From the NCBI GenBank assembly GCA_035284745.1, contig JAYKIL010000024.1:62001-126000 (forward strand): a stretch of 64,000 bases of DNA, in the 5' to 3' direction. The DNA is from JAYKJB01 sp035284745 [NCBI: Candidatus Sericytochromatia bacterium]. GTDB taxonomy: Bacteria > Cyanobacteriota > Sericytochromatia > S15B-MN24. Shown here piece by piece: positions 1-64,000 of this stretch (its first letter is position 1; each line of letters begins with the position of its first letter). Below the pieces are notes generated by a model. It was not told the origin of the DNA. It saw only the letters and a list, made by a program, of their open reading frames with translations, and did not search any database. The position numbers and the translations under genes are program-made.

Positions 1-75
1 CAGTATGTGGAACGCCACGGATTCGACAAATTTCTCCACTTGCTCAGCCATGCCCGCGATTTCCCCTGGTTTTGA
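1..75 (+). CDS. C-terminal tail of an unidentified protein (5' truncated)
   Basis: An open frame runs in from the left edge for 24 codons and stops with TGA just before a 115-base gap to flhA. The peptide ends in HARDFPWF and is rich in His and aromatic residues. It does not look like the C-terminus of FlhB, the usual neighbour of flhA, but too little is present to assign a family. The reading frame itself could be chance, so confidence is moderate. Confidence 0.45.
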   Translation, partial: QYVERHGFDKFLHLLSHARDFPWF

Positions 76-190
76 ACGTATGGCCTGTGACGGTGTTTAT
101 TGCTCACAGCCCTGGGCGCGTTTCCGTGTTATGTTCACCCAACGGATGTTTGTTCCGTAACCTACGTGCGCGTGAGGGTATACCGACACC

Positions 191-2284
191 ATGGCCGCTA
201 ACTTGTCCCCGGCTCCTCAAGCGGGGTTGATAGACTTCCTTCGCTCGGGTGACTTTGTCTTGGCCGTCGCGATGGTGCTGGTTGTGGGGATGATGGTTGT
301 TCCCCTGCCCTCACCGTTGCTGGACCTGATGCTGGTCACCAACATCACGTTGGCGTTGACGATGTTGATGGTGAGTTTGTACGTTCAGCGGCCACTGGAA
401 TTCAGCACGTTTCCGTCGCTTCTGTTGATCCTGACCCTGTTTCGATTGGCGCTCAATGTGGCCACCACGCGGTTGGTTTTGTTGAATGCCGAGGCCGGTC
501 GGGTGATTGAGGCCTTCGGAAATTTCGTGGTCGGTGGCAATTATGCGGTGGGTGTCGTTATCTTCGCGATTCTGATCGTCATTCAGTTCATCGTCATCAC
601 GAGTGGTGCTGGAAGAATCTCTGAGGTCGCTGCCCGCTTTACCTTGGATGCGATGCCCGGTAAACAAATGGCGATTGACGCCGATCTGAACGCCGGCTTG
701 ATTACGGAAGCCGATGCCCGCCAGAGACGCAATGAGATTCAGCGAGAGAGCGACTTTTACGGCACGATGGACGGTGCCTCTAAGTTTGTGAGAGGCGATG
801 CCGTCGCTGGTATCGTCATTATCATCGTGAACATCATTGGTGGCTTGTCGATCGGTGTGCTTCAACGCGGTATGAGTCTGTCTGATGCAGCCTCCCGTTA
901 CACTTTGCTGACGGTGGGTGATGGTCTGGTCACGCAGATTCCTGCTTTGGTGATTTCAGTGGGCACCGGTATTTTGGTGTCGAAGGCCGCGACCCAGGCT
1001 TCCTTGGGGAATGAGATCGGCCAGCAGGTTTTGGGGGACCCAAGGGTCCTCGGGGCTGTTGCCCTGATGATGGGCATTTTGGGCTTAGTCCCCGGTTTAC
1101 CGAAACTGCCGTTTTTAAGTTTAGCGACCCTGGCAGGGGTCGCTGCGTATGTTTCCGCTCAATCGAAACAGCGAGCAGCCTTGGCCGCCGAAATGGCGAA
1201 CCTGGCGCCGGTTGAGGCAGCGGATGCTCCAAAGGGTCCTGAGGACGTTATGAATTTATTGTCGGTGGATCCGATGGAGCTTGAAATCGGCTACCGATTG
1301 ATTCCTTTGGTGGATGCAGCCCAGGGAGGTGACTTGCTGGAGCGAATCACGATGATTCGGCGCCAAACCGCGCTGAAACTGGGCGTTGTATTGCCGCCCA
1401 TTCGGGTGAGAGACAACTTGCAACTGAAACCAAAGGATTACCGCATTAATTTGCGGGGCATCGAGATTGCGCGCGGGGATATTCAGATTGATCACTTCCT
1501 GGCGATGAACGCAGGGATGGCAGCAGGACCGATTGAGGGAATTCCAACCAAAGAGCCCGTTTTCGGGCTTCCTGCGTATTGGATTCCTGAGTCGCGTCGC
1601 GAAGAGGCTGAAGTGATGGGCTATACGGTCTTCGACCCAAGTTCCGTGGTGGCGACCCATTTGACTGAAGTGGTGAAGCAGCACGCGGCGGACGTTTTGA
1701 CACGGCAGGATGTTCAATCTTTGTTGAATAATATCAAAACAGAGTATCCCGCAGTCGTAGAGGAACTGTACCCCGCCTTGATGTCCGCGGGCGAGATACA
1801 GCGGGTTCTGCAAAATTTGTTGCGAGAGCGTGTTTCAATTCGCGACCTCGTTCCGATTCTGGAGGCGCTGGCCAATTACGGTCGTTTGACCAAGGACATT
1901 GATACCCTTACCGAATACTCCCGGCAGGCCCTCGCGAGAGCCATTACCCATCAGTATGTTTCGCAGAATGGCACTTTGTCGGTTTTGACGTTGGATCCTG
2001 GCTTGGAACAGGTGCTGGCCGCGGCTGTCCAGCAGACGGACCAGGGCGCGTTTGTTGCTTTAGATCCTGGCGTCGCAGGAAGATTGCTCAAGAATTTGCA
2101 AGGTCAGGTGGAGCGCTTGATGAGTTCGGGACAACAGCCCGTGGTTTTGTGTTCAAGCAAGGTCCGCCTGGTGTTCCGCCGTCTGATCGAACGGAAATAC
2201 CCGCAAGTGGCGGTGTTGGCTTACAACGAGATTGTGCCGACCCATACCGAGGTTCAGGCTTTAGGGACCCTTTCGGTGAGCTAG
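191..2284 (+). CDS. flhA: Flagellar biosynthesis protein FlhA
   Basis: FlhA is the large inner-membrane component of the flagellar type III export gate. Its cytoplasmic domain docks chaperone-substrate complexes and selects export order. The 697-residue product has the usual length. Residues 1-325 hold about eight hydrophobic helices. The cytoplasmic loop near residues 149-169 carries the FHIPEP-family signature (RFTLDAMPGKQMAIDADLNAG region). The soluble C-terminal half ends in the conserved RKYPQVAVLAYNEI segment. ATG start with a GAGGG motif about 10 bases upstream. Normally flhA follows flhB and precedes flhF; here it heads a hook and C-ring cluster instead, while flhF lies 25 kb away on the other strand. 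Confidence 0.97.
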   Translation: MAANLSPAPQAGLIDFLRSGDFVLAVAMVLVVGMMVVPLPSPLLDLMLVTNITLALTMLMVSLYVQRPLEFSTFPSLLLILTLFRLALNVATTRLVLLNAEAGRVIEAFGNFVVGGNYAVGVVIFAILIVIQFIVITSGAGRISEVAARFTLDAMPGKQMAIDADLNAGLITEADARQRRNEIQRESDFYGTMDGASKFVRGDAVAGIVIIIVNIIGGLSIGVLQRGMSLSDAASRYTLLTVGDGLVTQIPALVISVGTGILVSKAATQASLGNEIGQQVLGDPRVLGAVALMMGILGLVPGLPKLPFLSLATLAGVAAYVSAQSKQRAALAAEMANLAPVEAADAPKGPEDVMNLLSVDPMELEIGYRLIPLVDAAQGGDLLERITMIRRQTALKLGVVLPPIRVRDNLQLKPKDYRINLRGIEIARGDIQIDHFLAMNAGMAAGPIEGIPTKEPVFGLPAYWIPESRREEAEVMGYTVFDPSSVVATHLTEVVKQHAADVLTRQDVQSLLNNIKTEYPAVVEELYPALMSAGEIQRVLQNLLRERVSIRDLVPILEALANYGRLTKDIDTLTEYSRQALARAITHQYVSQNGTLSVLTLDPGLEQVLAAAVQQTDQGAFVALDPGVAGRLLKNLQGQVERLMSSGQQPVVLCSSKVRLVFRRLIERKYPQVAVLAYNEIVPTHTEVQALGTLSVS

Positions 2285-2445
2285 CTTCGGGCATCTTTCC
2301 GTCTCGGATGGCCTTCGGGATGCCCAAAACGCACGCTTGGTCTGCATATGGCGAGTTTGATCACAGTAAAAAAGGCGTGAGATCAGTATGATCGGCGGGT
2401 ACACATGCGCCACGGGCTGAGGCTGGGTGCGCAGGGAGGTGGTTT

Positions 2446-2856
2446 GTGAATATGTATGCCTTGCAATCGATTGTCCCAACGCCTCCGCCCTCGTTGCGCG
2501 GGGCGTTTCGCGAAGACGAAAAGCCCGAGGAAGACTTTATTCGTCTGATGGTCGCGCAATTGCAGAATCAAGACCCGGAAAAGCCGATGGATGGCACGGC
2601 CCTCATCACGCAATTGATGCAGATGAATGCCGCCATTGCGACCAACCGGGTCAGTTGGTTGACCACGGAGAATCACCTGATTTCGACCGCTGCTTCGATG
2701 CTGGGGCGGCAGGTGAAAGTTCGTGATCCTCAGACGGGAGCCGTCGTGACAGGGCGTGTCGAGAGCGTGGATTACAACGAGGCGCGCCCGGTGTTGGAGA
2801 TGAACGGGCAACGTTTCCCCGTTGAGCACGTGGTACAGGTGATGAGCCCCGTTTGA
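2446..2856 (+). CDS. flgD: Flagellar hook-capping protein FlgD (short form)
   Basis: FlgD forms the scaffold cap on which hook subunits assemble. The 135-residue product keeps the diagnostic N-terminal block (FIRLMVAQLQNQDPEKPMD, residues about 31-49) followed by TALITQLMQMNA. The C-terminal part (GRQVKVRDPQTG...VEHVVQVM) corresponds to the small beta domain seen in short FlgD proteins; the FlgD Ig and Tudor-like domains of larger homologues are absent. The GTG start lies 5 bases after a strong GGAGGT; an ATG two codons later is the alternative. The next gene is the hook protein, as expected functionally. Confidence 0.9.
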   Translation: MNMYALQSIVPTPPPSLRGAFREDEKPEEDFIRLMVAQLQNQDPEKPMDGTALITQLMQMNAAIATNRVSWLTTENHLISTAASMLGRQVKVRDPQTGAVVTGRVESVDYNEARPVLEMNGQRFPVEHVVQVMSPV

Positions 2857-2911
2857 GCTCTGATTTTCCGTTTTCGGCCGTTTATAGGCAACTCGTGGAG
2901 AGGCGCATTTT

Positions 2912-3925
2912 ATGACCAGTCAAATTCACACCGCCGTGTTCAATACGATTGGCGCTGTAGACCAGTGGATGAAGGTCATCGGTAACAACGTCACAGGCTC
3001 GGTGGTGACCGGATTCAAAGGGTCCAAACTGGAGTTTGGTGAAGTTTTGAATCAGCAAATGCGAGGTTCTGCGAGGGCTTCAGACGGCTATGGTTCAGTC
3101 AACGCTATCCAGCGGGCTGACTCTGGGGTCTACGTGAAGGGGACCTCCACAGACTTTCGGCAAGGCAGCATCGTGCAGACGGCCAATCCGCTCAATTTGG
3201 CCATCGACGGAGATGCGTTCTTTGTTCTTTCGCGCAGACCGGTGCCCACGACGATTGAGGACCTTGTCTTTACGCGAGACGGAGACTTCAATATGGAGTT
3301 CATTCGGGGCGATCTCCCTGGCACGGGAACGTGGCGTCTGGTGAACAAAGAAGGCATGTTTGTGATGGGCTACAACACGCCCGTCGATCCCAATGTGCGA
3401 CCTTTGGGGGTTCCTCCCGAGGAGAATCAAGGAACTGACCTGTCCGCCTTTACGACGGTGGCTACCAATGGTGCCAACGCTCCTTTGAATGTTGGGTTGC
3501 AGGGCCTGCAACTTGACTTGGTGAGAAACCCGGATGCAGCGGGGAATTTAAGTTTTGACAGCAGGGGGTTGCTGATGTTAAACGGCGGAGCCCCCCGGGA
3601 TCTGGCGAATAACGAAGCGAATGTTCACGTTGCTTTGGCGAAATTTGCAAACACCCAGGGTTTGATTCGGGATGCCGGGGGTGCGTATTTCCGCTATCAC
3701 GATGTGGCGGGCCAAATTTTTTCCGGCACCGCCGGCAACGACACCCAAGGTCGGGTCGTGGGGGGGAGCAACCAACTGCGGGCGGGTGCCCTTGAGAACT
3801 CCAATACCAGCATCAACACCACCCTGCCTGAAATCACGTTGGCTCAAAAATCTTTCTCCGCCACCAGCAAGCTGATTTCCGTAGGCAATACGATTATCGA
3901 TGATGTGAACAACCTGATTCGATAA
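2912..3925 (+). CDS. flgE: Flagellar hook protein, FlgE-like (compact, diverged)
   Basis: Member of the FlgE/F/G rod-hook family, building the extracellular hook that joins the rod to the filament. The 337-residue protein has the family core NPLNLAIDGDAFFVL and TRDGDFN. The N-terminal motif that usually reads ANNxANxNTxGFK is altered to GNNVTGSVVTGFKGSK, and the C-terminal coil reads AQKSFSATSKLISVGNTIIDDVNNL. At 337 residues it is at the short end for FlgE, so the variable outer domain is small. ATG start with GGAGAG about 9 bases upstream. It follows flgD by 55 bases. FlgE is favoured over FlgF or FlgG because both of those are present elsewhere in this window. Confidence 0.85.
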   Translation: MTSQIHTAVFNTIGAVDQWMKVIGNNVTGSVVTGFKGSKLEFGEVLNQQMRGSARASDGYGSVNAIQRADSGVYVKGTSTDFRQGSIVQTANPLNLAIDGDAFFVLSRRPVPTTIEDLVFTRDGDFNMEFIRGDLPGTGTWRLVNKEGMFVMGYNTPVDPNVRPLGVPPEENQGTDLSAFTTVATNGANAPLNVGLQGLQLDLVRNPDAAGNLSFDSRGLLMLNGGAPRDLANNEANVHVALAKFANTQGLIRDAGGAYFRYHDVAGQIFSGTAGNDTQGRVVGGSNQLRAGALENSNTSINTTLPEITLAQKSFSATSKLISVGNTIIDDVNNLIR

Positions 3926-3981
3926 GCTTCTTATTGAGCTTTCCGCCTGAGGGCTGCCTGCTTCAGCCGCTTTTCACGCGT

Positions 3982-3993
3982 ATCTGGTAAAAT
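3982..3993 (+). promoter_or_regulatory. Possible extended -10 promoter upstream of the first SpoA gene
   Basis: TGG followed directly by TAAAAT (3988-3993) resembles an extended -10 element. No convincing -35 box lies 16-18 bases upstream. It would allow expression of the SpoA-fliN-fliOPQR block independently of flhA-flgD-flgE. Confidence 0.28.
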
Positions 3994-4009
3994 CCTGAGC
4001 ACAGAGCGC

Positions 4010-4957
4010 GTGATCAGGGAGAGCATTTCATTGTCCGAGGCCGACTTCGGTTTTTCGGCTGGCGCCAGTGGCTCAGTGCCTCAGGCCCGAGGAGACGACG
4101 CTGTCATCACGACGGCGTCAGGTGGCAATTCGCTGGAGTTACGGGGTGTGTATTACTTGCACGCCGCGATGGCGGAGCGAATGGCGCAGATTCAAGATGA
4201 CTATTTTGTATTTCCTCAGACAGCCTGGCAGGTGACGGCGGTTGAGGTCTCCACATTCAAGAGATTGGATGACGCGTTCGGACAGAATGCGTGGTGGGGG
4301 GTTATTGACTTCGCCGAGCAGCAGGGTGGGGCTTTCGCGTTTGCCGACCTGTCCGCGATCACGCTGGTGTCGGGGGTTGATCCTGAGCAAATGCTCGATG
4401 ATGCCGGTGCGCAGCAGGTTGAACAGTGGTTTTTACATCTGGGGGCCGTATTTATGGATTGTTGGGCGGAGCTCGCTCAATTTGATGTACAAATGTATCC
4501 CAGCTCGGCGCCGCCGTCGCTTTTGGAACTGCAAGACATGTTCCCGGGGTTGAATTTGAACACCCCCATGCTGATGACATCCTTTCGAGTGATTCAGCCG
4601 GGGCAGTCGCAAACAGCCCGCGTCGTGCTCGCGTTGCCGCAGGCTTACCTTTTGGAACTGGTGCCTAGTCTTCGCGCCATTGGGGAATTGACAACCGGAA
4701 GTCATGACACCACGCACTTTTATGAGCGTCTGGCGCACATTGAAGAGGTGCCGGTTCCTGTGTCAGTTCAATTGGGCCGCGTGACGCTCTCTGTCGGTGA
4801 ACTTCAGGGGATTGAGCCGGGAGACGTACTGGCATTGGATACGGCGTTGGGGGATCCACTCCGCGTACAAGTGGGGTCTTTGGAGTTATCGGGGAAACCG
4901 GGAACCACCCCTGACGGGCGACGCTTGGCTGTGCAACTTTTGGGGAATTCGCAATGA
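4010..4957 (+). CDS. SpoA-domain flagellar switch-like protein (FliM/FliY-type candidate)
   Basis: Residues about 243-312 form a SpoA (FliM/FliN C-terminal) domain: EVPVPVSVQLGRVTLSVGEL, then LQGIEPGDVLALD and LRVQVGSLEL. Such domains make the C-ring of the flagellar motor, where CheY-P binds and torque direction is set. The N-terminal 240 residues are acidic and only loosely resemble the CheC-like middle domain of FliM or FliY; I do not see the EIDALL motif of FliM. Two more SpoA genes follow. The GTG at 4010 gives the longest form; a TTG at 4031 has a better ribosome site (AGGGAG, 9 bases upstream). The stop overlaps the next ATG (ATGA), implying translational coupling. Confidence 0.75.
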   Translation: MIRESISLSEADFGFSAGASGSVPQARGDDAVITTASGGNSLELRGVYYLHAAMAERMAQIQDDYFVFPQTAWQVTAVEVSTFKRLDDAFGQNAWWGVIDFAEQQGGAFAFADLSAITLVSGVDPEQMLDDAGAQQVEQWFLHLGAVFMDCWAELAQFDVQMYPSSAPPSLLELQDMFPGLNLNTPMLMTSFRVIQPGQSQTARVVLALPQAYLLELVPSLRAIGELTTGSHDTTHFYERLAHIEEVPVPVSVQLGRVTLSVGELQGIEPGDVLALDTALGDPLRVQVGSLELSGKPGTTPDGRRLAVQLLGNSQ

Positions 4958-6378
4958 GCGTCACTATGCCCGAGTCCGTCGCCCTGCGCCGGCCTGCAGC
5001 GCCTCACATTAACTTTTGGGCAACGCGCTTTTTCCTCGCAATAGGCATTTTTCCCCTGGGCATGTTGCTGCAGTTTTGGTTTCGAAGTGGTACCGGGTTA
5101 AACCCAGTATTGGTCGGCTTCTTGATGTCTGCCGTGGCGAGTTTTGCCATCGCGGTGAACTATTATTTTTTTTATCAGCAACGTCGTCCACGAAGCGCCC
5201 TGATTCCGCCCGCATTTTGGAAAGTGGCCCTCATCGCTGGAATTCTGGTTCCGGTTGGGGCCTACAATATGCTGGCGACCTCCGTGGGCATTGGCTTGAC
5301 TTTGTCGCCAGGCCCCCGCATCGAGGCGTCACAGTTACCTTCGGTGGTCGCTCGAGTGATAGGTGCTACGGTGACTCCGGGGGCTGTGAGTCCACCAAAA
5401 TTTCAACCGCGTCGACGCCTCCCAATGAGTGGAGAGCGCTGGTACAAGCAGTTTCCCTACTTGAACGGGGCGCTTTGGGGGGCACTCGGCTATGCGCTGC
5501 CTTTCGCGTTCCTGGGAGGATGTCTTGGGTTTCTGCGCCGCGAGGTCTTGGACCCCCGAGATGATCACATTGGAGATACCTTGGGGGGGGCATTCGTTCG
5601 TGGTGCTGTGGGCCTGTATTACGGAATGGCGATCGGGTTTTTACTGGGCGTCATTATGATTTTTGTATTGCGCAGCATGTTTCCGCTGCCTTCGAGGCTG
5701 ACCCCGGACACCGTCAAACACTTCTTGTTCACGCTGGGCGCCGCCACGCATCCGAATTTAGCTTTTTCCTATGCTTTTTCCGTGGGAAGTTTTTTAGCGG
5801 GTGGACTGGCCCTCGTGATGCCAAACGCGGATTGGACGGGCTTTTTGTCGGACCCCAAGGCGCCGGAATTGACCCGCCCTGTGGAAATAGCGGTTCCCGC
5901 AATACCGACGGTCCCTCAGGATACTTTCGATATTGGCGCTGTCCGCGAGGAGAGCCAGGCACTGTTGAAGCAATTTCAATTTGAAACACAGCGTCTTCTT
6001 GAGGGGCCAGAGTGGCACTACGAGCGTTACAACCTTCCACCTTTGGGGGCGCCGGGCCAGCGTTTGGAGCCTGAAGCCACACAGGTCGTCTCTTCCCGAA
6101 CTCCTGTTGAGGAGGATGCGCCCACAGTGCTTGGGAGTCTCAGCAGTGTCTATGTGCCTATTGTCGCCGAGTTGGGCAAATTGGAAATGCCAGTGGCTGA
6201 TTGGTTGGGTTTGGCCGAAGGCGTGATCCTTGAGTTGCCGAAATCAGCGAATGGTGAACTCGAAGTGACCATTTCGGGTAAGCCAGCCGGAAAGGCTCTG
6301 CCTTTGACAGTAAACGGTTACAAGGCGGTCAAATTGGTGGGGTTGCGCCAACCCGTTGAGCAGTTGGTAAAGAGTTAA
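4954..6378 (+). CDS. Polytopic membrane protein with C-terminal SpoA (FliN-like) domain
   Basis: Unusual fusion of 474 residues. Six hydrophobic segments are visible at about residues 19-43, 49-74, 86-116, 170-194, 211-243 and 269-290. A linker of roughly 100 residues with Pro-rich stretches leads to a SpoA domain at about 398-465 (VPIVAELGKLEMPVADWLGL, then GVILELP, KALPLTVNGYKAVKLVGL). SpoA proteins are normally soluble C-ring or type III sorting-platform parts; fusion to a multi-helix membrane domain is not an architecture I recognise. The gene overlaps its upstream SpoA neighbour by 4 bases and precedes fliN by 10. I infer a membrane anchor or gate for the C-ring; no established name. Confidence 0.8.
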   Translation: MSVTMPESVALRRPAAPHINFWATRFFLAIGIFPLGMLLQFWFRSGTGLNPVLVGFLMSAVASFAIAVNYYFFYQQRRPRSALIPPAFWKVALIAGILVPVGAYNMLATSVGIGLTLSPGPRIEASQLPSVVARVIGATVTPGAVSPPKFQPRRRLPMSGERWYKQFPYLNGALWGALGYALPFAFLGGCLGFLRREVLDPRDDHIGDTLGGAFVRGAVGLYYGMAIGFLLGVIMIFVLRSMFPLPSRLTPDTVKHFLFTLGAATHPNLAFSYAFSVGSFLAGGLALVMPNADWTGFLSDPKAPELTRPVEIAVPAIPTVPQDTFDIGAVREESQALLKQFQFETQRLLEGPEWHYERYNLPPLGAPGQRLEPEATQVVSSRTPVEEDAPTVLGSLSSVYVPIVAELGKLEMPVADWLGLAEGVILELPKSANGELEVTISGKPAGKALPLTVNGYKAVKLVGLRQPVEQLVKS

Positions 6379-6388
6379 TGAGGTCACA

Positions 6389-6718
6389 ATGACCAATCGT
6401 CAAACAGTCAGTGCGGTCCGTTTTGCCCCCCTTTCGGGCGGAGGGATTGATACAGAACCAAATTATGAGCTTTTGCGCGATCTCAAACTTGAGGTGTTGG
6501 TTGAATTGGGCCGCACCAGCATTCCCCTTCGCCAGGTTCTTCAATTGGGTGAGGGTACCATCATCGAGCTGGAGCAGTTGGCAGGGGAAGCGGTCAACTT
6601 GACGGTGGCCGGAAAAATCGTCGCCCAGGGCGAGGTCGTTGTCATAGGCACCAGTTTTGGCATCAAGGTCACCCAGGTTTTTCACCGTGAGTTGCAGGGA
6701 ATGGTCAGCGATGCCTAG
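6389..6718 (+). CDS. fliN: Flagellar motor switch protein FliN
   Basis: FliN lines the bottom of the C-ring and binds the export ATPase regulator FliH. The 109-residue product is the normal length. It contains the classic SpoA core: LRDLKLEVLVELGRTSIPLR, VLQLGEGTIIELEQLAGEAV, and a GEVVVIGTSFGIKVTQV end. ATG start follows GAGGT in the short gap after the membrane SpoA gene. The 3' end overlaps the start of fliO by 8 bases. It is the third SpoA domain in a row, and the only one with a textbook FliN sequence. Confidence 0.94.
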   Translation: MTNRQTVSAVRFAPLSGGGIDTEPNYELLRDLKLEVLVELGRTSIPLRQVLQLGEGTIIELEQLAGEAVNLTVAGKIVAQGEVVVIGTSFGIKVTQVFHRELQGMVSDA

Positions 6719-7136
6719 TGTTCCGGTGGTCGAAATCAGTCCCTCAACCCTCTTTTCGCCTCTCCCCTTGAACGTTGCTTCGCCCGAGGCGGTCCTTGCA
6801 ACCGCTCCGGAACTTCCTCTGGGCACTTACTTGGTGCAGTTTTTCCTCCTGACGGGCATTGTCCTGGTTTTGGGGATCTTTTTGTTGCGCTACCTGCGTG
6901 ATAGATTGCCCGGCCTGGCCTTGCCGTCTGGTGGTAGTAGAAATCTGCGCGTGGTCGAGCGGGTGGCCCTTGATCCGCAACGCAGCGCCTATATCTTGGC
7001 CGCTGGTCAGCGTCAGTGGTTGCTTGTGTCTTCGGGAGACCGTGTGACAACGGTTGCAGAACTCGGACGTCATGACTTGACCCCGGACTTTCCGAGCGCG
7101 GTTGAAAAGGAAAGCACGCAGCGTGAGAAGGTTTAA
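6711..7136 (+). CDS. fliO: Flagellar biosynthesis protein FliO
   Basis: FliO helps assemble the FliP ring of the export gate. The 141-residue product has a single transmembrane helix (LVQFFLLTGIVLVLGIFLL, about residues 38-56) and a short cytoplasmic domain with LRVVERVALDPQRSAYILAAG, the typical FliO core. I chose the ATG at 6711, overlapping the fliN stop, because the longer frame would add an 18-residue run with no FliO character. Placed between fliN and fliP as in most flagellar operons. Confidence 0.88.
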   Translation: MPSVPVVEISPSTLFSPLPLNVASPEAVLATAPELPLGTYLVQFFLLTGIVLVLGIFLLRYLRDRLPGLALPSGGSRNLRVVERVALDPQRSAYILAAGQRQWLLVSSGDRVTTVAELGRHDLTPDFPSAVEKESTQREKV

Positions 7137-7137
7137 C

Positions 7138-7917
7138 GTGATCCATTGGAGCACTTTGCTCGTGGGTGTCTTGGTTCTGTGGATGGGCCTGGACGCTGCG
7201 GCGTGGTCGCAAACAACTCCCATCACTCCGCCCGACGTCAAGACGTTGTTTAACAGCATTGATCTGAAGGCCCCCTTGCAGTCGCCCGGCTTCTCGACGC
7301 CGATTCAAATTATGTTTTTGCTGGGTGCTTTGACGTTGCTGCCCTTTATCTTTATCGCGACGACCCCGTTTATTCGAATTGTGGTTGTGCTGGCTTTTTT
7401 AAAGCAGGCGACGGGCCTGCAAAACGTGCCCCCAGGGCAGGTTATCATTGGTTTGGCGCTGTTTCTGAGCATGTATGTCATGGCCCCGACGTGGGAGCGC
7501 GTGAATCAGGAGGCGGTGCTGCCTTATTTGAACAATCGAATTTCTCAGCAGCAAGCGTTAGAACGGGGCATTGTTCCCGTGCAGGCGTTTATGATCCGCC
7601 AGGTGAAGCAACAGGAGTTGTCTTTCTTCTTGCGGCTCGCGAAGCAACCCGATCCCCGCACGCCTGCTGATGTGCCCTTTCACGTGGTGGCACCGGCATT
7701 TATGCTCAGCGAGGTGGCGACGGGTTTCAAAATAGGCTTTATCGTTTATTTGCCGTTCATTGTGGTTGACTTGGTCATCACGAACGTCATTATGGCGCTT
7801 GGTATGCAGCAATTGCAGACTCAAATGTTGGCTCCGCCGTTCAAGGTGATGCTGTTTTCACTGGCCAATGGCTGGCAACTTTTGGTGGAGTCTCTCGTCC
7901 GCAGTTTTCGAATGTGA
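7138..7917 (+). CDS. fliP: Flagellar export gate protein FliP
   Basis: FliP subunits form the pentameric core of the export gate. The 259-residue product starts with a cleavable-looking signal segment, then four hydrophobic helices. The FliP signatures IRIVVVLAFLKQATGLQNVP and FMLSEVATGFKIGFIVYLPF are intact. I chose the GTG at 7138 because AGAAGG sits 6 bases upstream and the signal sequence begins there. A TTG at 7102 would give a longer, charged leader overlapping fliO. Followed by fliQ after 15 bases. Confidence 0.95.
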   Translation: MIHWSTLLVGVLVLWMGLDAAAWSQTTPITPPDVKTLFNSIDLKAPLQSPGFSTPIQIMFLLGALTLLPFIFIATTPFIRIVVVLAFLKQATGLQNVPPGQVIIGLALFLSMYVMAPTWERVNQEAVLPYLNNRISQQQALERGIVPVQAFMIRQVKQQELSFFLRLAKQPDPRTPADVPFHVVAPAFMLSEVATGFKIGFIVYLPFIVVDLVITNVIMALGMQQLQTQMLAPPFKVMLFSLANGWQLLVESLVRSFRM

Positions 7918-7932
7918 CGGGACGGCTGACGC

Positions 7933-8202
7933 GTGACCACCGGTTTAATCATTACCCTTTTGACTCAGGCGGTCGCTCTCGTCCTGCTGATCTCGGCCCC
8001 GATGCTGTTAACCGGCTTGCTGGTCGGATTTGTGGTCGCACTTTTACAGACTGTGACCTCAATACAGGAGCAGACATTGTCTTTCGTTCCCAAAGCGGTG
8101 GCTGTTTTGTTGGTCCTGATTTTTGTGGCCCCTTGGATCATTAATCTGTCCGTGAACTTCGTACAACACCTTTTGGCCCAAATCCCGATTTTGGCGAATT
8201 GA
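7933..8202 (+). CDS. fliQ: Flagellar export gate protein FliQ
   Basis: FliQ wraps around the FliP-FliR core of the export gate. At 89 residues it has the normal length and two long hydrophobic helices forming a hairpin. Family residues are visible in ALLQTVTSIQEQTLSFVPK. GTG start, preceded by GACGG. Lies directly between fliP and fliR with minimal spacing, so it is almost certainly cotranscribed. Confidence 0.95.
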   Translation: MTTGLIITLLTQAVALVLLISAPMLLTGLLVGFVVALLQTVTSIQEQTLSFVPKAVAVLLVLIFVAPWIINLSVNFVQHLLAQIPILAN

Positions 8203-8212
8203 GGGTTTGCGG

Positions 8213-9010
8213 GTGGACATTCTCGTTGCTTATCTGGCTGCCACCGTGCCTACCTTTTTACTGGTCTTCGCGCGCACGGCCGGATTTTTTTTGCAAGCAC
8301 CGGTGTTCTCAAACCGTTTGATGCCGCCGAATGTACGCGTCTCGTTGATGGTCGGATTGAGTATTGCCGCGCTGGCTGCGATGCCCTCTTATGTGTCTGT
8401 GCCCAACATGTTGTGGGCTTTCATTATGCTCATCATGCAAGAAATTCTGGTTGGGGCCCTGTTCGGCTTTGCCTCCAGCATACTTTTTTTTGCGATACAG
8501 TCTGCGGGTGAATTGGCTGGTGTACAGTCTGGTATGAGTGCGGCAAGCGTCTTGAATCCCTTCACGCGTTCGAATGTGAACGCTTTCGGAACGTTGTATT
8601 TCAATCTTGCGTTGCTGACTTTTTTGGTGATTGGAGGCCACCTGTGGTTGTTGGGGGCTTATATGCAGACCTTTGCGTTGATTCCCCTCGGGACGTTCGC
8701 GCTGACGCCGGCTGTGATGAACCATTTGGTGTCCATGACGGGGGTTTTTTTGGTTATCACTTTGCAGTTGGCTTTGCCCATCCTCACTGTCGTACTGCTG
8801 GCCGATCTTGGGGTGGGGTATATGAGCAAGGTGTCTCCGCAGGCCAGTTCCCTGACTCAAGACCTCATTCTTATTGGAAAACCTGTGGCCGGGCTCTCAA
8901 TCCTTACCATTTTGATGCCTAATCTGGTTTCAGTGATTCACGGCCACACGGAGCAGATGATTAACAATTTAAATGCCTTGATGCGGGCTGCAAGCACCGT
9001 CTCACCCTGA
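8213..9010 (+). CDS. fliR: Flagellar export gate protein FliR
   Basis: FliR completes the FliP5Q4R1 gate. The 265-residue product has about six hydrophobic segments and the family motifs LVFARTAGFFLQAPVFSNR near the start and LADLGVGYMSKVSPQ toward the C-terminus. The GTG at 8213 is preferred: GAGGG lies 7 bases upstream, whereas the TTG at 8207 is too close to it. The gene is 10 bases after fliQ. The usual next gene, flhB, is absent; transcription here meets a convergent gene instead. Confidence 0.94.
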   Translation: MDILVAYLAATVPTFLLVFARTAGFFLQAPVFSNRLMPPNVRVSLMVGLSIAALAAMPSYVSVPNMLWAFIMLIMQEILVGALFGFASSILFFAIQSAGELAGVQSGMSAASVLNPFTRSNVNAFGTLYFNLALLTFLVIGGHLWLLGAYMQTFALIPLGTFALTPAVMNHLVSMTGVFLVITLQLALPILTVVLLADLGVGYMSKVSPQASSLTQDLILIGKPVAGLSILTILMPNLVSVIHGHTEQMINNLNALMRAASTVSP

Positions 9011-9096
9011 TTCCTGCATCCCGGTGCAGGCGTACGTTATCTGAATGAGGCCGGGGCGCTCACGGCCAAGGGTTCGACCTGAGCCTGCGGACAGGC

Positions 9097-10059
9097 TTAA
9101 ATTTCAATTTCGCGCTCCCGATCTTCGTCGTCATCGTGAGAGGGGCCCAGCCAATCAGTCCCTGCATCGGAAGAAAACGTGAGGCCGTCGAGCAAATTGC
9201 CGTCGTCTTCTTCCTCGATAATGGTCTCGATCACCGGAGTTGTGGGCGTTTCCTTTTTAGTCGCGATCGCGGGTTTACTCTCGCCATACGCATCGTGCAC
9301 GAAGTCGAGCAGGCTCTTTTTTCCACCGGATGCTGTTGGAGGCGGCGGCGATGGGGAGGAGGGGCCCTCGGTTGCAGGAACCAATGGTTTCACGGGCGAG
9401 GAATTTATGGGTGGCTCTGAAGCCGGAGGGCGCACCTCTTGCGGGAAAACCTTCCGAGTGGTGGTGGCGGGCGGTCCCGCAATGGCGTTGAGGCTTTGAA
9501 AAAATGCAGCCAGTTCGGTTTCGTCTACCTGCTTGGTGGGACGCTGAACGTCTTGAGGAACGGGAGCAAGTACCGTTTCATCCAGGTTTTTAAATACACG
9601 TTCAAGTCCGATTTTTTCCTGGACGGGGGGGGGCGAGGCCGCCTCCTCCTCGGCTGCGATCTTCTCAAAAACGCTGCTCAGGTCAATGTGAGTTTTCTGC
9701 TGAGGCGGCGGTGCGGAAACGGCCTTCACAGGTGGGGCAGCCTCGTTTGATGGCTGCGTGGCTCGTTCAGCACTGGGGATCGCCGGAGGTTCCCCGCCTG
9801 CGCTGGCCGCATCGATGTGAGGATTGGCCCCCACGGGGTCAGCTTTTTCCGGCGGATGCACGCGGTTCCGCCACTCCGGGGGGGGAGGCGGATAGGTTCC
9901 TGGTGTCTCTACCCAACTCAGAAGCGTGACAGCGGCGCCTTTCCAGTCTGCTGAACGTTCCTGAAAGCTTCCTTTGGGGTTTGAAAAAAACATGTCTATA
10001 CACACTGCGCAGAGTAGGGCGTCGGTGGTATCGTTACTTTCACACGCGGGGCATCGCAT
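9097..10059 (-). CDS. Zinc-ribbon protein with long disordered tail and repeated short motifs
   Basis: Function unknown. The N-terminus has CPAC...CAVC (two CxxC pairs, a small zinc ribbon) followed by a run ending in VETPGTYPPPPPEW. The remaining roughly 250 residues are Pro/Glu/Ala-rich and look disordered. Three short amphipathic motifs recur: IDLSSVFEKI, IGLERVFKNL and ELAAFFQSLNAI. Related hydrophobic patches SLLDFVHDAYGE and NLLDGLTFSS follow nearer the C-terminus. This pattern suggests a scaffold offering several copies of a docking peptide. ATG at 10059 is used; a TTG ten codons upstream is possible. It converges on fliR with an 86-base gap holding two small hairpins but no T-tract terminator. 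Confidence 0.7.
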   Translation of the reverse strand: MRCPACESNDTTDALLCAVCIDMFFSNPKGSFQERSADWKGAAVTLLSWVETPGTYPPPPPEWRNRVHPPEKADPVGANPHIDAASAGGEPPAIPSAERATQPSNEAAPPVKAVSAPPPQQKTHIDLSSVFEKIAAEEEAASPPPVQEKIGLERVFKNLDETVLAPVPQDVQRPTKQVDETELAAFFQSLNAIAGPPATTTRKVFPQEVRPPASEPPINSSPVKPLVPATEGPSSPSPPPPTASGGKKSLLDFVHDAYGESKPAIATKKETPTTPVIETIIEEEDDGNLLDGLTFSSDAGTDWLGPSHDDDEDREREIEI

Positions 10060-10116
10060 GGTGCGGAATTCTTTGCCTCTGCCTGCCAAAGGGCCGATTC
10101 CCCACCATCATGTGTT

Positions 10117-10947
10117 TTGGAGGCGCGACCGATCGGGAATCGTTGTCACATATACGGAATCGTAACACCCTTTGCGGCAATCGTCTCGCCCACGAGGGCA
10201 GTCGCCCTGTGCTCGCTGAGGCATTTGACGCGAGAGAGTCCGATTTGGCTGGGTTTCCTCCTTGTGGGAGTGGTGTGCATCGCGTTGGCGGCGTTGGAGC
10301 CTGAAGCCCCCGCGCGGGGGCCGGCTGTCTTGGATTTTGCCTTCGCGTTGCTGCGCGTGTTCGGGGCCTTTACTGCGCTTTGGTGGACCATCCGCTCGTG
10401 GGAGCAGGAACTGGCGGGGCGCACTTTGCACGTTGTGCTCTCGAAACCAATTTCCCGCGTGGGCTACCTATGGGCCCGTTACCTTGGGGTCTTGGGTGCC
10501 TTAGGGGTGGGGGCCGCGGTCACCCTCGTGGCTCTGAGCGGTTTGATGTTGGTTCTACAAACCTTTGAGCCCCTGCTGTGCTGCTTGGTCATAGCGATGT
10601 GGTTTGAGTGGGCATTGTTGGCCGCGATGGCCCTGTTTTTTGCGACGGTGACCGCTCCATTGTTGGCCTGGCTCTATGGGGTCAGTTTTTTTATTTTGGG
10701 GCACTTTGCCATCGCCATCCGAATTTTTGCGGACACGGAGATTCGGGTCAACGCTGCGAATTATTACTTGGGCCACATTTTATATTATGCGGTGCCGCAC
10801 TTCGATCTTTTTGACCGGGCTCGTCTGCTGTACCAGGGCAGTTGGTCCTGGGCACAGTGGGGGGCGGGATTGCTCTACGCGGGTGCTTTGGCGGGGCTGT
10901 TTGTCTGCGTCGCGGGCTGGAATTTAGAGAGCAAAGAATTGGAATGA
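10117..10947 (+). CDS. ABC-2-type membrane permease (orphan)
   Basis: Predicted inner-membrane protein of up to 276 residues with about six hydrophobic segments. The pattern matches ABC-2 permeases, including the short loop AGRTLHVVLSKPISRVGYLWARYLG near residues 100-124, which corresponds to the coupling region (typical form: KPVSR..Y...K..G). No ATPase gene is adjacent. The start is uncertain: the only in-frame standard start before the first helix is the TTG at 10117, which lacks a ribosome site, and the first 25 residues look unlike a permease. The stop overlaps the next gene (ATGA), so the two are coupled. Confidence 0.7.
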   Translation: MEARPIGNRCHIYGIVTPFAAIVSPTRAVALCSLRHLTRESPIWLGFLLVGVVCIALAALEPEAPARGPAVLDFAFALLRVFGAFTALWWTIRSWEQELAGRTLHVVLSKPISRVGYLWARYLGVLGALGVGAAVTLVALSGLMLVLQTFEPLLCCLVIAMWFEWALLAAMALFFATVTAPLLAWLYGVSFFILGHFAIAIRIFADTEIRVNAANYYLGHILYYAVPHFDLFDRARLLYQGSWSWAQWGAGLLYAGALAGLFVCVAGWNLESKELE

Positions 10948-11594
10948 GCGTTCTGTTGCGCGTCATCACGTTGTTTGCGTTGTGGTCTTCTGCCGGCGGA
11001 GCCTTGCGCTGGATGGCCCACGCCGATGAGCCCTTGCCTCCGTTGTCTGTTCCGCTGAAGAGTTTCGCACGGTTGGCCTCTGTGGGTTATGAAAATGTGT
11101 TCGCTGATGCTTTATTTTTGCAATTTATTCAGCATTTTGGCGGCAGTATGCGGGAACGCCGGCAGGTGCAGCAGGCTGCACCTGCCCTCGAACTTCTGAC
11201 GGACCTCGACCCCAAGTTTTTCGGCGCATATGTTTTGGGGACCATGGCTTTGGGGGATGCCAAAGAACTGGATGCCGCCGATCGCCTGTGGCAAAAAGCC
11301 TGGCTGTGGTCACCCGCTGATTGGCGCGTTCCATATCAGGCGGGCATGACCATGTTTTTGTTCGGGCGAGAGGCCGCGCACGCCCTCAAGGCGGCTGAAT
11401 GGTTCAATCGCGCGGCTCGTTTGCCAGGCTCCCCGGAGGAAGCGCGGTATATGGAAGCGCGAATGTATCAAGAAGGGGACCGTAAAAAGTTGGCGGTGGC
11501 TGCGTGGTTAAACATCTACCGTTACGACCCGCGGCCAACGGCCCGAGCGGTCGCTCGGAAGACGCTGATTGAGTGGGGAGTTTCGTTGCCTTAA
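10944..11594 (+). CDS. Helical (TPR-like) hypothetical protein with N-terminal membrane anchor
   Basis: A 216-residue protein of unknown function. Residues 1-22 are hydrophobic (signal or anchor). The rest is helical and contains repeat-like units: APALELLTDLDPKFFGAYVLG, ELDAADRLWQKAWLWSPADW, and HALKAAEWFNRAARLPGSPEEA. These resemble TPR motifs. Translationally coupled to the orphan permease by ATGA overlap, so it probably acts with it, perhaps as an extracytoplasmic partner. No closer family recognised. Confidence 0.7.
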   Translation: MSVLLRVITLFALWSSAGGALRWMAHADEPLPPLSVPLKSFARLASVGYENVFADALFLQFIQHFGGSMRERRQVQQAAPALELLTDLDPKFFGAYVLGTMALGDAKELDAADRLWQKAWLWSPADWRVPYQAGMTMFLFGREAAHALKAAEWFNRAARLPGSPEEARYMEARMYQEGDRKKLAVAAWLNIYRYDPRPTARAVARKTLIEWGVSLP

Positions 11595-11664
11595 ATGGGA
11601 ATTGATGGGCCGAAAGGCTCAGTTGATTTGGGAGAGCCAGTCGCTGCTGCCGGCGACGTCTGAC

Positions 11665-11692
11665 TTGACAAGCAGACGCGGAGTTTTAAACA
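11665..11692 (+). promoter_or_regulatory. Weak candidate promoter upstream of the pilin gene
   Basis: TTGACA (11665-11670) is followed after 16 bases by TAAACA (11687-11692), a perfect -35 with a poor -10. A TATAAG at 11753-11758 lacks a -35 partner. These sit in the 259-base gap between the helical-repeat gene and the pilin gene, where I see no other gene I trust. Confidence 0.28.
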
Positions 11693-11853
11693 ATGAGGGC
11701 GCCTGATCGTCGGGAAGGCTAATTGCTCGGTTAGGGTTTGCCTTTGCGCCGGTATAAGCAACTTGTTCAGTCCCCAGCGAAATGGGGTGCTGAAAACTCA
11801 CTCGCGACGCTGTGCAATTCTGCGCGCAGCCAGACAGGAGACTGCTGAATTTT

Positions 11854-12450
11854 ATGTTGAAACAAAGAAAGAATTGGGGCCGCCAGGGCTTTACGCTCGT
11901 CGAAGTTGCGTTGGCTGTGGCCGTCGGCTTGATCGTGATTGGTGGCGCGGTACTGGGCTACAACTCGGTGAAAGAAAATGCCAACAATTCGAATGCGCGC
12001 CAACGGGTGCTGTCTGCGTTGACCATTGTGGAGGAGTATTCCAGCGCAAATGGTGGGCGCTACCCGGCGTCTACCGTGACCAACGGAACCTTTCAGCAAT
12101 TGTGGGCATCGAAGCGTCCGGATGACAAGAACCTGAACCCTTGGGGCGGTGCGACCGGTGATTCGGACGATGGTGCGATTGAGTTGGCGGCGGCTGACTT
12201 TGGTGGCGCGTCTGAGGCGGCTGTCGCCAGTGAAACGACGACAACGACAGCCTTGTTGGCGTCACCTTTGGATGAGACGACCGCAGCCAACGCGGGCAAC
12301 CTGGTCTACGTATCGGCAACCAATGCCTCGACTCCGTGGGCGGCTGTTCGTAAGTCGTCGACTGTCACCACGTTGGCGGCCAAGAACTTTGTCATCGGTA
12401 TTTGCGGTAAAGATGGCACGCCTTATTGGGATGCTGCGTCTTCGCGCTAA
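11854..12450 (+). CDS. Type IV pilin-like protein (likely major pilin or pseudopilin)
   Basis: Precursor of 198 residues with a short basic leader (MLKQRKNWGRQG) and the prepilin peptidase site G|FTLVEVALAVAVGLIVIGGA, including Glu at position +5. The globular part is rich in Ala, Thr and Ser with NPWGG and CGKDGTPYWD near the C-terminus, a pilin-like terminal segment. I chose the ATG at 11854, just upstream of the leader, with AGGAG 14 bases before it. It stands alone with its own strong terminator, fitting a highly expressed major pilin. The first of a series of pilin-like genes in the window. Confidence 0.85.
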   Translation: MLKQRKNWGRQGFTLVEVALAVAVGLIVIGGAVLGYNSVKENANNSNARQRVLSALTIVEEYSSANGGRYPASTVTNGTFQQLWASKRPDDKNLNPWGGATGDSDDGAIELAAADFGGASEAAVASETTTTTALLASPLDETTAANAGNLVYVSATNASTPWAAVRKSSTVTTLAAKNFVIGICGKDGTPYWDAASSR

Positions 12451-12476
12451 TTCCGTCTAGACACACCAAGTACGAA

Positions 12477-12505
12477 CGCGGGGGTTGGCCCCCGCGTTTT
12501 TTTTT
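12477..12505 (+). terminator. Rho-independent terminator after the pilin gene
   Basis: Perfect 8-bp stem CGCGGGGG (12477-12484) and CCCCCGCG (12489-12496) with a TTGG loop, followed by nine T residues (12497-12505). Textbook intrinsic terminator, 27 bases after the pilin stop codon. Confidence 0.95.
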
Positions 12506-12595
12506 CCCGACTCGTGATCGCCTTGTTACTGCTGTCACGGCACTGAGGGGGTTGGCCATGCTTCAATCGGGAGCTTGTGTCTTGAGGTAAATATA

Positions 12596-14188
12596 GTGTC
12601 ATCACGCGCGTTTGCGAAACGAGGCGGCCGTGGTCGCCTTTGGGCTTTGCCTTTGGCGGCCGCCATTGTGGGGGTGACTTCCGTGACCTCGCTCGCTCTG
12701 CCGATGGCCCCCCCGCCTCATCAACAGTTGAGGGTTCCGGGTGGAGAGACCCGTGTCACCTTGCGTTTAAGGCATTTGGATCTTCCTTCTGCCCTGCGCC
12801 TGATCGCCGCACGACAGCATCTGAGCTTTGCTATTTCGCCCGACGTCCGTGGGCAAGTGGATTCCGATTTTTTCGACGAACGCCTGGATCGCGTTTTGGA
12901 AATTCTTGTTACCACGAACAACATTCATATGCGCCGAGTCGGAGACACCTTCGTGTTTTCTTCATCCCCGGCCGCAGGTTTGGCGGGCGTGCGTGTCGTA
13001 CCGTTGAATTATGCCTCCGCGACCGAACTATCGAAGATCTTGATAGGGGCTTTGCGCGCTTCCGGTCTGGGGCGCGCGGGGGCAGGGGCAGGCGTCGGCG
13101 GCGTCGCGACCCGTCTGGAGGATTTGGTGACCCCTGATCCCCGCTCAAACTCGCTTGTGATTAGTGGTAACGCTTATGTGCAGGAGCAGGTTGAAAAATT
13201 GGTTGCGCGACTTGACCGACCGCACGAGCACCAGCTGTTTCGTTTGAATTATATCCAAGCGGAGGAGGCTGCAAAGTTGCTGACTGAGAGTTTGTTCGCC
13301 GGGGCCCAGAATACCGGGGTCAAATTCTTGCCCGTGGCCCGAGAGAACGCATTGATGGTGGTGGCATCTGGCGAGGATCTCCGTTTGGTGAAACAGGTGC
13401 TCGACAACATTGATCGACGGATGCGCCAGGTTCTGATCGAGGTGAAACTGGTGGAATTAGCAGGCACCGCCAATCAGTTGCTGGGTGTGACCTTCGATTC
13501 CTCATCCGGCACGGTGGCCGGCGCGTGGTCGCCGACGACGGGCCTGGATGTCTCGTACAACCCCCTGCAGGAGACTCTGACACAATTACGCGTCAAAATT
13601 AACGCGTTGATGCGTGATAACAAAGCCCGCCTGCTGGCCTCGCCCTCGATTGTGGCGATGGACTCGAAAGAATCCAAAATCGAAATCACGGATGACATCA
13701 TTGAACGCGTCTTGATTGAGACCACGGTGAATGCCAACAATATCTTTACGCGGCAAAATGTGACCCTAGGAACTGCCGGGGTGACGCTTGCGATTCAGCC
13801 AAAAATTAACCCCGACGGTTTCATCACAATGAAGGTCGACCCTACCATTTCATTTATCCGAGAGACGGTCCGGGGGGCGACCAACGCAGAGATTCTCGCG
13901 ACGTTAAAGAGCCAACGGAAGTTACTGACCCCTGAGGTTCGTGTGCGTGATGGTGAGACCCTGTTGATTGGTGGCTTGAACCAGGAACGGACGACGGAAA
14001 CGGCGGACAAAATTCCATTCCTGGGAGACTTGCCCTTGATTGGGGCTGCATTCAGGCGAACAGATGTGCAGCGGACCGTGACCGAACTGGTGGTGATGAT
14101 CACGCCCAAGTTAGTGCCCGACTCGCCGGTGGCTAAAGCGCCTGCCGGGGGGCCTGTTTCAGGTGTTAAGGGGCCGTCGTTGCAGTAG
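12596..14188 (+). CDS. pilQ: Type IV pilus / type II secretion secretin (PilQ-like)
   Basis: Outer-membrane ring through which the pilus passes. The 530-residue product has a signal-like N-terminus, an STN-like start domain (ALRLIAARQHLSFAISPDVRG), and two N-domain repeats (LNYASATELSKILIGALRAS and LNYIQAEEAAKLLTESLF). The secretin barrel domain ends in LIGGLNQERTTETADKIPFL, GDLPLIGAAFRR and TELVVMITPKLV. It is shorter than classical PilQ, lacking AMIN domains. GTG at 12596 is favoured by GAGGT 8 bases upstream. The last 23 bases overlap a convergent gene. Confidence 0.9.
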   Translation: MSSRAFAKRGGRGRLWALPLAAAIVGVTSVTSLALPMAPPPHQQLRVPGGETRVTLRLRHLDLPSALRLIAARQHLSFAISPDVRGQVDSDFFDERLDRVLEILVTTNNIHMRRVGDTFVFSSSPAAGLAGVRVVPLNYASATELSKILIGALRASGLGRAGAGAGVGGVATRLEDLVTPDPRSNSLVISGNAYVQEQVEKLVARLDRPHEHQLFRLNYIQAEEAAKLLTESLFAGAQNTGVKFLPVARENALMVVASGEDLRLVKQVLDNIDRRMRQVLIEVKLVELAGTANQLLGVTFDSSSGTVAGAWSPTTGLDVSYNPLQETLTQLRVKINALMRDNKARLLASPSIVAMDSKESKIEITDDIIERVLIETTVNANNIFTRQNVTLGTAGVTLAIQPKINPDGFITMKVDPTISFIRETVRGATNAEILATLKSQRKLLTPEVRVRDGETLLIGGLNQERTTETADKIPFLGDLPLIGAAFRRTDVQRTVTELVVMITPKLVPDSPVAKAPAGGPVSGVKGPSLQ

Positions 14189-15080
14189 CTGTGGCCCCAG
14201 GAGTGGGCGATACGCTGGCTGAGACACTGGGCACGGCCGAAGGCATGGGAGTGCTGGTCCCTTGGGCGCTCACGCCTCCCGGGGGTGCCGTGTTCGGCAG
14301 TGGCGATTGATTGGCGATGGCCTCCGCCAGAAGTATATTGCCTGTCGTGAAGAATACGGGCAACGGATGAGTCACTCGGAAATCACGGTCTTGTTCTGAG
14401 AGCAGTGGATCGAGGTCTCGCGCTAAAATTTGGATGGTCATCGTGCCCCGTATGCCCTTGGTGACACCTTTTGCCTGTTGAATTTCTCTGATGACCTGGC
14501 CAGGATAGGTGACCGGAATTCGTGGAAGTTGGTAAGTGTTCGCCCTCAGCGTCGTATTGAGGGCGATTTTTTGCTCTTCGGGGAAAGAAAAACCTGGCAC
14601 CTCCCATTTGATCAACATTTCCCGTAGAAAGAAGGCGGGCGATGTTCCTGTTGCCCCCAGCGGTGAACCCGCGGCCGCAGCAGGGACAGGCGCGGCGTTC
14701 CCCCCTGTCGGTGTGAGCACTGTGGGGTTCGTGATGGCGATGGTTAGAACAGGCTCTGCGAAAAGATAAAGTTGAGCGTCGGGGATGGGAAGGGCATTGT
14801 CAGTTCCTGTTGGGCGGGTCCCCGGGATAGTCCGCATGAAGAACCCTGCGCTGTTGTATCGAGCGATGGTGTCCTGGAAGGCTTTGATATCTGACTGGTT
14901 TGCTGGAACCCCATCCCATTCCGTGCGAATAAAGATGGCTTGCTCTTGTACGTAAAATTTCGGGAGATCGCGGGTCGACACGTTGGAAAGCCACGAGCGA
15001 CACCCGGCCGAGAAACACAAGGACAAAAGGAGTGTTGTGGGCAGAATTTGGCGAAGAAAGACGGCGGGCGTGACGAACAT
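14166..15080 (-). CDS. Lipoprotein of unknown function in the pilus cluster
   Basis: Predicted 304-residue lipoprotein: hydrophobic leader with lipobox SAGC near residue 27. The body has no family I recognise. It contains a Pro/Ala/Gly-rich middle loop and a C-terminal Pro/Thr/Ser-rich tail (TPMPSAVPSVSASVSPTPG). The ATG at 15080 is preferred because GGAAGG precedes it by about 10 bases and the signal peptide begins there. It is transcribed away from pilC, sharing a 113-base divergent region, and its 3' end overlaps the secretin gene by 23 bases. A pilotin or secretin-accessory role would fit the position but is only inference. Confidence 0.75.
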   Translation of the reverse strand: MFVTPAVFLRQILPTTLLLSLCFSAGCRSWLSNVSTRDLPKFYVQEQAIFIRTEWDGVPANQSDIKAFQDTIARYNSAGFFMRTIPGTRPTGTDNALPIPDAQLYLFAEPVLTIAITNPTVLTPTGGNAAPVPAAAAGSPLGATGTSPAFFLREMLIKWEVPGFSFPEEQKIALNTTLRANTYQLPRIPVTYPGQVIREIQQAKGVTKGIRGTMTIQILARDLDPLLSEQDRDFRVTHPLPVFFTTGNILLAEAIANQSPLPNTAPPGGVSAQGTSTPMPSAVPSVSASVSPTPGATATATTAP

Positions 15081-15193
15081 CGTGAATGAACCTTCCATGC
15101 AGTTGTGACCCTCGCCATATACCCTCGCGCCCGTTTGAACCCACTGTAAAGGGGGTACGTTGCCATCCCAGCGACCCCTCACAGGGCTTAACG

Positions 15194-16747
15194 ATGCCGG
15201 TTTTTGAAGCGGTTTTTAAGGATGCAAACAATCGCTTCTCTAAGGAGCGCCTGACCGCTGCCAATGTGCGGGAAGCGCGAACCTTGCTGCGGGATCGGGG
15301 CCAGTTGCCCCTGTCCCTGACGGCGGTCAGCGTCAGTACCCTATGGGTTGAACGCTTGCGAGGTGCCATTGCGAAGGCAGGTCCCTCGGCTGAAGAACGG
15401 CAACGTCAGTCGGCGTTGAAAGCCAAACGGAAAGCTGAATCTGAGGCTTTCAGAGCCAAGGTCGGTGCGCTTCAGTATTTCGCCTATGAGGCGATTAATG
15501 ACGACACCCGCGAGGAGGTCGTGGGCTTAATCCGAGCCCACAGTGTCAAGGAGGCCCGCCAAATGCTGCGTGAGCAGCGTCTGTTGCCCAAGTCCATTCA
15601 ACGAGATTACTTCGGACAATTTAAGGACAACAAAGATGGGGGCCCCCAGGCGAAGAAGCAGGACGATTTCAAAACGACCGATTTTGAGCGTTTGGTGCAG
15701 CGGGTGTTTCCGCCTTCCGTCTCACAAAAGGATTTGACGCTGATGGCTCAGCAGTTGGCTGCCATCACACAGGCGGGTCTTCCGATCGTCCAAGCACTCC
15801 ATTTGTTGCGAGATACCGTTCAGAACAAGCATCTCCAGGTCATTATCACTGAAATGACCGAGCAAATTTCCCAAGGGGTTTCGTTTGGAGAGTGCATTAA
15901 GAATTACCGAGACGTCTTTCCCCCTCTCTTCATCGAGTTGGTTGATATGGGCGAGACGACCGGTAACCTCGATGAGAATATGGGGCGCTTGGCCGATTAC
16001 ATGGCAAAACAACTTGAATTACAGCAGAAGGTCAAAGGCGCGATGACCTATCCCCTGATCGTGTTGGGCATTCTGACGCTGATTGTGGTGGGTTTGATGA
16101 TCTTTATTGTTCCGACTTTCATGAAGCTGTTCAAAGAATTTAAGGTGCAGCTGCCGCTAGCCACAGAAATGTTGTTGTGGATGAGTTGGTTCGTCACCCA
16201 TCGCTGGTACACCGTTTTCGTGCTGCCTGTGGTGTGGTGGTTGGGACGATTGGTTGTCCGAACGGCCGTGTTTCGTTTTGTGTGGGACAAATTAGAGTTT
16301 AAGATTCCCATTTTTGGGCCATTAAACTACAAGGTGACTTTGACTCACATGTTGAATAATATGGCGATTTCTTTACGTTCTGGGTTGACGGTCATTCGCG
16401 CCTTGGATTCACTGGAGGAAAACGTTCGCAATCATTTGTTGAAAGACAAGGTGGCTGAGATTACCGAAAATGTGAAGATGGGTGCCCGTCTGGGAACGGT
16501 CGTTTTGGCCGCAGATATCTTTCCGCCCTTGGTGAATCGGCTCATCGCCGTGGGCGATGAAACGGGTGGGATGGATGATATGCTCTTTCGTGCATCGACG
16601 TACATGGACAATGAGGTGGAGCAAGCGGTGAAGACCCTGACTTCGGCCATCGAGCCGATGATGACCTTGTTGTTGGGGGGCACGGTCATGTTTATTGTCG
16701 GGGCGCTGTATTTTCCCTTGATGGGTATTATGGGGGGAGCGAAATGA
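15194..16747 (+). CDS. pilC: Type IV pilus inner-membrane platform protein PilC
   Basis: PilC/GspF family platform that the assembly ATPase rotates during pilus growth. The 517-residue protein carries two T2SSF domains: one starting near KDLTLMAQQLAAITQAGLPI with LVDMGETTGNLDENM, the second near LTHMLNNMAISLRSGLTV with VGDETGGMDDM. Three to four membrane helices are present. The N-terminus is extended: two copies of the short FEA(V/I)..D.....ARxxLRxxxLLPxSI motif occur at about residues 3-45 and 96-140, where homologues have one. ATG at 15194; no strong ribosome site. The stop overlaps the next pilin-like gene. Confidence 0.93.
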   Translation: MPVFEAVFKDANNRFSKERLTAANVREARTLLRDRGQLPLSLTAVSVSTLWVERLRGAIAKAGPSAEERQRQSALKAKRKAESEAFRAKVGALQYFAYEAINDDTREEVVGLIRAHSVKEARQMLREQRLLPKSIQRDYFGQFKDNKDGGPQAKKQDDFKTTDFERLVQRVFPPSVSQKDLTLMAQQLAAITQAGLPIVQALHLLRDTVQNKHLQVIITEMTEQISQGVSFGECIKNYRDVFPPLFIELVDMGETTGNLDENMGRLADYMAKQLELQQKVKGAMTYPLIVLGILTLIVVGLMIFIVPTFMKLFKEFKVQLPLATEMLLWMSWFVTHRWYTVFVLPVVWWLGRLVVRTAVFRFVWDKLEFKIPIFGPLNYKVTLTHMLNNMAISLRSGLTVIRALDSLEENVRNHLLKDKVAEITENVKMGARLGTVVLAADIFPPLVNRLIAVGDETGGMDDMLFRASTYMDNEVEQAVKTLTSAIEPMMTLLLGGTVMFIVGALYFPLMGIMGGAK

Positions 16748-17298
16748 TGGGCTCCGAAAGAAGCGGTGGGGGCCTCCGTCCAGGCATTTCCTTGGTGGAG
16801 GTCGTTCTCGCGGTGACTATCGGCCTGACCTTAATTGGGGGCAGCGTCTACGCGTACCAGCAAACACGAAGCGCTTCCCGTGTAAAAGAAGCACAGATGG
16901 TGGTCGGCGTCGTTCAGACCAACATAGGCATGGACAAATTTCGACTGGGAGCTCCACCCCCACTGGCTGCGACCCCTTCGCCGTACCCCTCGAGCTTTGG
17001 GGTCGGGCTGAATGTTGATTCGCAAGGACGCCCCTATCATCCCCAAGGAACGGGGTCAGCTTTGCCGGCGGATCCCATCAGCGGTCTGGACACGGTGTTG
17101 CCCTTCGATTCCACCGCGACGCCGGTGCCATTGGTCTCCAACGCGCCCACGCCGCAGTGGGATAATCCTGTGTTTTTGACCGCAGGGCCGTCGCCCGGTT
17201 ATGGCCACGGCGGTTGGTTGTATGATGCGTCTACGGGCGCATTTCGCTTGAATTACTCGAATCAGCAATATCCGGCCGAGCGGCCCGGTGCGTGGTAA
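16744..17298 (+). CDS. Pilin-like protein (minor pilin)
   Basis: The 184-residue precursor has the prepilin cleavage site G|ISLVEVVLAVTIGLTLIGGS after a 14-residue leader. The first residue after cleavage is Ile rather than Phe, tolerated in minor pilins. The globular region is Pro/Thr/Ser-rich and ends with GGWLYDASTGAFRLNYSN. ATGA overlap with pilC. First of four consecutive short, tightly packed pilin-related genes. Confidence 0.82.
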   Translation: MMGSERSGGGLRPGISLVEVVLAVTIGLTLIGGSVYAYQQTRSASRVKEAQMVVGVVQTNIGMDKFRLGAPPPLAATPSPYPSSFGVGLNVDSQGRPYHPQGTGSALPADPISGLDTVLPFDSTATPVPLVSNAPTPQWDNPVFLTAGPSPGYGHGGWLYDASTGAFRLNYSNQQYPAERPGAW

Positions 17299-17836
17299 GG
17301 GTCGCGTGTTGCATATTGCTGTGTCCGGGCTCAGGGGGATTGTGAAGCGGCGGCGTACAGGCAGTGTCCTTTTGATCAGCTTGCTGTTGGCTGTGGGCCT
17401 TGCCACCATCATCGCGGGCCTGCATCTGATGCTGAAAGCGCAAATGGACCAAGCCATTCAGGTGCAAAAAATATCATTGGCTCGTTTGCAGGTCAATTAC
17501 CTGGCTGAGATGGGCGTCAACCATGTCATGTTCGAAGCCAATCGCGCGGCCAACGTGTCACTGGCCAATCCTTTTACACCCCTGGGTGCTGGTGTCGGCA
17601 GCGCCATTGCGCTTGACTTTACCCCCCGCGTGGCGATGACGCGGGATCGGGCCGGGGCCCTCGCGCGATGCGTGGTCACGCGGACGGACTCCGCAAATTT
17701 TCGCGTGGATGCGACCTTGACGGTCCCCGACGTGGGGACATTCACCCGTTCGGTGACTTTCGGCGCTGCGTATGACGCCGGGGGTGCCGGCCAACCTGCG
17801 GCCTGGGAATTGGCGCAATATGGAGTGCTTCCGTGA
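17288..17836 (+). CDS. PilX-like minor pilus assembly protein
   Basis: Up to 182 residues: basic start, then GSVLLISLLLAVGLATIIAGL, a single membrane helix with the GSVLL pattern of PilX N-terminal domains rather than a Glu5 pilin site. The rest is a beta-rich domain. The start is uncertain: GTG 17288 overlaps the previous gene, while GTG 17306 or TTG 17309 are nearer an AAGGG motif. Coupled by GTGA overlap to the next gene. PilX-like proteins act in the priming complex with other minor pilins. Confidence 0.72.
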   Translation: MRGKGRVLHIAVSGLRGIVKRRRTGSVLLISLLLAVGLATIIAGLHLMLKAQMDQAIQVQKISLARLQVNYLAEMGVNHVMFEANRAANVSLANPFTPLGAGVGSAIALDFTPRVAMTRDRAGALARCVVTRTDSANFRVDATLTVPDVGTFTRSVTFGAAYDAGGAGQPAAWELAQYGVLP

Positions 17837-18267
17837 AGACGCGTGAGGGCCGCCGTGCAGGTTTTACGCTCATCGAGGTGGCCTTTGCGGTCATCGTATT
17901 GGTGATGATGCTGTTGGCGGCGTCGGTTTATTTTCGTAATTTGTTTGTTCAATTGGACCCGAGGGGCCCTTCGGGCGGTTTGAGACGCTTTTTTGTGGCG
18001 GAGCAACTTCTGCGCGCTCAGGCGGAAGGCTTGCGCGTTTTGCCATCCATCCCTGCGGATGCTGGGGCGTGTCGACTGGTTGCCCCGCCCACGGGGACGG
18101 GTTATGCACTCTCGATCGTCCAGTCGAGGGTTGAGCCGACGGAGGTCAATGCCGAGTTATATTACATGGATATTTCTGTCGCGCATGAGGGCCAGGTCGT
18201 TTCGCAACTCTCTGTGTCGACTTTGCGCAGAAAACCGGAGGCCATCGATGAGAAGATTGGGCTCTAG
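17833..18267 (+). CDS. Pilin-like protein (minor pilin, PilV-like)
   Basis: The 144-residue precursor has a strong prepilin site: RRAG|FTLIEVAFAVIVLVMMLLA, with Glu5. A short globular region follows (AGACRLVAPPTGTGYALSIV, then ELYYMDISV). GTG start overlapping the previous stop. The size and site suggest a minor pilin that takes part in initiating the fibre. Confidence 0.82.
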   Translation: MKTREGRRAGFTLIEVAFAVIVLVMMLLAASVYFRNLFVQLDPRGPSGGLRRFFVAEQLLRAQAEGLRVLPSIPADAGACRLVAPPTGTGYALSIVQSRVEPTEVNAELYYMDISVAHEGQVVSQLSVSTLRRKPEAIDEKIGL

Positions 18268-20098
18268 CGGTTCTCGCCCCGCTTTCACGCTGTTGGAGGT
18301 GGCACTTGCGGGGGTTGCGGGCAGCATTCTATTTGCATCGGGTGTGTATTCCTTCTCAGAAGGACAACGTGCTGTGCAGGTGCTCTATCACGAGTTGATG
18401 GTGCAAAACGTGGCCCGTGACCTGCAGCAGTCCCTTGAAGGAGCGCTTCCGGCGAACTTGGCCGGAGTCGCCTCGGGCACGATGAGTCTAGAGTTGTCCG
18501 CACCCGATGCAACCCGTGCAGACTGGGGGGTGAGCGATGTGAGATTGCGCTGGAGAGATGGCGAGGACCCGGCCTCCACCACCGGTGGGATGCTCAGCAT
18601 TTCCGTGGATGCCGGGAGCACCTTTTTGCCTGCCGTGGGAATAGGAACGCGCGGCATGCTGGACCAAGCGGTCTTCGGCTACCGGCAATATGAAACGGCT
18701 TTGGAGGCACTGCCCCCCGAAACTGGTTTTACTGCTTACATTGACCCTCGTGTGAGAGAGTCCATGCTGCGCGTTTTGGCGCGACTGACGCGGGACGGCA
18801 GTGTTCCCTTGTATCTTCAAGGGGTCTGGGCGCCAAGGGTGCTTTCCTGGTCACAGTTGGACGGTTTGCTTCCGCCTGCCGGGCCGGGGGATTCGGATGC
18901 CGACGGGGTCAGTGATGCCGACGATCGATATCCGTGGGATCCGGAACGTCACACCAATGGCGTCGGGGAGTTTTTGCCCATTGTCTTCAATGAGGCCAGC
19001 GTGGATTCAACGGCTGTGGGTGCTTCTCTGAACGTGTTTGAGGGCGGTGGCAGCGGGAACTTTGGCTGGGTGACGTGGGATGGAACAGCGAATGCGACGG
19101 CGTTGGCCGGGATGTTAAGCAACCCGGCAGGCTATACGTATGTCAACCCGAATGATCCGAGCGACAACAGTTTAGAGTTGGGTGATTGGGTGACAGGGAA
19201 CACCGGTATTTCCAATGCGTCCAGTGTGCGGACCGCATTGGATGGTCATCTTGGCGCTGAAGGTATCGTACTGGTGTGGGGTGATTACACGGGCAGCGGG
19301 GGCGGTGCGGCCTACCGAACTGTGGGATATTCACGGGTGATTCTGACGGGTTATGACCTGTCAGCAAAGAATATCACGGCCACCTTTTTGGGGCGGTGTG
19401 ACCGCGATGGAAATCTGCTTCCGGGCGTGAGTAATGGCGAGGTGCCTGGAACAGTGGCCGCTCCGAGTCCCGAGGTGGTGACCGATGTGCCCGCACCCCC
19501 CTCGCCCACCCCGACGCCCAGTGTCTCATCGACTCCAACGCCAGAGGCGTCTGCAACCCCCTCGAGTGAGCCATCGGCAGAGCCCACCCCGAGCCCGTCC
19601 CCCACGCCCACCCCGACCCCGTCTCCCACCCCGCCTCCCTCTGATGAGGTGTATGGTGTGATGATCAAAGACGCGGTGTTTGCGGGTTGCACGGCAGGGT
19701 ACGAAACCAGCAATATGAGCTCGGGGGACGCTACTTGGCGGTATTGCGCGTGGAACGGCGCGACCGCCGTGACAGATTGGGCGCCGCGCTTTACCTTCCC
19801 TGGTAATTCTGGCACCTATCAACATCCCAGTGATGTGGCCGACACTCACTTGGATGTTGGTGATCCCATTACGGTGTACGATAATTGTGACAATCACGCC
19901 GATTTGATCGCGCCGCTGTCCGATGTACAGAATGAGGCCCGTGTGATTGTGGTTCCCTTGTACAGTGGTGTCTCATCAGGTGAAGCCACCATTTCTGGTT
20001 TTGCCAAAGTACAGTTGCTTTCCTACTCCCTCAATGGGAAAGACAAAATGAAGTTTCGCTTCGTAGGCACGTGCCGCTCAGACGGTTCGACCCTCTAA
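18248..20098 (+). CDS. Large prepilin-like adhesin with duplicated C-terminal domain
   Basis: The 616-residue precursor starts with a prepilin site (RPA|FTLLEVALAGVAGSILFASG). About 200 residues of pilin-like region follow. A calcium-binding-like DSDADGVSDADD run lies near residue 220. Two related domains (about 244-390 and 471-616) flank a Pro/Thr/Ser linker of some 60 residues. Both domains end alike: YSRVILTGYDLSAKNITATFLGRC and FAKVQLLSYSLNGKDKMKFRFVGTC. The ATG at 18248 overlaps the preceding gene by 20 bases. I infer a tip adhesin displayed by the pilus; the duplicated domain is not one I can name. Confidence 0.82.
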   Translation: MRRLGSSGSRPAFTLLEVALAGVAGSILFASGVYSFSEGQRAVQVLYHELMVQNVARDLQQSLEGALPANLAGVASGTMSLELSAPDATRADWGVSDVRLRWRDGEDPASTTGGMLSISVDAGSTFLPAVGIGTRGMLDQAVFGYRQYETALEALPPETGFTAYIDPRVRESMLRVLARLTRDGSVPLYLQGVWAPRVLSWSQLDGLLPPAGPGDSDADGVSDADDRYPWDPERHTNGVGEFLPIVFNEASVDSTAVGASLNVFEGGGSGNFGWVTWDGTANATALAGMLSNPAGYTYVNPNDPSDNSLELGDWVTGNTGISNASSVRTALDGHLGAEGIVLVWGDYTGSGGGAAYRTVGYSRVILTGYDLSAKNITATFLGRCDRDGNLLPGVSNGEVPGTVAAPSPEVVTDVPAPPSPTPTPSVSSTPTPEASATPSSEPSAEPTPSPSPTPTPTPSPTPPPSDEVYGVMIKDAVFAGCTAGYETSNMSSGDATWRYCAWNGATAVTDWAPRFTFPGNSGTYQHPSDVADTHLDVGDPITVYDNCDNHADLIAPLSDVQNEARVIVVPLYSGVSSGEATISGFAKVQLLSYSLNGKDKMKFRFVGTCRSDGSTL

Positions 20099-20108
20099 GG
20101 GGGGGAGG

Positions 20109-20138
20109 CCGGTGCACATTTCACCGCACGGTTTTTTT
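20109..20138 (+). terminator. Rho-independent terminator after the minor-pilin operon
   Basis: CCGGTGC (20109-20115) pairs with GCACGG (20126-20131), with one bulged G, and is followed by seven T residues (20132-20138). An alternative stem CGGTG/CACCG overlaps it. It lies 10 bases after the stop of the large prepilin gene and ends the pilC operon. Confidence 0.8.
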
Positions 20139-20198
20139 GGGCGCGATATGATGAAACGGGGGTCGCGCGGGGGCACGACCCTGGAGGAACCGTAGTTC

Positions 20199-21749
20199 GT
20201 GAAAACGAAGGCACATATCGGCCTTTATGTGAGCCCGCAAGCCATAGAGGTTGCGCAGTGCGAGTCTGCTGACGGCACCGAGGTGCGTGTCACGCGCTAT
20301 CATCGCATGGCATTGCCGGAACCCTTGGTGAACGAAGAGGGGGAGGTGCTGGACTCAAAGGCGTTGGGTGAAGCGTTGGCTTGGCTCTGGCGCGAGCACG
20401 AGTTGCCTTGCCGGCAGGTGGTGGTGGGCTTGTATGGCCGTTCCGCGATTGCGCGCCTGGTGACGTTGCCCAGCATTCCAGCGAATCAATTAAAGCAAGT
20501 GGTTCTTTCTGAAGCGGAGCAGTATGCCATTTTTCGTGAGGAAGAACCCTTGGTCGATTTCACCACCGTGGAGTCAGACACCGAGTCAACGACCGTTTTT
20601 TACGTGGCCGCTTCACAGCGTTTGATTGAAGGGTATGGACAGGCTCTCAAAGAGGCACGTTTAAACGCCGTGGCTTTTGACCTCGCGCATTTTGCCGCTT
20701 TGCGCCATATGTGCCAGGGAGGCAGCCCTCAAGATGGCGCGTGGGATGGTGTCGTGGTGATGCCTTCTCGGCTCGTGATTACGCGCTGGCAAGGGCCGAT
20801 GTTGCAAGTATGGCGGGAGGTTGCGCTCCAACTGTTTGAAATGGAAGCGAAAGAGCAGCTTTATCAAGTGATAGAGGCTGAAGTGAGTCGAACCTTGGCG
20901 GGCCAAGCGAACACCCAGCGGATGGCGTGGGTGGCGGGTCCGAGTCTGGCCGAATCGATTCGTCTGAGTCGTTTCTTTAAATCGCAGACCGACTTTGATT
21001 TTACCGCGGCGGGTCTGTCGGAGTGGCCGGCGCGTGTGAGGCCCGAGGCTCTTGAATTTATCAGTCCAGCGTGTCTCGGGCTTGCGTTGTGGGGGTTTGA
21101 GGCCGGTATCCCCAGTTTGAATCCCGGAAAAGACAGCACCCTTGGAGGGCAGTTCTGGGAGCGCCTGCAGGTTGCGGCGGCAGGCTTTAAGTTTGATAAG
21201 TCGGTGGCGGCCGCGGTGTTCGGTGTGCTGGTAGGAGCAGCCCTTGGGACAGGAGTCCCTTGGCTGTGGGCGCAAAATATACAGAACGATAGCGAGGTGC
21301 TCAAGCGCGAAAATGCTTCACTCGAGAGCATCAATGGCTCGCTGAGCGCGCAGGTCGGTGCACTTACGCGGGAGGCGGACGCGAATCAAGCGATCTTGTC
21401 GTTGATCGGTCCCCAGGCTGCGCCCAACTTGTCTGTTGACTTGCTGGCTCAAGCCGCTGACATCATCCCTGCTGAGGCTTATCTCAGTCGGGTGGCAGCA
21501 CAGAACCCCGTGCAAATCCTTTTGGAGGGGGGCAGCATTTCTCAAGCCGCAGGCTTTGCATTGGCGCGTCAGATTGGTCGCTTTAAAGAGGTGTCTCGCG
21601 TCCAAGTTCTCGACGTTCTGCGCTCGGACTCAGGAGGCTATCGTTTTCGTATCCAGACGGATCTTCATCCCTTCGAGTCGGTCCCCAGTCACTCCATTCC
21701 GCGGGTTTCGTCCGCGCTTCCATTTCACAAGAAGGAACAAGGGTCGTGA
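20199..21749 (+). CDS. pilM: PilM-PilN fusion protein
   Basis: Residues 1-300 are PilM-like, an actin-fold cytoplasmic protein: HIGLYVSPQAIEVAQCE, QVVVGLYGRSAIARLVTLP, EQYAIF and a GLALWG end. A PilN-type start then appears in the same chain (SLNPGK near 306), followed by a single membrane helix at about 335-358, a coiled coil and a ferredoxin-like periplasmic domain (IIPAEAYLSRVAAQNPVQ, then VQVLDVLRSDSGGYRF). PilM normally binds the cytoplasmic tail of a separate PilN; here they are one 516-residue chain. GTG start with GGAGG 11 bases upstream. GTGA overlap with the next gene. Confidence 0.87.
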   Translation: MKTKAHIGLYVSPQAIEVAQCESADGTEVRVTRYHRMALPEPLVNEEGEVLDSKALGEALAWLWREHELPCRQVVVGLYGRSAIARLVTLPSIPANQLKQVVLSEAEQYAIFREEEPLVDFTTVESDTESTTVFYVAASQRLIEGYGQALKEARLNAVAFDLAHFAALRHMCQGGSPQDGAWDGVVVMPSRLVITRWQGPMLQVWREVALQLFEMEAKEQLYQVIEAEVSRTLAGQANTQRMAWVAGPSLAESIRLSRFFKSQTDFDFTAAGLSEWPARVRPEALEFISPACLGLALWGFEAGIPSLNPGKDSTLGGQFWERLQVAAAGFKFDKSVAAAVFGVLVGAALGTGVPWLWAQNIQNDSEVLKRENASLESINGSLSAQVGALTREADANQAILSLIGPQAAPNLSVDLLAQAADIIPAEAYLSRVAAQNPVQILLEGGSISQAAGFALARQIGRFKEVSRVQVLDVLRSDSGGYRFRIQTDLHPFESVPSHSIPRVSSALPFHKKEQGS

Positions 21750-23320
21750 AGCGCTCGACAATAATCTTGGCGGTTTTAGGTTCTGTTTTGCTGAGCGGCG
21801 GTGCCACCACATGGTTGGTCTTGCAACCGGCCCAAGAAGCCCACCGGAAATTTGAAGAAACTCACCACAGCAAAGTGAAGCAAAAAAAGAGTTTGGAGAT
21901 TCAGGTTCAAGAGCTTCAGGCGCGCTTAAAGCAGCAGGCCATTGATACACTCACCTACTTCGATCTTCGGAAAACGGGTGATAAACGCCGCGAGATTGAA
22001 CGAAAAACGGTTGAAACCCTCGCAACTTTGACAGAGATTTTCAACGACCGGCATATGGTCGTGCAGACCGTGCTGCCTAAGGCGGAGGTCACGGGTTTCA
22101 AAAAGCCCATTCCGACCCCCTCTCCAGTATCAGACCCTGTGGCCTCGGTGGCGGTTTCGTCTTCGCCGCCTTCCACTGTCGTCACGCCCCCTCCAGCTTC
22201 CCTGCTCCATAAGTCGTTTCAGGTGGTTGTTCGGGGCGAGTATGAAGACATTGTTGAGGCCTTGCAAGAAATTGAAGCACTTCCCAAAGCCATCAGTATT
22301 AATCAATATGAGGTGGCCTGGGTGCGGCAACCGGGTGAGGCAGCAGATAAAGAGGATGCGACGCTGTCTGCGTCTGCGTTGGAACTCCGCTTTGAATTCT
22401 CGATCACTTTTTTGTTGGATGCGCCGTCCTCAGCATCGGTATCGTCACGGGTTCCGCAAACCGGGGATTCCTGGTTTGACGTGTTATGCGGGTTATTAGT
22501 CCTTCCTGCGGAAGCCGCCGAACTCGACGCCCCTTCGGTGTCATCACCGCCGGTTCCGATTACAGAACCCTCTTCGTCGCCTTCGCTGGAGAGAGGGTCT
22601 GTGTTACCCGTGGCGGAGGCCACCCCGGCGACCGCCGCCAAAGACGTTTCATCTTCGCCCGCGGCCCCTCTGTCACCGGCGACGGAAGAGGTGCCCTCCG
22701 CCCGCCCCTCGCCCTCCCCCATTGTCGAATGGGGCCATGCAGCCCCGACGGCGACCCCGCGGTCGGTTCGGCGGGTTCGTTCTCGGGTACGTCCTCGGGT
22801 GCGTCGTTCACCCCCTGTGCGTTCGCGCATGCGTTCGGTCTCCTTCGGACAGCCGCATCAAGCCCGCCGGGGAGTTCCTTCGGCCCCGGCTGCTACGCCA
22901 ACTCCTGTCAGCCCCAATTCCGCCGCCTCACAGACCCAGGTGATTGAACAAGAACCCAGTTTGAGACGTGCTTTCGGCGGGGCCTATCACTTTCCGATTT
23001 CGCGCGATGTGGTGTCAGGCCGGCGCAATCCTTTCGTGCCGTTGATGTTTGCGGCGTCTCGGAAAGAGTCCATTTCCCCGGACGCGCAGGTGCCGTCGCC
23101 TCCTCAATTACCCGGTGCGGCCTCGAGCGATGCCTATGTGCTGGGGGGCGTTTTGCTGGGAGGAGGGGCGCCGATGGCTGTTATTCAAGTGGGTGAGGAC
23201 ACTCTGACAGTGGGTATACAGGGCGTATTGCCCGGCGGCGCTCGCGTCGTGGCGATTTCTTCTGATTATGTGGTGTTGGATGTTTCTGGGCGACGAATTA
23301 CCCTGAAACTTCCTCGATAA
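21746..23320 (+). CDS. pilO: PilO-like protein with C-terminal PilP-like domain
   Basis: The 524-residue protein begins with a membrane helix (about residues 5-25), a coiled coil, and a ferredoxin-like domain (SFQVVVRGEYEDIVEALQEI) typical of PilO. A long Pro/Ser/Ala/Arg-rich region (about 240-395) follows. The C-terminus (RRNPFVPLM near 425, then YVLGGVLLGGGAPMAVIQVG and VVLDVSGRRITLKL) looks like the PilP/GspC homology-region fold that docks the secretin. So the alignment complex is encoded by two fused genes instead of four. GTG start coupled to the PilM-PilN gene. The PilP assignment is weaker than PilO. Confidence 0.8.
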   Translation: MKRSTIILAVLGSVLLSGGATTWLVLQPAQEAHRKFEETHHSKVKQKKSLEIQVQELQARLKQQAIDTLTYFDLRKTGDKRREIERKTVETLATLTEIFNDRHMVVQTVLPKAEVTGFKKPIPTPSPVSDPVASVAVSSSPPSTVVTPPPASLLHKSFQVVVRGEYEDIVEALQEIEALPKAISINQYEVAWVRQPGEAADKEDATLSASALELRFEFSITFLLDAPSSASVSSRVPQTGDSWFDVLCGLLVLPAEAAELDAPSVSSPPVPITEPSSSPSLERGSVLPVAEATPATAAKDVSSSPAAPLSPATEEVPSARPSPSPIVEWGHAAPTATPRSVRRVRSRVRPRVRRSPPVRSRMRSVSFGQPHQARRGVPSAPAATPTPVSPNSAASQTQVIEQEPSLRRAFGGAYHFPISRDVVSGRRNPFVPLMFAASRKESISPDAQVPSPPQLPGAASSDAYVLGGVLLGGGAPMAVIQVGEDTLTVGIQGVLPGGARVVAISSDYVVLDVSGRRITLKLPR

Positions 23321-23378
23321 GGGCCGCGAATTTGTCGAGGAACTCCCGCTTGAATATGCTGATTCGCGGAGGCGCTTG

Positions 23379-25124
23379 ATGGCCTCTCAGACGGATATTC
23401 TGCCCAGTGATAAGATTGGCGACTGGTTGGTCAGCCTGGGGATGGTGACGCGCCGCCAACTGGCTGCGGCGCTTGAACTGTCCGAGGCCAAGGCTTGCGA
23501 CCTTCAGCAGGCGCTTCTGGACCAGCGCTTCGTGACGGCTGAGGAGTTGAACGGGGCCTCTCGTTTGCAGCGCTTGTTATCGAGTGTGGGGGCTTTGGCC
23601 GAGTTTCCCGTTGAAGAAGATGTTTTGCCACTCATTCCCGAGCCCGTTGCTCGTCAGAAGGCGGTTTTGCCGCTCATGAAAGTGGGAGAACGCTTGGCCG
23701 TCGTATATGGACGGGAAGCGAGCGGCACCGTCCGAGACCACGATGTGAAATTGCTGGACCAAGTGTCTCATTTGACGGGTTTGTTGGTCGTGGGGGTGGG
23801 CCTGAGCCGAGAGTTGGTGTTGGATGCCATTGACCCTATCTACGGCAGAAACTCCGCCAAGGGGCTTATGGATGCCGCTTTAAAGCTGAGTGGCACCTTG
23901 GGCGAGAGCCGGGTGAAAGAGGCCTCTGCCATTGACCGCCCGAGTGAAGACGGGGATGCTCCCATTGTAGAGCTCGTGAATCAAATTTTGGGCAAGGCCA
24001 TCGACTCAGGGGCCTCAGACCTTCACCTCGAGCCTTTTGAGCAGAAACTCGAGGCGCGTTTGCGGATTGACGGCGTGTTGCACACCGTGATGGTTTTTCC
24101 GAAGCAAGTGGAGTCTGCTGTCATCAGCCGGGTGAAGATTCTCTGTGATATGAATATCGCTGAGCGCCGCCGACCTCAGGATGGTCGTTTTTCAGTCCGG
24201 CATCAGGGCCAGAAGATCGATTTTCGCGTGGCGGTCATTGCCTGTCACTGGGGTGAAAAGGTGGTGATGCGATTATTGCGGCCCAAGACCATCTCATTGG
24301 GGCTTGAGGCTTTGGGGTTCTCAACGGACGATCTGACCCGCTTGACGCCGTACATCAATGCGCCCAATGGCATTATGCTCGTCACGGGTCCAACGGGCTC
24401 GGGAAAAACATCGACATTGTATGCCTCGCTTGCGGCCATGGATAAACACTCCGATTCTATTGTGACCATTGAAGACCCGGTCGAATTTCCCGTGGAAGGG
24501 ATCACGCAAATACAGGCCAACGCGAAAATTGGATTGACGTTTGCGGCCGCACTGCGAACCATCCTGCGATTGGACCCCGATACCATCATGTTGGGTGAGA
24601 TTCGGGACAAAGAGACGGGTGAGATAGCGATTGAAGCAGCGCTCACGGGTCATATGGTGTTGTCCACCTTGCATACCAATTCGACGGTGGAAACCGTCGG
24701 GCGCCTGATTGATATGGGGATACCCCCCTACATGGTGTCTGCCACATTGCTGTGCGTGGTGGCGCAACGATTGGTGAGGAAAATATGCCGCGGATGTTAC
24801 CAAGAATACCCCGCTGATCGCGAAGAAAAGGCATTTCTCGGTAAGTTGCCCGGGGAGGCCATCACGCTTGCGCGGGGCGCCGGTTGTGAAATATGCAATG
24901 GGACTGGTTTTAAGGGACAGCTAGGTGTCTTTGAAATTCTCGAGGTCACGCGGCGGATCAAAGAACTGATTAATCAGCAGGCTTCATCCATCGCGATGCT
25001 GGATGCCGCGTGTGAGGGAGGTATGTTGACCCTCTTGGATGATGGTAAACGGAAGGTGCTTGCGCGCCAGACCAGCGTGGATGAGATTGTGCGCGTTCTG
25101 GGCAGTGGCCTGAAGGACGAGTGA
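23379..25124 (+). CDS. pilB: Type IV pilus assembly ATPase PilB
   Basis: Hexameric motor for pilus extension. The 581-residue protein has an MshEN-like N-terminus (KIGDWLVSLGMVTRRQLAAA), then GPTGSGKTSTLYA (Walker A, about 337), an Asp box, LDPDTIMLGEIRDKET (Walker B) and HTNSTVETVGRL (His box). A tetracysteine zinc motif is present (CRGC near 469, CEIC near 503). ATG 23379 is chosen over TTG 23376 because GGAGG lies 6 bases upstream. No retraction ATPase (PilT) is seen in the window. Confidence 0.95.
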   Translation: MASQTDILPSDKIGDWLVSLGMVTRRQLAAALELSEAKACDLQQALLDQRFVTAEELNGASRLQRLLSSVGALAEFPVEEDVLPLIPEPVARQKAVLPLMKVGERLAVVYGREASGTVRDHDVKLLDQVSHLTGLLVVGVGLSRELVLDAIDPIYGRNSAKGLMDAALKLSGTLGESRVKEASAIDRPSEDGDAPIVELVNQILGKAIDSGASDLHLEPFEQKLEARLRIDGVLHTVMVFPKQVESAVISRVKILCDMNIAERRRPQDGRFSVRHQGQKIDFRVAVIACHWGEKVVMRLLRPKTISLGLEALGFSTDDLTRLTPYINAPNGIMLVTGPTGSGKTSTLYASLAAMDKHSDSIVTIEDPVEFPVEGITQIQANAKIGLTFAAALRTILRLDPDTIMLGEIRDKETGEIAIEAALTGHMVLSTLHTNSTVETVGRLIDMGIPPYMVSATLLCVVAQRLVRKICRGCYQEYPADREEKAFLGKLPGEAITLARGAGCEICNGTGFKGQLGVFEILEVTRRIKELINQQASSIAMLDAACEGGMLTLLDDGKRKVLARQTSVDEIVRVLGSGLKDE

Positions 25125-25137
25125 ACCCGGAAGGGGC

Positions 25138-26130
25138 TCAATGTGAGCCAAACACGCGGGCTGCTACCCGCGCGAAAAAGCCGGTCGCCGCTTCACGAGG
25201 TGTTTCGCTTTCAATGGGATCAATCAACAGGCTCGCCAGCATGTTGATGCGGCGTGTTGAGGGGCCGTAGGGGAACGCGCGAAAAAACGGCTGTTGCTGC
25301 AGCACCGAGCGACTGACTTGCGGATCTTTTTCGATATGGGTCAGGAAGGAAACATCAATTTCCAAAAACCGATCGACGATCATGATCAGTTTCTGTGCCA
25401 CGGCCCGCGCTTCTTGCTCTGACTCGGCCATGTTAATGATGAGACGGACCTGCGCCAATGGGTTGTGCTGATCGATCGACTTAATCAAGCCATAGGCATC
25501 GGTAATCGCGGTTGGCTCGGGGGTTGTCACCACCAAAACCTCGTGGGCTGCCAAAACAAAGTTCAAGACCCCGCGGCTGATGCCCGCACCCGTGTCTACC
25601 AGTATAAAGTCTGCACGGTCCTCTAAAATGGCCATTTGTCGTATGAAACCATTCAGTTTGTCTTGGTCCAGGTCGGCCAATTCGTGGATGCCGGAGCCCC
25701 CGGGCACAATCTGAAGATGGTCACTGATGGGCAGTAGAACGTCATCAAGAGACTTGCGCCCCGCAATGACATCTCCCAAGTGAGCCTTGGGTGAGACGCC
25801 CAGGATGACATCGACGTTGGCCATGCCAAGGTCAGCATCGAACAAAACGGTTCGCTTTTCGCGCTTCGCCAAGGCGAGCGCGAGGTTGACAGTGATGTTG
25901 GTTTTTCCCACGCCGCCTTTTCCGCTGGTGACCACGATGACGCGGGCGGGGGATGTTAACGGCAAAGCAGGGACCGTACTCATCGCAACAGAGGCAATCG
26001 TTGGCGTCCCTGTGACTTCCTCGGTCTCGGCACCCCAACGGATGGACTCTGCCGCATTGTCGACGGCCGCCCCCGCAGCCTTGGGAATATGCCGCATGAG
26101 CTCTCGCAGGCGCTTTGCTTGGTCACTCAT
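25138..26130 (-). CDS. flhG: Flagellar number regulator FlhG (MinD-like ATPase)
   Basis: MinD/ParA-family ATPase that limits flagellar number with FlhF. The 330-residue product has an N-terminal extension with RLRELMRH (comparable to the activating DQAxxLR helix), then VTSGKGGVGKTNITVNLALA (deviant Walker A), VLFDADLGMANVDVILG and VDTGAGI. ATG start. It is 5 bases downstream of flhF, last gene of the leftward motility block, and converges with pilB across a small GGCTCA/TGAGCC hairpin. Confidence 0.94.
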   Translation of the reverse strand: MSDQAKRLRELMRHIPKAAGAAVDNAAESIRWGAETEEVTGTPTIASVAMSTVPALPLTSPARVIVVTSGKGGVGKTNITVNLALALAKREKRTVLFDADLGMANVDVILGVSPKAHLGDVIAGRKSLDDVLLPISDHLQIVPGGSGIHELADLDQDKLNGFIRQMAILEDRADFILVDTGAGISRGVLNFVLAAHEVLVVTTPEPTAITDAYGLIKSIDQHNPLAQVRLIINMAESEQEARAVAQKLIMIVDRFLEIDVSFLTHIEKDPQVSRSVLQQQPFFRAFPYGPSTRRINMLASLLIDPIESETPREAATGFFARVAARVFGSH

Positions 26131-26135
26131 CTCTG

Positions 26136-27611
26136 TTAACTCTTCAACTGAGTGACGAGCATCCGTGCGAGCGTCTCTCCCTCCGCGACGGAGATATCAT
26201 CGGGCACACTTTGCCCTGTCGTGATGTAGGAGACGGGCAAACCGGTTTCGTGGGCGATCGAAATGGCACCCCCTATGATGTCTGTTTCATCTGTTTTTGA
26301 GAATATCAAGCGATCCACCCCCGTGGATGCGAAATGTTTGACAATCTGCTTGAGGTCAGCGAGGCGTGTTGTCGCAGACAAGACCAGATGTGCCTCGACC
26401 TGAGGCTCTACGTCTAAAAAGCTTCGGAGTTCATTGATATGCAGTCGGTTGTAGGGGCTGCGTCCCGCGGTATCGATAAGAATGAGGCCTTTGTCCTGAT
26501 GTTGTTTCAAGGCCTCTTTTAGGCTTTGCGGGGTCAACACCACATCCACTGGCAAACCGATGATGTCTCCATAGGTTTTCAATTGTTCGATGGCCGCGAC
26601 CCGGTAGGTGTCGATGGTGAACAGGGCCATTTCAGCCTGTCGTGACAGTGCAAAATTAGCGGCCAATTTGGCAATGGTTGTTGTTTTCCCGACGCCCGTG
26701 GGGCCCACCAAAGAGACGATCTTGCGCTCGCCGGGCATCGGGGCGATCGGACCACTTACTTTGAGTAATCCGGCAATCGGGGTTTCAAGAGCATCGCACA
26801 GGTCCTCATACACTTTGAGATGAGGTTGCTCTTTTTGCAGGTATACGACGAGGCCTCTGGCAATGGATGGGTCAACATCCAACGACAAAAGGCGGTCGTA
26901 AACTTTTTGCATCAACGTCGGGAACTGCGCGACGCTGCGAGGTGCGATCTCAAGCTTGCCAGCCAATGTTGTCATCATCGCCTTGAGGTCTGTCACGGTC
27001 GCTTTCAAGTCGGATACCTCATCCACCAGGCGTTCAGTTTCAGGCATCATCGTCACAACAGGCACCGGAGTGGGGTCCGGTTCTTGGGTTACGACGGGTG
27101 GGGCCGCAGGGGGTTCGATGCGCTGAGCGACACTTTGTACGATCGGTTCAGGGTCAATTTCTGCGACGGCCACGGCGGGTTGAGGCCGCACGGGAGCGGC
27201 TTCCAGTTCCGGTGCGGGGCGCGTGTTTGGGGCCTCGCGGGGGGGAGGAGGCGGGTCCCAACGCTCTGATGCTGGCGCCTCTTCTCGATCCTTGGCACGT
27301 TTTCCGAAAGGGCCCAATTCCAGCGCATCCGAGTCTTTGGGAGAGCCCCAATTGATTGATTTTTCCGGTTCATTGGACCGATCGAACGCGGCGGTCAGGG
27401 GGTTCGCATTTCTCCCATTGGAAGTCGACTTTTCTTTGGCGTCACCGGGGTCGGCGGCGAGCACCTCGACCACGTCTTGGGTAAAAAATCCCATGAAGCC
27501 GCCTTTTTTCATCTTGCGACTGTGGAGAATGACTGCGTTGGGGCCCAAGTCCACTTTGATTTTCAAAATGGCTTCTTGAATGGTTGGCGCCGTATATTGC
27601 CGAATCTTCAA
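26136..27611 (-). CDS. flhF: Flagellar placement GTPase FlhF
   Basis: SRP-type GTPase that fixes flagellar site. The 491-residue product has the B domain (MKIRQYTAPTIQEAILKIK, LGPNAVILHSRKMKKGG), a Pro/Glu-rich linker to about residue 200, then the NG domain with GPTGVGKTTTIAKLAANF near residue 303, DTYRVAAIEQLKTY, DTAGRSPYN and FSKTDETDIIGGAI. The start codon is TTG, supported by a strong GGGAGGAAG a few bases upstream. Directly followed by flhG. Confidence 0.95.
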   Translation of the reverse strand: MKIRQYTAPTIQEAILKIKVDLGPNAVILHSRKMKKGGFMGFFTQDVVEVLAADPGDAKEKSTSNGRNANPLTAAFDRSNEPEKSINWGSPKDSDALELGPFGKRAKDREEAPASERWDPPPPPREAPNTRPAPELEAAPVRPQPAVAVAEIDPEPIVQSVAQRIEPPAAPPVVTQEPDPTPVPVVTMMPETERLVDEVSDLKATVTDLKAMMTTLAGKLEIAPRSVAQFPTLMQKVYDRLLSLDVDPSIARGLVVYLQKEQPHLKVYEDLCDALETPIAGLLKVSGPIAPMPGERKIVSLVGPTGVGKTTTIAKLAANFALSRQAEMALFTIDTYRVAAIEQLKTYGDIIGLPVDVVLTPQSLKEALKQHQDKGLILIDTAGRSPYNRLHINELRSFLDVEPQVEAHLVLSATTRLADLKQIVKHFASTGVDRLIFSKTDETDIIGGAISIAHETGLPVSYITTGQSVPDDISVAEGETLARMLVTQLKS

Positions 27612-27725
27612 ATTCTTCCTCCCCGAGGCGTATCAGCCGGGGCTTTGGGGGGTGAGGAGGGCGGCGAAAGCAAATTGACCGAAAATCAACCTGCAAGGCC
27701 CATTTGCGCTATTCTGGTAAACATA

Positions 27726-27749
27726 AGTATACTCCTGCCGTACGACAGG
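27726..27749 (-). promoter_or_regulatory. Candidate flhF promoter with overlapping palindrome
   Basis: On the minus strand TATACT (27726-27731) is a good -10 match. Immediately upstream, where the spacer and -35 would lie, is the near-palindrome CCTGCCGTACGACAGG (27734-27749, 14 of 16 bases symmetric). No consensus -35 is visible, as expected for an activated or repressed promoter. It sits in the 224-base gap between csrA and flhF. Confidence 0.4.
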
Positions 27750-27835
27750 GGGTGTGCGGATATCACACCTGATACAAAAGTTAATAATATTTACAGTTCA
27801 AAAGGACCGTGTGGGCTTCGCTTTGAACGGAGCCG

Positions 27836-28093
27836 TCACGGCTCTTTGCGATTATGTAGCACATTCTTCAAGAGCGAAGAGGCCGCATCCACCGTCGCCG
27901 GGTTCTGGGTGGCACGGAGATTCTCGGCCTTAATGGCCTGATAAATCTCTTGCCTGTACACCTTGACGTCGTTCGGTGCCACGATACCAATTTTGGCGGT
28001 GTCGCCCTTGGTTTCAAGCAGGATGACCTCAATGTCATCACCGATCATGACGCTTTGATTGATTTTTCTACTCAAGACGAGCACAGTTTTCAC
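27836..28093 (-). CDS. csrA: Carbon storage regulator CsrA
   Basis: RNA-binding translational regulator, in many bacteria acting on flagellin mRNA. The core is LVLSRKINQSVMIGDDIEV, KIGIVAPNDVKVYRQEIY. The 85-residue product carries about 25 extra C-terminal residues beyond typical CsrA, a region used by FliW in FliW-type CsrA proteins. GTG at 28093; an internal GTG at 28084 would give the more usual start MLVLSRK. It lies 39 bases downstream of fliW, its predicted antagonist. A GAGCCG/CGGCTC hairpin overlaps the stop codon. Confidence 0.95.
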   Translation of the reverse strand: MKTVLVLSRKINQSVMIGDDIEVILLETKGDTAKIGIVAPNDVKVYRQEIYQAIKAENLRATQNPATVDAASSLLKNVLHNRKEP

Positions 28094-28132
28094 CCAGTCG
28101 GCGGCCAGACACTGATATCGTCTTTTATTTTA

Positions 28133-28588
28133 CTACACTGCCACGGGAGTTTCGCAGACCATCCGGTCAGGGAGCAACCGTTGGCGCGCGGAATAGGAGC
28201 TGTCCGCCAGCACCAACTGCTTTCCGAGGCGTTTTTCTTCATTGATGACCAAGGGGCCAAGCAGGTTAATTGTCATTTCTTGAGGATCATCGGGAATCAC
28301 GACCACCGAGGCCACAACGGGTAAGTCGTCTCCGTTGAGTTGCAGAATGCCCCGATCATCGCTCGACAGGTGCGGCGCGTAATCGGGAAAGAACATCCCC
28401 GGCTCCACAATCAGCAGAGCAATGTCTGGATCGTCTACGCATTGCAGCCAGCGCATCGGGGCTGTTTGATCACTGTCAATAATGATGTATCGCGAAAAAC
28501 GCTCCAGACCTAATAACCCGAGCGGAAAATGCAAAATGGTGCTCGGATCGATCTCAAAGGTTCCAAAGCGGGTGGTGGCTAGTTTCAT
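28133..28588 (-). CDS. fliW: Flagellar assembly factor FliW
   Basis: FliW binds CsrA and flagellin, coupling flagellin export to translation. The 151-residue product has MKLATTRFGTFEIDPSTILH, FPLGLLGLERFSRYIII and the W-containing PMRWLQCVDDPDIALLIVEP. Of two adjacent ATG codons (28591 and 28588) the second places AGGAG 8 bases upstream; a farther upstream start would overlap flgL. The fliW-csrA pair after flgL follows the order known from Bacillus subtilis. Confidence 0.94.
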   Translation of the reverse strand: MKLATTRFGTFEIDPSTILHFPLGLLGLERFSRYIIIDSDQTAPMRWLQCVDDPDIALLIVEPGMFFPDYAPHLSSDDRGILQLNGDDLPVVASVVVIPDDPQEMTINLLGPLVINEEKRLGKQLVLADSSYSARQRLLPDRMVCETPVAV

Positions 28589-28617
28589 CATCACGACTCC
28601 TGTCTCCTTGATGGCCT

Positions 28618-29553
28618 TCATCGCAGATAATCCACCAGTGAGGTTGGCAGTGTGCGACCGCTCACCGCGAGGGCCGTACGGAATGCCACGTCATATTGCG
28701 TAAACTTGAGTGAGGCGGTGGGGATATCCGCGGCTTGAATGTCCTCAAGGCGGCCCTCCAACGTCATCTTTTGGTCTATTAAGCGCGTGGAACGTTCCTG
28801 AAGAGACTGCAAGCTGCTGGCGACAGAGCCTCGGACGGCCACCAAGTTCTTGATGTTGTCGTTTAGATTTTTCAGCGCCAATTGGGGGACAGACAGCAAA
28901 GAGCCGCTGGATGGATCGCGAGAATCGCTGTTGCCCGCCTCGAGATAGGCCGCAAAGTTATCAATGACAGCAAAGATGTCTTCCCGTGGCTCCGCCATCG
29001 TGTCACCGAATACCTCCACGCCGTTGACGCTGGCCTTGACGGTTTCTCCCCGCGCAATCTCCAGGGTGAGGGTTCCCGCGCCTTGCGTGCCGAGCGTGAG
29101 GTCTTCCGCCGGATAGGGGGGTTCACCCGAGGTTTTGGCGCCATTGAATAGGTAGCGCCCCTGCCCATCTTGCGCGTTGGCCACTTGGCGGGCGGCCTCT
29201 CGCAACGAGCGCATTTCCAGCACGAGTTGCTGTCTCGTCTCTTGCGTCAATGCGCCGCTGGCAGCTTGAGTGAAGCGGTCTTGAAGCCGTAACAGAATAT
29301 CTTGCTGGTTGCTGAGCGCCGCATCCGTATCCCGAAGGAAGGTTTCGGCAGAATTCACGTTGTCTAGGTACGTGGCGTTTTCCGAAACCTGACGCACCAG
29401 CAACTGAATTTGAGCCGCTGTCGCCGGGTCGTCGGAAGTGCGGTGAATCCGCTTGCCCGTGGAAATATCTCGCTGCACGTCTGCCAGCGCTTGGCGGTTC
29501 TTGTTGATGTCCCGCAGCGTTCGCTCAAAAATCATATTGTTGCTGATTCGCAT
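28618..29553 (-). CDS. flgL: Flagellar hook-filament junction protein FlgL
   Basis: FlgL forms the second junction zone between hook and filament. The 311-residue product has the flagellin-like N-terminus MRISNNMIFERTLRDINKNR, LADVQRDISTGKRIHRTSDDP, and a C-terminal helix region with LEDIQAADIPTASLKFTQYD. A short central domain contains GRYLFNGAKTSGEPPY. GGGAGG lies about 11 bases before the ATG. It follows flgK by 20 bases. Confidence 0.95.
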   Translation of the reverse strand: MRISNNMIFERTLRDINKNRQALADVQRDISTGKRIHRTSDDPATAAQIQLLVRQVSENATYLDNVNSAETFLRDTDAALSNQQDILLRLQDRFTQAASGALTQETRQQLVLEMRSLREAARQVANAQDGQGRYLFNGAKTSGEPPYPAEDLTLGTQGAGTLTLEIARGETVKASVNGVEVFGDTMAEPREDIFAVIDNFAAYLEAGNSDSRDPSSGSLLSVPQLALKNLNDNIKNLVAVRGSVASSLQSLQERSTRLIDQKMTLEGRLEDIQAADIPTASLKFTQYDVAFRTALAVSGRTLPTSLVDYLR

Positions 29554-29573
29554 AAACGTGAGGCCTCCCGCAA

Positions 29574-31064
29574 TTACCGCTTGATGCTGAGCAGAATGTC
29601 CAACATTTCATCGATGGTTGAAATCATTCGCGCCGATGCCGCGTATGCTTTTTGGTATCGGATCACATTGGCCATTTCTTCATCCGTCGACACCGACGAA
29701 ACCATGTCCCGGCGTTCTTTGACTGCGGCCAGCAGCGTTTCTTGGGTTTTGGCTGCTCGGGTTGCAGATTGTGTGGAGAAGGACACGCTGAGAACTGCTG
29801 CTTGCCAGTGCTCTTCAAATGTTTTGTTGGGAATCGGGGCTCCCAGCACTTTGGCAAAACGCCTGCCGGCAATCAGCCGGGCCTGCTCGTTGTCGCTTTG
29901 GCCGCTGGACGGTGCGCTGGGTTCTTGCGAAGCGGTTGCGATCGACAAATAGCCATAGCGGAACTCACCCGCGATTTGGTCGAATGAGTCCAGCAGCGCG
30001 GGGTTGAGGGTGATGTTGGAGGCCGCACTCTCCCCCGGAAAACTCTCAAAAGCGCTGACCCTAACAAAGAATGGTGTTCCGGAGGAACCATCCAGGCCGA
30101 AGCCAGATTCGTGCAAAGTGTTGGTGTCCCGCAGAAGGGTGTCTGCCAGCTCGTCCAACTCGCGCAAGAGGCCTTTGGCCTGTCCGGCCGCTGTGGGGGC
30201 CTGGCCTGAGAGCGTCACATTTCGGAGGTCTAACAGCGCTTTTAAGGCTCCCCCCTGAATGTCTGCTTTTTCACCGTTGTTTTCGAACGTGATGCGTGCG
30301 ATATCGGTGGTCGATTCTACCAGGGTCGGTGAGAGCGGATAACTATTTCGGTCTGCCACGATAGGCTGTCCGCCCACATACAGGTTGACGGCACCGCTAG
30401 AGGCCACAGGCACCACTTGCACTTTGATCATTCGGGACAACTGTTCGATGATGAGGTCGCGTTGATCCTGCAAATCATTGGGGTTTTGCCCCTGCACCAG
30501 GGTGGCGATAATTTGCCGGTTAAGCTCCCCAATCTGTTCCGTTTTTGTGTTGATGTCCGCCACCATCTCATTGGCCCGCGCGTCCAACTCGGAGCGGTAG
30601 GTTTCAATATCCCGGCTCAAACGGTTGAACGTCTGCGCCAAATTGACCGCCGCCTCGCGAAGGGCCAAGCGGAACCCTGTATTTTCCGGGTTTGTGCTGA
30701 CCTTGTTCCAACTCTCATAATAGACAGCAAATCGGCTAGACAAAGAGCCCTCGCCGGGTTCGCCCAACAGTTCTTCGATTTGGCCCAGTGAGGCGGCGCG
30801 CGTTTCCATTTCTCCCAGCGTGGCGGCCTCCTGGCGCAACTGTCTGTCGAGCAGTTCGTCTCTCACTCGCATCACGCCGTCCAGTTTGATGCCAGTGCCA
30901 AGATTTCCGACCGCCGCGACCCCTAAAGGCACACTCGTGGACGTCGCTGTCCGCTGACGGGAAAACCCTTCAGATTCCGCGTTGGCGATGTTGTGGCTGG
31001 CTACATCAACGGCTCGTTGAGCGGCGAGCAGGCCAGATACGGAGGCGTATAGCCCGATATTCAT
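29574..31064 (-). CDS. flgK: Flagellar hook-associated protein FlgK
   Basis: First hook-filament junction protein. The 496-residue product has the rod/hook N-terminal motif (NIGLYASVSGLLAAQRAVDV, SHNIANAESEGFSRQR) and the matching C-terminal motif (DEEMANVIRYQKAYAASARM, then TIDEMLDILLSI). The middle has LNRQIIATLVQGQNPNDLQDQRD, typical of FlgK. ATG preceded by GGGAGGT at 5 bases. Sits between flgN (its chaperone) and flgL. Confidence 0.96.
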   Translation of the reverse strand: MNIGLYASVSGLLAAQRAVDVASHNIANAESEGFSRQRTATSTSVPLGVAAVGNLGTGIKLDGVMRVRDELLDRQLRQEAATLGEMETRAASLGQIEELLGEPGEGSLSSRFAVYYESWNKVSTNPENTGFRLALREAAVNLAQTFNRLSRDIETYRSELDARANEMVADINTKTEQIGELNRQIIATLVQGQNPNDLQDQRDLIIEQLSRMIKVQVVPVASSGAVNLYVGGQPIVADRNSYPLSPTLVESTTDIARITFENNGEKADIQGGALKALLDLRNVTLSGQAPTAAGQAKGLLRELDELADTLLRDTNTLHESGFGLDGSSGTPFFVRVSAFESFPGESAASNITLNPALLDSFDQIAGEFRYGYLSIATASQEPSAPSSGQSDNEQARLIAGRRFAKVLGAPIPNKTFEEHWQAAVLSVSFSTQSATRAAKTQETLLAAVKERRDMVSSVSTDEEMANVIRYQKAYAASARMISTIDEMLDILLSIKR

Positions 31065-31080
31065 GAATGACCTCCCGTTC

Positions 31081-31578
31081 TTAGGCGGTTCGATTCACCA
31101 TCCAGGTTTGGGCCTGGTGCCGGTGGCCTTCGTCTGCGTAGCTTGAAGGGGCTTGCGCACTGGACAGTTCCGCGAATGCGTCCAAGGTGGCGTCGACCAC
31201 CACTTTGGCGCGCAAAATGAGGCCCTGAGCAATGGCGTTGCGGTCTTTGATCGCGTCGGCGAGACTTTGCATCTCTGCCATCTTTTTTTCCAGCTTTGAA
31301 CGGGTCATCGCGGGGGCCGCTGCCACTATCCTGCCGAAGCTGGCATCTGGTTCCAAGGCCAGCTCCTTTTTCAGGAGGGCTTCCAAAACGTTTCGCTCAG
31401 CCTCAAGCTGTCGCATCGTTTTCACGTGGGCCTCTTCGCGCGAATTCAGCGCTTCAAGGTCCTGAGGATTGGGACGGTTGAGCAGCTCGACTTTGCGCGG
31501 AAGCCAGTTCTTTAGGGCTGTAAGCCCCGCAACTTGCTGCCCCAGCACAAAATCGAGCCGGTCGTAACTTGCACTCAC
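31081..31578 (-). CDS. flgN: FlgN-like export chaperone for FlgK/FlgL
   Basis: The 165-residue mostly helical protein has the length and heptad-rich look of FlgN chaperones: LFGQQ-like LDFVLGQQVAGLTALKNWLP start, long helix with EEAHVKTMRQLEAERN. FlgN keeps FlgK and FlgL soluble before export. Sequence conservation in this family is weak, so the call leans on position between flgM and flgK. GTG start with AGGAAA 7 bases upstream. Confidence 0.82.
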   Translation of the reverse strand: MSASYDRLDFVLGQQVAGLTALKNWLPRKVELLNRPNPQDLEALNSREEAHVKTMRQLEAERNVLEALLKKELALEPDASFGRIVAAAPAMTRSKLEKKMAEMQSLADAIKDRNAIAQGLILRAKVVVDATLDAFAELSSAQAPSSYADEGHRHQAQTWMVNRTA

Positions 31579-31587
31579 TGGAATTTC

Positions 31588-31896
31588 CTAGATGAGTTGA
31601 TCTGCAGCGCGCTTGAGCATACTCTCGGCAATTTCCCGACCCGAAACCTGATAGGTTCCCGATTGGATCTGCGCTTTGAGGGCCGCCACGCGATCAGCTC
31701 GAACATCCGGAAGTCCGGCGAGCGCCTGCAACGCCTTGCCAATTTCTTGCCCTTGGGAGGACACAGAAACGGCATCCGATGCAGGTGTACTGGTTGGACT
31801 CGGGCCAGCAGAACCCTTGACCGCCTTCGGGCCTTTAACGCCTTGGGCTCCTAGAATCTGCTGAACCTGCTCATTGGAGATACGCACGCTGATCAC
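31588..31896 (-). CDS. flgM: Anti-sigma-28 factor FlgM
   Basis: FlgM holds the flagellar sigma factor until it is exported through the finished hook. The 102-residue product has a disordered, Pro/Ser-rich N-terminal half and the conserved C-terminal sigma-binding region: DVRADRVAALKAQIQSGTYQ, then VSGREIAESMLK. GTG start; a second GTG three codons in is possible. Ten bases upstream of flgN. Confidence 0.92.
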   Translation of the reverse strand: MISVRISNEQVQQILGAQGVKGPKAVKGSAGPSPTSTPASDAVSVSSQGQEIGKALQALAGLPDVRADRVAALKAQIQSGTYQVSGREIAESMLKRAADQLI

Positions 31897-31917
31897 CTCT
31901 TTCCCGCGTGTGAGTTT

Positions 31918-31944
31918 CGTTACTTCGCTGGATACGAAGTCACG
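31918..31944. promoter_or_regulatory. Inverted repeat upstream of flgM
   Basis: CGTtACTTCG (31918-31927) mirrors CGAAGTcACG (31935-31944) across a 7-base centre, with one unpaired base in each arm. It lies in the 82-base gap between yvyF and flgM and could be an operator or an mRNA hairpin before flgM. No T-tract follows on either strand. Confidence 0.35.
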
Positions 31945-31978
31945 AGACCTCCTCCATCAGAATCATCGACACAGCAAT

Positions 31979-32410
31979 TTAGGAACTTGAGTCCCATTTT
32001 CGTTTTTCTTCTCGATTGAGGGGACCCCGTACCGGATGGATCCGCTTATCGCTAGGATTCATCAGCGATCGGACAGAGTCTGTGACGCTTTCACTGAACG
32101 TTTGGGCGCAGGTTGGGCACATCGTCCCTCGGGTGATGCGCACGTCGCAGCGGCGGCAGCGGGGCTGATCATCGGCGTGTAAATTTTCAAGTAACGTCAA
32201 GCGACCCTCCCGTATTAGCCGGGAGATGATTCTTTCCTCGACCTCGGTGGCTTCTGCGACCTCGCGCAAGGTAGCCCCTGGGTGGTCACTTAACCAGTTT
32301 GCGACCTTGGTATAGGCGGCGTCCTCTGCCGTTTGACACGCGGCGCAGATCTTGTTTTCCGGGGACTTGCGAAAGATATGGTGACAACGGGGGCAGTTCG
32401 CAAAACTCAT
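31979..32410 (-). CDS. yvyF: YvyF-like flagellar operon zinc-binding protein
   Basis: The 143-residue protein has two zinc-ribbon-like Cys sets: CPRC...CAAC at the N-terminus and CRRC...CPTC in the second half. Between them is a winged-helix-like segment (HPGATLREVAEATEVEERII, then RLIREGRLTL). This layout matches the YvyF flagellar operon family of Firmicutes. Its place just upstream of flgM is the same as in Bacillus. The molecular role is not established; the helix-turn-helix suggests a regulator. Confidence 0.82.
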   Translation of the reverse strand: MSFANCPRCHHIFRKSPENKICAACQTAEDAAYTKVANWLSDHPGATLREVAEATEVEERIISRLIREGRLTLLENLHADDQPRCRRCDVRITRGTMCPTCAQTFSESVTDSVRSLMNPSDKRIHPVRGPLNREEKRKWDSSS

Positions 32411-32448
32411 ACGCGCTTCTCACAGGGGTTCCCTGTATCTGAACGCAT

Positions 32449-32766
32449 TTAGGTCCGAAGTGCAAGTTGTTGGTATATCGCGTCGGCCAATCCCAGACCT
32501 CCGTGTTGAGACAGCGATTTCGCTCTTTCCTCACTGAGCATTTCTTTCCAGGTCTTGTTCGCGGCACCCCCGCCGAGAAGATCCGTCCCTTGTGACGCTT
32601 GCATTTGTTTAAAAACCAGACCCAGCATCACCCCTTCAAATTCTTTCGCTGTCTTCCACAGTTTTTTCTGCTCGGGCGTCTTGGGCGGATCCATTTTTTT
32701 AACCGAGCGTAACGTGACAGGCCGGCCCACCCCTTGGGACAACTCGTTAAGTCTAGATTCGAGCAC
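32449..32766 (-). CDS. flgJ: Rod-binding protein (FlgJ N-terminal domain)
   Basis: The 105-residue product corresponds to the FlgJ rod-cap domain alone: KKLWKTAKEFEGVMLGLVFK, then MLSEERAKSLSQHGGLGLAD. It caps the growing rod in the periplasm. The muramidase part of classical FlgJ is absent and is likely supplied by the lytic transglycosylase gene 1.7 kb upstream. GTG start. Lies just downstream of flgG. Confidence 0.9.
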   Translation of the reverse strand: MLESRLNELSQGVGRPVTLRSVKKMDPPKTPEQKKLWKTAKEFEGVMLGLVFKQMQASQGTDLLGGGAANKTWKEMLSEERAKSLSQHGGLGLADAIYQQLALRT

Positions 32767-32806
32767 ACGTGCCTCAATTCATTGCTAAAGTTCAATGACC
32801 CGACGT

Positions 32807-33589
32807 TTAGCGGCGCAGGTTATTCGCCATGCCAAGCATCTCGTCGGACGTTTGCACCGACTTCGAATTGGCTTCGTAGGCGCGTTGGGCGATGATAAGA
32901 TTGATCATCTCTTCCACGACCTTTACATTCGACATTTCAATATAGCCTTGGGCGATGGTGCCCAGTCCCTCAACGTTCGGATTGGCAATCACGGGATCGC
33001 CCGATGCCGGGGTTGGCATATACAGGTTTCGACCGATGGCTGTCAGGCCCGCTGGGTTGATAAAACGGGCCAGGGAAATTTGGCCGACGGTTGTTATGTT
33101 GTTACCAATTTGAACCGTGATGATGCCTTCCGACGTCACGGAAGGGTTGGTGGCCCCTTGGGGCACCGTGATTTGCGGAACCAGCATCAAACCTTCGCTG
33201 GTCACGATCTGACCGTTGCCATCTATTTTGAACGAGCCGTCCCGGGTAAATGCCATCTGGCCATCGGGACGTTGAATCTGAAAGAACCCCTCTCCTTCGA
33301 TGACCCAATCGAAGGGGTTTTCGGTCTGTTGGAAATCACCCTGAGAGAAAATTCTTGCGGTCGCCGAGTTGTGGACGCCCATCCCTACCTGCGTTCCGAC
33401 GGGCATTTGTGTCCCCGATTGCATCGGGGTTCCCGCTTGGCGCGCCGTCCGGTACATCAAGTCTTTGAATTCGGCCCGGACTTTCTTGAATCCCAGGGTG
33501 TTGGCGTTGGCGAGGTTGTTAGAGGTCACGTCGATGTTGGTTTGCTGGGCTCGCATGCCAGTCGCAGCGGTCCAAAGGGCTCCCATCAT
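32807..33589 (-). CDS. flgG: Flagellar distal rod protein FlgG
   Basis: The 260-residue protein has the family N-terminus (MMGALWTAATGMRAQQTNID, TSNNLANANTLGFKK) and C-terminus (SNVKVVEEMINLIIAQRAYE, SVQTSDEMLGMANNL). Length 260 is standard for FlgG. The 142-base gap behind flgF suggests it may have its own promoter. Confidence 0.95.
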   Translation of the reverse strand: MMGALWTAATGMRAQQTNIDVTSNNLANANTLGFKKVRAEFKDLMYRTARQAGTPMQSGTQMPVGTQVGMGVHNSATARIFSQGDFQQTENPFDWVIEGEGFFQIQRPDGQMAFTRDGSFKIDGNGQIVTSEGLMLVPQITVPQGATNPSVTSEGIITVQIGNNITTVGQISLARFINPAGLTAIGRNLYMPTPASGDPVIANPNVEGLGTIAQGYIEMSNVKVVEEMINLIIAQRAYEANSKSVQTSDEMLGMANNLRR

Positions 33590-33691
33590 GGGCGTTCAGG
33601 TCCTTTCGCTGGGCGCCGCGTCAATCTGTCAGCGGCGTGGCGGCCTCGGTCCTTATGGGCACCGTCCGGCCGGAAGGGGTTCTCATCTCAT

Positions 33692-33719
33692 CTGTCGGTT
33701 CTTTGGTCTTCAGACTTTA
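33692..33719 (-). promoter_or_regulatory. Possible sigma28-type promoter before flgG
   Basis: On the minus strand TAAA (33716-33719) is followed after 16 bases by ACCGACAG, five of eight matching the flagellar sigma consensus GCCGATAA. The site lies in the flgF-flgG gap. The match is weak and other flagellar genes here lack a comparable site. Confidence 0.22.
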
Positions 33720-33731
33720 GACCCAGGCCGT

Positions 33732-34508
33732 TTATGCCCGCGCCACTTCATTGACCGCCTTGCCCAAGGTCTCGTCCGCGGCCTGCAGGGCTTTCTGGTT
33801 GGCTTCATAGTGGCGAAGGGCTGCGATCATCTCGACCATCTCCTGCACAGAGTTAACATTGGCCCCTTCGAGCATTCCTTGATGGACTTGCGCGGTGCTG
33901 GGGAAGGGGGCAGTCGCTCCTCGAAACTTGAAGGCGGTGTCTCCGACTTTTTCCAAGTCAGCATCCGGGTTTTCAAAGCGAACAATGGCCAGTTTTTCAA
34001 TCGGGGTGTTGTTCACAAAAATCGTGCCGTCTTGTGACACCACGAACTGCCCGGCCGATGGCACTTGAATCGGGCCCCCTTGACCCTGAACGAGTCGCCC
34101 GCGCTTATCAATGAGAAACCCTTCACCGTTCCGGGCGAAGTCGCCGGCGCGTGTGTAAAGATTCTCTCCATTCGCATCCACCAGGGTAAAAAAACCGTCT
34201 CCTTCAATAGCGAAGTCGAGCGGGTTGCTTGTTTCCTGCATCATTCCTGCATCGAAGCGTTTTGATAGGGTATTGACCAGAACCCCCGTGCTCAGTTCTC
34301 CGATGGGGACGCGCCGCGTCGGGGCGAGGGGATCACCTGACACAGGATCGTTGGTTCGCCGAATCGCCACCTTTTCACGGGCTTCCAAGATCGCCAGGTC
34401 GCGCTTGAATCCGCTGGTGTTCATATTGGCAAGGTTGTTGGCAATGGCATCTTGCCTAATTTGTTCTGCCTGCATTCCGGCAGATGCTGTATAGAGGCCC
34501 CGAATCAT
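33732..34508 (-). CDS. flgF: Flagellar proximal rod protein FlgF
   Basis: The 258-residue protein of the FlgF/FlgG family begins MIRGLYTASAGMQAEQIRQD with NNLANMNTSGFKRD. Central NPLDFAIEGDGFFTLVD and a C-terminal ANVNSVQEMVEMIAALRHYE helix complete it. It differs from FlgG in the MIRGLYTA start typical of FlgF. ATG with GAGGAG 6 bases upstream. It directly follows the lytic transglycosylase gene by 3 bases. Confidence 0.92.
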   Translation of the reverse strand: MIRGLYTASAGMQAEQIRQDAIANNLANMNTSGFKRDLAILEAREKVAIRRTNDPVSGDPLAPTRRVPIGELSTGVLVNTLSKRFDAGMMQETSNPLDFAIEGDGFFTLVDANGENLYTRAGDFARNGEGFLIDKRGRLVQGQGGPIQVPSAGQFVVSQDGTIFVNNTPIEKLAIVRFENPDADLEKVGDTAFKFRGATAPFPSTAQVHQGMLEGANVNSVQEMVEMIAALRHYEANQKALQAADETLGKAVNEVARA

Positions 34509-34511
34509 ACG

Positions 34512-35153
34512 TTACTCCTCGCTGAATTGGTTGTAGAGTTTCATCACGCGATTCACGTAGTTTTGCGTTTCTCTGTAGGGCGGTACGCCCCCGAAATGCG
34601 ATACGGTTCCCGGGCCCGCGTTGTAAGCCGCCAAACCCTTCTCCAAACCGAATCTCTGGGTCAGTGTCGCGAGATATTTTGTTCCACCCTCGATATTCTC
34701 TTTGGGGTCGTAGGCATTGCCCACCCCCAAGGAGCGGGCCGTCGCGGGCATCAATTGCATCAATCCCATCGCGCCCGCAGGGCTCGTTGCCTGGGGATTG
34801 CCACCTGATTCCGTGGAGACGACAGCCCGCACCAAGGCCGGATCCACGCCGTGGCGCGCTGCGGCCTGCTGTATCACCTCTCGATAGGCGCCGCTGCCAC
34901 CCGTCTTGGCCGACGAGGGCCCTAAACTGGCCGAACGAATGGGCTCGCTGGGGTGGTCTGGGGTTGAGGCATGCCCCAATTTCATCCGCGCGGCGTTCAA
35001 ATTTTCTTGAAAGGCTGCGGGCGTTTTGGCCTTTATCCCGATCCGATTTTCAATGGAGGCAATGCGGCTTTGGATGCGGTCGATAGATGCCAGTGCTGCG
35101 CTGATACCAGGTTTCACACTCAATCCTCCCGGCTGGGTTGACTCTTCCAGCAT
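34512..35153 (-). CDS. Soluble lytic transglycosylase (flagellum-associated)
   Basis: SLT-family peptidoglycan hydrolase, likely opening the wall for the rod. The 213-residue protein has a helical N-terminal region and a catalytic domain with VRAVVSTESGGNPQATSPAG (catalytic Glu in TESGG), AMGLMQLMPATARSLGV, NIEGGTKYL and LAAYNAGPGTVSHFGG. Its coupling to flgF and the flagellar block points to rod assembly, complementing the muramidase-free FlgJ. ATG 35153 is used; a GTG two codons upstream is possible. No clear signal peptide is present, so export may go through the flagellar apparatus. Confidence 0.88.
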   Translation of the reverse strand: MLEESTQPGGLSVKPGISAALASIDRIQSRIASIENRIGIKAKTPAAFQENLNAARMKLGHASTPDHPSEPIRSASLGPSSAKTGGSGAYREVIQQAAARHGVDPALVRAVVSTESGGNPQATSPAGAMGLMQLMPATARSLGVGNAYDPKENIEGGTKYLATLTQRFGLEKGLAAYNAGPGTVSHFGGVPPYRETQNYVNRVMKLYNQFSEE

Positions 35154-35257
35154 GCCCACGATGCTGGGGCCCCGCCGTGATCCCCATCAGACATAATCCC
35201 CTTTTAGGTATCGATGCCCGTGGCACAAAGCTTGAGCGTATCGGTTTTTAACGAGTG

Positions 35258-36818
35258 CTACGCGCGCGGAGCCTTCTTATCGCCAATCAGGCGATTCAAA
35301 ACTTCTCTTCTGCGGCTCATTGAGTTTTCTGAAGCGTTCGATTTCAGGGTGCTGCCCGAGTCCGCAAGGGTGCCCGACGCGGGCGCTGGCGTAATCTCAG
35401 GCAATGGCTGCGATGCTGATTCCCGCACGCTGGTGGCCTGTTCTGTCGGGGGCGCAGCCATGGGGCCTCCCCCGCCGCGCATTTGTGACATCTGCAGCAT
35501 TAACTCGCGCATCTGAGATTTCAATTCGTCCATTTCGTTACTCTGGGCGCGTGTTTCCGACAGTCTGTCGCGGAATTGATTCCGGTCACGACGCATTTCA
35601 TCGATTTGTCGCCGCAATTCGATCAACTCCGCCGCAGCTTCTTCGAGGTCCAAATTCGCCTTGACCTTTGCTTCTCGCAGATTACTGATTTGAAGCGTCG
35701 CCTCTCTGTGTTCATCCGTCAGGCGTTTGATCTCGAGTTCAAATTCGGTTTTCTCGCGTGCGCTCAGACCGCTGGGCTCATCTACAAGCTGTTGTATGCG
35801 CGCCTGAAGCGCCTGTTTTTCGACGGCCGCCTGTTCCATTTGGGCTTTGTAAGCCAGCACGCGATCCTCGAGTTCCGCCAACACCCGTGCCTGGGGACCT
35901 CCGCCGGCCAATTGTCCCTGGAGTGCCTCTACCTCGCCCTGTAGCTTGGTCACCTGGTGGCGCAGTTCTTGCTTGTCTTGCTGAAATTGTTCGAGTTCTT
36001 CTTCTGCTTTGTTGGCCCGTTCCTCTGCGATCGCCAGTTCGGCTTGCGTGGTGGCGTATGCATCGGACACTTGATTGCGTTCTTTCGAGACGGATTCCAC
36101 TTTCTCGCGCAATTCGTCGAGTTCATCAATCACGGGGGCCAAACGAGACGAAACCCCATCACGCTCCACTTCAGCCTGGCGGCGGGCTTGCAATGCCGTC
36201 TCCAGTTGACCTTTTACTTCCGCCAGATCCTGTTTCAAAGAATCGATTTCAGTCTGCTTGCGCGCAACGTCACCTTTCACGCCTTCTGCCGACAGCAGTT
36301 GGCCGAGAAGTTCCTGCACCCGATCATTCAGTTGCTGGTTTTCAAAGCCTAGTTTTTCGACCTCTGCCAGTGCCTTGGCGTGATCTTCTGGACTGGCCGA
36401 GCCCGCGTGGCCTTCCCGGAGTTCTGAAATTTCGTGCCGCAGCGAAGACACAAGCGCTTCTTGCACGGAAAGCTTGCTCTGTAATTGCAGTTTTTCTGCC
36501 CGTAAGTTGGCGAGGGCATCCTGGGTGTCCAACAATTGCTGCTGGGCCACGTTGAGATCGGCTTCCAGTTGGGTCAAAAGGTTGGTGTCAGTGCTTGGGC
36601 CCGCGTTGCGAAGTTCGCTCATCGAGCGCTCTATTTCAGCAATGGTCGCCTTTTGCTCTTCAATTTTGGCTTTATAAAGCCTGTTCTCATTCTTGAGATT
36701 GTTATATTTGCCTTCAATCGACTTGAGCACCTGTTTCAATTGCTCAGCGGTGATAGGGTTTTGCTCGTCTTCGCCTGTTTTGGGGCCGAGCAGTTTGCCC
36801 AGTTGGGATTGCAACTGC
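35258..36818 (-). CDS. Long coiled-coil protein (3' part; whole gene 35258-36826)
   Basis: The gene is 35258-36826 (522 codons); the entry stops at 36818 only to separate it from its overlapping neighbour. The first 52 residues (FGP-like LLGPKTGEDEQNPITAEQLK, VLKSIEGKYNNLKNEN) match the start of the next gene upstream. Residues 50-445 are an almost unbroken heptad-rich coiled coil full of Glu, Lys, Gln and Leu. The tail has Gly/Pro/Ser-rich low complexity and ends with basic SRRREVLNRLIGDKKAPRA. No enzyme domain seen. It overlaps the small paralogue by 8 bases, in one operon with an actin-like ATPase. I infer a filament-bundling or scaffold protein. Confidence 0.85.
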
Positions 36819-37121
36819 TCAAACACAGGTTTCGTCCTCCGGTTCTTCCGACAGTGTGGGGGCGGGGACCTGCTCCAAAGCGAGCTCTAGTCGTTCAAGC
36901 TCTCCTTGTTGCCGGTTGATGGTATCAAGCAGTTGCACTTTTTCAAGACGATGCTCTTCCAGTCGATCGACCAGTCTTGCGTTTTCATCTTTGAGTGCAG
37001 CGTACTTCTCCTCGATGGATTTCAACACGATGCCCAGTTGGTTCGCTGTGATCGCGCCCATAGGATCTTCATCCTTTGGGCCGAACAGCTTGGCTGCTAG
37101 GGCCTTCAGGAAATCCGCCAC
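36819..37121 (-). CDS. Small coiled-coil protein, paralogous to its downstream neighbour
   Basis: The 100-residue protein has an N-terminal block LFGPKDEDPMGAITANQLGI then VLKSIEEKYAALKDEN that matches the first 50 residues of the next gene (shared GPK, ITAxQL, VLKSIExKY, LKxEN). A coiled coil (about 45-80) and an acidic Pro-rich tail (SEEPEDETCV) follow. GTG start 3 bases after the actin-like gene, with GGGGGA within that gene's end as ribosome site. The downstream gene begins 8 bases before this one stops. I infer heterotypic coiled-coil pairing between the two. Confidence 0.85.
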   Translation of the reverse strand: MADFLKALAAKLFGPKDEDPMGAITANQLGIVLKSIEEKYAALKDENARLVDRLEEHRLEKVQLLDTINRQQGELERLELALEQVPAPTLSEEPEDETCV

Positions 37122-37124
37122 GGA

Positions 37125-38381
37125 TTATCCCCCTTCGCGGAGCGGGGTTGCGATCGCGTATTCGAAGAAGCCCTTCACGTTGTAATAGCGAGGATCCTGA
37201 GCCAATTGAAGGTCACGGAAATACGGATACTTCGTGAGCAGAGGGTAGAGAATGCGACCAAAACCACCCACCAACAACATGCGGTGGATTCTTAGATCGC
37301 GCCAGCTTTGCCGCACGGTCAGCGCGATTTGCTGTGCCATAATTTCTTTCAAGCTTTCGACCAGATGCTCCGGAACCGTGAGTGTATCACCCTGGTTATC
37401 CTTGTAGACACCTGTTACGAGGCTTTCTTGGACCGCAATGGGGTTGATGCGTGGCACCATCTGCTCACTGAGAAATGAGGCCACTTCTTCATACAAACGG
37501 TGACCTGCCACGGCCGTTGTGTGGCCAGAGTACTTGGTTAATTCATTCGGGAGACGCACCACCACCCAGTCTGTTGTCAGGTGGCCAGGATCGATGACAC
37601 CGATCGTTTCTTCCGGATTGTAATCGAGTTGACCCGCCAAAATGGCAGCATACACCGAACCCACCGGCTGCGGAATCGTATCGATTTGAATAATTTCGAT
37701 GGTGACGTTCTCCCCGCAGAAAGTGAATTCGTGGCGCCCGAGCCACTCGCGCAAGGACGAATCGATGTATTCGGGGCGACGGCCCAGGTAAACGGGCAGG
37801 CCCAGACAAATTTTATAGCGAGGAATACTGGTCTGCCCGGTACGGCGCGCCAGCAAAGCCAATGATGCCAGAACCAACGCCTTGTTCAGCTCTCCTTGAA
37901 AAATATTTTCGTCGTTGACCGGGAACAAGAAGGGCTGCTCCATCGCGTAACGGCCGATGCTGTATTCGTGACCGTCAATCTTGACCCACAAATTCTGTTC
38001 CAAGTTCTCGTCCAGCAGTTGGGCACTGCCGCGCCGAATGGTTGCGACCGGTCCACCCACCAGTGTGGGGAATATAAACAGATGCTCTCCGTCGTAAATG
38101 CGGGTTTCTGAGCGTCCCAGGTCGAGGCCGACGTTGATGACCTCCGTGCGACTGCCCCGTGAAGCTCCATACGCTGAATCCAACCCCACCGTCCGACTGA
38201 CGACCGGACGCGGCGTTTCGGCACGCACCGGTTCTTCAGGCAACGAAGCTGCCACAGGCGGTGGCGGAGGCGCCTGAACAGGCGCGGGCACATCTCGCTT
38301 CACCAAAAACACCCGGCCGGCCATTCGAGCAGGTAGAACGTAAGTGAGGCGAACCATTTGTGGGGCGTTTTCGGTGGTCAT
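37125..38381 (-). CDS. Actin-like ATPase (ParM/Alp-type)
   Basis: The 418-residue protein has an 80-residue Pro-rich extension and then an actin/Hsp70-fold core. Visible motifs are phosphate 1 VGLDLGRSETRIYDG, FPTLVGGP, phosphate 2 GVIDPGHLTTDWVVV, and adenosine LLVGGFGRIL. These resemble plasmid-segregation ParM and related bacterial actins more than MreB or FtsA; it also lacks PilM features. The ATG at 38381 has GAGGA 5 bases upstream. It is the first gene of the leftward motility block, driven by a near-consensus promoter, and followed by two coiled-coil genes. A polymerising positioning or segregation filament is the inference; there is no plasmid-type context here. Confidence 0.85.
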   Translation of the reverse strand: MTTENAPQMVRLTYVLPARMAGRVFLVKRDVPAPVQAPPPPPVAASLPEEPVRAETPRPVVSRTVGLDSAYGASRGSRTEVINVGLDLGRSETRIYDGEHLFIFPTLVGGPVATIRRGSAQLLDENLEQNLWVKIDGHEYSIGRYAMEQPFLFPVNDENIFQGELNKALVLASLALLARRTGQTSIPRYKICLGLPVYLGRRPEYIDSSLREWLGRHEFTFCGENVTIEIIQIDTIPQPVGSVYAAILAGQLDYNPEETIGVIDPGHLTTDWVVVRLPNELTKYSGHTTAVAGHRLYEEVASFLSEQMVPRINPIAVQESLVTGVYKDNQGDTLTVPEHLVESLKEIMAQQIALTVRQSWRDLRIHRMLLVGGFGRILYPLLTKYPYFRDLQLAQDPRYYNVKGFFEYAIATPLREGG

Positions 38382-38400
38382 GAATCCTCGTCCCGAGCAA

Positions 38401-38446
38401 GGAGGGCTGGCACACCCCATCAGTGGGTGCCCAATAACAGCCTCAA
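38401..38446 (-). promoter_or_regulatory. Hairpin in the leader of the actin-like operon
   Basis: Between the predicted start of transcription and the ATG of the actin-like gene, GGCAC-A-CCC pairs with GGGTGCC, and an outer GGCTG/CAGCC closes the structure. The leader is about 60 bases long. No riboswitch family recognised. Confidence 0.4.
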
Positions 38447-38475
38447 ACTATAGTATGCAGACGAAAGCGTGTCAA
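38447..38475 (-). promoter_or_regulatory. Near-consensus sigma70 promoter of the actin-like/coiled-coil operon
   Basis: On the minus strand TTGACA (38470-38475, perfect) and TATAGT (38447-38452, five of six) are separated by exactly 17 bases. This is the best promoter in the window. It sits in the 108-base gap before the actin-like gene and could drive the flagellar genes beyond it. Confidence 0.82.
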
Positions 38476-38489
38476 ACGGCGCTCCATCC

Positions 38490-41294
38490 TTATTGGTCAC
38501 TCCGTTGGTCCATAAACGACAAAGCGCCGCCGTTTGGCGCGACCCTCGGATTGCCGCGATAGGGCATCAGGCGGTCGGCGGACTCGTCGGGCGTGAAAGG
38601 CATTTGGGTTTTGAGAATCAGGTTGACCGACGCGGGGAAAATGGGGGGCGCCAGGGTGAGCAAACGTTGGTCAAAGATGAAGTCTTTGTCATACGACGTG
38701 TTGCCACTTCCCAAAATTCCGCGTTTTTTCACCGTGATGGAGCCAAACACCAGCAATCGACCCCGCGGGTTGGCGTTGGGGTTGGTGGTGGGGGTAATAC
38801 TCAATCTTCCGTACTCGTAGTGCCCTGGAAACCCCCGCCCCAGGCCTGCTGGGCTGTTCCAGTGCAAGTTCGTCGGCATCGGCCTTTGACCAGGCGTGTT
38901 GGCATCCGTTTCGTTCCACGTGGCATTGGTGGGCACAGGAAGTCCTTGGGCGTTGTTTAAAACCCAGTAGTTTTCGAAGTTGCCTTGGAGTTGCATCAAA
39001 CCCTCGGTGGTAAAAGAACCGACGTAACGGCGGGGGCGTTGGAAATATATCGGGTCGAGGGAGTCGCTGGGGTTGACGGCCCACGGCCGCCACGCCGGAT
39101 CGCCCAGGGCGCTGATGGAACCCAAAATGGCCACGCCAATTCCTCCACGCGTGGGGTTGCTTGGCGCGCGCAACCCTACGACCACTTGTTGGTCTGAAAC
39201 CAGGCCCAGAAGATCACTGCTGTTGGTCAGACGCAAGTTGCGCAAGTTGTCGCGATTTAACCGGGATTGGGGATTGTAGGGGGGGGTGTTGGGATTGGCA
39301 GCGCTCGTGTAGACAGATTGCACGAGCAAATGATTCTGAATAAAGATGCTCCCCCGGGCCATAATCGTTAATTTTCCCGCCGGGCGGGGGGTTCCGGTTC
39401 CGGCGTTAGGCATCTCCGTCGAGATGACCTCGCCGCTGTGCCCGTTCAGGCGACGTTGACCAACCGTCTCATAGGGATTGCCTAAATTGAGGATGTGGCC
39501 CGTGGTGGCGATTCGCCGGGCAGCGTTCGTAAAGGCCGGGTCATCGCGGCAGGGATCCACAAAAATCACCCCGTTAAAGGCCGGGGCGTTGCCTCCCCGG
39601 GGCACGAAAGTGGCCCTCACTTTTTGGGTGTTATGGACGCTCCAACTCGCAGGATTGGGGTTCGTGGCTGCGCCTCCGTTGGCCAGGGTAATTAAACTTG
39701 CCAGCGTGCTGTTCCCCGTCAGGATGTTGCCGTAAAGGGTTTGCCCTTGAGGCCATGCCCACAAACGCATTCCTCCGGTGTCTCGATCCGCAACGACCAG
39801 GTAGCAGCGGCGCTGAAAATTGGTGGCGGAGGTTACTAATCCGGTGGTCGTGCCCTCAGCGGCAGGATCGGTTGCAGTCCCACTGGTGGTGATCGAGGCG
39901 ACCTGAAACAGGTAGCCGGTTCGGGGCCCGTCGACCGTGATTCGCAAGTGCTCGACGTTACCTCGGACATAAATCCCTCCTGCGACGGGACTGTTGTCAT
40001 AACTTTGATCATGGTTGGTCTGGTCCCCCCAGAATTTTCTGGTGGGAATATAGAGGCCATCACTGAGCCTGCGCCAGCGATTTCGGCGATCAGCGTCCTG
40101 CATGACCAGGGCGGTCATGCCGGTCGCAGCCCCCACGCTGTCGCGCACCGAGCGTGGCAGCTGAATCGGACGGTCCAGCGGTTCCGGCCCGCGGATGCCC
40201 GGGCCATAGCGTTGACCGGATGGGGCGCCGTTCTCCGAAGAGGTAAATATTTGGCTGCTGTAGGTGCCGACACCGGTTTGACTGTTGAGCCATACCCGGC
40301 CGTTGGCATTGACCATCGAAAACGCGGTGTTGCCGGGTTGGGGGTCAAAGTTGGGAAAGTTTGGGTCTCCTTGAAGAATTTCTGTCATCGTTACCCTTGC
40401 GCGAAAAACCGGTGCTTTCACCCCACCCACCTCTTGAAAGCCTGGGTTGCCGGGGACAGCGGTATCGGCGATCGCCAGGTCCATCGATGAGCGCACATCG
40501 CGCAGGCGAAAGGGTTGGCCTTGTACTGAACGCGTGATTCCAGGGTTTGCGATGTCTCCTGGCGTTCCCGGAAGCAGAAAAGGGGGTTGGTCCACGTACC
40601 CCCGGTTGATGTGCACCGGCCCACTGATGACTTCCCCTGGAACCCAGTTGCGAATCAGGTCGATGTCGGTCAGGGCGGCGTAGCGTGAGGTGGGTTCCTT
40701 GCCCAGCGTGGCGAGAATGACGCGTTCCACTTTGATCGAGCGACGCTCCGATGCGTCGACGTCGTTGTTATTTCCCGTATTCGCGCCAAAGCGTACCTGA
40801 CGCACACGGCCGGCCACTCCCACAAGGTACTGCCGGGGCATATTCTCTGAGATTCTAAACTGCTGAATCCGCGCTTTGAAGCTGGTGACAAAGCGAGGGC
40901 GTCCACCAGCGCCGGATTCTTTTTGCACCCCGACCACCATCTCGTGGATTCGGTTGCCGAGGATTTTGCCCGGAGCGGCATCTTGGAGGTTCACCACATC
41001 CGCGTCCGGTTGCATCACCCTGACAGGGTCAAAGGTCTGACCATCGTCGAGTTCCTCCCATTCTTGGGGCAGTTTGTTGAGGCGATCGATACTTTGGTCG
41101 GCCCAACCGAGGACCATTTCAAGGCCCGTGCGGGCGGCGTCTTCCGCTGCGGCCCGCAAGCGGTCGTTTCGGCTGATGGAGCCAGCGCTGGATACGTAGG
41201 CCATTGAGCCAATCATCAGGGTCAAAAAGACAGTGGTGATGCCCAGCGAGGTGGCGAGGATTGAGCCGCGACGGCCCTGATGATTGACGCGCAC
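38490..41294 (-). CDS. Giant PilX-like pilus-associated protein
   Basis: The 934-residue protein has a short basic start and then GSILATSLGITTVFLTLMIG, a PilX-type N-terminal helix without the Glu5 prepilin site. The remaining 880 residues are rich in Asn, Pro, Gly, Thr and Arg with beta-type character and no catalytic motif I know. It is far larger than PilX (about 170-200 residues), so the bulk is probably an exposed surface domain. GTG start with AAGGAGG 7 bases upstream. Last gene of a three-gene leftward operon with two prepilin-like genes. Confidence 0.75.
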   Translation of the reverse strand: MRVNHQGRRGSILATSLGITTVFLTLMIGSMAYVSSAGSISRNDRLRAAAEDAARTGLEMVLGWADQSIDRLNKLPQEWEELDDGQTFDPVRVMQPDADVVNLQDAAPGKILGNRIHEMVVGVQKESGAGGRPRFVTSFKARIQQFRISENMPRQYLVGVAGRVRQVRFGANTGNNNDVDASERRSIKVERVILATLGKEPTSRYAALTDIDLIRNWVPGEVISGPVHINRGYVDQPPFLLPGTPGDIANPGITRSVQGQPFRLRDVRSSMDLAIADTAVPGNPGFQEVGGVKAPVFRARVTMTEILQGDPNFPNFDPQPGNTAFSMVNANGRVWLNSQTGVGTYSSQIFTSSENGAPSGQRYGPGIRGPEPLDRPIQLPRSVRDSVGAATGMTALVMQDADRRNRWRRLSDGLYIPTRKFWGDQTNHDQSYDNSPVAGGIYVRGNVEHLRITVDGPRTGYLFQVASITTSGTATDPAAEGTTTGLVTSATNFQRRCYLVVADRDTGGMRLWAWPQGQTLYGNILTGNSTLASLITLANGGAATNPNPASWSVHNTQKVRATFVPRGGNAPAFNGVIFVDPCRDDPAFTNAARRIATTGHILNLGNPYETVGQRRLNGHSGEVISTEMPNAGTGTPRPAGKLTIMARGSIFIQNHLLVQSVYTSAANPNTPPYNPQSRLNRDNLRNLRLTNSSDLLGLVSDQQVVVGLRAPSNPTRGGIGVAILGSISALGDPAWRPWAVNPSDSLDPIYFQRPRRYVGSFTTEGLMQLQGNFENYWVLNNAQGLPVPTNATWNETDANTPGQRPMPTNLHWNSPAGLGRGFPGHYEYGRLSITPTTNPNANPRGRLLVFGSITVKKRGILGSGNTSYDKDFIFDQRLLTLAPPIFPASVNLILKTQMPFTPDESADRLMPYRGNPRVAPNGGALSFMDQRSDQ

Positions 41295-41316
41295 TGAGAA
41301 GCCTCCTTGCTCAGGC

Positions 41317-42867
41317 TCACCGTCGTTCGAAACGGAACGACATATCCTGGAAACGATTGAGTGACTCCAACTCTACTTCGACCGATTCCGTCGCGAACGC
41401 GAAGGGCGTTTGCCGCGAGTAACGGAATCGAGTGGCAACGCTGATGAGCGCACGGCGAGGGGGACCCACCGTGAGCGGATTGTCTGGGTGCCAGAAACGA
41501 GGGCTGTAGGTTTGTGGGCCGCCGGTTGCATTGACATAAGGACGGGGGGCGTTTTCCCCGCGGGCAATCAACCCAATATCACCAGTATTCACGTCCCTGA
41601 CCCAATCGTTACCCAAACGCACACTTGTGCCGTGAATGGAATCGGGGTCGATGTAAGAGGCCAGCACCTGATCACGGATGGGGCGGCCGTTGCCGATGTA
41701 GCCTGTTCCGTCCCACTCGCCGCGATCGCCAAGGGCGTCATTCGTGGGGGGGTCGTTGCCTACATTGTCCCAGTTACAATGCATGCGGTTGGTTCCGCGC
41801 ACGCGAGCGCCTGACGGGTTTCCCCATGGCCCTGCTGAAGTGGCACTGAATAGGTTGTAGGTGGTGTCCAGGTTGGGCATCGGGACCGGGTCGTAATTGC
41901 ATTGGTTGGGCTCGACATCAAAAGGTGGAGGAAGCACGCCTGTATCATCGGCTCTGCGGCCGGTATTCAAACGTCGCACGGGGGCCCCGTTCTGCGCTGT
42001 CGCGTTGCGGATCACTTTGACATCCGGAATGGTCAACAGGCGCAACTCGAAGGGCACGGGCGCGCGGGTTGCGCTTCCCTGCATTTGATCGCGTTGGGCA
42101 AAATTTCCCCGGATGATGGGCAGCAACCCGTCGTCTCCGGTTGCGTAGGCGTTGGAGGGCAAGCGCATGGGAGCAAGGTATGCCACGTAAAATGTCCACG
42201 ACACGGGCAGTCCCGCGTCCATCCGTTCGACACCGGGCCCGCCGCCCGCTGCCTGAAGGCGGCCGGCACTGAATTGCGCCTCGGCGCAGTAAAGCAAGGG
42301 TGACGGGAAATAATGCTCGAAGCGGTTGGCGGTGGGTGCGCCGGCCGATAACAGGCGGGCGGTGCGCAGGTAAAATTGATCGGTTTGAATGGTGTCAGCG
42401 GTCCCTGCTGTGGTGGCCAGATTCAAGCCGTGCCCGCGAAATTCACGCCTTAACTGATTGGTCCACCCGGTGAAGGGAGTAATATAAGTGGAGTTTCCGG
42501 GGTTGGTCCAGCGGTGGTTGACGCTGTTGCCGCCGGCGCTATCGCGCAAGACGCCAGGGAGATTGGCGTCCCGTTGAACATTCGACAGCGCCACGGTCTC
42601 CGGTGTCGCCATTTGTCCCAATGGTCTCGGGTCGAAGAAAATAATGTGAGCCCGTCGAACCACCTTGGCTAGTTTTTGGACTGCGCTGTTGGCCTCCTGC
42701 CGCGTCGTTATCCGTGCTTTTGCCAAATCGCCAACCTTCTTCGCCTCACTGAAACCTTGCATGGCCAGACCCATCACCAAACCGACCAAGGCCGTGGCCG
42801 TGAGGACTTCGAAAAGGCTGAAGCCATTGCGGGTGCAGAAGCTGAAGGGACGTGCTGTGGGGGTCAT
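41317..42867 (-). CDS. Large prepilin-like protein (PilW-like)
   Basis: The 516-residue precursor has leader residues then NG|FSLFEVLTATALVGLVMGLA, a prepilin site with Glu5. The extended region (EANSAVQKLAKVVRRAHIIF) continues the pilin alpha helix, as in PilW. A large Asn/Pro/Gly-rich globular part follows. The ATG overlaps the upstream stop by one base (TAATG), implying coupling. Much larger than typical PilW, so an adhesive or structural extension is likely. Confidence 0.82.
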   Translation of the reverse strand: MTPTARPFSFCTRNGFSLFEVLTATALVGLVMGLAMQGFSEAKKVGDLAKARITTRQEANSAVQKLAKVVRRAHIIFFDPRPLGQMATPETVALSNVQRDANLPGVLRDSAGGNSVNHRWTNPGNSTYITPFTGWTNQLRREFRGHGLNLATTAGTADTIQTDQFYLRTARLLSAGAPTANRFEHYFPSPLLYCAEAQFSAGRLQAAGGGPGVERMDAGLPVSWTFYVAYLAPMRLPSNAYATGDDGLLPIIRGNFAQRDQMQGSATRAPVPFELRLLTIPDVKVIRNATAQNGAPVRRLNTGRRADDTGVLPPPFDVEPNQCNYDPVPMPNLDTTYNLFSATSAGPWGNPSGARVRGTNRMHCNWDNVGNDPPTNDALGDRGEWDGTGYIGNGRPIRDQVLASYIDPDSIHGTSVRLGNDWVRDVNTGDIGLIARGENAPRPYVNATGGPQTYSPRFWHPDNPLTVGPPRRALISVATRFRYSRQTPFAFATESVEVELESLNRFQDMSFRFERR

Positions 42868-43970
42868 TAGAAGTTGCGTCTCAATCCAAAATAGCCGGTC
42901 AATGTCGCGAGTGGTTTCGTGGGGTCATACCCCAGGCCCCTCCGTCGTCCGTTGCCGGTTTGGCTCTGGCGAAGTCCCGCGGTATTTTGGATCACCAGCA
43001 CGCTGGGCTCACGGGCAAATACGCGGACCGTCACGGTGACGACCCACAACGGCACATCCATCACCATCGTTCCATCTCCTGCCGCGCCATTCACCTCTCG
43101 CCTCAAGCTCGCCAAGCCAGGGGCTCCTGCTCCTCCCGCCCCATAGGTGGCCAGCGGCGGCTCGGGGTAATTGCGATCGGCGACGAAACCGCCGGCTACG
43201 TTGCCAAAGGGCTGCCCCAAGGGGCTGTTCGTTTGAACCCAGACTTCTCGGACAAACTTAATGGTTCGCGGCAGTTCACCCGCGCCTTCCGAGCCATCGG
43301 TGAGACCCGTCAGGCCGCGAAAGCGTTCGTTAGCCATGGGGGCGGGAATGAAGGCCACTTGAGGCGCGGCGGGTTCACCGCCGGGGGGAGAGTTCACGAA
43401 GATGGGCCGGGGTTCGACCAGTCGAGCCCCCGCAGTGTTGTTGAACCAGTCGGGGTAAACCCCGGCCACCGTGGCCGTCTGTGTACCCGTTCCTGGAATG
43501 CTTTTTGGCATGGGCGGGATGGCATTGATCGGCAAGTCGGCCGCGGGGGCGCCAGCACTTGTTTGCGCGAATTTTCGGTCCAAGGCGTTGGTCGGGTTGG
43601 CGTTATTCAGCACACTGCGAGCGGTCGGCTCTGTCGTCCCGTAGAGCCACTCGCGAACGAGCAAGACGGGGCGGTCGTTCCATACGTTGTGAAATCCCTG
43701 CCACCAGTCGATGCTGTTGTAATCTCGGTGCGTTCTGGGATTTTCAGGCGCGGGATAATAGGTTCCGCCGACGGCAATATACGGATTGGGGCACGAACGG
43801 AAATACGCCAACCGCTCAGAGGCCAAATTGGCCGCTTGCAGGGTTAAATCACTGTTTTTCGAGGTGCGCAAAACCGCAAAGGCGCCGCTCATCACGCCCA
43901 CCAGTGCTACCACCAAAACGGAGGAAGCCACCACGACCTCAAGAACCGTGAAGCCTTTTTTTGCCGCCAA
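42867..43970 (-). CDS. Prepilin-like protein (PilV-like)
   Basis: The 367-residue precursor begins MAAKKG|FTVLEVVVASSVLVVALVG, a clean prepilin site with a short basic leader and Glu5. The pattern LAAERLAYFRS-like (ASERLAYFRSCPNPYI) is typical of PilV-type minor pilins. The remaining region is Pro/Asn-rich. The start codon is TTG, supported by AGGGGGAAA about 6 bases upstream. First gene of the leftward minor-pilin operon, with a promoter candidate immediately before it. Confidence 0.82.
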   Translation of the reverse strand: MAAKKGFTVLEVVVASSVLVVALVGVMSGAFAVLRTSKNSDLTLQAANLASERLAYFRSCPNPYIAVGGTYYPAPENPRTHRDYNSIDWWQGFHNVWNDRPVLLVREWLYGTTEPTARSVLNNANPTNALDRKFAQTSAGAPAADLPINAIPPMPKSIPGTGTQTATVAGVYPDWFNNTAGARLVEPRPIFVNSPPGGEPAAPQVAFIPAPMANERFRGLTGLTDGSEGAGELPRTIKFVREVWVQTNSPLGQPFGNVAGGFVADRNYPEPPLATYGAGGAGAPGLASLRREVNGAAGDGTMVMDVPLWVVTVTVRVFAREPSVLVIQNTAGLRQSQTGNGRRRGLGYDPTKPLATLTGYFGLRRNF

Positions 43971-43980
43971 AATTTCCCCC

Positions 43981-44026
43981 TGACCATCCGGTCACTGGTC
44001 TTATAATTCCCGCAGGGCTGTGTCAA
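43981..44026 (-). promoter_or_regulatory. Promoter and palindrome before the leftward minor-pilin operon
   Basis: On the minus strand TTGACA (44021-44026) and TATAAG (44000-44005) are separated by 15 bases, a short but possible spacing. Just downstream lies the palindrome TGACC-ATCC-GGTCA (43981-43994), between the predicted start of transcription and the ribosome site. It may be an operator or leader hairpin. Confidence 0.45.
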
Positions 44027-44053
44027 TAAACCATCCTGGGGTCACCCGGCTTG

Positions 44054-45088
44054 TTAGCGTGGGGTGCCCGCCCCACTGTCGGTGAATTGGTCGAGAAAAT
44101 AGGGCAGTTGATTGGGGTCCAGAAGAAGTTCACCGCGCCCGTCGGAGCATTGAATGGTGAAGCCGGTCCCCCGAGAATTCGGGCTGTAGATCACGGTGTT
44201 GGCGGCACGGTTGTAGCGACTGGCAATCTTGATACGCCGGGCCCCCTTTACTTTCATTGTTTCCAGGGTCGCTCTGATTTCGTCAGGCGTCTGAGGAAGC
44301 TTTTGGGTTGTTTTATAGTGCGTGACGACGGCCCTGTGAACCAGCAACATTTGCTCGCGTAATCGGGCTGCTTGCACATCCGGAGACCTGGCGTGCATCA
44401 GAGCGCCACTCACCATGACCAACAAACCAACGGCCACGACAGATGCCATAAAAACCAGGCGCGTTTTGGAACGGCCCGCGTTTTGGGCGCGTATTCTTTC
44501 CTCTATGGCGCTCTGGCCCCGCGAGCGCCGTTTGGGGGCGGATGAGGCCGCTCCTTCTTTTTCCCGAAGGGCTTTCGCCTTCGCGCGCCCGCTTTTCCCG
44601 CCCCCAGAATCGATGGGTGCAGTCTGTTTGGCCTTTTTGAGGGGTTTGCCAGAGCGACTTGCCTCAGCGGCCGCCTTTTCTGTCAGGGGCCTGGTTTTCG
44701 GTTTTGCCTGACACGACTGGCACACATCAGTAAAACCAAGGCATTTGCGGCAGAATTCCCGCCGACAGGTCTTGCAGTGTCCGACCGCGACCAGGTCTGA
44801 GTGTGAAATACAGCGGGGCAGCGCCCGGCACGCCGCGCAGTAACCCTCTTCATCAAGGGACGTTTGCTCGTCCTCTGCGGCCCGACAATAGTTGCACCGC
44901 CGAACTTGGGCGACGGGTGTTTCGTAAGTGCGATTGACCGCGCTGCTGCCGCGTCGATGCTCGCGTTCTTCCGCGCACGTTTTACAGACGCCTTCGGTTC
45001 CTTGGTCCAAGCACGACTGGCATACACCAAAGTCACAGCTTGGACAAACACCTACTGCTGGCGAATCATCATAGATGCAAGACGCCAT
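44054..45088 (-). CDS. B-box-like zinc-finger membrane protein with pilin-like C-terminal domain
   Basis: The 344-residue protein begins with two or three B-box-type zinc fingers (CIYDDSPAVGVCPSCDFGVC, CQSCLDQ, then CISHSDLVAVGHCKTC and CRKC), carrying the CxxH-CxxC spacing usual in eukaryotic-like B-box domains. A basic, Ala/Lys/Arg-rich linker leads to one membrane helix (LVFMASVVAVGLLVMVSGAL). The outer segment (REQMLLVHRAVVTHYKTTQK, LPQTPDEIRATLE, then GTGFTIQCSDGRGELL) resembles the globular part of a type II pseudopilin. The combination is not one I recognise. Adjacent to the minor-pilin operon on the same strand. Confidence 0.75.
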   Translation of the reverse strand: MASCIYDDSPAVGVCPSCDFGVCQSCLDQGTEGVCKTCAEEREHRRGSSAVNRTYETPVAQVRRCNYCRAAEDEQTSLDEEGYCAACRALPRCISHSDLVAVGHCKTCRREFCRKCLGFTDVCQSCQAKPKTRPLTEKAAAEASRSGKPLKKAKQTAPIDSGGGKSGRAKAKALREKEGAASSAPKRRSRGQSAIEERIRAQNAGRSKTRLVFMASVVAVGLLVMVSGALMHARSPDVQAARLREQMLLVHRAVVTHYKTTQKLPQTPDEIRATLETMKVKGARRIKIASRYNRAANTVIYSPNSRGTGFTIQCSDGRGELLLDPNQLPYFLDQFTDSGAGTPR

Positions 45089-45180
45089 CGTGTCGTCTGA
45101 GCCTCGTTATCCCCACCCTCTGCTTACCCGTTGAAGATACACGAGTAACCGGTCCCCTTGCTTTTCGCAACGTTCGGTCA

Positions 45181-45229
45181 TTGCTTTCGTGTTTCGGGAG
45201 CGATTATGATGGTAAAAAGAGAGGGTCAA
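45181..45229. promoter_or_regulatory. Overlapping divergent promoter candidates
   Basis: On the plus strand TTGCTT (45181-45186) and TATGAT (45205-45210), 18 apart, could serve spoVS. On the minus strand TTGACC (45224-45229) and CATAAT (45203-45208), 15 apart, could serve the B-box gene. The two -10 boxes overlap, so the promoters would compete. Both are partial matches. Confidence 0.35.
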
Positions 45230-45259
45230 TCCGCTGTCAATGACGAGAGGGAGGGAGCC

Positions 45260-45562
45260 ATGTCTGATTCGTTTTCGGCATCGAACTCTTCTTCCGGCCC
45301 TGCGCTCTTTAAAGTGGCGAGCACGTCGAATCCGGCTTCCGTGGCTGGAGCCATTGCAGGCACCATCCGGGAACGGGGGCGCTGTGAGATGCAGGCCATT
45401 GGCGCGGGGGCGATCAACCAAGCCGTCAAGGCCATCGCCATCGCCCGCGGGTATGTTGCCCCGAGTGGCATTGATCTGGTTTTTGTTCCGGCCTTTCTCG
45501 ACATCGAGGTGGCCGGAGAGGAGCGGACGGCGCTCAAATTTGTCATAGAGCCTCGTCGCTAG
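45260..45562 (+). CDS. spoVS: SpoVS-family protein (Alba superfamily)
   Basis: The 100-residue product has ALFKVASTSNPASVAGAIAG, EMQAIGAGAINQAVKAIAIARGYVAP and VPAFLDIEV, the almost invariant SpoVS core. SpoVS is a small dimeric nucleic-acid-binding-fold protein, named from Bacillus sporulation but found in many non-sporulating bacteria. The ATG at 45260 directly follows GAGGGAG; the frame upstream has no family match. The extra 15 N-terminal residues are Ser-rich. It precedes the ribosomal rplU-rpmA-obg set; no sporulation gene is seen nearby. Confidence 0.93.
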   Translation: MSDSFSASNSSSGPALFKVASTSNPASVAGAIAGTIRERGRCEMQAIGAGAINQAVKAIAIARGYVAPSGIDLVFVPAFLDIEVAGEERTALKFVIEPRR

Positions 45563-45586
45563 CCCCGGGGGTCTGGTGGACGGACG

Positions 45587-45616
45587 TTGACCAGGCGTGT
45601 CGCGGCATGGTAAATT
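45587..45616 (+). promoter_or_regulatory. Candidate promoter of the rplU-rpmA-obgE block
   Basis: TTGACC (45587-45592) and TAAATT (45611-45616) are 18 bases apart, with TGG before the -10. The 120-base leader before rplU contains several short hairpins (for example GCAC/GTGC and GGCT/AGCC), in a position where other bacteria have an L21 leader. I cannot confirm such a leader here. Confidence 0.42.
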
Positions 45617-45738
45617 TTTAACCTGTATTTACCTTTATCACCGCTCGTTCCAGGGGCTGCAAGTGCACTTTACGTGCCTCCCGGTGCGGCGTGACTCGCG
45701 GCTTTCCAGTGAGAGCCAGTTCAGAGGAGTAGTTCACC

Positions 45739-46119
45739 ATGTACGCGATCATCGCGACGGGGGGCAAGCAGTACAAAGTCGAGGAAGGACGTTTCGTCGA
45801 CGTGGAGTTGCTGCCCCAAGACAAAGACGAACAAGTGGTATTCGAAAAGGTTCTGTTGGTCGCGAATGGCGACAAGGTTTCGATCGGAACCCCGGTGGTT
45901 GCTGGCGCCTCCGTCAAGGGCAAAGTGGTTTTGACGGGTAAAAAGTGGTGTAAGCGCTTTCGGCATACCTTGTCGGACGAAGAATTGGCACAGAAGGGTC
46001 GTCCCGGTCTTGCGCCCAAGGTCATCATCTACAAGCAACGCCCCAAGAAGCACTATCGCCGTAAGCGTGGACATCGCCAGCCGTTTACCCGCGTGTTGAT
46101 CGAGTCGATCGGCAGCTAG
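45739..46119 (+). CDS. rplU: 50S ribosomal protein L21, with insertion
   Basis: Ribosomal large-subunit protein. MYAIIATGGKQYKVEEGRFV and RPKKHYRRKRGHRQPFTRV are diagnostic. At 126 residues it is about 23 longer than E. coli L21 (103). The extra stretch is WCKRFRHTLSDEELAQKGRP, between the VVLTGKK and KVIIYK strands that are adjacent in ordinary L21. ATG with GAGGAG about 9 bases upstream. Followed by rpmA after 41 bases; the usual small gene ysxB between them is absent. Confidence 0.97.
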   Translation: MYAIIATGGKQYKVEEGRFVDVELLPQDKDEQVVFEKVLLVANGDKVSIGTPVVAGASVKGKVVLTGKKWCKRFRHTLSDEELAQKGRPGLAPKVIIYKQRPKKHYRRKRGHRQPFTRVLIESIGS

Positions 46120-46160
46120 TTTTCCTGAGATTCGAGACCTAAAGGAAAGAAGGTTTTGTC

Positions 46161-46430
46161 ATGGCACATAAGAAGGGCGTAGGCTCAACGCGCAATGGCC
46201 GCGACTCTAATCCCCAGTATTTGGGCGTCAAGAAGTACGGCGGCGAAGTGGTGATTCCGGGAAACATTATCATTCGGCAACGGGGAACCAAGATTCATCC
46301 AGGCGACAACGTCGGGATGGGCAAAGATCACACCTTGTTTGCTCTGATTGAAGGAACGGTTCAGTTCGTTCATCGGGGCGCGAAGGGCAAGAAAGTGAAC
46401 GTGGTGCCCTTGGCGGTGGCGCAGGCTTAA
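46161..46430 (+). CDS. rpmA: 50S ribosomal protein L27
   Basis: The 89-residue product starts [20 protein letters not shown], the mature-type N-terminus that reaches the peptidyl transferase centre, without the cleaved extension of Firmicutes. [20 protein letters not shown] and [20 protein letters not shown] are conserved. ATG with AAAGGAAAGAAGG upstream. Confidence 0.98.
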
Positions 46431-46452
46431 ACTCCCGCTCACTCCTTGTTGC

Positions 46453-46494
46453 TTTGGGCCCGAAGCTGCCGCTGTTGGATGCTTCGGGCCCAAA
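46453..46494. terminator. Strong 14-bp hairpin between rpmA and obgE
   Basis: TTTGGGCCCGAAGC (46453-46466) and GCTTCGGGCCCAAA (46481-46494) are perfectly complementary around a 14-base loop. A T-tract is absent on the plus strand, so it is not a classic terminator. It could reduce read-through, protect the rpmA 3' end, or act as a processing site. Confidence 0.5.
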
Positions 46495-46522
46495 AACTTG
46501 AATAACGACGTTTAAGGGACCT

Positions 46523-47794
46523 ATGTTCATAGATCGAGCAAGCATTTCGGTTCGAAGCGGAAAGGGCGGGGATGGCGTTGTCATGTGGCGCCGTGAAAAA
46601 TACGTGCCGGCGGGGGGCCCTGCAGGGGGTGACGGCGGGCGCGGAGGCTCTGTTTGGCTGGTGGCGACCGATGATCTGAATACCTTGCTCGACTTTCGCT
46701 ACCAGCACAAGTTTGTGGCGGCGGATGGTGAGCGGGGGCGCCCTAAGAATCAACACGGTAAAGCGGCTGAGGATGTCGAAGTTCGTGTCCCCGTTGGGAC
46801 CGTGATTTACGACTCGCCATCGGAAGAATTGCTGGCTGATCTCCATCAGGCCGGGATGCGTTATTTGGCTGCGCAAGGGGGGCGTGGGGGGCGTGGGAAT
46901 TCGCACTTTGCGACCCCGACACGCAAAGCGCCAGATTTTGCAGAACCGGGCACGCCGGGTGAGCACCGGGAATTAAAACTAGAACTTAAACTTCTTGCGG
47001 ACGTCGGTTTGGTCGGGCTTCCCAATGCGGGGAAGAGCAGCTTGATTACGGCCGTTTCCGCCGCCCGTCCCAAGGTGGCCGACTATCCGTTTACCACCTT
47101 AGAACCCCATCTCGGGGTGGTGCGTTTTGGGCCGGGTGAGACGCTGGTATTGGCGGATATTCCGGGCCTGGTGGAGGGCGCATCAGCCGGTACGGGGCTT
47201 GGTCACGAATTTTTGCGGCATGTTGAGCGCTGCCGACTTCTGGTGCACGTGTTGGACCTCTCGGGAGGGTTGGAAGAACGTGATGTGCTGAATGATTATG
47301 ACGTCATTGAGACAGAGTTGCGGCGCTACAGTCCAGAATTGGCGGACAGGCCGCGGGTCGTCGCGTTGAATAAGGTCGATTTGCCGGGAGCTTTGGCTGC
47401 GGCACCGGCCCTGAAGGCAGACATTGAAAAGCGGGGCATTCCTTGTTTCGTGATTTCAGCCGCTGCTCACGAGGGCTTGGACGATTTGCTAAGGCATTTG
47501 CGCCAACGCGTTGCGGAATTGCCCCCGCCCGTTGTGTTTCGGCCTGTTCCGGCCGAGCGTCCCTTGGTGGCGGAGGAAGAGGCCCGCATTGAAAAGGGTC
47601 CTGATGGCTGGACTGTGACGCACTCGCGGTTAGAACGACAGGTGGCCCACTTGAATTTGGAATCGGCAGGCGCCGTGGTGAAGTTTCATCAATTGCTCGA
47701 CCAGCACCGCATTGTAGAACGGCTTCGTGAGATGGGGGTTCAAGATGGAGACACGGTCACCATCGGAGATTTTGCCTTCGACTTCATCGACTGA
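46523..47794 (+). CDS. obgE: Ribosome-assembly GTPase ObgE
   Basis: Essential GTPase in 50S maturation and stress response. The 423-residue product has the Gly-rich OBG domain (VWLVATDDLNTLLDFRYQHK, QGGRGGRGNSHF), the G domain with GLPNAGKSSLITAV, DIPGLVEGASAGTGLGHEFL and NKVDL, and a C-terminal OCT domain (VRLREMGVQDGDTVTIGDF). The OCT domain is common in Firmicutes, Actinobacteria and related lineages but absent from E. coli. ATG start. The last 50 bases overlap proB. Confidence 0.97.
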   Translation: MFIDRASISVRSGKGGDGVVMWRREKYVPAGGPAGGDGGRGGSVWLVATDDLNTLLDFRYQHKFVAADGERGRPKNQHGKAAEDVEVRVPVGTVIYDSPSEELLADLHQAGMRYLAAQGGRGGRGNSHFATPTRKAPDFAEPGTPGEHRELKLELKLLADVGLVGLPNAGKSSLITAVSAARPKVADYPFTTLEPHLGVVRFGPGETLVLADIPGLVEGASAGTGLGHEFLRHVERCRLLVHVLDLSGGLEERDVLNDYDVIETELRRYSPELADRPRVVALNKVDLPGALAAAPALKADIEKRGIPCFVISAAAHEGLDDLLRHLRQRVAELPPPVVFRPVPAERPLVAEEEARIEKGPDGWTVTHSRLERQVAHLNLESAGAVVKFHQLLDQHRIVERLREMGVQDGDTVTIGDFAFDFID

Positions 47795-48890
47795 GCTGAC
47801 GCGGCCTGTCGTCATAAAAATTGGGACGGCGAGCCTGATGGGAGAAGCCGGCCTTGACCCGGTGGCCATGGCTCGTTTTGCCGGCGTCATTCGCGACCTG
47901 ATGTCCTTGGGGCGTCGGGTCGTGGTGGTGACATCAGGCGCCGTGGGCGCGGGACGATGGCGACTGGGCTTGAATCCGAGGAGTATCCCGGAGAAACAGG
48001 CTGCCGCAGCCGTTGGTCAGGGCATCTTGATGCATCGTTACGACCAGGCTTTGTCTGCGCACGGTTTGACGGTGGCTCAATTACTTCTCACGCGGGCCGA
48101 TTTTGGCGATCGCCCTCGTTACCTCAACTTTATTAACATGCTGGCGACCTTGTTATCACAACCAGGAATCGTTCCCATTGTGAATGAGAATGATTCAGTG
48201 GCGGTAGAGGAACTTCGCTTTGGTGATAACGATACCTTGTCTGCAATGGTGGCCAGTGCCGTGGATGCACATTCGCTTTTTATTCTTTCGGATGTGGACG
48301 GATTGTATGATGCTGACCCGGCCAAAAGTCAAACGGCAAAAAAGCTGGCGAGAATCTCTGCCATCACGCCAGACATTGAGGCCTTGGCAGGCGGCTCGGC
48401 TTCTGTCTGGGGAACAGGGGGAATGGCGACGAAAATATCGGCCGCCAAAATGGCGACTTCTTGTGGCATTCCGGTCGTTCTTCTGCACGCACGAGAACCG
48501 CAGGCCATCGTGCAATGCTTATCGGGGGGGCAGGCGGGAACTCTGTTCGTGCCGGTCAATACCCGTCTTGAGGGGCGAAAGCGTTGGTTGGCTTGGGGCG
48601 GGGTGACGACGGGACGATTGGTGGTTGACCGGGGGGCTGCGCGTGCGGTGAGCAAAGAAGGGCGAAGTCTGCTGCCCGCCGGAGTCCTCTCGGTGCACGG
48701 TGATTTTGTTCCGGGCGACCTGGTGGCCCTTTGCACCCCGGATGACAGTGAATTTGCGCGGGGGTTGGTGAATTACTCTTCGGCTGACCTTTCGCGAATT
48801 TGTGGTCGGCGCAGCACTGAAATATCCGCGATTTTGGGTTACAAGCCCTACGATGAGGCGGTTCATCGCAGTAATTTGGTGATGCGCTGA
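47745..48890 (+). CDS. proB: Glutamate 5-kinase ProB
   Basis: Catalyses ATP-dependent phosphorylation of glutamate, the first proline biosynthesis step. The kinase domain has VVIKIGTASLMG, VVVTSGAVGAGRWRLG, NENDSVAVEELRFGDNDTL and GTGGMATKISAAKMA. A PUA domain follows (WLAWGGVTTGRLVVDRGAAR, then GDFVPGDLVAL). The 381-residue product starts inside obgE; the ATG at 47745 has GGGGG 5-9 bases upstream. An unusual long overlap of 50 bases. proA is not adjacent. Confidence 0.93.
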   Translation: METRSPSEILPSTSSTELTRPVVIKIGTASLMGEAGLDPVAMARFAGVIRDLMSLGRRVVVVTSGAVGAGRWRLGLNPRSIPEKQAAAAVGQGILMHRYDQALSAHGLTVAQLLLTRADFGDRPRYLNFINMLATLLSQPGIVPIVNENDSVAVEELRFGDNDTLSAMVASAVDAHSLFILSDVDGLYDADPAKSQTAKKLARISAITPDIEALAGGSASVWGTGGMATKISAAKMATSCGIPVVLLHAREPQAIVQCLSGGQAGTLFVPVNTRLEGRKRWLAWGGVTTGRLVVDRGAARAVSKEGRSLLPAGVLSVHGDFVPGDLVALCTPDDSEFARGLVNYSSADLSRICGRRSTEISAILGYKPYDEAVHRSNLVMR

Positions 48891-48924
48891 TGAACAAAAC
48901 CCGAAGTCTGAGGAGTGACAGGAC

Positions 48925-49557
48925 GTGAGGCGTATTGCGCTGTACGGGGGGACTTTCGACCCCTTTCATTTGGGTCATTTGGCGGTGGCTCGCGCGGTTC
49001 GCGATTCGGGATGTGTGGACGAGGTCAGAATCGTGCCGGTTGGGACACCGCCTCACCGGCAGAGCACTATCGCAAGCGCGGATGAGCGTTGGTGTATGGC
49101 CGTTCTGGCCACCTTAGATGAGCCTGGGTTGAAGGTTGAACGCTGGGAGACCGAGTTGGCGCGCCAGGGGCCGACCTATGCGGTCGACACATTGTTCTCC
49201 GCGCGTGAGGCACTGGGGGGCGGGGCGACATTGTCTTGGGTGATTGGGATGGACGCGCTTGCCACCCTGGGCAGTTGGCACCGCATTGACGACATTCTTC
49301 AATTGGCGAATTTTCTCGTCTTGCCCCGTCACGGCGGGGATGAATCTACGATGCGTCAGCTTCTACACAGCACGATGCCGACCCACCCGGTTGAGCGTTT
49401 CTCTTTTGTTCCGATGCCCCCGGTGGAAATTTCCTCCAGTGCGGTGCGGAGGGTTCTTGAACAGGGGGGCGATCCTCGTCCGATGCTGCCCCCCATGGTG
49501 GCCACTTTTCTCCTTCGTTATGATCCCTATCGGGCGTTGAGGACATTGGTTTCGTGA
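48925..49557 (+). CDS. nadD: Nicotinate-nucleotide adenylyltransferase NadD
   Basis: NAD biosynthesis enzyme adenylating nicotinate mononucleotide. The 210-residue product has the nucleotidyltransferase motif IALYGGTFDPFHLGHLAVAR, then PPHRQ, WVIGMDALATLGSWHRI and PVEISSSAVRRVLEQG. GTG start with AGGAG 9 bases upstream. GTGA overlap to the helicase gene. Member of the common obg-proB-nadD-yqeK-rsfS gene order. Confidence 0.96.
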   Translation: MRRIALYGGTFDPFHLGHLAVARAVRDSGCVDEVRIVPVGTPPHRQSTIASADERWCMAVLATLDEPGLKVERWETELARQGPTYAVDTLFSAREALGGGATLSWVIGMDALATLGSWHRIDDILQLANFLVLPRHGGDESTMRQLLHSTMPTHPVERFSFVPMPPVEISSSAVRRVLEQGGDPRPMLPPMVATFLLRYDPYRALRTLVS

Positions 49558-50735
49558 ACCAAGATGTGCTTTGGCAGCGAATTGCTGCGAATGAACAAAA
49601 GGTCGCTGAGGCCGAGGCTTTGGTACGCCCCGGGCACCTTTATCAGTTAACAGAGGCGCAGACAAAGGCCATCGCTGATCTTGACCAGGCATTTCGCGAC
49701 GGAGCGGTTGCCGCGTTGTTGCACGCGCCAACAGGCGCTGGAAAGACGGCGGTTGAGTTTCATTTGCTGGTGAGAGAAAGCCTCCGTCAACGCGCGGCAG
49801 TCATTATTCTCACCCCGACGCGTGACCTGTTGCGTCAGCATCTCCATTACATCCGCAGCCGCCTCGAGGGGACTCCGTTACGGGTTGACGCACTGCACGG
49901 CGGGGTGGCCCCTGCTGCGCGAGAAGATATTGTGGGACGTTTCGACCGGGGGTTGCTCTCTGTTTTGGTCGCGAGTGGCCTGATGTTACAGGAAGAATCC
50001 TACCGACAACGTCTGCGCAAGGCGGCGTTTCTTGTGGTGGACGACGTTCACGCTTTTGATGCCCAGACTCATCTGCGCTGGTTAACTGGGGTGCAGACTC
50101 CGACGCTTTTTGCGACGGCAACCCCGGCACCTTTGGATAATTTTTTGCGGGAAAAAGGCGTGGGGGAGCGGATCGTTGCATTGCCCGCGAAGCCGTTTCA
50201 AACCCCAACGACCCGTCAGTATGTCTTTCAAGGGCGGTATGGCGATGACCCGACACACCAGGTTTTGTTGGCGGAATCTAGACTGAGAGATCATTTGCAG
50301 CGTCAGGGCCGCATTTATATTGTGTCTCGAACGCGTGAACAGGTTCCACGCATCGCACGATTTTTGGAACGCCGCCTGGGCGTGACCGTGCTGCAACTCC
50401 ACGGCGACCTGCTCGACACGGCAGAACAGGCCAAGCGGCTGAATCGTTATAAAAATTTTCGCCCAGAAACAACCCGCGTCGCCGTAATGACGGCTTTTCG
50501 CGAGACCATGCCCGCGATTTTGGTGACGACCAATTTGATTGGGGCTGGCACGGACGTTCCTGAGGCTGATCTCATCATTATCACCGATGCCGATGGTTTC
50601 GGAGAGGCAGAGGTCGAACAACTGATAGGCCGCGTGGGACGCCGTGAAAAACCGTCCGAGGCCTGTCTCATCAGAGGTACGATGGGGCGTCCGTCGCTCA
50701 AAGGTCACCGCCATCGGCGAAAAGGACGCCATTGA
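49554..50735 (+). CDS. Small SF2 helicase resembling the Mfd/RecG translocase core
   Basis: The 393-residue protein has a full set of SF2 helicase motifs: HAPTGAGKTAVE (motif I), VVDDVHAF (motif II, DDVH instead of DExH), FATATPAPL (motif III), VTTNLIGAGTDVPEADLIII and EVEQLIGRVGRRE (motif VI). The ADLIII...GRVGR block resembles Mfd and RecG. None of the UvrB-homology, RNA-polymerase-interaction or wedge domains of those proteins is present. It is shorter than any Mfd. GTG start overlaps nadD; it ends 40 bases before yqeK. ComFA is another possibility, but its zinc-finger N-terminus is missing. Confidence 0.8.
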   Translation: MNQDVLWQRIAANEQKVAEAEALVRPGHLYQLTEAQTKAIADLDQAFRDGAVAALLHAPTGAGKTAVEFHLLVRESLRQRAAVIILTPTRDLLRQHLHYIRSRLEGTPLRVDALHGGVAPAAREDIVGRFDRGLLSVLVASGLMLQEESYRQRLRKAAFLVVDDVHAFDAQTHLRWLTGVQTPTLFATATPAPLDNFLREKGVGERIVALPAKPFQTPTTRQYVFQGRYGDDPTHQVLLAESRLRDHLQRQGRIYIVSRTREQVPRIARFLERRLGVTVLQLHGDLLDTAEQAKRLNRYKNFRPETTRVAVMTAFRETMPAILVTTNLIGAGTDVPEADLIIITDADGFGEAEVEQLIGRVGRREKPSEACLIRGTMGRPSLKGHRHRRKGRH

Positions 50736-50775
50736 GGCACTGGTTGCTCAGAACTTCGCAGGGTACACTGACAGA

Positions 50776-51468
50776 GTGAGTGCTCGCGAGCGTATTTCCT
50801 TTGATCATCACGTGCCTTCGGAAGCGACCGTGCTACTGAAAAATTTACGGCCGAGCATTTTGGATTGGTTGGAGAGCCACCTCACCGCTGGGCGCCGGGC
50901 TCATTCTGTTCGCGTGGGGCAAATGGCCCGGGAACTGGGGGAACGTTTCGGTGTGGACCCTGACCGCTGTGAAATAGCGGGCCTGCTGCACGACGTGGCG
51001 CGTGAATGGTCGCCGGAACGTCTTGCGACCCACGCACAGATGCTTGGGTTGGAGTGGGGGTATTTGGAGCAGATGGCGCCGATGCCTTGTTTGCACGGTC
51101 CCGTGGGTGCGGCCCTGGCGGGTGATTGTTTTGATCTGCGCGGTGAGCCTGACGTGCTCTCCGCCATTGCGCGCCATACGGTCGGTGCGGAAGCCATGAC
51201 CCCCCTTGAGCAGATCGTTTTTCTGGCGGATGCGATGGAGCCAGGGCGAGGGGAAGCCCCCTACTTGCGAGAGTTACGGGCGGCCGCTGAGAAGAGCCTG
51301 GCTTATGCGTGTCGACGGGCTTATGATCATACTTTTGAATATCTATTGAAAACCGAGCAACCAATTCATCCTGATGCTGTCAAGGGCCGGAATTGGTTGC
51401 TGTATCAGGAGCGCTCACAGCGCACATCCTCCGATGGAACGTCCCAAAATGAATGTGGAGAAACGTGA
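50776..51468 (+). CDS. yqeK: HD-domain phosphohydrolase YqeK (Ap4A hydrolase family)
   Basis: YqeK-family symmetrical Ap4A hydrolases degrade diadenosine tetraphosphate. The HD domain is present: RRAHSVRVGQMARELGERFG, HDVAREWSPERL, LHGPVGAALAG, and a C-terminal RHTVGAEAMTPLEQIVFLADAMEPGR. The start is uncertain: GTG 50776 gives 230 residues, while later GTGs (50812, 50830) would give a length nearer the family. An upstream GTG at 50644 would overlap the helicase by 92 bases. The gene overlaps rsfS, fitting the conserved pair. Confidence 0.88.
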   Translation: MSARERISFDHHVPSEATVLLKNLRPSILDWLESHLTAGRRAHSVRVGQMARELGERFGVDPDRCEIAGLLHDVAREWSPERLATHAQMLGLEWGYLEQMAPMPCLHGPVGAALAGDCFDLRGEPDVLSAIARHTVGAEAMTPLEQIVFLADAMEPGRGEAPYLRELRAAAEKSLAYACRRAYDHTFEYLLKTEQPIHPDAVKGRNWLLYQERSQRTSSDGTSQNECGET

Positions 51469-51838
51469 TTTGCCGGATCAACTCGACTCTTTGACCCTGA
51501 TCGAAATGGCTGCTAACAAGGCGGATGACAAAAAGGCAGATGACATCAAGTTATTTGACTTGAATGGCATTTCTTTGATTGCCGACAGGGTTTTGTTGTG
51601 CAGTGGACAGACCACCGTTAAAGTGCGGGCCGTCGCTCAGCACGTGGAAGAAGAACTCACCAAAGCCGGGTACACCCTCTATGGCAGCGAAGGCTGGAGT
51701 GATTCAGTATGGGTTCTTCTGGACTTTGGAACGGTGATTGTTCACGTTCTTCGCACCCAAGAGCGTGAGTTCTACAATCTTGAAAGACTTTGGAGTCAGG
51801 CTCCGAGTGTGTCGTGGGAACCCGCCACCAACGCCTAG
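51434..51838 (+). CDS. rsfS: Ribosomal silencing factor RsfS
   Basis: RsfS binds L14 and blocks subunit joining when nutrients fall. The 134-residue product has IEMAANKADDKKADDIKLFD, VKVRAVAQHVEEELTKAGY, then EGWSDSVWVLLDFGTVIVHV and EREFYNLERLW, all typical. ATG 51434 is used; an ATG at 51449 is possible. It overlaps the end of yqeK by 35 bases. Last gene of the housekeeping block. Confidence 0.95.
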   Translation: MERPKMNVEKRDLPDQLDSLTLIEMAANKADDKKADDIKLFDLNGISLIADRVLLCSGQTTVKVRAVAQHVEEELTKAGYTLYGSEGWSDSVWVLLDFGTVIVHVLRTQEREFYNLERLWSQAPSVSWEPATNA

Positions 51839-51886
51839 GTCTTTGTCGGGCCCCGGGTTTTGATTGTTTTCAAGGAGTTATTGCAC

Positions 51887-53425
51887 GTGTCCAGTTCAAT
51901 GGGGAACTTTGAGGAAAGTTTGTATCGTCTCGTGGTCGAGACCGCCACGAATTTGCCCGAGGATGTCCGTGCTGCCATACGAGCGGCCCGACAAAGGGAA
52001 GATGCCTCGACACGCTCTGCCCTGGCGTTGGGCACCATTGCCGAAAACATTGATTACGCGGCCAAGGATGTTCTTCCGATTTGTCAGGACACCGGGATGC
52101 CCACGTTTTTTGTAAACACCCCGGTTGGAGTGAATCAGATGACCCTACGGGCGGCCATTCGTTCGGCCGTGGCCCGTGCGACGAAAGATGGCAAATTGCG
52201 CCCAAATTCCGTGGATTCTCTGACGGGTGCGAACAGTGGAGACAACCTAGGCCCGGGAACGCCGGTCATTCACTTTGAGCAATGGGAGCGAGAAAACATC
52301 GAGGTGAAACTGATTCTGAAGGGAGGGGGGTGTGAAAACAAAAACATCCAGTACTCCTTGCCAGCGGATTTGCCGGGTGTGGGTAAAGCGGGACGAGACT
52401 TAGATGGCGTTCGCAAATGCATTTTGCACGCGGTGCATCAAGCGCAGGGGCAAGGGTGTTCCGCCGGCTTCATTGGCGTGGCCGTGGGGGGCGATCGGAC
52501 ATCGGGCTACGAGTGGGCCAAGCATCAATTGTTGCGCCCCGTGGATGACATCAACCCTGACGCGCGCCTGGCGGCGTTGGAAGCCTATGTGATGGAAAAA
52601 GCCAATACCTTGGGGGTCGGCACGATGGGCTTTGGGGGAGAAGTGACCCTCTTGGGCTGCAAAGTGGGGGTTTTGAACCGTTTGCCGGCCAGTTTCTTTG
52701 TGTCGGTCGCCTACAACTGTTGGGCCTATCGGCGCTTGGGGGTGGACATTCATCCCACGAGCGGGGAAATCCTTCGTTGGCATCATCGCGTGCCGGCAAC
52801 GGATGCGCCTGCGATGCAAACCGAGGAAGCGCCCCAGTCCACGGGCCGTCAAATCACCTTGGAGGCCCCGATCTCCGAGGCGCAGATACGAGACTTGCGG
52901 GTTGGTGATGTTGTGACCATCAATGGCACAATGCACACGGGCCGCGATGCGATCCATAAATACCTGATGGATCACACCCCTCCTGTGTCACTCGAAGGGG
53001 GCGTTCTTTATCACTGTGGCCCTGTGGCCGTGAAAGATGCGAGCGGAAAGTGGAGCATCTTGGCAGCCGGACCCACGACCAGCGTGCGGGAAGAGCCTTA
53101 TCAGGCTGAAGTCATTCGTAAATTTGGTTTGCGGGTTGTGGTTGGTAAGGGGGGCATGGGTGCGAAGACCCTTCAGGGACTTGAAACCCACGGTGCGGTT
53201 TATTTGAATGCCATTGGCGGGGCCGCCCAGTTTTACGCGCGGTGTGTCGAAAAGGTTGAAGGGGTGGACCTTTTGGAATTCGGTATTCCCGAGGCGATGT
53301 GGCATTTGAGCGTGAAGGGTTTTCAGGCCATTGTCACCATGGACAGTCACGGCAACAGCCTGCATGCGCAGGTGGAGCAGACCTCAGAACAGAAACTCGC
53401 TGCGCTGGCGTCGGCTGTTTTCTAA
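51887..53425 (+). CDS. fumA: Class I (iron-sulfur) fumarate hydratase
   Basis: Single-chain fumarase of the FumA/FumB type, interconverting fumarate and malate with a [4Fe-4S] cluster. The 512-residue product has the N-terminal domain (DVLPICQDTGMPTFFVNTPV, GGGCENKN, CSAGFIGVAVGGDRTSGYEWAK) and C-terminal swivel domain (LRVGDVVTINGTMHTGRDAI, then AMWHLSVKGFQAIVTMDSHG). Cys residues in ICQDTG, CSAGFIG and LGCKVGV are candidate ligands. GTG 51887 has AAGGAG 9 bases upstream. It precedes the succinate dehydrogenase operon, so both form a TCA segment, but they have separate promoters. Confidence 0.95.
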   Translation: MSSSMGNFEESLYRLVVETATNLPEDVRAAIRAARQREDASTRSALALGTIAENIDYAAKDVLPICQDTGMPTFFVNTPVGVNQMTLRAAIRSAVARATKDGKLRPNSVDSLTGANSGDNLGPGTPVIHFEQWERENIEVKLILKGGGCENKNIQYSLPADLPGVGKAGRDLDGVRKCILHAVHQAQGQGCSAGFIGVAVGGDRTSGYEWAKHQLLRPVDDINPDARLAALEAYVMEKANTLGVGTMGFGGEVTLLGCKVGVLNRLPASFFVSVAYNCWAYRRLGVDIHPTSGEILRWHHRVPATDAPAMQTEEAPQSTGRQITLEAPISEAQIRDLRVGDVVTINGTMHTGRDAIHKYLMDHTPPVSLEGGVLYHCGPVAVKDASGKWSILAAGPTTSVREEPYQAEVIRKFGLRVVVGKGGMGAKTLQGLETHGAVYLNAIGGAAQFYARCVEKVEGVDLLEFGIPEAMWHLSVKGFQAIVTMDSHGNSLHAQVEQTSEQKLAALASAVF

Positions 53426-53432
53426 GGCTGCT

Positions 53433-53819
53433 TCATCCTTCCTCGTGTTGCAATGCCAGGCGACGTTGTTCTTCGAGGACTTGTTGAACCTGCTCAAACG
53501 AGCCCAAACCCATTTTAATGATCAGGTGCCCCAGTAACAGGCCGGTTTTTTCGTGCTCTTCCATGGCGGCATCGAGTTGTTCCGGGGTGATGGTGCCCTT
53601 GCGAATGAGAAGCTGCCCCAGTCGTAAGTCTCGGTATTGTTCTTCAAGCAGATCCTCGAGCTGTTGAAAGGTGAGATGTCCGAGGCTGAATAGCAACTCA
53701 CCGATGCGGAGAAAAGGTTTTTTCCGCTGAACATCGAGAGCCTCCTGAAGTTGGTCCTCGGTGATGATGCTGCGGGATAACAACATCGCGCCGAGTCGTT
53801 CGTGGCTGGTTTTGCGCAT
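53433..53819 (-). CDS. Stand-alone MshEN-like tandem-repeat protein
   Basis: The 128-residue protein consists of four repeats of a helical motif of about 30 residues: RLGAMLLSRSIITEDQLQEAL, RIGELLFSLGHLTFQQLEDL, RLGQLLIRKGTITPEQLDAA, and LLGHLIIKMGLGSFEQVQQV. The RLGxLLxxxGxITxxQLxxxLxxQ pattern is that of the MshEN domain at the N-terminus of PilB/GspE-type ATPases, where it can bind c-di-GMP. There is no attached ATPase. ATG start with AAGGAG upstream. Convergent with fumA across 7 bases; divergent from the sdh promoter. Confidence 0.8.
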   Translation of the reverse strand: MRKTSHERLGAMLLSRSIITEDQLQEALDVQRKKPFLRIGELLFSLGHLTFQQLEDLLEEQYRDLRLGQLLIRKGTITPEQLDAAMEEHEKTGLLLGHLIIKMGLGSFEQVQQVLEEQRRLALQHEEG

Positions 53820-53978
53820 GGCGGTCTCCTTGAGAACTCTTCAGGGATCTTACCCCATGACGACAGGGGCGTGCGATATTCGTTTTGGGTTGGTCCTTGG
53901 GGGTGAATCAGGGCCTTTGCCGGTGGCCTTGCACTTCCTTTCAAGCCCCAAGAACCCGCGCCCCTTCTTATGTTCAGC

Positions 53979-54007
53979 TTGACGCCTGCTTCTATGCACC
54001 CTACAAT
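53979..54007 (+). promoter_or_regulatory. Sigma70-type promoter of the sdh operon
   Basis: TTGACG (53979-53984, five of six) and TACAAT (54002-54007, five of six) are separated by exactly 17 bases, about 67 bases before the sdhC start. The rest of the 254-base divergent region between the MshEN-like gene and sdhC shows no gene. Confidence 0.75.
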
Positions 54008-54073
54008 TCATTCGCACAGACCTTGCAGGCTTGGGAGTGTCCACGGCACCCTCCCTGAAGACGGAGTAGCGGT

Positions 54074-54922
54074 ATGAATCGTGTAGCACCCTCGATACCT
54101 CGATTCGGCGAGACGGATCGCCGAGATGCGTGGTGGCTGTATCCCTTGATGGTGGCCTCGGGTCTGGGATTTTTTGTCATTTATGCCACCTATGCGGGCT
54201 TTTCGAACGCCCATTTTGCCTGGGGGCCCTATCTGTCCCCATTCTATTCGCCGCTGTTGCCTGTTCCGGCTTGGTTGCCTGGATGGGTAACGCCTGCGAT
54301 GCTCATTCTCGTTTGGCCGGCCGGTTTCCGAGCGACCTGTTACTACTACCGGAAGGCATACTACCGGTCGTTTTTCTTCCACCCTCCGGCGTGTGCGGTG
54401 GGTGAAGGTCGTCCTCACGGTAACTACACGGGTGAAAGGGCGTTTCCTCTCGTACTGCAGAACCTGCACCGGTTCTTTCTGTATGTGGCGATTCTGTTCA
54501 TCTTTTTGCTGGGCTACGATGCTTGGCTGGGGTTCAATTTTCCTGTGAACCCAGATGGCTCCGTGGCGCTGAATTATCATCAACTGAGCCACGCCGAAGC
54601 GGCAGCGGCCGGGATTAAGACAAAATTCGGATTTGGGATCGGCAGCTTCATTATGGTTTTGAACGTCGTGTTGCTTTCTGGCTACACGTTCGGCTGCCAC
54701 TCCTTGCGCCACCTGGTGGGCGGCAAGCACGATTGCTTCAGTTGTCACGTGGCCGGCGGACCGAATCCGCCTGTGAGTTTCAAGGCTTGGAAGGCGGTTA
54801 CCTTCTTGAACCAGCGGCACGAGATGTTCGCGTGGCTGAGCCTGTTTTCGGTGCTGCTGACGGACTTCTACATCCGAATGGTGTCGATGGGATTTTGGCC
54901 GGAACGCTACGTCTTGTTCTAA
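54074..54922 (+). CDS. sdhC: Succinate dehydrogenase/fumarate reductase membrane subunit (actinobacterial-type)
   Basis: The 282-residue protein has five or so membrane helices and matches the large single-subunit cytochrome b-type anchor of SDH in Actinobacteria and relatives: RATCYYYRKAYYRSFFFHPP, PLVLQNLHRFFLYVAILFIF, YTFGCHSLRHLVGGKHDC and a LNQRHEMFAWLSL end. Conserved His residues may bind haem. A CFSCH sequence (residues 221-225) matches the CxxCH pattern of c-type haem sites; in this family that stretch is usually not a haem c site, so this is only noted. First gene of the sdh operon, before sdhA. Confidence 0.88.
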   Translation: MNRVAPSIPRFGETDRRDAWWLYPLMVASGLGFFVIYATYAGFSNAHFAWGPYLSPFYSPLLPVPAWLPGWVTPAMLILVWPAGFRATCYYYRKAYYRSFFFHPPACAVGEGRPHGNYTGERAFPLVLQNLHRFFLYVAILFIFLLGYDAWLGFNFPVNPDGSVALNYHQLSHAEAAAAGIKTKFGFGIGSFIMVLNVVLLSGYTFGCHSLRHLVGGKHDCFSCHVAGGPNPPVSFKAWKAVTFLNQRHEMFAWLSLFSVLLTDFYIRMVSMGFWPERYVLF

Positions 54923-54967
54923 CCCCATTGGCTGAGCCATTTCAAGTTTGAGCGAAGGTTGAATTTT

Positions 54968-56803
54968 ATGCCTACTAATTACGATGTTCACGAGTATGAT
55001 GTGCTCGTTATTGGGGCCGGTGGGGCTGGAATGCGTGCCGCCATCGAGTCCGCCCAAAAAGGGATGCACACGGCCCTGGTGTGCAAGTCGTTGCTTGGAA
55101 AAGCCCATACGGTGATGGCCGAGGGAGGGATGGCGGCGGCACTGGGCAATGTCGAGAAAAAAGACAATTGGAAGGTCCATTTCGTCGACACGATGTTTGG
55201 CGGTAAGTTTTTAAATCAGTGGCGAATGGCCCAATTGCACGCGCAGGAGTCTCCCGACCGCGCCCGTGAGTTGGAGAGTTGGGGTGCGGTTTTTGACCGC
55301 ACGGACGACGGCCAAATACTGCAGCGCAACTTCGGGGGGCACGCGTACCCGCGCTTGGCCCACGTGGGGGACCGAACGGGTTTGGAACTGATCCGAACCT
55401 TGCAAGAACGTGTCGTGGCCTCGGGGCGCCATCCTCACACGGCGGAGAAGGAAATCAAGGTGCACATGGAGTGCACGATTTATCGACTCTTGAAGACGGA
55501 TGGCCGTGTTTCGGGGGCGGTCGGCTACTGGCGCGAGACGGGCAAACCGATTGTATTTCGCGCGAAGTCCGTCGTCTTGGCGACCGGTGGCTTGGGTAAA
55601 TGCTATCGGGTGACCTCGAATTCCTGGGAGGGCACTGGCGATGGCCACGCGTTGGCTTACATGGCAGGTGCTGAATTGATTGATATGGAATTCATTCAGT
55701 TCCATCCGACGGGCATGGTGTGGCCCCCCTCCGTGCGCGGCATTCTGGTAACGGAGGGCGTGCGCGGTGAAGGGGGTGTTCTGAAGAATAACAAAGACGA
55801 ACGCTTCATGTTTGGCTACATTCCAGAACTGTACAAAAACCAGACCGCGGATACCCCAGAAGAGGGTGAGAAGTACATTAAGAAAGTGCCGGGTGCCCGG
55901 CGTCCGCCAGAGCTTCTTACGCGGGACGTGGTGGCTCGCGCCATTGTTCGCGAGGTGAAGGAAGGGCGGGGTTCGCCGCACGGAGGGGCTTTCTTGGATA
56001 TTGCGTCGCGGCTGCCCGCGGATCAAATCAAAAAGAAGCTTCCCTCGATGTACCACCAGTTTATGGCGTTGGGTAATTTGGACATTACCCAAGAGCCCAT
56101 GGAGGTCGGCCCGACGTGTCACTACGCGATGGGGGGTGTGCGGGTCAATCCAGAGACCCAGCAATCCAGTGTTCCAGGCTTGTTTGCAGCCGGAGAGGTG
56201 GCCGGAGGACTGCACGGCTCGAATCGGTTGGGTGGCAATTCTTTGTCTGACCTGGTCGTGTTTGGCAGACGGGCGGGTCTGTACGCTGCGGAATTTGCCC
56301 AGAAAAACGGCACGTTGCCGCCGCTGGACACCAACCAGCTCGAAAGCTGTCTGCAAGAGATGTATGCCCCCTTTGAAAAACCCAAGGGCGAGAATGCCTT
56401 TATTGTCACCTCGGCCTTGCAGGACACGATGGAAGCCAATGTGGGCATTGCGCGGCAAGAAGAAGAACTGAAGCAAGCCTTGGCAGATATTGCGGGATTG
56501 AAAGACCGGGCGGCTGTTCTGGGGGTGGCCGGAGATTCGCGCTTCAACCCGGGTTGGCATCAAACCATATCACTGGACTTTTTGTTAGTGTGCAGTGAAG
56601 CCATCGCGAAGAGCGCATTGGAACGGCGGGAAAGCCGCGGTGGTCATATGCGGGTGGATCACTTGGAAACCCTGGACGAGTACGGAACATTCAACCACGT
56701 GGTATGGCGGGGGGAGGACGGACAAATGCAACTTCGTCGTGAGCCCCTCACCGCGATGCCGGCTGAATTGGCTGCTCTGATTGAGGAGAAGAAAAATGGC
56801 TAA
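54968..56803 (+). CDS. sdhA: Succinate dehydrogenase/fumarate reductase flavoprotein subunit
   Basis: The 611-residue protein has the FAD-binding start DVLVIGAGGAGMRAAIESAQ, the likely covalent FAD-binding His47 in KAHTVMAEGGMAAALG, and FHPTGMVWPP. MVRGEGG-like VRGEGGVLKNNKDERFM and HYAMGGVRVNPE, then GSNRLGGNSLSDLVVFGRRAG complete the family core. It oxidises succinate to fumarate. ATG 54968 is preferred over TTG 54959. Overlaps sdhB by 8 bases. Confidence 0.97.
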   Translation: MPTNYDVHEYDVLVIGAGGAGMRAAIESAQKGMHTALVCKSLLGKAHTVMAEGGMAAALGNVEKKDNWKVHFVDTMFGGKFLNQWRMAQLHAQESPDRARELESWGAVFDRTDDGQILQRNFGGHAYPRLAHVGDRTGLELIRTLQERVVASGRHPHTAEKEIKVHMECTIYRLLKTDGRVSGAVGYWRETGKPIVFRAKSVVLATGGLGKCYRVTSNSWEGTGDGHALAYMAGAELIDMEFIQFHPTGMVWPPSVRGILVTEGVRGEGGVLKNNKDERFMFGYIPELYKNQTADTPEEGEKYIKKVPGARRPPELLTRDVVARAIVREVKEGRGSPHGGAFLDIASRLPADQIKKKLPSMYHQFMALGNLDITQEPMEVGPTCHYAMGGVRVNPETQQSSVPGLFAAGEVAGGLHGSNRLGGNSLSDLVVFGRRAGLYAAEFAQKNGTLPPLDTNQLESCLQEMYAPFEKPKGENAFIVTSALQDTMEANVGIARQEEELKQALADIAGLKDRAAVLGVAGDSRFNPGWHQTISLDFLLVCSEAIAKSALERRESRGGHMRVDHLETLDEYGTFNHVVWRGEDGQMQLRREPLTAMPAELAALIEEKKNG

Positions 56804-57575
56804 CCACTCCGCAGGTAAGACCGTCAGCGTCGCGGGCCGCAAGCACGTCTTCAACGTCTGGCGTGGTGACCAAGCCCAGGGTGAATTGGTCGATTATGAA
56901 ATTGAACTCTCCGAGGGAATGGTGGTGCTGGATGCGGTCCATCAGATTCAGGCGCAAATCGCACCCGATTTGGCCTGTCGCTGGAATTGTAAGGCCGGTA
57001 AATGCGGCTCTTGCAGTGCTGAGGTGAACGGGAGACCGCGTTTGATGTGCATGACGCGGATGGACCAGGTGATTGATGAAGGGCCCACGACGATTCGCCC
57101 GATGAAGGCGTTTCCATTGATCAAAGACCTTGCCACCGATGTCAGCTTTAACTATCGCACCGCGAAAAAAATTCCAGCGCTCGATCCGAAGCCCAAGGAC
57201 GATCGTGGTGAATGGACGATGTACCAGTATGAAATCGACCGAGTTCAGGAATTTCGGAAGTGCATCGAATGCTATCTGTGCCAAAACACCTGCCACGTTT
57301 TGCGGGACCATCAGGAGACGAACTTCGCGGGTCCGCGGTTTATCATGCGTGCGGCGCAACTTGAAATGCATCCGATGGACCAGGCTGATCGCATCGAAAC
57401 GGTCAAGGAAGAACTGGGCATCGGCTACTGCAACATCAACAAGTGCTGCACCGATGTCTGTCCCGAGGGAATTAACATCACGGACAACGCGATCATTCCG
57501 TTGAAAGAACGGGTGGCAGACCGCTACTATGACCCCGTGAAGGGGCTGTGGGCCAAACTGACGGGAAACAAATAA
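56796..57575 (+). CDS. sdhB: Succinate dehydrogenase/fumarate reductase iron-sulfur subunit
   Basis: The 259-residue product carries the plant-type [2Fe-2S] site with C65-x4-C70-x2-C73-x11-C85, plus an extra Cys61. Two further Cys clusters (CIECYLCQNTC and CNINKCCTDVCPEG) match the [4Fe-4S] and [3Fe-4S] sites. The CTDVCPEGI motif is standard. Electrons pass from SdhA to the membrane subunit. ATG 56796 overlaps the sdhA stop. Last gene of the operon, followed by a strong terminator. Confidence 0.96.
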   Translation: MANHSAGKTVSVAGRKHVFNVWRGDQAQGELVDYEIELSEGMVVLDAVHQIQAQIAPDLACRWNCKAGKCGSCSAEVNGRPRLMCMTRMDQVIDEGPTTIRPMKAFPLIKDLATDVSFNYRTAKKIPALDPKPKDDRGEWTMYQYEIDRVQEFRKCIECYLCQNTCHVLRDHQETNFAGPRFIMRAAQLEMHPMDQADRIETVKEELGIGYCNINKCCTDVCPEGINITDNAIIPLKERVADRYYDPVKGLWAKLTGNK

Positions 57576-57593
57576 CGCAACATTTTCGTTGGG

Positions 57594-57627
57594 CAGGGGA
57601 CGTGTGAGAACTCTCACAGGTCCCCTG
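57594..57627 (+). terminator. Terminator hairpin after sdhB
   Basis: Two 15-base arms (57594-57608 and 57613-57627) pair with a single mismatch around an AACT loop. The stem starts 19 bases after the sdhB stop codon. A modestly T-rich stretch follows instead of a long T-run, so termination may be partial. Confidence 0.72.
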
Positions 57628-57637
57628 TGACTTTGGT

Positions 57638-57668
57638 TTGGCAAAAAACGTATGGGTCTTGTTATCCT
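57638..57668 (+). promoter_or_regulatory. Candidate promoter before the FecR-like gene
   Basis: TTGGCA (57638-57643) and TATCCT (57663-57668) are 19 bases apart; an alternative -10, GTTATC, is 17 apart. It lies between the sdh terminator and the FecR-like gene start at 57734. Confidence 0.36.
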
Positions 57669-57733
57669 GAAGAGGGGCTTCGTAGGAACCGAGAAATTTT
57701 CGGGCTGCGAGACCTTTGACCGGGAGCCATCCC

Positions 57734-58663
57734 ATGCATTTGACTGATTCCACGATGAAACGTTTTATGGGCACGTGTGCGGCGCTGATGACATTGAGCG
57801 GCGTGTGTAGCAACTTGGGCCTGAACGCTGGTGTGGCACAGGCGGCGGATGGTGCCTTCAATGCGAAGTTGACCAAGGTGCTTCGCCAAGTGGAATGGCA
57901 ACGCGCGACCACCTCAGTATGGCAGCCGGCCATACTCAACAATTTACTGCTCCCTGGTGACGCCTTGCGCACAGGGGCGGGCTCTCACGCTGAAATGTTG
58001 TACGGCGATGGTTCCGTGACCCGGATGGGCAGTTTGACCTCCCTGGTTTTGACGGGCGATCGCCGTCGCGAGGTTCGGTTGTCGGCCGGCAAGCTGTGGT
58101 TGCAGATTCAAAAGGGGGGGGCGGGCATGCGAATTCTGACCCCCGGAGCGGTGGCGACGGTAACCGGTACCGAATTATTGGTCGAATTTGATGCTGCGCG
58201 CCGGGCGACGGAGGTCACCGTTTTTGAGGGCAGTGTGAACGTGAACGGTGATGTGGGCGAGTTGGTACGCGTGATGGCAGGAACAACAACACGGGTTCCT
58301 CTTCAGTCGCCGGCCGCGGTGCCCGTTCCGCTCGCACCGAGCAAATTGCAGGAACGCTCAAACCTTTTCAAACCCCTCTCGCTTCAAGACGCGCCGGGTG
58401 AGTCTGGTGATGCAAACCCGACGCAGATGGACTCGAGTCGTGACTCCGCACCCGATAGCGCATTGACACGCCCCGGGCGCCAAGATGGCCAAGAGATGGG
58501 GGAAACCTCCGCTCCACCGCCGCAGGCGCAACCGGTCGAGGCCTCGGGCAATGCGGTTGAAAATCCTAAGCCCGATCTTAAAGGGCAAACGGACAAGTTA
58601 CTGGACCCGCGGATTCTTAACGGCTCGCCGACCACCGGAACTGTTCGGGTGATCATCGAATGA
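57734..58663 (+). CDS. FecR-domain secreted protein
   Basis: The 309-residue protein has a signal peptide (about residues 1-35, ending AQAADG). A FecR domain follows (LLPGDALRTGAGSHAEMLYG, VRLSAGKLWLQIQKG, RILTPGAVATVTGTELLVEF, then VTVFEGSVNV). The last 110 residues are Pro/Ser/Ala-rich and disordered. FecR domains are best known in iron-uptake anti-sigma regulators, but no sigma factor or TonB gene is nearby. Many free FecR proteins are of unknown role. ATG 57734 with GGGAG about 7 bases upstream. ATGA overlap with the next lipoprotein gene, so they work together. Confidence 0.82.
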   Translation: MHLTDSTMKRFMGTCAALMTLSGVCSNLGLNAGVAQAADGAFNAKLTKVLRQVEWQRATTSVWQPAILNNLLLPGDALRTGAGSHAEMLYGDGSVTRMGSLTSLVLTGDRRREVRLSAGKLWLQIQKGGAGMRILTPGAVATVTGTELLVEFDAARRATEVTVFEGSVNVNGDVGELVRVMAGTTTRVPLQSPAAVPVPLAPSKLQERSNLFKPLSLQDAPGESGDANPTQMDSSRDSAPDSALTRPGRQDGQEMGETSAPPPQAQPVEASGNAVENPKPDLKGQTDKLLDPRILNGSPTTGTVRVIIE

Positions 58664-60315
58664 AGACCCCACGCTACGCTCCCGTTATTTTGGCCCTGAC
58701 CTTCCTGGCACCTTTCTTGCCAGGTTGTGCGGAGGGGCTCTGGAATCCGACCAAGGGGCGGGTGGCTTTGACGGTAAAATGGCCGCAAAAGTCGGTTGCC
58801 TTTCGGATTTTGGCCATTCCTGAGTCCACCGTGCGGATTGACGTCACGATTCGTGGAGAGGGCATTTCTGAAGATGCTCCTCTAAAAACCAGTTTAACGC
58901 CGGACAGCGACGATAATTCGACGCAATTTATCGACGTTCCCATCGGACCTAAGTTTATTCAAGCCGTGGGTTATGATGCCCAAGAAGCCCTGACGTCGGA
59001 AGGGGCGACGGCGATTGCTGTTTTGCCGAATACGATGGTGGAGGCCCGCTTGGTGATGCAGCCGCTGACGGCGCCGACCCCTGACCCTGAGGCGTCAAAT
59101 CCGAGCGAGACGCCTGAGCCTGAACTTCCACAGCCTGTCGTATCACCCGGTGTCCATCGCATTATTGACACGTATGCAGGCGATGGTCGGGAGGGCGCGC
59201 AGGATTCTTACGATCCTTTGGCCGCCCGTTTTCGGTATCCCCGAAGTCTACTCTACGATGCAGAGGGGCAATTTATTTACGTGTCGGACGCGTGGTATCG
59301 CTTGATACGAAAAATTGACCTCAAAACGGGAGGCGTGACGACCTTCGGCGGTCGGGCAGCCACACCCACAGGGGCTCCGGCAGGGGTCCCTCCGGCACTG
59401 GCGGGGGCCGTTTCAGGGGTGCCGAGTGGGTTGGCCCTTGGGCCGGATGGTTCGTTGTATTTTTGCGACCGAGAAAATCATATGGTCCGTCGCATTACGG
59501 CAACTGGCTTGGTGGAGACCGTGGCCGGGACCGGTCGAATGGGAAATTCGGACGGACCGCTTAACTTTGCGCAATTTGCTTATCCGGCCGATCTCGCGGT
59601 CACGCGGGAAGGCGTGGTCTATGTGGCGGACGCTTACAATAACCGGATTCGCCGGATAGAGAATGGTTCAGTGACGACGATTGCTGGTGAGGGAACGTCT
59701 CTCACCGCCGAATTGATGGGCCTTCGCCTTCCCGCACCGACCCTCAACTTGCCTGTGTCGATCGTACTTTCTGCCGATGGCGGCGCGCTTTTTGTCGGAG
59801 AAGGCAAGGGCCATCGCGTATCACGTGTTGATGTGCGCACGGGCGAGATCGTCGCGTTTGCGGGCAATGGGGTGATTGGAACCGAGGGGGAGGACGGCCC
59901 GGCGACTTCAGCGAATGTCGCGTTGCCGTTGGCCTTGGCCTTCGATTCACAGGGACAGCTGTTGATTGCGGATGGATGGGCTTTGACCACGGGGGTTGAG
60001 ACTTTGCTGGGTTCTTCAAGCAGAGTGTTGCGGGTTGATTCCGAGGGTGGAATTGCCAGACTCGCAGGCGTCAACTCGAAGTCGGCGTACGGTTACTCAG
60101 GCGATACCGAAGACGCCCGGCAGGCGGCTTTGAATAACCCGTCTGGCTTGGCTGTTGATGCAAGTGGTCGAATATTTATCGCAGACAGCTACAACAACAG
60201 AATTCGCGTTTTGCGGGCGGTGGTGAAACCCGAGAACACTGAGGTTGAAGTAGAGGAAACTGACACAGTAGCCACAGATTCGCTGGCCTCTCCGACCGCA
60301 TTTCGTGCGCGGTAA
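58660..60315 (+). CDS. NHL-repeat (beta-propeller) lipoprotein
   Basis: The 551-residue protein has a lipobox (FLPGC near residue 23). A beta domain of about 120 residues and a Pro-rich linker lead to about five or six NHL repeats: RFRYPRSLLYDAEGQFIYVS, FAYPADLAVTREGVVYVADA with YNNRIRRI, and LNNPSGLAVDASGRIFIADS with YNNRIRVL. NHL propellers are protein-protein or ligand scaffolds. Probably outer-membrane anchored. Coupled to the FecR-domain gene, which may act as its partner. Specific role unknown. Confidence 0.87.
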   Translation: MKTPRYAPVILALTFLAPFLPGCAEGLWNPTKGRVALTVKWPQKSVAFRILAIPESTVRIDVTIRGEGISEDAPLKTSLTPDSDDNSTQFIDVPIGPKFIQAVGYDAQEALTSEGATAIAVLPNTMVEARLVMQPLTAPTPDPEASNPSETPEPELPQPVVSPGVHRIIDTYAGDGREGAQDSYDPLAARFRYPRSLLYDAEGQFIYVSDAWYRLIRKIDLKTGGVTTFGGRAATPTGAPAGVPPALAGAVSGVPSGLALGPDGSLYFCDRENHMVRRITATGLVETVAGTGRMGNSDGPLNFAQFAYPADLAVTREGVVYVADAYNNRIRRIENGSVTTIAGEGTSLTAELMGLRLPAPTLNLPVSIVLSADGGALFVGEGKGHRVSRVDVRTGEIVAFAGNGVIGTEGEDGPATSANVALPLALAFDSQGQLLIADGWALTTGVETLLGSSSRVLRVDSEGGIARLAGVNSKSAYGYSGDTEDARQAALNNPSGLAVDASGRIFIADSYNNRIRVLRAVVKPENTEVEVEETDTVATDSLASPTAFRAR

Positions 60316-60345
60316 GCGAGGGGCAAAAAGTGAATCCGCGCGATT

Positions 60346-60375
60346 TTGACCCACTCAGTGAGTCCGTGGTATAAA
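60346..60375 (+). promoter_or_regulatory. Sigma70-type promoter of secG
   Basis: TTGACC (60346-60351) and TATAAA (60370-60375) are 18 bases apart, with TGG directly before the -10 box (extended -10). It lies 49 bases before the secG start. Confidence 0.72.
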
Positions 60376-60423
60376 TCGTCATTTGCGAGCGCTATATTCT
60401 CGTGAGACGAGGGTGGGTTCTTC

Positions 60424-60660
60424 ATGGTGAATCTTCAATTCGGACTGCAGATTGTGCAGACCATCCTGTCGTTGCTTCTGATTGTGGCTGTGATTTTGCA
60501 CTCTGCAAAAGGTGAAGGCATCGGAGCTATCGGCGGCCAAGCTAAGATTTTTGGCAGTCAAAAAGGGGTAGAGGCTGGCCTCAATCGCTTCGCGACCGTC
60601 ATTGCCGTTTTATGGGGCGTTGTTTCGCTCCTCATCGCTTACATTTCCTACCACAAGTAA
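60424..60660 (+). CDS. secG: Preprotein translocase subunit SecG
   Basis: Accessory subunit of the SecYEG channel. The 78-residue product has two membrane helices (about 10-27 and 57-75) joined by a loop with HSAKGEGIGAIGGQAKIFGS, the SecG-typical SxKGEGxGxxxG motif. ATG start. It stands apart from other sec genes. The next gene, a substrate-binding lipoprotein, follows after 85 bases. Confidence 0.93.
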   Translation: MVNLQFGLQIVQTILSLLLIVAVILHSAKGEGIGAIGGQAKIFGSQKGVEAGLNRFATVIAVLWGVVSLLIAYISYHK

Positions 60661-60745
60661 GTGGGCGTGGAGTTGCGCGGGTTACTTTTGTTGGGGCCGA
60701 CCTCTGTCGCGGAGGGCGGCTCTCTTGCTTTCTAGGAGGTTTTTA

Positions 60746-62635
60746 ATGCCTGCGAACCGTCTTCGTGGCTTTATCGGGCCCTTTTGTTCCTTGGTGATTG
60801 CCGCCGCTGCTTGGGGCTGTGCCGAGGACGTTGAAGACACGAACAAGACGAGTGCGCCGGGCGGTGCGACCGCTGCGCCGGTGGCAGCGGTCACGGAGGC
60901 CCCTGACGCGGGCCCAGCTCCGAATGCTCCGGTGCTGCGGGCGACCCTGAAGGACCCGTTGGTTGGAACATCGCCCACGGGTACATACGGGGGCGCGATC
61001 GTTGCCGGCGCGTATGAGGATCCCAAAACCTTTAACCCGACGTTGGTGGGCGATTCGGTCTCCGGTCGGTTTGTGACGTATCTGTTTGAGGCCCTGGCCG
61101 ACGAGAATCCGGTGACCTACGAGTTGGAGCCCATTCTCGCCAAGAGTTGGACCGTGAGCCCCGATGGTACGGAATACACATTTAAGTTGCGCGAGGGCGT
61201 TCAATGGCACGATGGCAAGCCTTTGACTGCCAAAGACGTCGTCTTCACGTATATGGAAGTCTTGCGCCACGAGGACATCCCGTGGGACACCCGCGACGTC
61301 ATTAAGATCGACGGAAAATTGCCGGATGTCACCGCGCCTGACGCGTTCACGGTGGTTTTCAAACTTCCCAAACCCTTCGCGCCGTTTATGCGCACGGCAC
61401 CCAACGTTCCGATTCTGCCTGAGCATGTGTTCGGCCCGTGGGTGCGAACCAAGGGGCCGAACGGAAAGCCTGTCGCCAATTCAAAATGGGGGGTGAACTC
61501 GGATCCGCGCACGATTATCGGGAGCGGGGCATGGATGGTCGAGCGTTACCAGCCGGGTCAGCGCATCATTTTTAAGCGTAATCCAAATTATTTCCGAACC
61601 AACCGCCACAAGCAGCCGCTTCCTTATCTGGACCGCCTTGAGGTGCCCTTTCTGAAGAATTTGGAGACGGCAATCTTGAAATTTAAGGCGGGAGAGACGG
61701 ATGCGCAGTGGTTGCCCGGAAAAGATTTCACGTACATGAAGCCCCTTGAAAGTCAGGGTAATTTTACGATTGTGAATGGCGGCCCAGATTTCCGCACGAG
61801 CTACCTCACCTTCAATTTAAATCCGGGTCAGTCCAAAGACGGCAAGCCCTATGTCGATCCGGTGAAGGCCAAGTGGTTTGCAGATACGCGTTTCCGTCAG
61901 GCGATTTCCTATGCCATCGATCGAGAGGCCATCATCAAGAATGTGTTTCGCGGAATGGGGGCTCAGCAAAATTCGCCGGTGTTCCAGAAGAGCCCGTATT
62001 ATGACCCCACGGTGCCGACCTATGCACTGAACCTCGCGAAGGCCGAGTCTCTCTTGCGCGAGGCAGGCTTTGTGAAGGAGCAGGAGGTTCTGAAGGATGC
62101 GGGAGGGCATCCCGTATCCTTCACGGTATTGCACACGGTCGGTTCGAAAGATTTGGAACTCGAGACCAACATGATTGTCCAAGACCTGAAAAAGCTTGGC
62201 ATCAGCGTAAGAACCCAACAGGTGACGTTCAACGTGCAGATTGCCAGAACGCACGAGACCAAAGATTGGGAAGCATTTATTGGGGCTTGGGGAGCAGGTA
62301 TCGAACCCCACGGCGTCGCCCATCTGTGGACCAGTCACGGCCAAGCGCACATTTTCAACCTAAACCCAGCGGCAAAGCCTCATCCGACCCCTGTCTATAC
62401 CTGGGAAAAGCGCATTGACGAGCTTTTTGAGTTAGGGGCGGCGACCATTGATGAGACGAAGCGCAAAGCGATTTACGCGGAATTTCAACAATTGGTTATG
62501 AAAGAGCAGCCGATGGTGTTTTTACCGGTGTTTAATTACACGGTGGCCGTGCGCAATACCCTTGGGAATACGCGTCCCAATCCATATAACCCGTTAGGAA
62601 TCAGCTGGAATGCTTGGGAAATTTACCGGAAATAA
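60746..62635 (+). CDS. Oligopeptide-type ABC transporter substrate-binding lipoprotein
   Basis: Family 5 extracellular solute-binding protein (OppA/DppA type), 629 residues. Lipobox AAWGC near residue 25, then a Pro/Ala/Thr linker. Family motifs include TFKLREGVQWHDGKPLTAKD, VVFTYMEVLRHEDIPWDTRD, GSGAWMVERYQPGQRIIFKR and RFRQAISYAIDREAIIKNVF. ATG 60746 is set by AGGAGGT 5 bases upstream. Followed by two permease genes; the ATPase genes presumably lie beyond the right edge. Substrate (peptide, nickel or other) not determined. Confidence 0.93.
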   Translation: MPANRLRGFIGPFCSLVIAAAAWGCAEDVEDTNKTSAPGGATAAPVAAVTEAPDAGPAPNAPVLRATLKDPLVGTSPTGTYGGAIVAGAYEDPKTFNPTLVGDSVSGRFVTYLFEALADENPVTYELEPILAKSWTVSPDGTEYTFKLREGVQWHDGKPLTAKDVVFTYMEVLRHEDIPWDTRDVIKIDGKLPDVTAPDAFTVVFKLPKPFAPFMRTAPNVPILPEHVFGPWVRTKGPNGKPVANSKWGVNSDPRTIIGSGAWMVERYQPGQRIIFKRNPNYFRTNRHKQPLPYLDRLEVPFLKNLETAILKFKAGETDAQWLPGKDFTYMKPLESQGNFTIVNGGPDFRTSYLTFNLNPGQSKDGKPYVDPVKAKWFADTRFRQAISYAIDREAIIKNVFRGMGAQQNSPVFQKSPYYDPTVPTYALNLAKAESLLREAGFVKEQEVLKDAGGHPVSFTVLHTVGSKDLELETNMIVQDLKKLGISVRTQQVTFNVQIARTHETKDWEAFIGAWGAGIEPHGVAHLWTSHGQAHIFNLNPAAKPHPTPVYTWEKRIDELFELGAATIDETKRKAIYAEFQQLVMKEQPMVFLPVFNYTVAVRNTLGNTRPNPYNPLGISWNAWEIYRK

Positions 62636-62735
62636 GTTGTGGGTTTGTGATGCCACACTCATCCAGGAGAAGCAGGGCGCTTGACCAGCGCCGCCGCGTG
62701 TGGAGGTCTACTGAAGGCCTCTTGTGGGGAGCAAT

Positions 62736-63704
62736 ATGTTTCGCTATTTGCTTAAGCGCTTGATACAAATGGTGCCCTTGCTGATCTTGATTTCGATGAT
62801 CACCTTTGGCATCAGCAAACTGGCTCCGGGGGACCACCTGTCCGCCCGCATGGCGGATCCGTCGATGACGCGGGAACGCATTGAGGCGGAACGGAAGCGA
62901 CTGGGTTTGGATCAGCCGGTCCCTGTTCAGTACGTCAAGTGGGCCGGGGCGTTTGCTATGGGAGATATGGGAGAGTCCTATCGCTATCGGACGCCTGTGA
63001 GCAGTTTAATCTCGCAACGCTTGGGTGCGACTTTGCTTCTGGGGTTGTCAGCATTATTACTGGCGTGGCTGGTGGCGATTCCGCTGGGCATTTATGCCGC
63101 GGTGAATAAATATAGTTTACCTGATAAATTATTTTCGACTTTCACTTTCACCGCGCTGGGTATCCCGGAATTCTTCCTTGCTTTATTGCTGCTGTTCGTC
63201 GCGGCCAAGACGGGCTGGTTGCCTGTCGGGGGCATGACCAGCGCCAGTTTTGCTGAAATGACCTGGTTAGGGAAGGCACAAGACTTATTGGCCCATCTGG
63301 TTTTGCCGACGATCGCGGTGACCATCGGCTCGATTGCTATCTTGCAACGACGGATGCGTGGGAATTTGTTGGACGTTTTGGCTGAAGATTACGTCCGCAT
63401 GGCGCGAGCCAAGGGGCTGTCCGAGGGGACGGTCGTATATAAACATGCCGTGCGCAATGCTCTAAATCCGATGATTACTATTCTGGGGTATGACATTGCG
63501 GGCTTGTTGAGTGGCTTTGCCCTGGTCGAGATTATGGTCGGTTGGCCGGGCCTCGGCCAAATGATGTTGGAGGCGTTGCAGTCTTTTGACATGCCGCTGG
63601 CGATGGCCGGCATGATGATTGGGGCTGTGATGTTGTTGCTCGGAAATCTCTTGGCGGATGTATTGCTCGCCGCTGTTGATCCGCGCATCAAGCTGGAGGC
63701 ATAA
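62736..63704 (+). CDS. oppB: Oligopeptide ABC transporter permease, OppB/DppB type
   Basis: The 322-residue protein has about six membrane helices, beginning MFRYLLKRLIQMVPLLILIS. The EAA-type coupling loop is present: EDYVRMARAKGLSEGTVVYK, then HAVRNALNPMITILG. ATG 62736 with GGGAG before it. Followed after 2 bases by the second permease. Confidence 0.95.
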   Translation: MFRYLLKRLIQMVPLLILISMITFGISKLAPGDHLSARMADPSMTRERIEAERKRLGLDQPVPVQYVKWAGAFAMGDMGESYRYRTPVSSLISQRLGATLLLGLSALLLAWLVAIPLGIYAAVNKYSLPDKLFSTFTFTALGIPEFFLALLLLFVAAKTGWLPVGGMTSASFAEMTWLGKAQDLLAHLVLPTIAVTIGSIAILQRRMRGNLLDVLAEDYVRMARAKGLSEGTVVYKHAVRNALNPMITILGYDIAGLLSGFALVEIMVGWPGLGQMMLEALQSFDMPLAMAGMMIGAVMLLLGNLLADVLLAAVDPRIKLEA

Positions 63705-63706
63705 GA

Positions 63707-64000
63707 GTGAGCGAAGCAAGCATCCAGGAGAAGACAACACCAGCACCGGCACGTTTCGCGGATGATTTGCCGCCCCCTGTGTCGACGCGTCAGCGGATCT
63801 TGCGTCGTTTTTTGCGTCACAGGATGGCGGTGGCGGGCCTCTCAGTGTTGGTTTTGCTTTATGTCTTGATGATTTTTGGGCCGTTCATTGCGCCATATGC
63901 CGAAGCCACGGAGGATCGGGCGCGCTCGTTTATGCCTCCCACACGGGTCTACCTTGATTCTTCAGGTCTGTACGTTCGAAATGCCGAGATTACGGTGGAT
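63707..64000 (+). CDS. oppC: Oligopeptide ABC transporter permease, OppC/DppC type (3' truncated)
   Basis: The first 98 codons of the second permease are present. A charged N-terminal segment is followed by RRFLRHRMAVAGLSVLVLLY, a start typical of OppC, and a first membrane helix reaching IFGPFIAPYAE. The periplasmic loop continues to the window edge. GTG start, preceded by GGAGG about 10 bases upstream inside the end of oppB. Confidence 0.9.
   Translation, partial: MSEASIQEKTTPAPARFADDLPPPVSTRQRILRRFLRHRMAVAGLSVLVLLYVLMIFGPFIAPYAEATEDRARSFMPPTRVYLDSSGLYVRNAEITVD

What the first reader, a model, noticed from the sequence alone, without database searches (positions are those of the whole stretch)
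35258..38381. Actin-like ATPase with two related coiled-coil genes heads the flagellar block
A ParM/Alp-like ATPase (DLGRSETRIYDG and DPGHLTTDW motifs) is followed within 3 bases by a 100-residue coiled-coil protein. An 8-base overlap then leads to a 522-residue coiled-coil protein. All three share one strong promoter and face the same way as the flagellar genes. I know of no described flagellar gene set with this layout. It may be a filament system for flagellar placement, chromosome or pilus positioning, or cell shape. The sequence shows the operon and motifs; the role is inference.
Basis: partly seen in the sequence, partly recalled or inferred. Interest (0 to 1): 0.85.

Follow-up and report, generated by a model that had tools for sequence, protein, structure and literature searches.

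The report
Actin-like genes heading a flagellar block
A bacterium related to cyanobacteria carries, at the head of its flagellar genes, a bacterial actin of the plasmid-partition type with its own coiled-coil partner, a pairing kept in its relatives that hints at a filament used in building or placing flagella.

Summary
ALP (37125-38381, minus strand) is a ParM-class actin-like protein by sequence. CC1 follows after 3 bases, then CC2 with an 8-base overlap. CC1 and CC2 share their N-terminal module. The trio stands directly before SLT-flgF-flgG.

Of 18 genomes held for the nearest relative's class, 9 encode ALP, and the same 9 encode the CC module. ALP and CC are adjacent in 10 of 10 cases, window included. 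They lie directly before (SLT-)flgF-flgG in 7 of 10, with an eighth likely but split between contigs. The same 9, and none of the other 9, have FlhF over its cut-off, although 8 of those 9 have strong FlgG-type matches. This is probably one clade, so about one event. The ALP core is the most constrained of eight genes compared.

ALP is not FcmB (37 bits, cut-off 300) and CC does not align with FcmC. MreB-family mbl stands 5' of flgF-flgG-flgJ in Firmicutes, significance unknown in print. My reading: a chromosomal ParM-class filament with a coiled-coil adaptor, used in flagellar building or placement. The role is inferred; structure prediction failed.

The parts
37125..38381 (-). ALP: ParM-class actin-like ATPase; core about residues 83-418 after a Pro-rich N-terminal extension seen only in the window, G027 and G001
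   Evidence: Pfam ALP_N E 1.3e-13; profile against solved ParM E 2e-16; orthologue alignment A1
36819..37121 (-). CC1: short coiled-coil paralogue that has the N-terminal module but not the conserved C-terminal helix
   Evidence: ORF; alignments A2 and A4
35258..36826 (-). CC2: long coiled-coil partner: amphipathic N-terminal helix, ITxEQLKxVLKSIExKYxxLxxEN module, long coil, Pro/Ser-rich linker, C-terminal RRREVLNRLIGDKK segment
   Evidence: ORF; alignment A2; helical moments
38447..38475 (-). sigma-70-type promoter-like site TTGACA-17-TATAGT upstream of ALP
   Evidence: 11 of 12 matches; kept in G027 (spacer 17) and G001 (spacer 18)
34512..35159 (-). SLT: lytic transglycosylase, first gene after the trio
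   Evidence: Pfam SLT E 2.5e-29
33732..34508 (-). flgF
   Evidence: NCBIfam TIGR02490 over cut-off
32807..33589 (-). flgG
   Evidence: NCBIfam TIGR02488 over cut-off
26136..27611 (-). flhF, flagellar placement GTPase; over cut-off in the same 9 of 18 class genomes as ALP
   Evidence: NCBIfam TIGR03499 228.6 bits, cut-off 174.15; distribution
25138..26130 (-). flhG-like MinD/ParA ATPase; named FlhG from its position next to flhF
   Evidence: NCBIfam MinD-type matches below cut-off

Best explanation
ALP and CC form a chromosomal two-part cytoskeleton that belongs to the plasmid-partition (ParM) class of bacterial actins and has become part of the flagellar programme of one clade of relatives of cyanobacteria. 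Proposed mechanism: ALP polymerises with ATP. CC is its adaptor: the conserved C-terminal helix after the flexible linker binds ALP, as I recall that the ParR C-terminus binds ParM, and the coiled coil makes a dimer. The conserved N-terminal module (amphipathic helix plus ITxEQLKxVLKSIExKY) attaches to the membrane, the cell pole or the basal body. The filament then places, anchors or distributes flagellar basal bodies, or guides the local wall opening by SLT for the distal rod (FlgF/FlgG), alongside FlhF/FlhG. CC1 is a lineage-specific truncated paralogue that could cap or modulate CC2. Shown: actin-class sequence, intact nucleotide motifs, pairing, synteny, conservation. Inferred: polymerisation, CC binding, membrane attachment, flagellar role.
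For: Actin class; core residues of the phosphate-1, phosphate-2 and adenosine motifs are shared with one phage and one plasmid ParM. ALP-CC adjacent in 10 of 10; directly before (SLT-)flgF-flgG in 7 of 10, with an eighth (G030) likely but split between contigs. ALP in 9 of 18 class genomes; CC module in the same 9 (the profile also gives coil-only matches in 2 others); FlhF over cut-off in the same 9 and in 0 of the other 9 (all 18 have matches below it). ALP core has the lowest pN/pS of the eight genes compared between window and G027: 0.073 against FlgG 0.096 and FlgN 0.692 (whole ALP with its extension 0.139). Partner with conserved N- and C-terminal ends joined by a variable coil, as expected of an adaptor. 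Parallel: mbl-flgF-flgG-flgJ in Firmicutes (PMC3720852, passages).
Against: In G001 and G014 the pair is not next to flgF. Eight of the nine ALP-lacking class genomes have strong FlgG-type matches, so flagella in the class do not seem to need ALP. The ALP/CC/FlhF agreement is probably one clade (FlgG tree: one change, support 54/83), so it is about one event, not nine. All 9 ALP genomes also have MreB, so this is not a simple replacement of it. The promoter is not flagellar in type and is seen in only 3 of 10. No experiment exists and no structure model succeeded. Operon position does not prove shared function.
Confidence: 0.5

Rival explanations
1. A cell-shape or cell-wall cytoskeleton, analogous to FcmB-FcmC in filamentous cyanobacteria or to Mbl, that is only co-transcribed with flagellar genes.
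For: FcmB is a chromosomal ParM-derived actin that is needed for rod shape in Nostoc punctiforme (PMC12645912, abstract and two sections); its family was found in the same phylum search. Mbl, also next to flgF-flgG in Firmicutes, is described there as having a role in cell morphology and polarity. The promoter is of housekeeping type. The pair persists where the flg link is broken, in G001 and G014.
Against: Link to flgF-flgG and to FlhF across the clade. ALP is not FcmB and CC does not align with FcmC. MreB is present as well.
Confidence: 0.27
2. Operon neighbour without a shared function: the pair serves something else and sits at the flagellar block by history.
For: Linkage absent in 2 of 10; probably a single clade.
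Against: Linkage kept at 40-65% ALP identity in G022, G042, G017, G008 and G002, where the upstream neighbour differs from the window's.
Confidence: 0.11
3. A type IV pilus or secretion positioning system, since pilin-like genes lie upstream.
For: Prepilin-type genes at 41317-43970 in the window, with weak or borderline motif matches, and their homologues in G001.
Against: Upstream pilin-type block found only for the window and G001, plus the end of the 38490-41294 homologue in G027; six others have a gene similar to the window's NHL-repeat gene there, in the opposite direction, and G014 an unidentified ORF.
Confidence: 0.06
4. A plasmid or chromosome partition cassette (ParMRC) caught in the chromosome.
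For: Sequence class: ParM and PRTRC-D matches below cut-off; plasmid ParM/StbA at 25.8% identity. No Pfam match speaks for or against a DNA-binding domain in CC, since Pfam also missed the ribbon-helix-helix that I read in FcmC.
Against: No repeat array in the spacers beside the genes and no tandem repeats in 34900-38700. Conservation inside a flagellar gene string across the clade.
Confidence: 0.06

Closest known systems
ParM (pCBH ParM; NCBIfam PRK13917; Pfam ALP_N)
   Same: Actin-like core over its full length with nucleotide motifs; partner gene immediately downstream
   Different: Inside a flagellar block; about 25% identity to plasmid forms; partner is mostly a long coiled coil; no repeat array beside the genes
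FcmB-FcmC of filamentous cyanobacteria (NF052678; PMC12645912)
   Same: Chromosomal ParM-derived actin with a downstream partner that ends in a short conserved segment after a linker
   Different: 37 bits against a cut-off of 300; a separate 100/100 clade, deep joins uncertain; FcmC N-terminus looks like a ribbon-helix-helix (my reading) and FcmC does not align with CC (4% probability)
CorM (PDB 9rmi)
   Same: Sequence match E 2.1e-8 with the ALP profile
   Different: Seen here only in the PDB listing; no paper on it among the results listed (20 of 33 listed, 3 of 3)
mbl-flgF-flgG-flgJ / mbl-flhO-flhP of Firmicutes (PMC3720852)
   Same: An actin-family gene directly 5' of flgF-flgG, with a gene for a wall-degrading enzyme near by
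   Different: MreB family instead of ParM class; no coiled-coil partner gene in the arrangement described
DivIVA (PF05103)
   Same: 6 of 13 CC N-terminal modules give weak matches, best E 4.5e-4; in member 1, residues 27-75 match profile 20-68
   Different: The one score shown is 15.6 bits, cut-off 28, and no locus in 18 class genomes reached the cut-off; DUF1840 matched more members (7), and other coiled-coil families matched about as well

Membership tests
ParM/Alp-class actin-like proteins | Actin-type core recognised by a family profile above its cut-off | tested here: met
   PF17989 ALP_N 51.8 bits, cut-off 26.3; MreB-like_C 25.1, just below its 27.8; solved ParM E 2e-16 with profile A1
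ParM/Alp-class actin-like proteins | Phosphate-1, phosphate-2 and adenosine motifs (motif names recalled) | tested here: met
   Core motif residues invariant in 10 of 10 orthologues and shared with one phage and one plasmid ParM
ParM/Alp-class actin-like proteins | Actin fold in a structure | tested here: inconclusive
   AlphaFold2 with 2 sequences gave mean pLDDT 35.4, unusable
ParM/Alp-class actin-like proteins | ATP-dependent polymerisation | not testable with these tools
   needs purified protein
ParMRC partition system | DNA-binding ParR partner | tested here: inconclusive
   No ParR or ribbon-helix-helix match for CC in Pfam (25 of 53 families shown), but Pfam also gave none for three FcmC proteins whose N-terminus I read as such
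ParMRC partition system | Centromere-like repeat array beside the genes | tested here: not met
   No direct repeats in 38300-38600 or 35100-35300, no tandem repeats in 34900-38700; a distant array was not sought
FcmB | NCBIfam NF052678 score of at least 300 bits | tested here: not met
   37 bits; six cyanobacterial proteins run as controls gave 506-737 bits
FcmC | Profile similarity of the partner | tested here: not met
   hhalign probability 4%, 5 columns
DivIVA | PF05103 above cut-off 28 bits | tested here: not met
   Weak matches in 6 of 13 modules; 0 of 18 class genomes with a match over cut-off
MreB/Mbl | Match to MreB_Mbl (PF06723) | tested here: not met
   Not among the ALP matches at E 0.1; the 9 ALP genomes carry separate strong MreB genes

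The most novel reading that the evidence does not exclude
A dedicated flagellar actin: a ParM-class filament, recruited once from plasmid partitioning, that positions or segregates flagellar basal bodies through a coiled-coil adaptor and works with FlhF/FlhG. It would be the second, independent pairing of an actin with flgF-flgG after mbl in Firmicutes, pointing to a general need for actin at the step where the flagellar rod crosses the wall.
Probability: 0.3. Interest if true: 0.87.

Novelty: new variant of a known kind. Interest (0 to 1): 0.62.

Why it matters
Bacterial actins are known to move plasmids, shape cells, divide them and line up magnetosomes (listed in the abstract of PMC12645912); as far as I know none is established as a flagellar part. 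Two different actin classes found directly in front of flgF-flgG, in Firmicutes and here, would make the unexplained mbl-flgFG linkage testable: is a filament needed where the rod penetrates peptidoglycan, or to choose its place? It also looks like a second chromosomal use of a ParM-class actin in the phylum that holds FcmB, with a different kind of partner.

Tried and rejected
Structure: AlphaFold2 on window plus L001 ALP gave mean pLDDT 35.4, so no fold search was made. The second job was not used.

The first FlgG tree was wrong because minus-strand loci were read in the wrong direction; redone. It uses 20 rows: window, 9 ALP genomes, 8 of 9 ALP-lacking genomes (G039 left out; G033 only its first 200 residues) and 2 outgroup rows. 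The first gene caller picked antisense frames and was replaced; in G002 the new one still missed ALP and CC, which were taken.

Replacement of polar placement proteins: I asked whether ALP stands in for FlhF; the reverse was found, FlhF occurs with ALP. MreB replacement rejected. DivIVA membership of the CC module rejected as below cut-off. A calmodulin match of the module (E 0.0062 for the whole chain, single stretches 2.8 and 96) is taken as chance. FcmC homology rejected. A centromere-like array beside the genes was sought and not found. The placement of ALP against FcmB and plasmid ParM in the tree is not settled because long branches meet.

Literature: searches on CorM (14, 17), ParMR (25), Sericytochromatia, mbl-flhO-flhP (42), ParM-like with flagellar and operon (56, 0 papers), FlhF with actin or ParM (76, 81), actin-like with flgF and flgG (82, 0 papers). 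None of the listings showed a ParM-class actin in a flagellar block; these are searches of an open-licence library, and papers other than PMC12645912, PMC3720852 and PMC5540618 were seen only as listings.

Not tested: other phyla.

Full report
WHAT IS THERE. On the minus strand the window carries ALP (37125-38381), CC1 (36819-37121) and CC2 (35258-36826), with a 3-base gap and an 8-base overlap between them. Behind them, in the same direction, follow a lytic transglycosylase (SLT), flgF, flgG, a FlgJ-like gene, yvyF, flgM, a gene in the flgN position, flgK, flgL, fliW, csrA, flhF and a flhG-like gene. Over their NCBIfam cut-offs are FlgF, FlgG, FlgM, FlgL, CsrA and FlhF; FlgJ, YvyF, FliW and the MinD/FlhG match stay below theirs; the flgN-position gene matched nothing; FlgK was not scanned and is named from my reading and its place. 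An 11-of-12 promoter match lies at 38475-38447, and the same hexamers stand upstream of ALP in G027 and G001, not in the other seven relatives. It is of the housekeeping type, not the flagellar sigma-28 type as I recall it.

WHAT ALP IS. ALP scores 51.8 bits with Pfam ALP_N (cut-off 26.3) and 25.1 with MreB-like_C, just below its cut-off of 27.8. It reaches no NCBIfam cut-off: ParM 49.7 of 417 bits, PRTRC-D 46 of 214.8, FcmB 37 of 300. A single-sequence search of solved structures gives pCBH ParM at E 2.8e-10, another plasmid ParM at 3e-9, CorM at 7.3e-6 and a Desulfitobacterium ParM at 0.0047. A profile of ten orthologues raises pCBH ParM to 2e-16 over profile positions 1-329 of 344. Core residues of the nucleotide motifs are invariant in 10 of 10 orthologues and shared with a phage and a plasmid ParM. 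A structure model was tried and failed, so the fold rests on sequence.

WHERE IT OCCURS. The one named genome found in a single scan is the MAG 'Cyanobacteria bacterium RYN_339' (L001; 84% identity in the core), which is G001. In its phylum, 63 of 386 sampled genomes match ALP at E 1e-3 or better. Nine, G001 among them, match at 40-86% identity and E 1.7e-70 or better. The other 54 have E 3.2e-14 or weaker, at 21-27% identity apart from one 58-residue match at 38%. Proteins were extracted from 23 of these weaker loci; six were run and all six are FcmB. The ALP and the cyanobacterial sets form separate groups with 100/100 support (35 rows; deep joins uncertain). The class of this genome holds 18 genomes, of which 9 have ALP. 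The tool does not name the class. I infer a non-photosynthetic class such as Sericytochromatia (listed in NCBI taxonomy) from the record title and the flagella; this is not shown.

THE PAIR AND ITS NEIGHBOURS. The CC profile matches 11 of 18 class genomes; the N-terminal module is in the same 9 as ALP, and the other two (G039, G033) give coil-only matches. ALP and CC are adjacent in 10 of 10 cases including the window. (SLT-)flgF-flgG follows directly in 7 of 10: window, G027, G022, G042 (no SLT found), G017, G008 and G002. In G030 the contig ends inside CC, and another contig begins with the C-terminal part of CC followed by SLT-flgF-flgG, so it is a likely eighth. In G001 the trio stands apart, and SLT-flgF and flgG lie in two places on another contig. 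In G014 ALP-CC-SLT stand together, while flgF, on another contig, has an integrase gene upstream. Upstream of ALP, a pilin-type block or the end of it is seen only in the window, G001 and G027; six others have a divergent gene similar to the window's NHL-repeat gene, confirmed by Pfam in the one relative tested, and G014 has an unidentified ORF. The flagellar side is thus the more conserved side. Two CC genes were found only in window, G027 and G001.

LINK TO FLHF. All 18 class genomes have some match to the FlhF model, but 9 of 18 are over its cut-off, exactly those with ALP; I take the weaker ones (best E 1e-26) for related SRP GTPases. Of the nine without ALP, eight have FlgG-type matches at E 5.1e-48 or better and one (G039) only 3.6e-18. 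In four of these nine the gene upstream of flgF was examined by Pfam and none is an actin. The FlgG tree needs only one change for ALP presence, with modest support (54/83; 78% of 200 bootstrap trees), so the shared distribution may be one evolutionary event followed by faithful retention. Completeness of these genomes is not told, so single absences are weak.

CONSTRAINT. Between window and G027, pN/pS is 0.073 for the ALP core, 0.096 for FlgG, 0.139 for whole ALP with its extension, 0.199 for CC2, 0.247 for FlgF, 0.352 for FlgK, 0.386 for SLT, 0.45 for CC1 and 0.692 for FlgN (synonymous sites nearly saturated, so ratios are rough and only comparative).

ANATOMY OF THE PARTNER. Long or single CC proteins that are complete vary from 251 to 668 residues, but both ends are kept: an N-terminal helix and the module ITxEQLKxVLKSIExKYxxLxxEN, and a C-terminal segment of the kind RRREVLNRLIG or RKLDWLMG after a linker. 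In 9 of 10 long or single CC proteins residues 2-15 have a helical moment reached by at most 2% of shuffles; the three CC1 proteins and G014 do not. Amphipathic helices also occur in coiled coils, so membrane binding is a guess. FcmC, read from the loci of cyanobacterial FcmB, has an N-terminus that I read as ribbon-helix-helix (no Pfam match supports this) and a C-terminal DPLLxRLSSLLDDF segment. It does not align with CC, so the similarity of plan is an analogy. A weak DivIVA-like match of the module (6 of 13, best E 4.5e-4, below cut-off; DUF1840 matched 7) is a lead for polar attachment and no more.

MECHANISM. The most likely reading is a ParM-class filament with a coiled-coil adaptor used in building or placing flagella. 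The strongest support is positional and comparative. The strongest doubt is that FcmB, a studied chromosomal ParM-derived actin of cyanobacteria, shapes the cell (PMC12645912, abstract and sections 6 and 10 read), and that mbl, next to flgF-flgG in Firmicutes, is described as a morphology gene; the paper that describes mbl-flgF-flgG-flgJ calls its significance 'presently unknown' (PMC3720852, passages read). Of PMC5540618 I read passages on flhO-flhP, described there as required for hook completion.

VERDICT. A real, conserved and unusual arrangement: a family of ParM-class actin with its own partner that is not FcmB or MreB by the tests made and shows no centromere array beside it. Its role in flagella is probable but unproven.

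Noticed in passing
38490-41294 (-), 41317-42867 (-), 42867-43970 (-): A 934-aa protein without any Pfam or NCBIfam match and two genes with weak prepilin-type motifs; homologues stand in the same order upstream of the trio in G001.
   Followed up: partly
58660-60315 (+); L035:8305-9357 (-): NHL-repeat protein genes; similar genes lie divergently beside ALP in six relatives, while the window's own copy is about 20 kb away.
   Followed up: partly
L088:8192-9064 (-): Phage-integrase-family gene directly upstream of flgF in G014, where the ALP pair lies on another contig.
   Followed up: no
class genomes G005, G011, G019, G033, G036, G039, G045, G048, G051: Eight of these nine have strong FlgG-type matches but none has FlhF over cut-off, so flagellar placement in this half of the class may use other means.
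   Followed up: no
the 18 class genomes searched: No match over the Pfam DivIVA cut-off was found.
   Followed up: no
191-16747 (+): More flagellar genes (FlhA, FliP and a FlgE/F/G-type gene over cut-off; FlgD, FliM/FliN and FliR below) and PilQ/PilC-like genes (below cut-off) on the other strand.
   Followed up: partly
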